Part shown: in pieces, positions 1 through 20,856 of the stretch
Layout of the letters: each line of letters starts with the position of its first letter
How positions within the stretch are numbered: the first letter of the stretch is position 1
Virus record (IMG/VR): IMGVR_UViG_3300032323_000220
Span: 1-20,856 of that record
Direction: 5' to 3' (one strand)
Source: a virus
Length of the DNA: 20,856 nucleotides
The notes under the pieces: generated by a model
The model's database searches: none
Told to the model about the DNA's origin: nothing
What the model saw: the letters and a program-made list of their open reading frames with translations, nothing else
Position numbers and translations under genes: made by a program

Positions 1-1977
1 AAAGAGTTCTGCATCTGGTGGCAGCAAAACTACCCAGACGTAATCACTGGTTGGAACACTGACTTCTTCGACGTGCCTTATCTCGTTCGCCGTATCGAGC
101 GAGAGTTGGGCGAGTCCTTTGCCAAGAAACTTTCTCCTTGGGGTTATATCAATGAGCGTAAGACATTCATCAAAGGTAACGAAGAAATCCACTACGACAT
201 CCACGGTATCTCTCAGCTAGACTACCTACAACTGTACAAGAAGTTCACATACACAAAGCAAGAGTCATACCGTCTTGACTACATTGCTGAGCAAGAACTT
301 GGCGACAAGAAGAAGGAAAATCCAGGAGAGACTTTCAAAGACTTCTACACTCACCACTGGCAACAGTTCGTTGAGTATAACATTCATGACGTTGAGCTTG
401 TTGACCAAATGGAAGACAAGATGCGATTGATTGAGTTGTGTTTGACCATGGCTTACAACGCAAAGATTAACTACGAAGATGTATTCTCGCAAGTACGTAT
501 GTGGGATGCTATCATCTACAACCACCTGCGTCACAAGCACGTTGTAATTCCAGCAAAGGGTTTCTCATCCAAAGCTGAACAGTTTGAAGGTGCTTATGTT
601 AAGGATCCGTTGGTTGGTGCTCATAAGTGGGTTGCGTCGTTTGACTTGAACTCCTTGTATCCTCACTTGATCATGCAGTATAACATCTCGCCTGAGACTC
701 TGACCCACGAGAAGATCTCATGTAACGTGGACGCATTGCTCAATCAACAAGTTGATACAAGCCACGCACATCGTCGTGACTTGTCAATGACTGCCAATGG
801 TTGGTGTTATCGCAAAGATATCAAAGGGTTTATGCCTGAGTTGATGGAAAAGATGTACAAAGACCGTTCAATGTACAAGAAGCAGATGCTTAAGGTTCAA
901 CAAGAGTACGAACACGACAAGGGCAACAAAGCACTAGTCAAAGAGATCTCTCGTTTGAACAACCTGCAGATGGCTATGAAGATTGCCCTAAACTCTGCTT
1001 ACGGTGCCATGGGCAACCAGTACTTCCGTTACTTTGATATTCGTATGGCTGAAGGTATTACAACTTCTGGTCAGTTGTCCATTCGTTGGATGGCAAACAA
1101 GCTAAACGTCTTCATGAACAAGACTCTCAAGACTGAAGGTATTGATTACGTCATTGCCATTGACACTGACTCGATCTACCTGACACTTGAACATCTTGTT
1201 GAGAAGGTTTGCGCTGGCAAGACTGATGAACAAAAGATCAAGTTCATGGACAAGATCTGCGAGGATGTTTTCCAACCGTTCATTGACGATGGTTATCAAG
1301 AGTTGGCAAAGTACATGAATGCATACTCTCAAAAGATGATCATGAAGCGAGAAGTTCTAGCCGACAAAGCCATCTGGACTGCCAAGAAGCGATACATTCT
1401 CAACGTGCATAACTCTGAGGGTGTTCAATACGCAAAGCCAAAGCTAAAGGTGATGGGTCTTGAGATGGTCAAGTCTTCAACTCCAGCAGTCATTCGTGAT
1501 AAACTGAAAGATTCTATCAGTGTTATTCTTGAAGGTGATCAGTCTAAGTTGCATGCTTACATCGAGAAGTTCCGTGCAGAGTTTCGTCAACTTCCAGTTG
1601 AAGAGATCGCATTCCCACGTGGTGTGAATGGTATGAACACTTACAAAGGTTCGCCAATCTATGCTAAGGGCACACCGATTCACGTTCGTGGTTCTTTGTT
1701 GTTCAATCACCACTGCAAGCGTCTTGGTCTCGAGAAGAAGTATCAAGCCATCAAAGATGGTGACAAGATTAAGTTTGTGTATGTTCGCAAACCAAATCCG
1801 TTCCAAGAAGATGTCATCTCGTTCCCTCAAGAACTGCCGAAAGAATTCGCACTACATAGTTATGTAGATTACGACTTGCAGTTTGAAAAGGTTTTCCTTG
1901 ACGCAATGCAAACCGTAATTGAGCCACTTGGGTGGCGCACAGAACAACAAGCATCTATTGAGGACTTCTTCGGATGA
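1..1977 (+). CDS. 43: DNA polymerase, T4 gp43-like family B (5' truncated by window edge)
   Basis: Replicative DNA polymerase with 3'-5' proofreading exonuclease. The frame is open from base 1, before the first internal ATG at 73, so the true start is outside the window. Visible motifs, in order: Exo II (GWNTDFFDVPYL, about nt 49-84), Exo III (YNIHDVELVD, near nt 380-405), polymerase motif A (FDLNSLYP, catalytic Asp at 643-645), motif B (KIALNSAYGA, near nt 980-1010) and motif C (IDTDS, GACACTGAC at 1162-1170). The KVMGLEMVKSSTP block typical of T4-type polymerases follows. The protein ends in IEDFFG, resembling the C-terminal sliding-clamp (gp45) binding peptide of T4/RB69 polymerase. About 658 codons are present against roughly 900 in T4, so only the N-terminal third is missing. 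The catalytic motifs look intact and no frameshift is seen. The next gene overlaps its stop (ATGA). Confidence 0.97.
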   Translation, partial: KEFCIWWQQNYPDVITGWNTDFFDVPYLVRRIERELGESFAKKLSPWGYINERKTFIKGNEEIHYDIHGISQLDYLQLYKKFTYTKQESYRLDYIAEQELGDKKKENPGETFKDFYTHHWQQFVEYNIHDVELVDQMEDKMRLIELCLTMAYNAKINYEDVFSQVRMWDAIIYNHLRHKHVVIPAKGFSSKAEQFEGAYVKDPLVGAHKWVASFDLNSLYPHLIMQYNISPETLTHEKISCNVDALLNQQVDTSHAHRRDLSMTANGWCYRKDIKGFMPELMEKMYKDRSMYKKQMLKVQQEYEHDKGNKALVKEISRLNNLQMAMKIALNSAYGAMGNQYFRYFDIRMAEGITTSGQLSIRWMANKLNVFMNKTLKTEGIDYVIAIDTDSIYLTLEHLVEKVCAGKTDEQKIKFMDKICEDVFQPFIDDGYQELAKYMNAYSQKMIMKREVLADKAIWTAKKRYILNVHNSEGVQYAKPKLKVMGLEMVKSSTPAVIRDKLKDSISVILEGDQSKLHAYIEKFRAEFRQLPVEEIAFPRGVNGMNTYKGSPIYAKGTPIHVRGSLLFNHHCKRLGLEKKYQAIKDGDKIKFVYVRKPNPFQEDVISFPQELPKEFALHSYVDYDLQFEKVFLDAMQTVIEPLGWRTEQQASIEDFFG

Positions 1978-2528
1978 ATAACATTAAGGTTATCAAAACT
2001 GGCATCAACGTATCAAAGATACTTGCACAACTAAAGAAGCATCCCGAAGATTGGGGTGCTCAGAAAAACATAGAAGGTGTGCACGATCTAGTGAATGAGT
2101 TTGGATTCCCTGCCGTACAAGCTGGTGTGTTACAGCTTGTGATTGGTGGAGTTGAGAGTTTAGACCAGTACGTTGGCGATACCGAAATCTGCATACCAAC
2201 TCCTGCAATTAAGAATCATACTGAGATTGTTGGTTTCTTGAAACGAAACTTCAAGAGTTTTAGTCGATGTGGATTCTTGTCTTTGCCAGTTGGTGGTAAA
2301 GTTGGTAAGCACATTGACATTGGAACTTACTACCAAACCCGAGATCGTTATCATCTGGCTATTCAAGGTAGATATAAGTACATGGTGGGTGATGAAGAAG
2401 TTATTGTCGAGCCAGGAACATTAATCTGGTTCAACAATAAATTAGAACATGGAACAGAAAACATTGGAGATGAGGTTCGTATCACCTTTGTGTTTGATGC
2501 ACCACACCACAAGTCTAATCCAAAGTAA
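1974..2528 (+). CDS. Aspartyl/asparaginyl beta-hydroxylase-like 2OG-Fe(II) oxygenase
   Basis: A 184-residue protein whose C-terminal half matches the aspartyl/asparaginyl beta-hydroxylase branch of the 2-oxoglutarate/Fe(II) cupin oxygenases. The iron facial triad is visible as H113-x-D115 (in GKHID) and H159 (in KLEHGT). R169 (in EVRITFVFD) is the likely 2OG-binding arginine, and RYHLAIQG at 125-132 is the strand typical of this branch. The PGTLIWFNNKLEHGTEN segment is the usual turn before the distal His. Family members hydroxylate side chains of proteins or peptides; the substrate here is unknown. The start ATG overlaps the polymerase TGA (ATGA), so translation is probably coupled. Unlike the dioxygenase at 5620, it lacks the TET/JBP signature and is less likely to act on DNA bases. 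The family is fairly sure, the function is not. Confidence 0.82.
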   Translation: MNNIKVIKTGINVSKILAQLKKHPEDWGAQKNIEGVHDLVNEFGFPAVQAGVLQLVIGGVESLDQYVGDTEICIPTPAIKNHTEIVGFLKRNFKSFSRCGFLSLPVGGKVGKHIDIGTYYQTRDRYHLAIQGRYKYMVGDEEVIVEPGTLIWFNNKLEHGTENIGDEVRITFVFDAPHHKSNPK

Positions 2529-2529
2529 T

Positions 2530-2558
2530 TTGACTTGTAAACAATCATACGGTATAAT
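2530..2558 (+). promoter_or_regulatory. Sigma70-type promoter for thioredoxin/uvsX
   Basis: TTGACT at 2530-2535 and TATAAT at 2553-2558 are separated by exactly 17 bases, so 11 of 12 hexamer positions match the sigma70 consensus. It lies in the short gap after the hydroxylase stop, with the expected transcription start near 2565 and a CGGAG ribosome binding site at 2571-2575 before the ATG at 2582. It should let host RNA polymerase transcribe thioredoxin, uvsX and genes downstream. Confidence 0.85.
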
Positions 2559-2581
2559 CATACAATAAATCGGAGAATAAT

Positions 2582-2833
2582 ATGAAACTATTAAAATTTT
2601 ACGCCACTTGGTGCGGTCCATGCAAAGGGTTGACAATGACCCTAAATGGCATGACAGACAAACTTACAATGCCTCTTGAAGAAGTTGACATTGATGCCCA
2701 GATGGATGTTGCTCGCAAATACAACATTCGTTCAGTTCCAACAATGCTGATTGTTGATGACTCTGGATCAGAAGTCAAGCGTGTCGTTGGTGCAATGACT
2801 GAAGATCAAATCGTTAAATTCATGGAGGCGTAA
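2582..2833 (+). CDS. trx: Thioredoxin-like protein
   Basis: An 83-residue thioredoxin-fold protein with the redox active site WCGPC near residues 11-15 (in YATWCGPCK). The cis-proline region VRS-VPT, near residue 57 (NIRSVPTML), is also present. It is shorter than bacterial thioredoxins (about 105 aa) and resembles the compact phage/glutaredoxin-sized type. Likely roles are keeping phage or host ribonucleotide reductase and other enzymes reduced; no reductase gene is in the window to confirm the partner. It is the first gene after a strong sigma70-type promoter, with a clear SD (CGGAG). Its TAA overlaps the uvsX ATG (TAATG), so the two are coupled. The assignment is secure at fold level. Confidence 0.93.
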   Translation: MKLLKFYATWCGPCKGLTMTLNGMTDKLTMPLEEVDIDAQMDVARKYNIRSVPTMLIVDDSGSEVKRVVGAMTEDQIVKFMEA

Positions 2834-3921
2834 TGAGTATTCTAGATAAACTACGTAAGAATTCTACAATCAAGGATACATCTATCCTTTCGAAGTCTAA
2901 GTTCTTCCAGAAGAAGGATATGATTCCTACTTCAATCCCTGTTATCAACGTGGCATTGTCTGGTCGCTTGGACGGTGGTTTGGTTCCTGGACTTACAATG
3001 TGGGCTGGTCCATCAAAGCACTTTAAGACTGCATTCTCCTTACTAATGGCTAAAGCATACTTGGACAAGTATGAAGACGGTGTTGTCTTGTTCTACGACT
3101 CTGAGTTTGGTACTCCACAATCTTACTTTGACTCTTTCGGTATTGATACTGAGCGAGTTATTCACACTCCAATCATGGACGTTGAACAGTTGAAGTTCGA
3201 CATTATGCAACAGTTGAATCAGATTGAACGTGGTGAGCACGTAATCATCGTTGTTGACTCCATCGGTAACTTGGCTTCCAAGAAAGAAGTTGATGATGCT
3301 ATGGACGGTAAGTCTGTTGCTGACATGAGTCGTGCAAAGCAAATGAAATCTCTGTGGCGTATGGTCACACCTCACTTGACCATGAAGGACATTCCTTGCG
3401 TGGTAGTGAATCACACTTACAAAGAAATTGGTTTGTATCCAAAGGATATCGTTGGTGGTGGTACTGGTTCGTACTACTCTGCCGACAACATCTTTATCTT
3501 GGGTCGCCAGCAAGAAAAAGAAGGTACTGAAATTGTTGGTTACAACTTTATCATCAACGTTGAGAAATCTCGTTACGTTCGTGAGAAATCAAAGATCCCT
3601 GTTAGCGTATCTTTTGATGGTGGCATTAGCCGTTGGTCTGGCTTGCTCGATATCGCTCTCGAGTCAGGACACGTCATCAAGCCAAGCAATGGTTGGTATC
3701 AGAAAGTAAACAAAGAAACTGGTGAGATCGACGACAAGAAGTGGCGCATCAAAGACACTGATTCCAAAGACTTCTGGTTACCTGTGTTGCAACAAAAGTC
3801 TTTCATTGAGTTTGTAAAACAGAAGTACCAAGTTTCTTCTGGTGACATCATGAAGAATGATGACATCTCTGCAGAACTCGAGAAGATTGACGATACTGAC
3901 TTTGGCGAAGACGATGTCTAA
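2833..3921 (+). CDS. uvsX: UvsX RecA-like recombinase
   Basis: A 362-residue strand-exchange ATPase of the T4 UvsX type, acting in recombination-dependent replication and repair. The Walker A motif is GPSKHFKT (residues 59-66), with the phage-type GPSK-x-FK pattern rather than the bacterial GPESSGKT. Walker B is HVIIVVDS (136-143), followed by IGNLASKKE. GGGTGSYYSADNI, near residue 210, fits the DNA-binding loop region. The C-terminus is acidic (DDTDFGEDDV), as in other RecA/UvsX proteins. The length is close to T4 UvsX (about 390). The TAATG overlap couples it to thioredoxin, and its last 8 bases overlap the start of the next small gene. Its place between the polymerase and helicase genes matches T4-type gene order. 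Confidence 0.95.
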   Translation: MSILDKLRKNSTIKDTSILSKSKFFQKKDMIPTSIPVINVALSGRLDGGLVPGLTMWAGPSKHFKTAFSLLMAKAYLDKYEDGVVLFYDSEFGTPQSYFDSFGIDTERVIHTPIMDVEQLKFDIMQQLNQIERGEHVIIVVDSIGNLASKKEVDDAMDGKSVADMSRAKQMKSLWRMVTPHLTMKDIPCVVVNHTYKEIGLYPKDIVGGGTGSYYSADNIFILGRQQEKEGTEIVGYNFIINVEKSRYVREKSKIPVSVSFDGGISRWSGLLDIALESGHVIKPSNGWYQKVNKETGEIDDKKWRIKDTDSKDFWLPVLQQKSFIEFVKQKYQVSSGDIMKNDDISAELEKIDDTDFGEDDV

Positions 3922-4237
3922 GTACGTGATTGTTGAGAATCGCAAGAATGGCATGGACGCAATAAAGTTGCTTGAAGAGCCATTCTCAGGTATAATTTAC
4001 TCTTATGGTAGAGTTACCTTTGAAGAGCAAGGCGACAATTTGAAGTTGGGTTTCGAGTATGAGATTCATGATAAGAACTCCAAAGAGTTCAGTGATATGA
4101 AACCCTTTGAGACTTACATTGGCGACATTCTTCAAGAACTCATCCATGAAGGTATTGAGAAAAACAGTTTAACTTACACAGGCGGTATTGACAATGAGAA
4201 TAGAACAGGCGATCCTATCGAACCTGATTCACAGTGA
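3914..4237 (+). CDS. Unidentified small protein between uvsX and gp41
   Basis: A 107-residue acidic protein that I do not recognise by sequence. The ATG at 3914 is preferred over an upstream in-frame start at 3857 because it begins 8 bases before the uvsX stop, the overlap style used throughout the window. An N-terminal alpha/beta stretch (KYVIVENRKNGMDAIKLLEE) is followed by a hydrophilic middle, a helix-like segment (YIGDILQELIHEGIEK) and a polar tail. The last 44 bases overlap the helicase reading frame, so the tail is constrained by both frames. In T4 the gene between uvsX and 41 is gene 40; position alone suggests a counterpart, but I see no sequence evidence for that. The overlaps on both sides support it as a real expressed gene. 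Confidence 0.8.
   Translation: MSKYVIVENRKNGMDAIKLLEEPFSGIIYSYGRVTFEEQGDNLKLGFEYEIHDKNSKEFSDMKPFETYIGDILQELIHEGIEKNSLTYTGGIDNENRTGDPIEPDSQ
3968..3996 (+). promoter_or_regulatory. Possible internal promoter upstream of gp41
   Basis: TTGCTT (3968-3973) and TATAAT (3991-3996) are 17 bases apart inside the small gene and about 200 bases before the helicase start. The -10 is perfect and the -35 matches 4 of 6. The TTGCTTGA stretch also looks somewhat like a T4 MotA box (TGCTTTA), but its distance to the -10 is a little long for a middle promoter. It lies in coding sequence, so chance is a real alternative. Confidence 0.35.
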
Positions 4238-5609
4238 AGAGTATTGCCGTAAGGTAGTGCCGCATTTGAAGACGGCATACTTTACGGATCGTAAAGAGGC
4301 AGCAATTGCCTCTTTGCTCATTAAGTTCTTTGAGGATTACAACAAGTCTGCTTCGCCTGAAATCTTGGCGATTGAGATTGGTAACCTCAAAGGGTTTACT
4401 GATAAAGAAGTTCCTGAGATGCTAGAGTTTGCCAAGCAATTGGACAAGGCTGAAGCTAATCAGGAATGGTTGATTGGTCAAACAGAGAAGTTCTGTAAAG
4501 ATCGAGCAGTGTACAACGCAATCCTTGACTCTATCAAAATCATTGATGGACGAGATAAGAACCACCAACAAGATGCTATCCCATCCATTCTTTCTGATGC
4601 TCTTGCCGTTTGTTTTGACAATCATGTTGGTCATGATTATATTGACGATGCCCAATCACGATACGACTATTACCACCGAGTTGAAGAGAAGATTCCGTTC
4701 GATCTTGATATGTTTAACAAGATTACGAAGGGTGGTCTTTCCAAGAAAACGCTGAACATTGCGCTTGCTGGCACTGGTGTTGGTAAGTCACTGTTTATGT
4801 GTCACGTTGCTGCAGGTGCACTTGTTCAAGGTCGCAACGTACTGTACATCACCATGGAAATGGCTGAAGAACGTATCGCTGAACGTATTGATGCGAACCT
4901 CTTGAACCTGACTATGGATGAGTTGAAGGTTGTTGACCGAGACATCTATGAAACTCGTCTTGGTAAGATTGCTACAAAGACCAAAGGTAAGCTAATCGTC
5001 AAAGAGTATCCTACCGCATCCGCTCATGCTGGTCACTTCCGTGCACTGTTGGAAGAATTAAAGCTAAAGCGTGAGTTCATGCCTGACATTATCATGATTG
5101 ACTACTTGAACATCTGCTCAAGTCAGCGTATGAAGATGGGAGCCTCTGTAAACTCTTATACATATATTAAGTCCATCGCTGAAGAACTACGTGGTCTTGC
5201 AGTTGAGTACAATGTTCCTATTGTTTCAGCCACTCAGACTACTCGTTCAGGTTATACAAACAGCGATCCAGGATTGGAAGATACTTCTGAATCATTTGGT
5301 CTGCCAGCCACTGCTGACTTTATGTTTGCGTTGGTTAGCAATGAAGAACTTGAGCAACTGAATCAGATTATCGTGAAGCAATTGAAGAATCGCTATAATG
5401 ACCCTAACTTCTACAAGCGTTTCATCATCGGTGTTGACCGTTCAAAGATGAAGCTGTATGATGTAGAAGCGTCTGCCCAAGAAGGTTTGGCTGATGCTGG
5501 ACAAAGTCGTAGTTACAGTACTCGTGACGATGACAAGCCAGTGTTTGATAAATCTGACTTTGGAAAACGACTACATAGTAGTGAAGGTTTTAGTGGATTC
5601 AAGTTCTAA
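4194..5609 (+). CDS. 41: Replicative DNA helicase, T4 gp41-like (DnaB family)
   Basis: A hexameric 5'-3' helicase that drives the phage fork and works with primase. It has 471 residues from the ATG at 4194; a TTG two codons upstream is less likely. The N-terminal helical domain contains NLIHSEEYCRKVVPHLK and KFCKDRAVYNAI, and the linker GHDYIDDAQSRY matches the T4 gp41 pattern GHDWMDDYEARW. The RecA-like domain has Walker A GTGVGKS (193-199), the DnaB H1a-like MEMAEERIAERIDAN (near 221-235) and Walker B IIMIDYLNIC (299-308). SATQTTRSG and AESFGLPATADF-type motifs follow. The C-terminus GFKF resembles T4 ELKF. It overlaps the preceding small gene by 44 bases. All the core motifs expected for an active helicase are present. 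Confidence 0.96.
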   Translation: MRIEQAILSNLIHSEEYCRKVVPHLKTAYFTDRKEAAIASLLIKFFEDYNKSASPEILAIEIGNLKGFTDKEVPEMLEFAKQLDKAEANQEWLIGQTEKFCKDRAVYNAILDSIKIIDGRDKNHQQDAIPSILSDALAVCFDNHVGHDYIDDAQSRYDYYHRVEEKIPFDLDMFNKITKGGLSKKTLNIALAGTGVGKSLFMCHVAAGALVQGRNVLYITMEMAEERIAERIDANLLNLTMDELKVVDRDIYETRLGKIATKTKGKLIVKEYPTASAHAGHFRALLEELKLKREFMPDIIMIDYLNICSSQRMKMGASVNSYTYIKSIAEELRGLAVEYNVPIVSATQTTRSGYTNSDPGLEDTSESFGLPATADFMFALVSNEELEQLNQIIVKQLKNRYNDPNFYKRFIIGVDRSKMKLYDVEASAQEGLADAGQSRSYSTRDDDKPVFDKSDFGKRLHSSEGFSGFKF

Positions 5610-5619
5610 GGAGAATGAA

Positions 5620-6987
5620 ATGTTAGAAAAAGATAGAAACGTAAAGATTATCGTGGCAGACCGCAAGCATGATTGTTCCCATCTGTTGGGTCAATTCCTT
5701 GACGAATCGCACTACGACATTTTGGTAGAAGAAGACTGCGACGTTTACATGCCACCAAATTGCGACATCGCTACTCAAGCCAATTGTGATGTTCCAAAGA
5801 ACTGCGCTGGTTGCGAGAAGGGTACTGACGAACTACGAATTGCGTTCAAGTTCCGCAAGAACTACTTTACCAAAGAGCAACAAGACGCTGCTTATGCAGG
5901 TCTGCGTGAAGCTGCAGTTGAAACTCAGAACCGTGGTCTTGCAGCTGGTCCACGTGCAGAGAAACTTGGCAACCGTGAGTGGGTTACTGAGTACGAATAC
6001 GAAATGCTTGATCACTTCTTGAAGCCAGCAGAGAATCTGTTTGGTGAAGATCCAGTTGAAGAACTGCGCAAGAAGTACGAAGGTAAGAAAGCTGCAGTGT
6101 CTAACCGTGCACGTGTATGGTCTATTGATCGAGTTAAGAAAGAATCATTCAAGTTCGATGAGTGGGTTGACAAAGCACGCAAGCTGCCACAAGATGAAGC
6201 AAAGGCTCAAGCCAAGCACGTTGCTGAAGATCTGATCTGCGCAACTACTTACGCTAACTCTGTCAACTCTGGCATTGCTGGTTGGTTCGATCGTTACCCA
6301 CGTATTCCGTTTGGTCGTGCAACATCATACACTCGTGATAACTGGGAAAAGTTTCAGATGTCATTCCCGTTCCTACAAACTCTGGCTGCAGGTTTCAAGG
6401 AATTGCTACCATGGCGTTACAACAACCAGATGGAAGCTGCCAAGAAAATCGACCCAGCATTCTTAGTTCCTGGAACACCGTTCACTACTGTGACTGTTAA
6501 CAAGACTTTCCGCACTGCTGCTCACTATGACGCTGGCGATCTGGATAGTGGCTTGTCTAACTTGTTGGTTCTTTCCAACAATGGTAACTACTCTGGCGCA
6601 TATCTTGTTGCTCCTGAGTATCGTGTTGCTGTCAATGTGCGTCCAGGAGACTTGCTGTTGATTAACAACCACGAAGTTATGCATGGTAACACACCAATCG
6701 TTTGTCATGACGATGAAGCAGAACGCATCTCTTTGGTTTGCTACTTCCGTGAGAAGATGCTTGAGTTGGGTTCCAAAGAGTATGAAGATTGCCGTTATGA
6801 CTTTGTTGAGTCACGCAAGAACGACAAAGAGCATCCAGAGCAACGTCCACTTTGGAATGGTGTTTCCGCTGGTATGTGGGAAAGCCAAGAGTGGTATGAC
6901 TACTGTGAACAGAAACTTGGTCGTGACCAGCTGATGAAGTATCATCCAGAAGCTGAGAAGGCTAACTCTCTTGAAGGATTCTTCTAA
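5620..6987 (+). CDS. TET/JBP-family 2OG-Fe(II) dioxygenase (predicted DNA thymine or 5mC oxidase)
   Basis: A 455-residue protein. The start is the ATG at 5620, 6 bases after the strong SD TAAGGAG (5607-5613) that overlaps the helicase stop; an upstream in-frame start at 5494 would lie deep in the helicase gene. The C-terminal half carries the TET/JBP signature. It has TVTVNKTFRTAAHYDAGD with iron ligands H302 and D304, then GLSNLLVL, SGAYLVAPEYRVAVNVRPGDLLL, distal H355 (EVMHGNTPI) and the 2OG arginine R369 (ERISLVCYFREK). This closely follows kinetoplastid J-binding protein dioxygenases, which hydroxylate the thymine methyl in DNA; phage TETs can oxidise 5-methylcytosine. The N-terminal half is unusual, with six cysteines at 19, 40, 48, 56, 62 and 65 (the last as CAGC), possibly a metal site, followed by a helical region. 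The next gene is coupled (TAATG). Family assignment is strong; base specificity is unknown. Confidence 0.88.
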   Translation: MLEKDRNVKIIVADRKHDCSHLLGQFLDESHYDILVEEDCDVYMPPNCDIATQANCDVPKNCAGCEKGTDELRIAFKFRKNYFTKEQQDAAYAGLREAAVETQNRGLAAGPRAEKLGNREWVTEYEYEMLDHFLKPAENLFGEDPVEELRKKYEGKKAAVSNRARVWSIDRVKKESFKFDEWVDKARKLPQDEAKAQAKHVAEDLICATTYANSVNSGIAGWFDRYPRIPFGRATSYTRDNWEKFQMSFPFLQTLAAGFKELLPWRYNNQMEAAKKIDPAFLVPGTPFTTVTVNKTFRTAAHYDAGDLDSGLSNLLVLSNNGNYSGAYLVAPEYRVAVNVRPGDLLLINNHEVMHGNTPIVCHDDEAERISLVCYFREKMLELGSKEYEDCRYDFVESRKNDKEHPEQRPLWNGVSAGMWESQEWYDYCEQKLGRDQLMKYHPEAEKANSLEGFF

Positions 6988-7700
6988 TGTGTGGAGTAAT
7001 TGGTGCTGTAATCAAAGCACCAACTAAGGATGACTTGGCAACCCTGCGTAATGTATTCTATGAATCTAAGATTCGTGGTATGCATGCGACAGGGATGTCG
7101 TTTCTCCCTAGCTGGTCTGATAAGATTGTGACGATTAAAGAGTCGGTTCCTGCCGATGCATTTATCGAAAAACATCTACATAATGATAACCTCAAAGAAC
7201 TAATCAGCGCAGATGGTAACTTGTACCTAATTGGTCATTGCCGTTACAGCACTAGCGATCTTGAGTACAATCAGCCACTAGCCAACGAAGTAAAAAGCAT
7301 TGCACACAATGGTGTTATTACTCAAGAAAGCCCAGAGAAGTGGGCAGAGTTGTATGGTCATGATTGTCTTACAAAGAACGACAGCGAGTTAGTTCTGCAC
7401 TCCAACGATCCACTGCGTGAGTATTCTCATATGTCAATGGGTGTTTGTGAGTTGACACTTGATAAGAAGGTTCGTTTCTATCGCAATGGTAAGCGACCAA
7501 TTTATTTTACTTTGTACGATAACGGGTGTATAATTACATCTACTAAAGATATTGCGAAACGTGCAGGTCTTGACTTGCCAGTTGAAGTGCCAATGAATAT
7601 GTACATGACTGTTGACGGATACTTGTCAATGAACATGGAACGAGTTGATATTGCTAATAATGATTTGCAAAGGGTAGAATATGAAACAATACGAATCTAA
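6987..7700 (+). CDS. Class II (Ntn) glutamine amidotransferase
   Basis: A 237-residue glutaminase-type domain that releases ammonia from glutamine for a partner enzyme. It begins MCGVIGA, so Met removal leaves Cys2 as the N-terminal nucleophile, the defining feature of class II amidotransferases. Further family motifs are RGMHATG (30-36), GHCRYST (83-89), the oxyanion/substrate motif AHNGVI (106-111) and NDSE (131-134). There is no fused synthetase domain, unlike GlmS, AsnB or PurF, so the ammonia acceptor must be separate. The ATG overlaps the dioxygenase TAA (TAATG). The next gene, an amidoligase, overlaps its 3' end by 20 bases, which argues that the two work together: the amidotransferase may supply ammonia or a gamma-glutamyl group while the amidoligase makes an amide bond. 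The physiological product cannot be read from sequence. Confidence 0.92.
   Translation: MCGVIGAVIKAPTKDDLATLRNVFYESKIRGMHATGMSFLPSWSDKIVTIKESVPADAFIEKHLHNDNLKELISADGNLYLIGHCRYSTSDLEYNQPLANEVKSIAHNGVITQESPEKWAELYGHDCLTKNDSELVLHSNDPLREYSHMSMGVCELTLDKKVRFYRNGKRPIYFTLYDNGCIITSTKDIAKRAGLDLPVEVPMNMYMTVDGYLSMNMERVDIANNDLQRVEYETIRI
7506..7534 (+). promoter_or_regulatory. Possible internal sigma70 promoter for amidoligase
   Basis: TTTACT (7506-7511) and TATAAT (7529-7534) are 17 bases apart, inside the amidotransferase gene and about 150 bases before the amidoligase start. Ten of 12 hexamer bases match consensus. Surrounding codons here are more AT-rich than elsewhere in the gene. It could give separate expression of the amidoligase/GNAT pair, but it is inside coding sequence. 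Confidence 0.4.
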
Positions 7701-8559
7701 AGACTTCACATGGGGTTATGAGATTGAATGGGGTGACGTTGATCGTCGTCTTGAAGTTCCTGCACATCTTGGTGCTTGGGAGTACGCTGAAACTGATATC
7801 GTGAACATTCATGAACCCTTTAAGTACGTTGCCTGCGATCCTCTTGGTACTGATCCTTACATGGGTGGCGAGATTAACACCAAGCCAACTAGAACATGGC
7901 AAGAGCAAGCCGATCGAGTTATGGAGTTGCACCAGTTCTTCGTTGACAATGGCAACCAACCATCTGCGTCTTGCGTAAATCATGGTCACCTTCACGTTTA
8001 TGTTCCTGGACTTAAAGATGATGTTGCGTCACTAAAGAAGTTGATTGCTTACATCAAAGCAAACCAGACTGATACTATTGAAGCGTGTTACGGTTTCTAC
8101 GAAACTGGTCAGATGAAAACTGCCAAGGGTGCTAAGATGTACCTCAAGTATGACGGTGGACGAGAAATGCCAGAATACATGTGCGACAATATCATCAATC
8201 TAGCAACAGACTTTGAACACTTTATCAAGCTACACGCTGCAGGTAAAGATGGTGTATCAATGGGTCGTCCATTCCGCTACGCTATCAATACTTACTGTAT
8301 GAAGCACACAGGTACCATTGAGTTCCGTTGTTTCCGTTCTTCAACTAAGCGTGAAGAAGTAGAAGCGCAGTTCCGTTTCGCAGAGAAGTTTGTTCATGCT
8401 GCATTGAACGATGGTCCAAGCGTCAAGGAAATCCTTGCTGCTGAAGAGTTCAAGTTCCCTCCATTCGTTTGGGATCTGAACGAGTATGTTGGTTGGGTTA
8501 ACACAAAGTGGGATAAAGAGCGTGGCAATAAGCACCGTGAATACCATGAAGTTGCGTAA
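7681..8559 (+). CDS. Amidoligase (Amidoligase_2 / GCS2-like fold)
   Basis: A 292-residue ATP-dependent ligase of the gamma-glutamylcysteine-synthetase-like COOH-NH2 ligase superfamily, which forms amide or peptide bonds. Motifs follow the Amidoligase_2 order. GYEIEW (12-17) is the first metal/ATP glutamate strand, and GGEINTKP (62-69) is the second acidic motif. NHGHLHVYV (100-108) is the variant of the usual CGxHVHV strand. GRPFRYAINTY (195-205), with arginines, leads into TGTIEFRCFRSS (210-221). An SD (AAGGG, near 7669) precedes the ATG. The gene overlaps the amidotransferase by 20 bases and the acetyltransferase by 14 bases, a three-gene translationally coupled unit. Amidoligases next to class II amidotransferases and GNATs are a recognised context for novel peptide-like metabolites or covalent tags. 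The substrate is not predictable; in this phage it may decorate a modified base or a host molecule. Confidence 0.87.
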   Translation: MKQYESKDFTWGYEIEWGDVDRRLEVPAHLGAWEYAETDIVNIHEPFKYVACDPLGTDPYMGGEINTKPTRTWQEQADRVMELHQFFVDNGNQPSASCVNHGHLHVYVPGLKDDVASLKKLIAYIKANQTDTIEACYGFYETGQMKTAKGAKMYLKYDGGREMPEYMCDNIINLATDFEHFIKLHAAGKDGVSMGRPFRYAINTYCMKHTGTIEFRCFRSSTKREEVEAQFRFAEKFVHAALNDGPSVKEILAAEEFKFPPFVWDLNEYVGWVNTKWDKERGNKHREYHEVA

Positions 8560-9088
8560 GTGTACCAGAGACGAATTCGTAGCAGCCATCACTGAAGACA
8601 AGGCTGACGGTTTCGCTAAGACATTCAGAGCCAAAGCAGATATGCAAAAGCAATGGGATGAGTGTCTTGGTGCCTTTACCGATGATGGTGAACTCATGGG
8701 TGCAATCATCACCACTCTAAGCAGAACAGAACCAAAGGTTGCCAACCTACAACTGCTTCATACGTTCGCCAAGCATAGACGCAAAGGTGTAGCAAAAGAA
8801 CTTACTCTGCGCTCCTACGCCGATATAGTGCAGCGAGGTGCTGTTTATTTCCGAGTTTCTGCCGAGCCACCTGCTGTACCATTTTACGAATCCTTAAGTT
8901 TTACTTTTTGGGGCAAGCAGAAATCGGGGTGCAGCCTTAGTATCTTTAAGGTAAACGGTGCTCTGCAGGATGGAATATACGATGATAAAGACCCTACAAT
9001 TCGTAAGGCATTATTTTCGGGTCGAAAGGGAAGCCTAGCATCGTCCTACGATTCGCAAAAAGGTGTTGACTTAAATTCGTTTTTGTAG
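8546..9088 (+). CDS. GNAT-family N-acetyltransferase
   Basis: A 180-residue protein of the GNAT fold, which transfers an acyl group from acyl-CoA to an amine. The ATG at 8546 overlaps the amidoligase end by 14 bases; a longer frame from 8486 would run mostly inside that gene. The acetyl-CoA pyrophosphate loop appears as HRRKGVAKELTLRS (near residues 76-90), following the beta-strand NLQLLHTFA. VYFRVSAEPPAVPFYESLSF, ending near residue 129, matches the beta5/alpha4 region in which a Tyr often serves as general acid. The C-terminal 50 residues are polar and not recognisable. As the third member of the coupled amidotransferase-amidoligase-GNAT group, it could cap the amine of the product. The end of this gene contains the promoter for the next one. 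The family call is firm, the substrate is not. Confidence 0.85.
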   Translation: MKLRKCTRDEFVAAITEDKADGFAKTFRAKADMQKQWDECLGAFTDDGELMGAIITTLSRTEPKVANLQLLHTFAKHRRKGVAKELTLRSYADIVQRGAVYFRVSAEPPAVPFYESLSFTFWGKQKSGCSLSIFKVNGALQDGIYDDKDPTIRKALFSGRKGSLASSYDSQKGVDLNSFL

Positions 9089-9094
9089 TATAAT
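9066..9094 (+). promoter_or_regulatory. Sigma70-type promoter for the GIY-YIG/ParB-like gene
   Basis: TTGACT (9066-9071) and TATAAT (9089-9094) are spaced by exactly 17 bases, the same hexamers and spacing as the thioredoxin promoter. The -35 lies inside the last codons of the GNAT gene and the -10 just after its stop. Transcription would begin near 9101, giving a leader of about 25 bases before the ATG at 9127. It divides the putative modification cluster into two transcription units. Confidence 0.85.
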
Positions 9095-9126
9095 AATACT
9101 ATTGAAACTGAGAAAGTAACCTTGTT

Positions 9127-10422
9127 ATGAAACTAAATCCCATCTATGAAGCATTGACTTACGGTTACCGAAATATGGATAACGGTAAACTTTATCCAGG
9201 ATTTCATAAAACCAAAGAAGAGCATGATGGATATATCTTCTCTTCTAAAGATGAAGAGTTAGAGACTGCTCATCAGTTCGGTCGTTTAGAAAAGGTTATT
9301 CTGTGGCGTGGCTCTGTTGAAGAGTGTATCACGCTAGAACATTACATTCTAAAGAATAATAATGCCATCACAAATGACTTGTTTTATAACAAGTCAGTTG
9401 GTGGTGGTGTTGGTTTGGTTAAAGACTTCTCGAACCTAACCGATGTTATGAAGACCATCGCCAACGAATGGGTTAAGGGTACTGATCCAGTTTGGGAAAC
9501 TGCGCAACATGATGTTGATGTTGACGATGTTAAAGAAATCAAAAGTAAGATCGACTCTGGATTTTACATAAAAATTCTCCAAGACGTAGTCACCATTCTT
9601 GCTCTTCCAAAGAATCAGGTTCGTGAAGAAGTTTACGACCCTAAGCACGTTGAAGATATTAAGAATGAGATGTTGAATAACACGGCAAAGGCACGTGAAG
9701 TTGTTCAACCTGTTATCGTTGTCGTTTTCCCAGATGGTCGTATGGAAATCGTTGACGGTAACCACACCATTCGTGCAGCACACGAAGCTGGTTGGACTAA
9801 GATCAAAGTCATCTATATCAATTCAACTGACTTCAATAATAAACAGTGTAACATTGACTGGTTCGGTTACTACATGAACCACCAAGAGATGAAGAAGAAA
9901 GGTAATACTGATGGTGACTGTAAGAAAGCCATCGCACGTTACGCAACTACTCATCCTCAGTTTGAACTTGGTACACACGACTTCAAAGAATCGTTCATGA
10001 AGGCATATTCTTTCTTCTGGACTCGTGTTAAGATTGCTAAATGTATTGAATCTGTGATGCGTCACCAAGCCACTCAACAAGCTATGGCTAATCATAACTT
10101 CAAACTGTATAGCGATTCTGAATTGAAAGCTATCGTCCAGAAAGAAGAGAGTAAAGATTCTGAACTTGCTGTTGTTAGTATTTCAGCGAGTAGCTGTTAT
10201 AACTCGGGGTTGGGTGCTATCTTGAATAAGATGGGTGAGATCTCAGAGAAAAGTGGCAAGCGTTGTACGAAGGGTACGATTATTGTTTCTTGCCGTTCAT
10301 ACGACGACTACATAAACAAGTCTGGTCACGATGGTAAGTTGAAGCGTAACCTAAAATTGTATGCGCCAGATGGTGTTGAGATCAAGACTAAATGGTTGAA
10401 AGAATTTGTTAAGACTAAGTGA
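9127..10422 (+). CDS. GIY-YIG-like / ParB-like fusion protein
   Basis: A 431-residue protein with two recognisable parts. The N-terminus (about 10-78) resembles a GIY-YIG nuclease. YGYRNMDNGKLYPGFHKT stands in for the GIY...YIG strands, DGYIFSS and a FG-LEKVILW strand follow, and E71 in TLEHYILK is the likely metal-binding glutamate. The middle (about 155-235) is ParB/sulfiredoxin-like: a regulatory Pro-containing strand (QPVIVVVFPDG), then MEIVDGNHTIRAAHEAGW with the DGNHT-xR phosphate-binding motif at 210-216, then IKVIYI. ParB-fold proteins bind or hydrolyse NTPs, and some relatives phosphorylate serine. The C-terminal 190 residues, mostly helical, are not recognised. The gene has its own sigma70-type promoter, lacks a strong SD and is coupled to the next gene by TGATG. 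It could be a nuclease or DNA-binding regulator, or a nucleotide-using enzyme of the modification pathway. Confidence 0.75.
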   Translation: MKLNPIYEALTYGYRNMDNGKLYPGFHKTKEEHDGYIFSSKDEELETAHQFGRLEKVILWRGSVEECITLEHYILKNNNAITNDLFYNKSVGGGVGLVKDFSNLTDVMKTIANEWVKGTDPVWETAQHDVDVDDVKEIKSKIDSGFYIKILQDVVTILALPKNQVREEVYDPKHVEDIKNEMLNNTAKAREVVQPVIVVVFPDGRMEIVDGNHTIRAAHEAGWTKIKVIYINSTDFNNKQCNIDWFGYYMNHQEMKKKGNTDGDCKKAIARYATTHPQFELGTHDFKESFMKAYSFFWTRVKIAKCIESVMRHQATQQAMANHNFKLYSDSELKAIVQKEESKDSELAVVSISASSCYNSGLGAILNKMGEISEKSGKRCTKGTIIVSCRSYDDYINKSGHDGKLKRNLKLYAPDGVEIKTKWLKEFVKTK

Positions 10423-11441
10423 TGGATTATAGACTACAAGAAAATCGACGTGAAGCGTTCATCCGCTGGTACGCATGGTCTCTGAAATACGATGACTGTG
10501 ACCCAGCGGTATGGGCGACTAACTACTTAAACAATCGTTACGAACATAACGATGAACAGCGACTGTGGCTTTGCTGGCTCTATGGTAATACTTACTACCT
10601 TCCAACTGCGTGGGTTCTCATGAACGAGTTTCCTGACTTTGAGTTGGCAACGGTAGAGCGTATTACTAATTGGAACACAGCCAACTACAAACGACTGCGC
10701 TATCAGACTGATACAAAGTGGAACAAAGGGCACTTGCCTACAATGTTCGAGTCGTACCAGTCTTTTATTGGTGAACATACTCAACGAGAAAAACTGGAGT
10801 CATATTATGGAGACAATGAAGAACAAAACTTTACAAACCTGTGGAATGTTCTTAAAGGTAGCTTGCATAAATTCGGTCGTTATTCTACTTGGTTCTATAT
10901 GCAACATCTTAAGCACACTGCTGGTGTTGCTGTTGAGCCCACTAGTCTTATGTTGGACGATTATGATGGCTCTCGCTCTCATCGTAATGGACTACTTTAT
11001 GCCCTTGGACAAGAAGACGATGTGGATCGAAAACTCACTGCACTGGAGTATGGAAGACTTGAAGCGCACGGCAGAAGTATTCTCGAAGAGGTACGACATA
11101 GATTCCCAGAAGTGGCAAATCAAGTAGACTTCTTTACAATGGAAACTTGCTTGTGTTCATTCAAGAAGATCTTCCGTGAGAAGCATGGTCGTTACCTTGG
11201 TTACTACTTGGATCGTCAATGTGAAGAGATTGAGCAGTGCGCATCTGATGGTTGGTATGGTATTGATTGGGATGTTATGTGGCAAGCACGCAATGAAACA
11301 ATAGACTTGCGTCTTGACCATCACCGTGGTATTGATAAAGAAAAGTTTCCTAACTTTATTAGATCAGGTAGAATAGAAAACTTGGAATGGTTCTTTGATG
11401 ACGAAGAACCTCAACTTATTGGCTTGGAGGCATTTGCATGA
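10422..11441 (+). CDS. Probable amino acid:DNA transferase-like protein (aGPT-pyrophosphorylase, clade 3-like)
   Basis: A 339-residue, mostly helical protein rich in Trp, Tyr and charged residues. The N-terminal third, with NRYEHNDEQRLWLCWLYGNT, YYLPTAWVLMNEFPDFE (near 59-75) and FESYQSFIG, resembles phage proteins of the alpha-glutamyl/putrescinyl-thymine pyrophosphorylase families. These are now called amino acid:DNA transferases, and replace the pyrophosphate on 5-(pyrophosphoryloxymethyl)uracil in DNA with an amine. I make this match from memory of the family pattern, so it is tentative. Support comes from context: the TET/JBP dioxygenase upstream, and a P-loop kinase fused by an ATGA overlap directly downstream, the same partnership known in thymidine-hypermodifying phages. 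The C-terminal part contains CLCSF, EEIEQCASDGWYGIDWD and a conserved-looking HHRGIDKEKFPNFIR. The start is ATG 10422, overlapping the upstream TGA. Confidence 0.6.
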   Translation: MDYRLQENRREAFIRWYAWSLKYDDCDPAVWATNYLNNRYEHNDEQRLWLCWLYGNTYYLPTAWVLMNEFPDFELATVERITNWNTANYKRLRYQTDTKWNKGHLPTMFESYQSFIGEHTQREKLESYYGDNEEQNFTNLWNVLKGSLHKFGRYSTWFYMQHLKHTAGVAVEPTSLMLDDYDGSRSHRNGLLYALGQEDDVDRKLTALEYGRLEAHGRSILEEVRHRFPEVANQVDFFTMETCLCSFKKIFREKHGRYLGYYLDRQCEEIEQCASDGWYGIDWDVMWQARNETIDLRLDHHRGIDKEKFPNFIRSGRIENLEWFFDDEEPQLIGLEAFA

Positions 11442-11977
11442 GAAAGATTATTGCGGTAGGTGGTCAGCCTGGAACTGGCAAGACCACTCTTTTCCGAAAG
11501 TACATGGAAGGTAAAACTTGGGAAAAGGTTGAACCCTTAAAGATGCTCCCTGCTCTATACTGCAAAGAGATCGATACCTATATCCTAGGCAAGTATGAAG
11601 ACGGCGAAACCTTTGCTGGTACTGATAGACTGTCCATGGCAGTTCAACCTGTAGCTACAGAGTTTGTTAAGGGTACGACTTCCAACATCCTTTTTGAAGG
11701 CGATCGAATCTTCAACCAGTCTTTCCTAGAGATGTGTATGGATCTGCCTGATACAGATCTTCAGGTAGTCTATTTGAAGGTGCCAGACGAGATGCTTAAA
11801 CAGCGTTATGCAGATCGAGGCTCCGACCAGTCTGAGACTTTTCTAAAAGGTCGGGCTACTAAATATAGTAACCTACTATCAAACTTTGACCTTATGTCCT
11901 ATATTACTGAGTTTGTAAACACTAACTTAGAGGAGCAGGGGAAGGTAATTGCATTCTTGGAGAAACACTTAGGCTAA
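11438..11977 (+). CDS. P-loop kinase (candidate hydroxymethyl-pyrimidine DNA kinase)
   Basis: A 179-residue P-loop NTPase with Walker A GGQPGTGKTT (residues 8-17). A GTDRLSMAVQ segment, a hydrophobic strand ending in ILFEGDRIFN (Walker B or substrate-binding region) and a VVYLKVPDEMLKQRYADRG strand-helix follow. SETFLKGRATKY probably forms the arginine-bearing LID. The size and layout are those of small nucleotide/nucleoside kinases, but the GTDRLS and EGDRIFN blocks are what I associate with phage kinases encoded beside thymine-hypermodification genes, where the enzyme pyrophosphorylates or phosphorylates 5-hydroxymethyluracil in DNA. A good SD (GGAGG near 11426) precedes the ATG, which overlaps the previous TGA (ATGA). 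P-loop kinase is secure; DNA-base substrate is inferred from neighbours. Confidence 0.78.
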   Translation: MRKIIAVGGQPGTGKTTLFRKYMEGKTWEKVEPLKMLPALYCKEIDTYILGKYEDGETFAGTDRLSMAVQPVATEFVKGTTSNILFEGDRIFNQSFLEMCMDLPDTDLQVVYLKVPDEMLKQRYADRGSDQSETFLKGRATKYSNLLSNFDLMSYITEFVNTNLEEQGKVIAFLEKHLG

Positions 11978-11998
11978 TGCAATTCTTCCTAGGAAATG

Positions 11999-12706
11999 AT
12001 GAGATTCCTAGCAGATGCCGACTTCGACTGGATGGACATGCTCAATTTCTTTGAGCGTCCATTCAGAGCCAAACTCATCCCTTCAAAAGTATGGCGAGAC
12101 TTAGATCGTTACGAAAACGATAGCAAGGGTCTTTCCAACTACTTCAAAAAGTGGCGAACTCGCATTGAGTTCCGTCCAGAGAAATCAAACGCACAAATCT
12201 ACAAGACATACATTGCCGTTGGTGGTGAGTATGATCCAGAAGATCGTCAGTGCGTTCTATACATCCACACAACTAAATACGACACATTCAACTTTACAGT
12301 TGCTTCGTGGGATCAGTTCAAGTTCAAACTGATACAAGTTCTTATGCATGAGTTGATTCACTTCATGCAATACGACAGACGTGGTGATGAGTGGAGCAAT
12401 TATGTTGTTCCGTTCAAGCGCATTGGTCATCTAAAGATTGATGAAGAGCGAGCATACCTATCAGAGTTTGATGAGATTCAAGCGTATGCCCATTGTTGCT
12501 GGCTTGATTATAAAATGAAGCGTCCAAACGTAGAGGTGGATGAACTTCTGGCTCGATCTGGTCACAAACAAGATTCAAAGACTCTACACTATATTCTAAA
12601 GACCTTTGCTTACGACTATCGTAATAACGAGGCAATCCCCAAGATTATTCAGCAAATTGGTAAGTGGGAGCGTAAGTACCATCGTATAATCAAAAGACCT
12701 AAATAA
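11999..12706 (+). CDS. HExxH metallopeptidase-like protein
   Basis: A 235-residue protein with a zincin core, HELIHFMQYD: H117, E118 and H121 on a predicted helix following hydrophobic LIQVLM. A downstream acidic segment (EFDEIQAYAH, E159/H165) could provide the third zinc ligand. The remainder is not recognisable, with an Arg/Lys-rich C-terminus. It resembles small phage SprT- or M48-like zincins only in the active-site motif. Two adjacent ATGs (11996 and 11999) are possible starts; the SD AGGA (11991-11994) favours 11999. It sits between the kinase of the modification cluster and the late genes, and its stop overlaps the late-promoter-like CTAAATAATA. It might process virion or host proteins. 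Catalytic motif certain, role unknown. Confidence 0.72.
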   Translation: MRFLADADFDWMDMLNFFERPFRAKLIPSKVWRDLDRYENDSKGLSNYFKKWRTRIEFRPEKSNAQIYKTYIAVGGEYDPEDRQCVLYIHTTKYDTFNFTVASWDQFKFKLIQVLMHELIHFMQYDRRGDEWSNYVVPFKRIGHLKIDEERAYLSEFDEIQAYAHCCWLDYKMKRPNVEVDELLARSGHKQDSKTLHYILKTFAYDYRNNEAIPKIIQQIGKWERKYHRIIKRPK

Positions 12707-12708
12707 TA
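12699..12708 (+). promoter_or_regulatory. Candidate late promoter element CTAAATAATA
   Basis: This 10-mer overlaps the stop codon of the metallopeptidase gene and lies about 23 bases before the next ATG (12731). The identical 10-mer occurs in the gap at 15367-15376, also before a late gene. Its TAAATA core resembles the T4-type late promoter TATAAATA, which is recognised through the gp55 sigma factor without a -35 box. Confidence 0.5.
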
Positions 12709-12730
12709 GGTTCAAACTAAGGGTATATTG

Positions 12731-13762
12731 ATGGCTGACTTGGGAAGTAAAGCAACGGACGGAAGATTGTCCTTTGTAAAATACGTTACGGAAAATAAGC
12801 GTTTCGCCGAAATCGAATTTGAAATCGAGAAGGGGAAAAGCACAGTCGTATACACAAAGAAGGGAACCAACTTAGTAGCTGGAACTAAAGAGTTCAAAGC
12901 TGGCACTAAGATTAAGATCCTTGATCAAAAGATGCACGAGATAGCCAAGCTGAAGCTGGCTTCTGTTCAGATTGGTACAGTCAAAGGTTTCATTCCAATC
13001 AATACAATCCGTAAACCAACTGGTGGTAACGGTACTCAGTATGAAGACGAAGTCGTTGATGCAATCAACGCATATATTCTAAAGGCTGGTGGCAAAGTTG
13101 ACATCAAGCTAAAAGGTGATTCGAAAACCTACAAAGACATTGCGTATGCAGTGAAGGTTGATTCGCCAATTAAAGCCAAAGCTGGTGTCAAGGGTGACCC
13201 AAAGGCTGACATTATCTTATGTAAGGATATCAAAAACCCAACAGCAGCTGGTTCAATCTACATCTCTCATAAAAAAGAAGGTGGTCCAGAAGCGTTCCAA
13301 CAGTACGGTGGTTTGTCTGAGCAGTCAGGTGAACACATCTACAATCATCCGTTGGTTCAAAAGTTTCTTGGGGAGGTTGCCAAAGTTCTTGGTAGTTCTG
13401 ATCAACTACCTAACCCAGTGCTTGGTGAGTTCAAAGACGACACTCTGGCAAACATGTCCATTTATGGACCAGACTACGGCAGAGCGTACTCGCTGCAACA
13501 TACACAGTTGATCGGTCAAGGTAAGCCAGTCTTCAAAGTGACTGGCAAAGTTTCAGAACTATCGTTCAGCAGCCACATGAGTTTGTCTGGCGATTTGTCT
13601 CACTTTACTGGTGGATACTTGCCTGTATTTGGCGCAACATTCCGTGCTGGTCGTGGCTTTACTTATAAGGGCAAGCGTTACAATGGCGCACGTGTTGCCA
13701 TCTACCCACATAAACTAATGGCTACTCGTGGTGGCTTGATTATTGTAAAAGTTAAGAAATGA
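12731..13762 (+). CDS. Late protein with possible SH3-like and PD-(D/E)xK-like domains
   Basis: A 343-residue protein from the ATG at 12731, with SD AAGGG (12719-12723); a TTG one codon upstream is less likely. Residues about 35-95 are beta-rich and end in VKGFIPINTIRKP, similar to bacterial SH3-like domains. Residues about 103-195 have the order expected of a PD-(D/E)xK nuclease fold. A helix contains E105 (QYEDEVVDAINAYI), then DPKADIIL with D160, then the strand YISHKK with K181 in place of the usual ExK, then AFQQYGG. The C-terminal 150 residues are Gly/aromatic-rich and may be beta-structured. It is the first gene after a late-promoter-like motif and is ATGA-coupled to the ligase-like gene. 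Either a packaged nuclease-like protein or a structural component would fit. Domain calls are tentative. Confidence 0.65.
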   Translation: MADLGSKATDGRLSFVKYVTENKRFAEIEFEIEKGKSTVVYTKKGTNLVAGTKEFKAGTKIKILDQKMHEIAKLKLASVQIGTVKGFIPINTIRKPTGGNGTQYEDEVVDAINAYILKAGGKVDIKLKGDSKTYKDIAYAVKVDSPIKAKAGVKGDPKADIILCKDIKNPTAAGSIYISHKKEGGPEAFQQYGGLSEQSGEHIYNHPLVQKFLGEVAKVLGSSDQLPNPVLGEFKDDTLANMSIYGPDYGRAYSLQHTQLIGQGKPVFKVTGKVSELSFSSHMSLSGDLSHFTGGYLPVFGATFRAGRGFTYKGKRYNGARVAIYPHKLMATRGGLIIVKVKK

Positions 13763-14994
13763 AAACATTAAAGACATACATCGTAGAAGCCGAACAAAAC
13801 GTGCACATGGAGCACGTTGAAGACCTAGTATTCAATGAAGGTGTTGAAGGTACTCGCAAGGCAATCAACTTCCTAAGAGACCTGCGTGATATGCTAGCTG
13901 GTCACGGTTCAGCTAAAGTTACAGCAACTGTTAAGTGGGATGGCGCTCCAGCTATCTTTGCTGGTATTGATCCACGTGATGGTAAGTTCTTCGTGGCTAA
14001 GAAAGGTGTGTTCAATAAAGAGCCAAAGGTCTACAAGACTCCAGCTGATATTGATTCAGACACACAAGGTGACTTGGCAGTCAAGCTAAAGATCGCATTG
14101 GCTGAGTTCAAGAAACTTGGAATCACTAAGGGTGTGTATCAAGGTGACTTGATGTTCACTAAAGCAGACATTAAAAAGGAAACTATCGATGAAGTGGATT
14201 ATATTACTTTTCATCCTAATACTATCGTATATGCTGTACCAGCCAGTAGCGAACTTGCACGAAAAGTTAAAGCAGCGTCAATCGGAGTTGTCTGGCATAC
14301 TACATACACAGGAGCCTCCTTCGAAACCATGAGTGCTTCGTTTGGCAAATCAATCGTTCAACATATGAAGCAAGTGCCTTCTGTTTGGATGGATGATGCC
14401 AACTACAAGGACTACTCTGGTACTGCCACATTCACAGCAGCTGAGACAAAAGCAGTGACTGATATGTTGTCACGTGCAGGTACTTTGTTCCAAGGAATTA
14501 AGGCAGACACAATCAATGCAATCCACCAAGACCCAGACTTGTTGATGCTCATTAAGACATACAATAACTCAAAGGTTCGTGTTGGTGAACGAATCACTAA
14601 TCCAAAGGTTCACGTTCAAGGATTGTTCCACTGGATCTACGAGAGATTCCAGAAAGAGATTGATACAAAGAAAACAGAAAAGGGTAAGTCTGTTCAAGAA
14701 GAAAAGCGTAAGAAGATTCTTGCGTACTTTGCTAATCACGACCAAGATCAGATCGCAAAAGTTTTCGAATTGAGTAACCTAATTGCTGACATCAAAGCGC
14801 CAATTATCGCTAAGATGAATCAAGCTGGACACATCTCTACGTTTGTTAAGACAGCCAACGGATTCAAGACCACAGGTGTTGAAGGTTTCGTTGCCATTGA
14901 TCACTTGAAGGGTGGTGCTGTTAAGATCGTAGACCGTATGGAGTTCAGTTCAAATAACTTTAACCCAGAAATCATAAAGGGATGGCAGAGATGA
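13759..14994 (+). CDS. Nucleic-acid-ligase-like protein with T4-type capsid-targeting N-terminus
   Basis: A 411-residue protein. Its first residues, MKTLKTYIVEA, closely match the T4 internal-protein capsid-targeting peptide MKTYQEFIAEA, including a predicted prohead-protease site after E10 (I-V-E|A). The body resembles the covalent nucleotidyltransferase fold of DNA/RNA ligases. KWDGAPAIFAG (59-69) is motif I with candidate adenylated K59. GVYQGDLMF (125-133) is a possible motif III. EGFVAI (375-380) followed by VKIVDR (388-393) is a possible motif IV/V pair. A long helical insert (about 190-350) separates motifs III and IV, unlike standard ligases. The start overlaps the upstream TGA (ATGA), and the end overlaps the next gene in the same way. 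The combination suggests an enzyme packaged in the head and possibly injected. Ligase activity is inferred from motifs only. Confidence 0.75.
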   Translation: MKTLKTYIVEAEQNVHMEHVEDLVFNEGVEGTRKAINFLRDLRDMLAGHGSAKVTATVKWDGAPAIFAGIDPRDGKFFVAKKGVFNKEPKVYKTPADIDSDTQGDLAVKLKIALAEFKKLGITKGVYQGDLMFTKADIKKETIDEVDYITFHPNTIVYAVPASSELARKVKAASIGVVWHTTYTGASFETMSASFGKSIVQHMKQVPSVWMDDANYKDYSGTATFTAAETKAVTDMLSRAGTLFQGIKADTINAIHQDPDLLMLIKTYNNSKVRVGERITNPKVHVQGLFHWIYERFQKEIDTKKTEKGKSVQEEKRKKILAYFANHDQDQIAKVFELSNLIADIKAPIIAKMNQAGHISTFVKTANGFKTTGVEGFVAIDHLKGGAVKIVDRMEFSSNNFNPEIIKGWQR

Positions 14995-15353
14995 TTAGTT
15001 TCAAAGAATACCTACAAGAAAAGTGTGACTGTTGGACTGGCTACAAGCGAGTTCCAGGAACAGCGCCATGCGAAAAAGGTTCTTGCGTCAAGGAAGAATC
15101 TGACTTAGAAGAAGCAACTTACCAAGGTAAGAAAGTTCCACTAAACAAGCCAATGGCTGGTGATGTTAAGAAATCCAAAGTGTATGTGGATCCAGATGGT
15201 GATGGTAAAGCGCAGAAGGTAAACTTCGGCGACAAGAACATGACTATCAAGAAGAACATTCCTGCTCGTCGTAAGTCTTTCCGTGCACGTCATAACTGTG
15301 ATACTGCTAACGATAAGACAACTCCACGCTACTGGTCATGCAAGGCTTGGTAA
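14991..15353 (+). CDS. Small Cys-rich protein with capsid-targeting-like N-terminus and internal cleavage motif
   Basis: A 120-residue basic protein starting at ATG 14991 (ATGA overlap); an in-frame ATG at 14982 is possible but spoils the N-terminal motif. MISFKEYLQE (1-10) matches the aromatic/hydrophobic/E pattern of T4 capsid-targeting peptides. A Cys-rich stretch follows (CDCWTGYKRVPGTAPCEKGSC). KEESDLEE|A (34-42) comes next, a linker with a (L/I)xE cleavage site that recurs in the large protein at 18871. The C-terminal module has an Asp/Gly-rich turn (DPDGDGK), a strand VNFGDKNMTI and a basic RRKSFRARHNCD...PRYWSCKAW end with paired Cys, which may bind DNA or metal. The predicted mature product is the roughly 79-residue C-terminal basic domain. 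The function is not known to me. Confidence 0.78.
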   Translation: MISFKEYLQEKCDCWTGYKRVPGTAPCEKGSCVKEESDLEEATYQGKKVPLNKPMAGDVKKSKVYVDPDGDGKAQKVNFGDKNMTIKKNIPARRKSFRARHNCDTANDKTTPRYWSCKAW

Positions 15354-15366
15354 GAATATAAGATGG

Positions 15367-15376
15367 CTAAATAATA
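15367..15376 (+). promoter_or_regulatory. Candidate late promoter element CTAAATAATA
   Basis: Identical to the 10-mer at 12699-12708 and placed in the 42-base gap before the large nucleotidyltransferase gene, about 29 bases from ATG 15405. The gap has no hairpin and no sigma70 -35, consistent with a T4-style late promoter. Confidence 0.5.
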
Positions 15377-15404
15377 TACAGTTACAATTTTATAGATGGG
15401 TCTT

Positions 15405-17924
15405 ATGAAGAAATATAGTCAGTTCCTAAAGGAACTACCTTCAAAATCAGTCGTATTCGCTTTTGGACGTTTCAATCCTCCAACGTCAGGACATGAACTC
15501 CTAATCAAAGCAGTCAAGAAGCTGGCAGCTACTAATAAAGCTGAGCACGCCATCTATGCATCCAAGTCACAGGATGCCAAAAAGAATCCCCTAACTGTAG
15601 ACAAAAAGGTTCATTATCTGAACCTGATGTTTCCAAATACACACTTCGTTGCAGCGAACCCTAATGTTCGCACATTCATCGAAGCTGCTAAAGAACTAAA
15701 CAAGAAGTATAAGAACTTGATCATGGTTGCTGGTAGCGATCGTGTTCCAGAATATGAGAGAATTCTTAACACCTATAATGGTAAAGAATTTCACTTCGAC
15801 ACAGTTCAAGTAATCTCTGCTGGTGAACGTGACCCTGATGCTGATGATGCATCTGGTATGTCTGCCAGTAAGATGCGTGCTCTTGCATCAAAGGGTGACT
15901 ACGCTCAATTCAAACATGGTCTACCATCCACAATGCGTGACATTGATGGTCGTCGTTTGATGAATGATGTCCGTCAAGGTATGGGCTTAGAAGTAGTAAA
16001 AGAACAAATCAATCTCGTCAAGGACGATCTGCGTGAGCAGTATTTCCGTGGCGAGATTTTCAACATGGGCGATATAGTTGAGTCAGCTGGCGTTAAATAT
16101 GAAATCGTCAAGCGTGGTTCCAATCACCTATTGTTAAAGAACACAGAAGGTAAACTTGTTTCAAAGTGGATCCAAGACGTTCAGTTGTCCGAAGATGTAG
16201 CAGTTGGTTATGCTCCAGCTGAATTGACATTCAACGGTTATACAACTAAGAACCTTCATCATTCTGAAGATGCTGTAAAAGCATTTCAACAAACTATTCA
16301 GCGCTCTGGCGATTCAAACCCAGAAGCAGTTCTTGCTGCTCTAAAAGAGACTGATACATATATGGGTCTTAACGACCTACACTTGGCGCAACGTAAAGAT
16401 CCAACTGAGCAAGAAATTGCTACTTGGATTCAAGCACACGATGCTGCCAAATCCCATCTAGAATCTATTGGTGAGTTTATGCACCACCGTGATTATTGGG
16501 ACAACCACATGCATGAATTAGAAGACATGTTGTCAACATACGACGTAGCAGGACAAGATGAGTTGAGAGACTCACACGAACCAGAGGGTACTATGCTTCC
16601 AGAAGAACTATCAGATAAAACACTCAAGTCTCAAGACAAAATCAAAGTTGCACGAATCATCGCTACAATGCTTGGTATCGAGAATGCCGAGTCTTCAGCA
16701 AATCCAGAGAACCTAGTGAACCTAGCACTACGCAAAGTTCGCACTAAGACTCTGAACCCAGACTCACTACGAATCCTTGATCAAATGCTTAAGTTAGCTG
16801 ATGAAGTTTCAATCAAGTATGATGCTACTCTGAAGCCAACTAAACTAAAAGAAGCTGCTGTAGATGACTCAACTGTTGAAGTTAAGAAAGATTCTACTTA
16901 CAATGCAGCAAAGGGTAATCTGCGCTACTCTGACTACATCAAGTTAAAGGCAATGAATACCCATACAAAACCTGGACACAGCATGGTTGGTCCGCACCAT
17001 GATGATAGCGATCGCCGTCAGCGTATTCAATACGTCAGCGAAGAAGAACAGCTAGACGAAATCTCCAACAAACTTGCTGGTAACTACTACGGTGCTGTTG
17101 TTAAACAACACATGAAGAAAGTTGGTGGTGTTCGTCACAACATGTACGATCGTATGGAAAAAGATCTTGGCGCAAAGCGCAAGCAAGGTGTTGATCGTGC
17201 ACTTGATCGTATCACTGGTGCTCGTAAGACCAATGAAGCGATTGAGCCAATGGATCCAGTCTGCGAAGAATGTGGAAAAGTTCCATGCGTTTGTGACGAA
17301 CAACAACTAGGTGCAAACAATGCCAAGATTGATGTTGTTGGCGAATCAATGGAAGCGACTGCAACTCCACACGCTATCGTTGACATGGCAGCTTATGAAG
17401 CTGACTATGAGAACAACATGGAAGGTGAAGAGATCTCTGATGAAGATCTAGATTCTATGGCAGCTGAGATTGACGATCTAGATGACGTCATTGATGCCTA
17501 CGATGACGAAGAACTAGCCATCGTTGATGACGAGTCTGGCGAAGAAATCGAAGACAAGATGAATGAGTCTGCTTTGATGGAAGTTCTATCTCGTATGGAG
17601 CGTATGAAGGCTAAAGCAAGATTTGCTCGCACTGCAGCAAAGCGTGAGCGTTCAACTAAGATTGCGCTACGTTCATACTCTAGCAGTGCAAAGATTAACA
17701 AACGTGCACGTCGCCTTGCCATTCAATTGATGAAGAAGCGTCTGTTGAAGGGTCGTGACCCAAGCAAGATTCCAGTGGGCGAAAAAGAACGCATTGAGCG
17801 TACAATCGAGAAACGTAAGTCAGCAATTGGTCGTTTGGCCATGCGTTTGGCTCCACGTGTTCGTGGTATTGAAAAAGCCAGAATGTCTCATAAGAAATTC
17901 ACTAAAGCAGCACCGACTGTATAA
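15405..17924 (+). CDS. NMNAT-like nucleotidyltransferase fused to long processed-looking virion/internal-protein region
   Basis: An 839-residue protein; the ATG at 15405 is chosen because MKKYSQFLKE then fits the capsid-targeting pattern, while 15396 adds three residues. Residue numbers below count from 15396. Residues 20-190 form a nucleotidyltransferase domain of the NMNAT/NadR type: GRFNPPTSGH (24-33) is the HxGH-like motif, VAGSDRVPE lies at 111-119, and SASKMR (156-161) is the ISTxxR-like motif. The middle (about 200-540) is helical and unrecognised, followed by the linker SEEEQLDE (548-555) and a basic helical module (560-612). A Cys cluster CEECGKVPCVC (623-633) comes next, then a strongly acidic segment (678-722), then a very basic Arg/Lys-rich C-terminal helical domain (728-838) suited to binding DNA. 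L-x-E sites between modules suggest prohead-protease processing. NAD-related activity is inferred from motifs only. Confidence 0.82.
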   Translation: MKKYSQFLKELPSKSVVFAFGRFNPPTSGHELLIKAVKKLAATNKAEHAIYASKSQDAKKNPLTVDKKVHYLNLMFPNTHFVAANPNVRTFIEAAKELNKKYKNLIMVAGSDRVPEYERILNTYNGKEFHFDTVQVISAGERDPDADDASGMSASKMRALASKGDYAQFKHGLPSTMRDIDGRRLMNDVRQGMGLEVVKEQINLVKDDLREQYFRGEIFNMGDIVESAGVKYEIVKRGSNHLLLKNTEGKLVSKWIQDVQLSEDVAVGYAPAELTFNGYTTKNLHHSEDAVKAFQQTIQRSGDSNPEAVLAALKETDTYMGLNDLHLAQRKDPTEQEIATWIQAHDAAKSHLESIGEFMHHRDYWDNHMHELEDMLSTYDVAGQDELRDSHEPEGTMLPEELSDKTLKSQDKIKVARIIATMLGIENAESSANPENLVNLALRKVRTKTLNPDSLRILDQMLKLADEVSIKYDATLKPTKLKEAAVDDSTVEVKKDSTYNAAKGNLRYSDYIKLKAMNTHTKPGHSMVGPHHDDSDRRQRIQYVSEEEQLDEISNKLAGNYYGAVVKQHMKKVGGVRHNMYDRMEKDLGAKRKQGVDRALDRITGARKTNEAIEPMDPVCEECGKVPCVCDEQQLGANNAKIDVVGESMEATATPHAIVDMAAYEADYENNMEGEEISDEDLDSMAAEIDDLDDVIDAYDDEELAIVDDESGEEIEDKMNESALMEVLSRMERMKAKARFARTAAKRERSTKIALRSYSSSAKINKRARRLAIQLMKKRLLKGRDPSKIPVGEKERIERTIEKRKSAIGRLAMRLAPRVRGIEKARMSHKKFTKAAPTV

Positions 17925-17932
17925 GGTAAACA

Positions 17933-18418
17933 ATGGCTCTTAAACACATAATCAAACACACTGAAACAGAAATTATTTTCAAGTGTTACATAACTGCCAC
18001 AGGCGGTGGTGATATTGACTTATCGTTACAAAACGATATGACTAAATCTACTCAAGTATATGTGGCACCAACAAGTATCCCAGTTGAAACTGACGGACAC
18101 TTTGCAGAATACACTGGTTCTAGAGTTTATATCACTGGTATCTGGTGGGGAACTAAACCTGGTAAACAATTAGATATTACAAGAATTTTAGATACAGCCA
18201 CAAATCCAGACACTGTTCACAGTCACTATTATTTGAATGGCAATGGATTTTATGAATACGCTGACTTTACAGATCGTGTTTATGCCAATAAAGACATTCG
18301 TTTGACTTTTGATGGTGAAGGACATTGCATTATCCGTTTACGTAAAGAAGGTTGGGCTCCTAAAGTTGAAAATGCTCAATTCGGTTCTTATGATGACCCA
18401 ACCCAAGTAGGAAGCTAA
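17933..18418 (+). CDS. Small beta-rich probable virion protein
   Basis: A 161-residue protein that I do not recognise by family. It is predicted beta-rich, with alternating strands (TEIIFKCYITAT, STQVYVAP, GSRVYITGIWWGT, IRLTFDGEGHCIIRLRKEGW) and no helix, signal peptide or membrane segment. That profile, together with late gene neighbours, fits a head, neck or tail decoration protein. An AAGG SD overlapping the upstream stop lies 6 bases before the ATG. It has no capsid-targeting-like N-terminus (MALKHIIKHTETE), unlike the proteins around it, so it is probably assembled on the outside or in the tail. It is followed after one base by the Dps-like gene, so the two are co-transcribed. Confidence 0.72.
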   Translation: MALKHIIKHTETEIIFKCYITATGGGDIDLSLQNDMTKSTQVYVAPTSIPVETDGHFAEYTGSRVYITGIWWGTKPGKQLDITRILDTATNPDTVHSHYYLNGNGFYEYADFTDRVYANKDIRLTFDGEGHCIIRLRKEGWAPKVENAQFGSYDDPTQVGS

Positions 18419-18419
18419 C

Positions 18420-18869
18420 ATGAATGAACTAACAACTACACTAAAGGTGCTATTGGCAAACCAATTTGTTGCCTACTTCAAAGCACAAACATATCACTGG
18501 AACACAGAAGGTATTGAGTTCCCTCAGTACCACGAATTCTTTGGCGATCTATATGCAGACTACTATGGTGCTATTGATCCAGCTGCTGAGTACCTACGTG
18601 TTCTTGATGAGTATGCTCCAATCAGCTTGATGGAAATGTATAACTACAAGACTATCTCTGAAGACTCTGCAAAACCTGCTACCCTAGAGCAGATGCTTAC
18701 CAATATCGGTGGAGCCAATCAAGCACTGATTGAAAACCTAAATAAGTTATTCGACGTTGCTTCACAAGCAAATGAACAAGGTATTGCTGATTGGGCTGCT
18801 GGTCGTTTAGACGCACACAAGAAACATGCATGGATGATTCGTTCGTGCTTAAAGAAATCTGGGGAATAA
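18420..18869 (+). CDS. dps: Dps/ferritin-like DNA-protection protein
   Basis: A 149-residue four-helix-bundle protein of the Dps family, which oxidises and stores iron and shields DNA. Family motifs are AQTYHWNTEG (22-31), YHEFFGDLYADYYGAIDPAAEYLR (37-60, shown as a range) and the C-terminal helix DWAAGRLDAHKKHAWMIR. Against E. coli Dps, the spacing H26...H38...D53...E57 reproduces the ferroxidase ligands H51, H63, D78 and E82. The position equivalent to D67 is G42, with an Asp next to it at 43. It is shorter than E. coli Dps (167 aa) and lacks the Lys-rich N-terminal DNA-binding tail, though the C-terminus is basic. The SD AGGAAG precedes the ATG. Among late genes, it may be packaged or made late to protect phage DNA from oxidative damage. 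Confidence 0.88.
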   Translation: MNELTTTLKVLLANQFVAYFKAQTYHWNTEGIEFPQYHEFFGDLYADYYGAIDPAAEYLRVLDEYAPISLMEMYNYKTISEDSAKPATLEQMLTNIGGANQALIENLNKLFDVASQANEQGIADWAAGRLDAHKKHAWMIRSCLKKSGE

Positions 18870-18870
18870 G

Positions 18871-20856
18871 ATGCAATTCAAAAAATTTATGGAAGCGTTG
18901 AAGGGTAACCAACACAAGCTGGACAAGAATAAGAACGGCAAGTTGGATGCTGACGACTTCCAGAAACTTCGTAAAACTAATGAAGAATACGAAGAAATCA
19001 TGCAAGCACTAGATGAAGCATTGTCTACAGTAGACAAAGGCGAATACGATTACGAAGGTGCGATGGCTCGTACACAACTACAAACAATTTGTAGAAATGC
19101 AGAAGATCTTATTGATATGGTTAAGATGGACGAGAACATGCCAGAATGGGTTCAGTCCAAAATTACATTGGCTCAAGATTATATCTCTAGTGTAAGAGAT
19201 TACTTACAGTCAAGAAAAGAATTGGGTGAAGGTAAGACTCCTGGACTTTGGGATAACATCCACGCCAAGAGAGAAAGAATTAAAGCTGGTTCTGGTGAGA
19301 AGATGCGCAAGCCAGGAAGTAAGGGTGCTCCAACTGATGCAGCATTTAAAGCATCACAAAATGAAGAACTCGTAGTAGAAGAAAGTGATGCTTACGCCAA
19401 GTCTGAAGAGAACAAGCGTTCTGCTGATGCAGCAAAGAAGCAAGGCGATATGTTCGCACATCACCTACACATGGCTGATCACCACGAAAACCTAGCCCAA
19501 TGGCATGGTGAGAAAGGTCGTCATTCTACTGCAGATAGCCATGCTGAAAAGGCTGAGAAACATCATGAGCTTGCTATGCAGCACAAGATGAAAAAAGAAG
19601 AAACTGAATTAGACGAAGCTACTCCATACTACAACAAACCTTCTTGGATTAAGAAGATGTCTCAAGCTGCTAAGCAAGAACGTCTAGCACGTGAGAAGAA
19701 AGAAAAAGAAGCTAAGCCTCAAGTCAAAGAGCAATCAGAATTAGAAGAAGGCGAAGAGCGCATGGATCGTTCTGACTATAAAGTTTCTCCTTCTGGTCGT
19801 AAAACCCACAAACAAATCACATTTAAAGACGGTAGCACTACTGGCAACGAAAAGGAAGATGAGATGAAAGAAGAAAAGATGTCTGACGCTGATATGAAAG
19901 AGCGTGAGCGTATCGTTAAAGGTATGAAGAAAAACATCTCTGGATTCAAAGCTAAGTACGGTGAGCGTGCAAAAGAAGTTATGTACGCTACTGCAACTAA
20001 GATGGCTATGAAAGAAGAGTCTGAACTAGAAGAACAAGCGCCAGTTGCTCCTTCTCTAATGAAGCACCGTATTTCTGTCACTGTTTCTGATCCTGACCAT
20101 ACAATGGTTTCTAAGCGTAAAGAAAAGATCCAAAAGACTGTAATCGTTACTCATAGCGATAACAAACAAGGTGCTCAGAAAGTTGGCGAGAAGTTTTATA
20201 AGAAAAAGGGTTATGTTGTTCATGACTCCCACCATGCTGGTATGGTGAACGAAGAAAAGCTAGAAGAAGCATTAGATCCAAGTGAGATTGCTGGCAATCC
20301 AAAGATGTATGATGCATCTACTGTAAAAAAAGCATACTACCATAAGAGTACCAGTGCCAGCGATAAAGAATCTCTTGCACGTCACCTAGATCGCCATCAT
20401 GGTAACAAAGAGTGGCGTAAACCAGTTAAAGAAGAACTCGATGAGAAGTTTATCAATGGTCGTGAGTATGCATCTCACGGTTTGATGCACCCAGACCACG
20501 CTGCTCATGCCGTCCATAAAGTTACTGGACAGAGCATTGACTTCTACGCTCACGGTACTGGTGACAAAGTTGAAGGTAAAGTGACTAAGAATGATGGTAA
20601 GTCTGTTCATATCAAAGACACTAAAGGAACTACACACAAATTCAAAGTTCAGCGTGGTCTACCACAGCAAAAGAATGAAGAATTGAATTTCGACGAACAA
20701 GGAAACCTTATGGCAGAAAAATTAAAGTTCAATGACTTCATCGCTAAGATGAACGAACAACTACTAGAATACGAATCAGATTCTTCTGGCGTATATCGTC
20801 ACACCAAGAAAGCCACTTACGGCACTTCTTATCAGGGCGACGATGATGAAGATGAG
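18871..20856 (+). CDS. Large modular internal-head polyprotein-like protein (3' end beyond window)
   Basis: The frame is open from ATG 18871, one base after the dps stop, for 662 codons to the window edge, with no stop. The N-terminus MQFKKFMEALKG loosely resembles a capsid-targeting peptide. Modules, in order: an EF-hand-like loop DKNKNGKLDADD (18-29); a helical region; a His-rich repeat region (196-239); SWIKKMSQAAKQERLAREKK (258-277); a DYKVSPSGRKTHKQITF strand module (302-318); a basic helical module ending YATATKMAM (about 335-380); a beta/alpha module (395-455); a His/Lys module (470-518); and a small beta-barrel-like module (526-595). Modules are separated by KEETELDE (242-249), KEQSELEE (286-293), KEESELEE (381-388), NEEKLEE (460-466) and KEELDE (520-525), all with L-x-E. 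This looks like a prohead polyprotein cut by a gp21-type protease. It has no recognisable enzyme domain. Confidence 0.85.
   Translation, partial: MQFKKFMEALKGNQHKLDKNKNGKLDADDFQKLRKTNEEYEEIMQALDEALSTVDKGEYDYEGAMARTQLQTICRNAEDLIDMVKMDENMPEWVQSKITLAQDYISSVRDYLQSRKELGEGKTPGLWDNIHAKRERIKAGSGEKMRKPGSKGAPTDAAFKASQNEELVVEESDAYAKSEENKRSADAAKKQGDMFAHHLHMADHHENLAQWHGEKGRHSTADSHAEKAEKHHELAMQHKMKKEETELDEATPYYNKPSWIKKMSQAAKQERLAREKKEKEAKPQVKEQSELEEGEERMDRSDYKVSPSGRKTHKQITFKDGSTTGNEKEDEMKEEKMSDADMKERERIVKGMKKNISGFKAKYGERAKEVMYATATKMAMKEESELEEQAPVAPSLMKHRISVTVSDPDHTMVSKRKEKIQKTVIVTHSDNKQGAQKVGEKFYKKKGYVVHDSHHAGMVNEEKLEEALDPSEIAGNPKMYDASTVKKAYYHKSTSASDKESLARHLDRHHGNKEWRKPVKEELDEKFINGREYASHGLMHPDHAAHAVHKVTGQSIDFYAHGTGDKVEGKVTKNDGKSVHIKDTKGTTHKFKVQRGLPQQKNEELNFDEQGNLMAEKLKFNDFIAKMNEQLLEYESDSSGVYRHTKKATYGTSYQGDDDEDE
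19594..20445 (+). repeat. Recurring acidic KE(E/Q)(S/T)EL(D/E)E linker in the polyprotein-like gene
   Basis: Five related short coding segments, at 19594-19617, 19726-19749, 20011-20034, 20248-20268 and 20428-20445, encode an acidic linker ending in L-(D/E)-E. The first three share the eight-residue pattern KE-(E/Q)-(S/T)-EL-(D/E)-E; the last two are shorter. The segments are not evenly spaced and the DNA differs by codon, so conservation is at the protein level. Related copies occur at 15090-15113 (KEESDLEE) and 17037-17060 (SEEEQLDE). Confidence 0.75.
20699..20712 (+). promoter_or_regulatory. Possible internal ribosome binding site and in-frame start
   Basis: AAGGA at 20699-20703 precedes an in-frame ATG at 20710 by 6 bases, inside the last gene. 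Initiation here would give a product starting MAEKLKFNDFIAKMNEQ, whose KFNDFIAKMNE looks somewhat like a capsid-targeting peptide. This may be an old gene boundary where two proteins fused, or a nested start. Confidence 0.4.

Follow-up and report, generated by a model that had tools for sequence, protein, structure and literature searches.

A portable phage gene cassette combining TET/JBP dioxygenase, amidotransferase and amidoligase genes, predicted to hypermodify thymine after DNA replication

Thymidine hypermodification in phages M6, ViI, and phiW-14 was reportedly covered by Lee in 2022, and gene sets based on TET/JBP dioxygenases, of the actinophage type, are said to have been predicted in general terms by Iyer in 2013. 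In metavirome TET systems, 5-methylcytosine (5mC) is oxidized and the hydroxymethylcytosine (hmC) is then decorated; to our knowledge, the phage TETs characterized to date act on 5mC. Thymidine hypermodification yields 5-NedU in M6, 5-NeOmdU in ViI, and putT in phiW-14 (PMC6449724). In the actinophages CaiB and Tonitrus, sets of TET/JBP, ParB, pyrophosphorylase, and kinase genes have been proposed to hypermodify thymine (PMC9302106, PMC11955845). Here, we analyze a related cassette in a 20.9-kb viral fragment (20,856 nucleotides; IMG/VR record IMGVR_UViG_3300032323_000220), referred to below as the window.

A first-pass annotation had described seven mostly overlapping, same-strand genes at positions 5620 to 11977 of the window, and our analysis bore this out with unchanged coordinates: the genes form one tight operon on the + strand. 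The leading gene encodes a TET/JBP-type Fe(II)/2-oxoglutarate dioxygenase (5620 to 6987; Pfam Tet_JBP, 4.5e-28), predicted to hydroxylate thymine on DNA, and starts at an ATG at 5620 with AGGAG upstream. It overlaps by 1 nt the gene for a class II (Ntn) glutamine amidotransferase (GATase; 6987 to 7700; GATase_6, 8e-7), a predicted glutaminase and ammonia donor. This gene overlaps by 20 nt that of an amidoligase with a glutamine synthetase (GS)/gamma-GCS fold (7681 to 8559), which in turn shares 14 nt with a GNAT acyltransferase gene (about 8546 to 9088; Acetyltransf_10, 1.3e-8), placed with its start at 8546 although the longest open reading frame would begin at 8486. After a 38-nt gap follows a fusion of an N-terminal GIY-YIG-like motif domain with a ParB/Srx-like domain (9127 to 10422; ParB_N, 5e-8). 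The last two genes, joined to this one by a 1-nt overlap and to each other by a 4-nt overlap, encode an amine/amino acid:DNA transferase of the PUGT fold (ADDT; 10422 to 11441, with an alternative GTG start at 10419; PF18724, 1.1e-21) and a P-loop kinase (11438 to 11977; PF18751 Ploopntkinase3, 1.9e-10). All of these Pfam profiles (Tet_JBP, GATase_6, Acetyltransf_10, ParB_N, ADDT, and Ploopntkinase3) scored above cut-off, and Amidoligase_2 scored below it. Promoter-like and terminator-like sites in the cassette were near shuffled expectation, its repeats were limited to short imperfect pairs, and no fusions (Rosetta-stone links) among the module families were detected across all fetched loci.

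The same neighborhood was sought in other phages, as the first-pass annotation had suggested, and the gene order recurred in dozens of diverged contigs and several genomic backgrounds, far beyond chance. Across 48 distinct ADDT loci, TET was present in 47 and GATase and the kinase in 46 each; the amidoligase was found in 26 and a GNAT-like protein, F18, in 20, the two being mutually exclusive. All 28 amidoligase loci examined contained GATase and ADDT, and 27 each contained TET and the kinase. GATase was retained in 20 loci that had no amidoligase. In the cultured Caulobacter phage Cr30, TET, ADDT, and the kinase were present and neither GATase nor amidoligase was found; none of the cultured phages covered by the search had the full set. 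Among IMG/VR relatives, at least 575 ADDT, 338 TET, and 199 amidoligase proteins were matched. In sister phages, the same locus carries glycosyltransferases in place of the downstream genes, including TAGT (PF20691, 4.8e-19). The cassette is portable: besides the environmental, T4-like phage of the window, numerous relatives have it. Membership of all seven genes was not supported: the ParB fusion gene occurred in 13 of the 48 loci and is an optional accessory. Its annotation as a GIY-YIG/ParB fusion stands for the ParB half; the N-terminal half has conserved YGWRN-NGKMYIG-E-YN motifs, and profile searches for a GIY-YIG domain gave no PDB match and, in Pfam, one weak SegE match among 22 members. 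A reading of the locus as a defense system was rejected: with PADLOC, six cassette proteins had no match, and the kinase had a single weak one, to VakA (5e-4).

In the TET protein, H301-x-D303, H354, and the 2-oxoglutarate-binding R368 were invariant in an alignment of 22 diverged members, and the family profile aligned with TET2 (9e-7). The window is a fragment, and other origins of 5-hydroxymethyluracil (hmU) or 5mC were searched for in relatives. Neither a C5-methyltransferase (PF00145) nor a thymidylate synthase (TS)-type hydroxymethylase (PF00303) was detected in 16 contigs from cassette or sister phages, including four that span 160 to 171 kb (T4-like in size, completeness unproven); the M6 and ViI hydroxymethylases, included as positive controls, were detected with PF00303. 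ThyX was encoded in 10 of the 16, and the cassette-bearing contigs of 160 to 171 kb have it. Given these two absences and the presence of ThyX, TET most likely oxidizes thymine in DNA rather than 5mC, a conclusion drawn from genomic context rather than from the substrate pocket. Synthesis of hmU at the nucleotide level was rejected, given the lack of a TS-type hydroxymethylase in these 16 contigs, and the earlier proposal that a JBP-like enzyme makes hmU after replication is well supported.

The kinase is predicted to be a 5-hmU DNA kinase (HMUDK)-like enzyme. It shares phrog_800 with the M6 and ViI kinases, and its profile aligned with that of the M6 and ViI HMUDK pair (hhalign, 97%, 1.1e-10), with GKY-GTDR and FEG motifs in both; the HMUDK relation suggested for this gene thus holds. 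The relationship is distant: the kinase has its own Pfam family, PF18751, and a direct PDB sequence search gave no match. The helical partner of HMUDK (HMUDK_hel, PF18723), present in both M6 and ViI, was found in none of the 16 related contigs, so the cassette kinase may work differently from its M6 and ViI counterparts. For ADDT, a direct PDB sequence search also gave no match. Its AF2 model (pLDDT 89.5) best matched the 5-PmdU glycinyltransferase of phage PaMx11 (PUGT; 8z2n/8z2m, Z 17.6 over 255 residues), followed by DNA glycosylases (Z 9.5). The relation of the 10422 product to the AADT family, named beforehand as a point open to refutation, was thereby upheld.

Identification of the amidoligase had relied on a weak Amidoligase_2 call (0.0043). 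It was rescued by a confident AF2 model (pLDDT 92.5) matching YbdK, GS, gamma-GCS, PafA, and GmaS in the PDB (best Z, 11.1), with invariant GxExEWGD, GGEIN, HxH, and T-EFR motifs that supply the conserved catalytic Glu, His, and Arg residues of the fold. GATase retained Cys2, RYSTSD, HNG, and NDSE across 35 members, and its profile matched PurF and GlmS structures. F18 takes the place of the GNAT gene in about half of related loci. Outside the cassette, phage Simon (PQ683277) carries an amidoligase with ADDT, an FAD oxidoreductase, a low-molecular-weight (LMW) phosphatase, HMUDK, HMUDK_hel, Nmad5, and TS. In a WOR-3 contig, the amidoligase adjoins GATase-ADDT and is fused to a phosphatase, the sole fusion encountered; in a Vibrio phage, it belongs to a 7-deazaguanine cluster and has as neighbors QueF, QueC, and a gene for a GATase-like protein that is only a distant relative. 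The exclusive exchange of amidoligase plus GNAT for a GNAT-like protein, together with the location of an amidoligase within an M6/PaMx11-type cluster, makes amide extension and acyl capping of a new amine plausible.

We consider it likely that the cassette encodes a post-replicative pathway of thymine hypermodification, an estimate that refers to the general pathway and to neither version of its last two steps. TET/JBP would hydroxylate the 5-methyl group of thymine in phage DNA to give 5-hydroxymethyl-U, which the P-loop kinase would phosphorylate to 5-phosphomethyl-U. ADDT, with its base-flipping, DNA-glycosylase-like fold, would then displace the phosphate with an amine nucleophile. The GS-fold amidoligase would use ATP to join the new side chain in an amide bond, and GNAT would cap a free amine. 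The product would probably be a new DNA base, with which the phage would shield its genome from host nucleases. The analysis established which genes are present and how they are linked, their active-site motifs and folds, the exclusive swaps, and the lack of another hmU or 5mC source in relatives; we infer each chemical step, the order of the steps, and the protective purpose against host nucleases.

Two readings depart from this pathway altogether. Oxidation by TET of 5mC made by a C5-methyltransferase, with the downstream enzymes decorating hmC, would agree with the known activity of characterized phage TETs, and TET families are related. It is nonetheless very improbable in view of the lack of PF00145 in the 16 contigs, including the four of 160 to 171 kb, and of the membership of ADDT and the kinase in thymine hypermodification families; the first-pass assignment of the module to thymine rather than cytosine is well supported. 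Alternatively, GATase, amidoligase, and GNAT could modify a metabolite or the cell envelope and merely share an operon with a DNA modification system made up of TET, kinase, and ADDT. Peptide and cell-wall chemistry was proposed earlier for amidoligase/GATase clusters. This separation is unlikely, given the near-constant company of ADDT, TET, and kinase in the 28 amidoligase loci, the mutual exclusion of amidoligase and F18 inside the operon, and the occurrence of amidoligases within both the M6/PaMx11-type thymidine hypermodification cluster and the 7-deazaguanine cluster.

Within the general pathway, two versions of the last steps share the first two steps but differ in product. In the version we prefer, ammonia from GATase would be used by ADDT to make 5-aminomethyl-U, the amidoligase would ligate an amino acid or a different carboxylate to it, and acylation by GNAT would follow. 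In a close alternative, ADDT would act like PUGT and attach glycine, or some other amino acid, whose carboxylate would be turned into a carboxamide by GATase and amidoligase together; GNAT would act on a remaining amine. The modeled ADDT fold speaks for glycine, as its closest match transfers glycine and not ammonia, and so does the constant pairing of GATase with the amidoligase, ammonia-dependent amidation being a classic partnership of these enzyme types. However, GATase persists where the amidoligase is missing, and the set has no constant gene of the glycine-processing lyase, PLP, or radical SAM kind. Ammonia is further favored by the FAD glycine-lyase-type DAO, which was not found above cut-off in the 16 contigs (one match was subthreshold) and is present in Simon, where GATase is absent. 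A precedent also favors it: with tRNA MnmEG, the C5-methylene of U accepts ammonium or glycine (PMC3936742). We regard the glycine version, whose probability overlaps with that of the general pathway in which it is nested, as possible but less likely than not. Tentatively, and at somewhat less than even confidence, we propose the ammonia version as the source of an undescribed base, in which thymine is oxidized in place, glutamine-derived ammonia yields 5-aminomethyl-U, and a GS-fold ligase extends this by an amide bond, followed by N-acylation.

If this is correct, the cassette would lead from ordinary thymine all the way to a base that bears an amine and an amide extension, entirely within DNA and with no need for hydroxymethylated nucleotides, and a small peptide-like side chain would be assembled stepwise on DNA by tailoring genes exchanged between phages. 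A common and portable module whose locus swaps amination for glycosylation would offer a natural collection of ways to alter thymine and of ligases that act on DNA, of interest both for the conflict between phages and host restriction and for labeling DNA with enzymes.

The first-pass annotation knew of no characterized system with this exact set. That view holds in part: TET, ADDT, kinase, and ParB were already proposed together in actinophages (PMC9302106, PMC11955845), whereas the amidotransferase/amidoligase/GNAT branch appears undescribed, although the 2013 work of Iyer may mention this gene set. CaiB and Tonitrus, from a different phage group, resemble the cassette in their overlapping operon of TET/JBP, an ADDT/aGPT-type enzyme, a kinase, and a ParB-like gene, but their descriptions mention no GATase, amidoligase, or GNAT. 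M6, ViI, and phiW-14 share with the pathway predicted here hmU in DNA, a 5-hmU DNA kinase, and ADDT-family transfer onto the phosphorylated base. They make hmdUMP before replication with a TS-type hydroxymethylase, whereas in the cassette TET replaces that enzyme, HMUDK_hel of the M6 and ViI systems is lacking, and three further enzymes, GATase, amidoligase, and GNAT, are encoded. PUGT of PaMx11 has the same fold and predicted step as the cassette ADDT, in which a nucleophile displaces the phosphate of 5-PmdU in DNA, at 12 to 13% identity, and has an FAD oxidoreductase companion where the cassette has GATase. The unannotated M6/PaMx11-type set of Simon likewise has an amidoligase adjoining ADDT and HMUDK; it differs in having a TS-type hydroxymethylase for TET and an FAD oxidoreductase for GATase, and its amidoligase is only 25% identical to that of the cassette. 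Finally, base J and TET-associated glycosyltransferase systems also use TET/JBP-made hmU as a handle, but they glycosylate it, whereas the cassette is predicted to aminate it instead.

The 20,856-base IMG/VR viral fragment carries a T4-like replication block (DNA polymerase, 2OG oxygenase, thioredoxin, UvsX-like recombinase and DnaB-type helicase), followed at 5620-11977 by seven genes in the same direction: TET/JBP dioxygenase, class II glutamine amidotransferase (GATase), amidoligase, GNAT, ParB fusion, amino acid:DNA transferase (ADDT) and P-loop kinase. As the first-pass annotation had claimed, these are contiguous with mostly overlapping junctions (the first three overlap by 1, 20 and 14 nt, the fourth leaves a gap of 38 nt, and the last two overlap by 1 and 4 nt). 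Six of the seven proteins passed curated Pfam cut-offs (Tet_JBP, GATase_6, GNAT, ParB_N, ADDT and Ploopntkinase3), Amidoligase_2 being the sole weak match (0.0043). For the fusion described as GIY-YIG/ParB, the ParB half was thereby confirmed; the GIY-YIG half is a motif-level call. The 2OG-type oxygenase (1974-2528; Cupin_2, Asp_Arg_Hydrox; phrog_32420) lies between polymerase and thioredoxin and is kept in many relatives, and a Dps/ferritin-like protein is encoded at 18420-18869 (PF00210, 1.6e-19).

The same neighbourhood was found in other phages. IMG/VR relatives numbered 338 for TET, 199 for the amidoligase and at least 575 for ADDT. Among 48 ADDT loci with enough flank, identical copies removed, TET was present in 47, GATase in 46 and the kinase in 46. 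The exceptions were Cr30, where the kinase lies farther off; locus L043, without GATase; and a WOR-3 contig without TET, whose diverged kinase-like gene, matching the 5-hydroxymethyl-dU DNA kinase (HMUDK) family below threshold, was missed, and hence not counted, by the kinase profile. All 28 amidoligase loci carried GATase and ADDT, with TET and kinase in 27 each and GNAT in 26. The cassette genes thus belong together. They adjoin the helicase in 58 distinct loci and have other surroundings in 21, indicating that the cassette is portable.

Judged by motifs and predicted folds, each cassette enzyme looks active. Across 22 diverged TET members, the residues of the iron triad (H301/D303/H354) and R368 never vary, and the TET profile matched human TET2. 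All 35 GATase members retain Cys2 and the glutamine-site motifs, and the GATase profile matched PurF and GlmS. The amidoligase assignment, weak by Pfam, was upheld by a confident AlphaFold2 model (pLDDT 92.5) whose fold matches YbdK, glutamine synthetase, gamma-GCS, PafA and GmaS, and by invariant Glu/His/Arg motifs. Relationships proposed for the 10422 and 11438 products, to ADDT and HMUDK respectively, were also borne out. The top three Foldseek matches of the ADDT model (pLDDT 89.5) were the solved 5-phosphomethyl-dU glycinyltransferase gp46/PUGT of phage PaMx11 (VIA-align Z 17.6, rmsd 3.6, 255 residues), followed by 8-oxoG/MutY DNA glycosylases (Z ≤9.5). The kinase shares phrog_800 with those of M6 and ViI, phages with known thymidine hypermodification, aligns with their profiles (97%/1e-10) and has common motifs beyond the P-loop (GKY...G-T/L-DR, FEG).

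As the window covers only part of its genome, the remainder was judged from relatives, namely four large contigs of 160-171 kb, which may not be complete, and 12 shorter ones. In these 16, no C5-cytosine methyltransferase was found, nor any dUMP hydroxymethylase or other thymidylate-synthase-family enzyme; the search for the latter family recovers the M6 and ViI hydroxymethylases. ThyX, found in 10 (all four large contigs among them), gives these phages a way to make unmodified dTMP. Combined with the families to which ADDT and the kinase belong, the pattern makes thymine, oxidized within DNA, the probable substrate.

Other positions vary. The ParB fusion, listed as one of the seven genes of the island, is an optional one: it fills the GNAT-to-ADDT slot in only 13/48 loci, the others holding different genes, some nuclease-like (F116, endonuclease-VII/HNH-like; F71; F64). 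The amidoligase (26 loci, mostly with GNAT) and a GNAT-like family, F18 (20 loci), never occur together. In a few cassettes (L033, L176, L178, L236), radical SAM proteins (F78) between ADDT and kinase suggest a further carbon-chain rearrangement of the base. Some sister phages keep TET in place and replace the downstream genes with a TET-associated glycosyltransferase (PF20691), a nucleotidyltransferase plus GT1 enzyme, or the pair F33/F43, glycosyltransferase-like by eye only and without a family match; two such contigs (G003, G008) lack ADDT. Because TET is kept while its partners are swapped, we read it as supplying a hydroxymethyl handle that different phages would finish differently. Directly downstream of the cassette, 12728-13762 matched the Type II restriction enzyme REase_II in PADLOC (8e-16) and may be a restriction counterpart to the modification, carried by the phage itself. 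Relatives have unrelated families in this slot; on visual inspection several show motifs resembling PD-(D/E)XK, but none had a match to such a family.

An amidoligase serving an unrelated metabolic role is disfavoured by its recurrence in three further base-modification settings. In phage Simon it lies within an M6/PaMx11-type cluster (ADDT, FAD oxidoreductase, low-molecular-weight phosphatase, sub-threshold HMUDK, its helical partner HMUDK_hel, Nmad5 and a TS-type enzyme). On the WOR-3 contig, which belongs to a MAG, GATase, ADDT and a kinase occur with a fusion of amidoligase and phosphatase; a short thymidylate-synthase-like gene (1504-2175, minus strand) on that contig is a likely substitute for TET. 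In Vibrio phage 2.275.O (7896-13104), a homologue sits in a 7-deazaguanine cluster with QueF, QueC, GTP cyclohydrolase and a GATase-like protein of class II; the product may be a deazaguanine derivative not described before. Pairing or fusion of the amidoligase with a low-molecular-weight phosphatase (PF01451) was seen in three unrelated settings (L082 12040-13427; L168 8001-9383; L243 7968-9378).

We favour a route in which GATase would feed ammonia to ADDT, giving 5-aminomethyl-U, on whose amine the amidoligase would then form an amide, because GATase is retained in loci that lack the amidoligase. The chemical precedent is tRNA modification by MnmEG, which builds aminomethyl-U or carboxymethylaminomethyl-U with ammonium or glycine as substrate (PMC3936742). 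A version using glycine plus amidation is nearly as likely as this ammonia route. Simon has the FAD oxidoreductase and no GATase, whereas the cassette contigs have GATase and no FAD oxidoreductase.

The thymine hypermodification proposal for actinophages CaiB and Tonitrus reportedly follows Iyer 2013. Judged by titles and abstracts of papers naming both, none of the literature searched joins an amidoligase to a TET/ADDT/kinase-type pathway, and the final base may be new. In CaiB and Tonitrus, TET/JBP occurs with a kinase, an ADDT/pyrophosphorylase-type enzyme and a ParB-like gene, a combination for which thymine hypermodification has already been put forward as probable (PMC9302106, PMC11955845).

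Follow-up and report, generated by a model that had tools for sequence, protein, structure and literature searches.

Neighbouring genes of a T4-like phage begin with N-termini resembling the T4 capsid-targeting sequence, suggesting enzymes and small protein modules as head cargo

The IMG/VR record IMGVR_UViG_3300032323_000220 (20,856 nt) was analysed over its whole length, and this stretch, a 20.9-kb fragment that lacks the head operon, is called the window here. Its DNA-level similarity to known phages consists of just short matches of 74-79% in polymerase and helicase. The genes of interest (Table 1) adjoin gp43, UvsX and gp41, and the order polymerase, UvsX, helicase and then these genes is retained with variations in HTVC008M, DLP6, Melnitz and S-SZBM1. 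A preliminary description of this DNA listed four N-termini resembling the T4 capsid-targeting sequence (CTS), and all four (MKTLKTYIVE, MISFKEYLQE, MKKYSQFLKE and MQFKKFMEA) are present. The first three, written with the putative cut as MKTLKTYIVE/A, MISFKEYLQE/K and MKKYSQFLKE/L, do open three consecutive genes, which for genes 2 and 3 depends on the choice of start codon. For gene 2 the first ATG is at 14982, and MISFKEYLQE results only from a start at 14991. The 14991 start overlaps the stop codon of the DUF6267 gene (14992-14994) as ATGA, is preceded by a well-spaced AAAGGG and is of a type kept in relatives. Gene 3 begins with MKKYSQFLKE only from 15405, not from 15396, and a usable upstream start is missing in many relatives. 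The fourth N-terminus is a looser fit, as had been said, and its gene (18871) is not adjacent to the other three: gene 17933 and a ferritin/Dps gene at 18420, both lacking a CTS-like N-terminus, lie between. A similar stretch, LSFVKYVTE/N, occurs in a fifth gene (12728) behind a 13-residue extension, and in three of six relatives D replaces E at its last position. Genes 18871 and 12728 fit only loosely to the processing pattern of an aliphatic residue at 8 and Glu at 10.

Table 1. Coordinates of the features discussed (positions in the window; a slash marks a predicted cut)
Feature	Position	Strand	Remark
CTS-like LSFVKYVTE inside the N-terminus of gene 12728-13762	12767..12793	+	
CTS-like N-terminus MKTLKTYIVE, DUF6267 protein	13759..13788	+	predicted cut E10/A11
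DUF6267 / phrog_455 protein, RNA-ligase-like fold (predicted)	13759..14994	+	K59-W-D-G62 and E375-G376 invariant
CTS-like N-terminus MISFKEYLQE, small two-module protein	14991..15020	+	
Small two-module protein: tag, CWxGY module, internal LEE site, YQGKxV module	14991..15353	+	
Internal LxE site L39-E40-E41/A42 of the small protein	15105..15113	+	
CTS-like N-terminus MKKYSQFLKE, cytidylyltransferase/NMNAT-like protein	15405..15434	+	
NMNAT/PPAT-like protein with long tail (acidic stretch, then basic C-terminus)	15405..17924	+	
HIGH-superfamily nucleotidyltransferase domain, residues 13-197	15441..15995	+	structure prediction
Basic C-terminal region of the NMNAT-like protein	17562..17921	+	net +27 over 120 residues
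Looser CTS-like start MQFKKFME/A, putative mosaic precursor	18871..18897	+	
Putative mosaic precursor: EF-hand-like KGNQHKLD module, phrog_16028 peptide, other modules	18871..20856	+	gene runs off contig end
Acidic E-x-[LIVM]-x-E linkers of the putative mosaic precursor	19219..20454	+	residues 117, 166, 246, 290, 331, 385, 462, 521/522
GLWDNIHAKRERIK peptide (phrog_16028)	19240..19356	+	

Two of the tagged genes encode enzyme-like proteins. Structure prediction for the DUF6267 protein, with the window and 56 of 160 DUF6267 loci as input, gave a model that we predict, by its fold, to be RNA-ligase-like. Nearly all of the 50 matches listed by VIA-align are RNA or DNA ligases, at moderate Z (best match 1xdn, Z 8.9, rmsd 4.1 over 188 aligned residues; T4 Rnl2, 1s68, Z 8.0), and the top Foldseek row is a DNA ligase (E 0.061); the sequence gave no useful match to solved structures. 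K59-W60-D61-G62 and E375-G376 are invariant across 57 DUF6267 sequences, and we take them to be the K-x-(D/H)-G of ligase motif I and the E-G of motif IV. The place of the K-x-K of ligase motif V appears to be occupied by K389-x-V-D-R393. Residues 1-15 of the model have a pLDDT below 50. None of the papers searched names DUF6267.

The next enzyme-like protein was modelled from the window and 52 of 71 distinct NMNAT-like sequences. The predicted structure has a Rossmann-like HIGH fold, which begins at residue 13, just past the predicted cut. Foldseek places it with NadD (E 2.9e-6), and in VIA the rows of PPAT (Z 13.9) and NMNAT (Z 13.2) lie within 1 Z of each other, the candidate substrates being NMN, pantetheine phosphate and CTP; its sequence gave one weak match to solved structures (E 0.009). 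LxE motifs in its tail are not above chance in number.

We then compared the N-termini with the register known from T4. According to the accessible part of PMC9026906, IPIII genetics assign residues 4 and 7 to capsid targeting and residues 8 and 10 to gp21 processing. The three consecutive window tags share this register, with a large or aromatic residue at 4, an aromatic one at 7, an aliphatic one at 8 and Glu at 10. The motif scan of start sites proposed earlier was run with an exact-register regex, M..[FYLIW]..[FYWL][LIVMF].E, on the window and other phages, and the pattern proved far commoner at starts than at internal ATGs, both in the window (3/34 start-class sites against 0/169) and in the pool of the window, T4 60-110 kb, HTVC008M, S-CREM2 and the 166.8-kb relative G001 (14/957 against 4/2709). 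The probability of at least three matches among the 34 sites is 1.9e-5, 0.0011 or 0.0077 according to the null rate, the last null containing true tagged genes. The three matches in T4 60-110 kb are IPII, IPIII and gp24. In G001 the start-site matches are precisely the three neighbouring genes, and three more fall at internal ATGs. Only one ORF of HTVC008M, outside the locus, fits, and no CDS of the S-SZBM1 piece does, its NMNAT tag being one residue short.

Among 57 distinct DUF6267 N-termini, column 4 is L, F or Y in 56, column 7 is Y or F in 54, column 8 is I, L or V in all 57 and column 10 is E in 56, and columns 3, 6 and 9 are variable; L056 was excluded, its chosen start falling within the protein. 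In a more distant set (L117-L184, 68 of 80 loci; the remaining 12, which were the closest, were omitted because they mostly duplicated the first scan), 41 of 58 keep the exact register.

The small protein and the 18871 protein are built from modules whose contexts, taken by fixed patterns, involve the same type of junction. (Edge positions of BLAST matches were rejected as module borders because they were too fuzzy, and a match of the YQG pattern to a VrlC protein in locus L008 was dropped as a chance match.) The YQG module is preceded by [LIVM]xE/[AS] in 15 of 15 contexts, five of them behind a tag and ten behind an internal linker, and all 19 contexts of the KGxQHKID module have E at the corresponding position. 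In one relative (L011) a tag is fused directly to the module that in the window comes after L39-E40-E41/A42. The GLWDNIHAKRERIK peptide follows LGE/GKTP in the window and often directly follows a tag in relatives. Across 47 mosaic ORFs of relatives the linker motif occurs 159 times against 36.6 expected, the control giving 119 against 65.3. A Pfam scan of the 18871 protein, inside whose gene the contig ends, returned weak EF-hand rows only. A new finding is that, at the level of sequence, the end of an N-terminal tag and an internal LxE site can replace each other. The same modules stand behind a tag in some proteins and behind an internal acidic LxE linker in others, so that the 18871 protein resembles a mosaic precursor, loaded by its tag, that gp21 would dice.

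Cutting of this kind calls for a gp21-type protease, the gene for which the preliminary description had proposed to look. It was not found within the 20.9-kb record and is present (PF03420) in six of eight relative contigs, all six of at least 105 kb; in G001, portal-, scaffold- and capsid-like ORFs, named by eye, lie near it. A tag that targets to the head and stays uncut in this lineage, with the LxE linkers of mosaic proteins serving as flexible acidic spacers, is in our view unlikely. In T4, a CTS carrying D at position 10 still targets but is not processed (accessible part of PMC9026906), and D is what half of the six relatives have in the 12728 protein; the linkers are E-rich, and the NMNAT tail has LxE at chance level. 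Against this, position 10 of the DUF6267 tag is nearly always E, module borders fall at E/A behind tag and linker alike, and tag-less DUF6267 orthologues (MAKNTHLEH, MSKNTHLEH, MKNTHLEH) start where the mature protein is predicted to begin.

Published proteomes of other phages place the NMNAT-like family and two mosaic proteins in virions. In S-CREM2, the proteins detected include five of the six with the exact register (SAM hydrolase, gp13, APH-like kinase, gp136 and cytidylyltransferase) and 47 of the remaining 213 (Fisher p 0.0032); the exact register was applied after the lists from looser regexes (5/8, p 0.020; 5/13, p 0.17) were seen. The sixth, gp175, is absent from the virion list, and the S-CREM2 authors concede co-purification of abundant enzymes. 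Ranking by the linker motif separates virion proteins poorly (8 of 14 in the virion among matches listed). In S-SZBM1 the tagged NMNAT-like protein (MRFRQFIIE/A) was detected. Its DUF6267 neighbour S-SZBM1_141, which starts untagged with MAKNTHLEH, is missing from the published virion table, as is the DUF6267 relative S-CREM2 gp87 (profile E 4.9e-17) from the S-CREM2 list; neither has the motif by regex. The literature consulted yielded no report of DUF6267 in virions and no mass spectrometry for a phage with a tag-bearing DUF6267. The CWxGY module is present in the virion proteins S-SZBM1_139 (E 6e-12) and S-CREM2 gp160 (E 1e-6); for the YQG, LWDNI and KGxQHKID modules, nothing below E 0.05 was found in 219 S-CREM2 and eight S-SZBM1 proteins. 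NMNAT/cytidylyltransferase (T4-GC190) is reported in virions of S-SM1, S-SCSM1, S-CBWM1, S-CREM2 and S-SZBM1, and the accessible text on S-CREM1 proteomics gives 14 proteins, none named NMNAT.

These data also bear on whether the N-termini dock the proteins to a complex other than the prohead core (replisome, membrane or baseplate). The replication genes next door, in an order kept among relatives, would suit such a tag, but in S-CREM2 the tagged gp6, gp13, gp14 and gp136 are in the virion and not encoded close to the polymerase, and what this regex finds in T4 are gp21 substrates; we regard docking elsewhere as quite improbable. Chance, or a general N-terminal composition in which short Lys/aromatic-rich starts are common, would account for S-CREM2 gp175 and for the HTVC008M ORF outside the locus, but hardly for three neighbours together, for conservation of just the predicted columns in two large sets of relatives or for a tag that interchanges with internal sites, and is most improbable.

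The capsid-targeting reading is supported by the register, its conservation, gp21 in long relatives and tagged proteins in the particles of two other phages. We put at about 0.8 the probability that these genes are head cargo of a T4-type phage, loaded by a removable CTS, cut by gp21 and ejected with the DNA. We infer that in this phage the ten-residue N-terminal CTS would bind each protein to the prohead scaffold core and a gp21-type protease would cut behind E10, and that the mature protein would remain in the head until ejected with the DNA, to act on entry. The cargo would comprise the RNA-ligase-like DUF6267 protein, the NMNAT/PPAT-like nucleotidyltransferase, whose tails are acidic and basic, together with mosaic precursors. 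Since the small modules of such precursors are separated by further LxE sites for gp21, one tag could load several peptides. More tentatively, and at somewhat less than even odds, the gp21 cut site may be a universal joint: the LxE/A junction would serve as both tag end and internal linker, so that modules shuffle between single cargo proteins and long precursors, the strings being diced in the head, and an RNA-ligase-like and NMNAT-like repair kit would be delivered with the DNA.

The arrangement resembles the T4 IPI-III/CTS system in its ten-residue N-terminal tag, the register 4, 7, 8, 10, the predicted E/A cut, the unrelated mature parts and gp21 in long relatives. Unlike IPI-III, the cargo here is RNA-ligase-like, NMNAT/PPAT-like and mosaic, lies beside replication genes, and the type of cut site recurs inside precursors. 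T4-type internal-protein loci are reportedly the subject of a paper by Comeau et al. in 2007. T4 gp67 and gp22 are precursors of internal peptides. Like these and the multi-cut head proteins of phiKZ and SPN3US (as described in the accessible part of PMC9026906), the putative precursors here have several short Glu-ending motifs that would be cut, but the pieces are exchangeable modules common to several genes and the junction is the tag junction. The polyvalent proteins of phages and conjugative elements are likewise multi-module, thought to be virion-carried and processed into units, but often carry their own metallopeptidase (PMC5512222, accessible part), whereas here the prohead protease would cut and the modules are small. 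The virion NMNAT/cytidylyltransferase of cyanophages (T4-GC190) is of the same gene family as the window protein; the accessible T4-GC190 literature proposes virion carriage and names no loading signal, and such a signal is proposed here. Pairing 'capsid targeting sequence' with 'cyanophage' in a literature search returned only a T4 review, with the cyanophage mention in its reference list.

Aquatic environments abound in T4-like phages, whose virions contain many proteins with no assigned function. That several neighbouring genes begin with a T4-type head-loading tag suggests that this aquatic phage packs enzymes and small protein modules into its particle and brings them into the cell together with its DNA. 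If a sequence tag predicts head cargo, the cargo could be read off genomes and metagenomes; such a tag would also explain the recurring metabolic enzymes in cyanophage virions and would make what T4-like phages inject testable with existing mass-spectrometry data. The repair kit, if real, could act before phage gene expression; host defences that cleave tRNA or deplete NAD are examples of what it might counter.

The preliminary description had named three consecutive genes with N-termini resembling the T4 capsid-targeting sequence (CTS) and a fourth such start with a looser fit; all four are present in the sequence. In T4, residues 4 and 7 chiefly determine capsid targeting, and residues 8 and 10 processing (PMC9026906). 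The N-termini of the three consecutive genes fit this 4/7/8/10 register. The longest ORFs of the second and third genes start three codons upstream of 14991 and 15405; the 14991 start has a better ribosome site than the upstream option and overlaps the preceding stop codon, and the 15405-type start is kept by many relatives.

Gene starts with CTS-like N-termini (slash, predicted cut by a gp21-type prohead protease)
N-terminus	Start	Product
MKTLKTYIVE/A	13759	DUF6267 protein
MISFKEYLQE/K	14991	small protein
MKKYSQFLKE/L	15405	NMNAT-like protein
MQFKKFME/A	18871	mosaic protein

A motif scan of start sites, proposed in the same description, was made with a regex for the exact register over the window, T4 60-110 kb, HTVC008M, S-CREM2 and G001, a relative contig of 166.8 kb. 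The pattern is commoner at starts, with 14 matches in 957 start-class sites versus 4 in 2709 internal ATGs. Matches in T4 60-110 kb were IPII, IPIII and gp24, IPI not being picked up, while start-class matches in G001 were precisely the three neighbouring genes of its DUF6267 locus, with 3 more at internal ATGs. The chance of at least 3 matches among the window's 34 start-class sites is 1.9e-5 to 0.0077, depending on the null rate.

The window, an entire record of 20,856 bases, covers part of a T4-like phage genome; in it, DNA polymerase, UvsX and replicative helicase genes (named from sequence and position) precede a block of function-unassigned genes. Its polymerase and helicase genes have short DNA matches to those of cyanophages. 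The order polymerase, UvsX, helicase, at least one other gene, DUF6267, small protein, cytidylyltransferase-like protein and mosaic proteins recurs, with variations, in Pelagibacter phage HTVC008M, Stenotrophomonas phage DLP6, Methylophilales phage Melnitz and cyanophage S-SZBM1. An untagged ferritin/Dps-like gene (18420-18869; PF00210, E 1.6e-19) lies amid the cargo block; it has homologues in 44 of 80 IMG/VR loci and matches in 3 records only of the named phage collection. The C-terminal 28 residues encoded by 17933-18418 (ending FGSYDDPTQVG) match an ORF that immediately precedes gp21 in the G001 head operon (57% identity, E 7e-8), so that this product may be a head protein. Elsewhere, the product of 9127-10422 has a ParB N-terminal domain (PF02195, E 5.3e-8), and that of 11438-11977 is a P-loop nucleotide kinase (PF18751) with a second match, to phrog_800, a PHROG named terminase small subunit (E 1e-15), a name that is probably misleading here.

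Among 80 IMG/VR relatives, 79 yielded 57 distinct DUF6267 N-termini. Column 4 is L/F/Y in 56, column 7 Y/F in 54, column 8 I/L/V in all 57 and column 10 E in 56; column 5 is also kept (K, 55), and columns 3, 6 and 9 are variable. More distant DUF6267 relatives have the exact register in 41 of 58 distinct N-termini and a looser one in 4. NMNAT-like N-termini (41 distinct) follow a similar pattern: 33 have the E in column 10 and 6 in column 9. Distant relatives (~40% identity) have starts of the type KSFSDYLTE. Untagged DUF6267 proteins of the cyanophages S-SZBM1 (MAKNTHLEH), S-WAM1 (MSKNTHLEH), DSL-LC02 (MKNTHLEH) and P-HM2 (MSKNTHLEH) begin at the residue after the predicted cut in tagged relatives (E/AKNTHMEH). 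Judged from these sequences, the tag is therefore a discrete block, there or absent as a whole and ending at the predicted cut site. DUF6267 of S-CRM01 and S-PM2 is also without a tag, and that of C48C1 is tagged (MLDFKNFITE). S-PM2 has one untagged protein (1498-3273 of its locus) that is a fusion of DUF6267 with the NMNAT-like domain, which suggests that the two work together.

The small protein of the window reads MISFKEYLQE/KCDCWTGYKR...EESDLEE/ATYQGKKVPLNKPM, and that of a close relative (L011) MLSFKEFIQE/ATYQGKKVTLNKPM: the segment between the two predicted cut sites is absent and the tag is joined straight to the next module. In the fetched loci, all 15 distinct contexts of the YQG module have [LIVM]xE/[AS] just before it; the module follows a tag in 5 of them and an internal acidic linker in 10. 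A 16th context, in a VrlC protein, was set aside as fortuitous. The EF-hand-like KGxQHKID module has E at the equivalent place in 19 of 19 contexts, and the GLWDNIHAK peptide follows a tag in most relatives and LGE/GKTP in the window. The linker pattern E-x-[LIVM]-x-E was first noticed in the mosaic protein (9 observed versus 1.7 in local shuffles) and hence was retested with the window left out: 47 mosaic ORFs of relatives gave 159 versus 36.6 expected, and 150 control ORFs 119 versus 65.3. Internal LxE linkers are best read as putative gp21 sites equivalent to the tag end, so that mosaic proteins would be precursors loaded by a single tag and then cut into pieces. Many marine podoviruses of the T7-like type also have the GLWDNIHAKRERIK peptide of 19240-19356 (phrog_16028); in some it carries a ribonucleotide reductase annotation.

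A gp21-type protease gene, likewise sought at the earlier suggestion, was found in long relatives: PF03420 is present in 6 of 8 contigs, all six at least 105 kb, and was not found in the other two, both 63-kb fragments. In G001 it lies between a portal-like ORF and scaffold-/capsid-like ORFs (named by eye), and gp21 is annotated also in HTVC008M and S-CREM2.

Virion proteomes of other phages bear on the cargo reading. In S-CREM2, 52 of 219 proteins were detected in virions (Table 3, PMC10665884), and this list includes 5 of 6 exact-register proteins (Fisher p 0.0032; p 0.00024 versus non-structural detections only): SAM hydrolase gp6, gp13, APH-like kinase gp14, gp136 and cytidylyltransferase gp154. 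The sixth, gp175, has the exact register, yet is not on that list. The register was taken from T4 genetics, but was used on S-CREM2 only after looser regexes on the same data, which gave 5 of 8 (p 0.020) and 5 of 13 (p 0.17). Residues 18-26 of the Cas9-annotated virion protein gp12 (7704-10313 of the S-CREM2 locus) read RFASFMAEA, which is CTS-like; the true start of gp12 may lie downstream of the annotated one. The S-SZBM1 virion table (Table 1, PMC9146016) names NMNAT-like 140 (MRFRQFIIE/A) and mosaic 139; the untagged DUF6267 protein, 141, is not named there. The NMNAT-like family is reported in virions of S-SM1, S-SCSM1 and S-CBWM1 (PMC3037559, PMC9602691). Counting against the cargo reading, none of the 14 proteins found for S-CREM1 is named NMNAT in the text consulted, and the S-CREM2 authors concede that virions may not have been freed of such enzymes (PMC10665884). 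Among the 227 S-CREM2 and S-SZBM1 proteins scanned, only two, both virion proteins, match the CWxGY module from the small protein of the window at E <0.1: S-SZBM1_139 (E 6e-12) and S-CREM2 gp160 (E 1e-6).

CTS-based loading is known in T4, and a review suggests that T4-like phages use the CTS for diverse cargo (PMC9026906). Our literature search found neither a description of such loading for cyanophage-like or related phages nor a paper that names DUF6267. The novel elements are the link of the tag to known virion enzymes, the apparent interchangeability of tag end and predicted internal cut sites, and the modelled ligase-like fold of DUF6267.

The predicted structure of DUF6267 (mean pLDDT 85; residues 1-15 <50) has RNA ligases as best structural matches (1xdn, Z 8.9; 5cou, 8.3; 6vtd, 8.2; T4 Rnl2, 8.0), and Foldseek ranks DNA ligases first for it (E 0.06 and above). 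K59-x-D-G62 and E375-G376, which we take to correspond to ligase motifs I and IV, are invariant across the 57 sequences. The model points to an RNA-ligase-like fold. The NMNAT-like domain (mean pLDDT 84.9) matches NadD in Foldseek (E 2.9e-6), PPAT at Z 13.9 and NMNAT at 13.2, the match beginning at residue 13. Both tRNA and NAD are known targets of host defence (PMC9503650). This pair of enzymes, if delivered with the DNA, could repair cleaved tRNA and restore NAD on entry, before phage gene expression.
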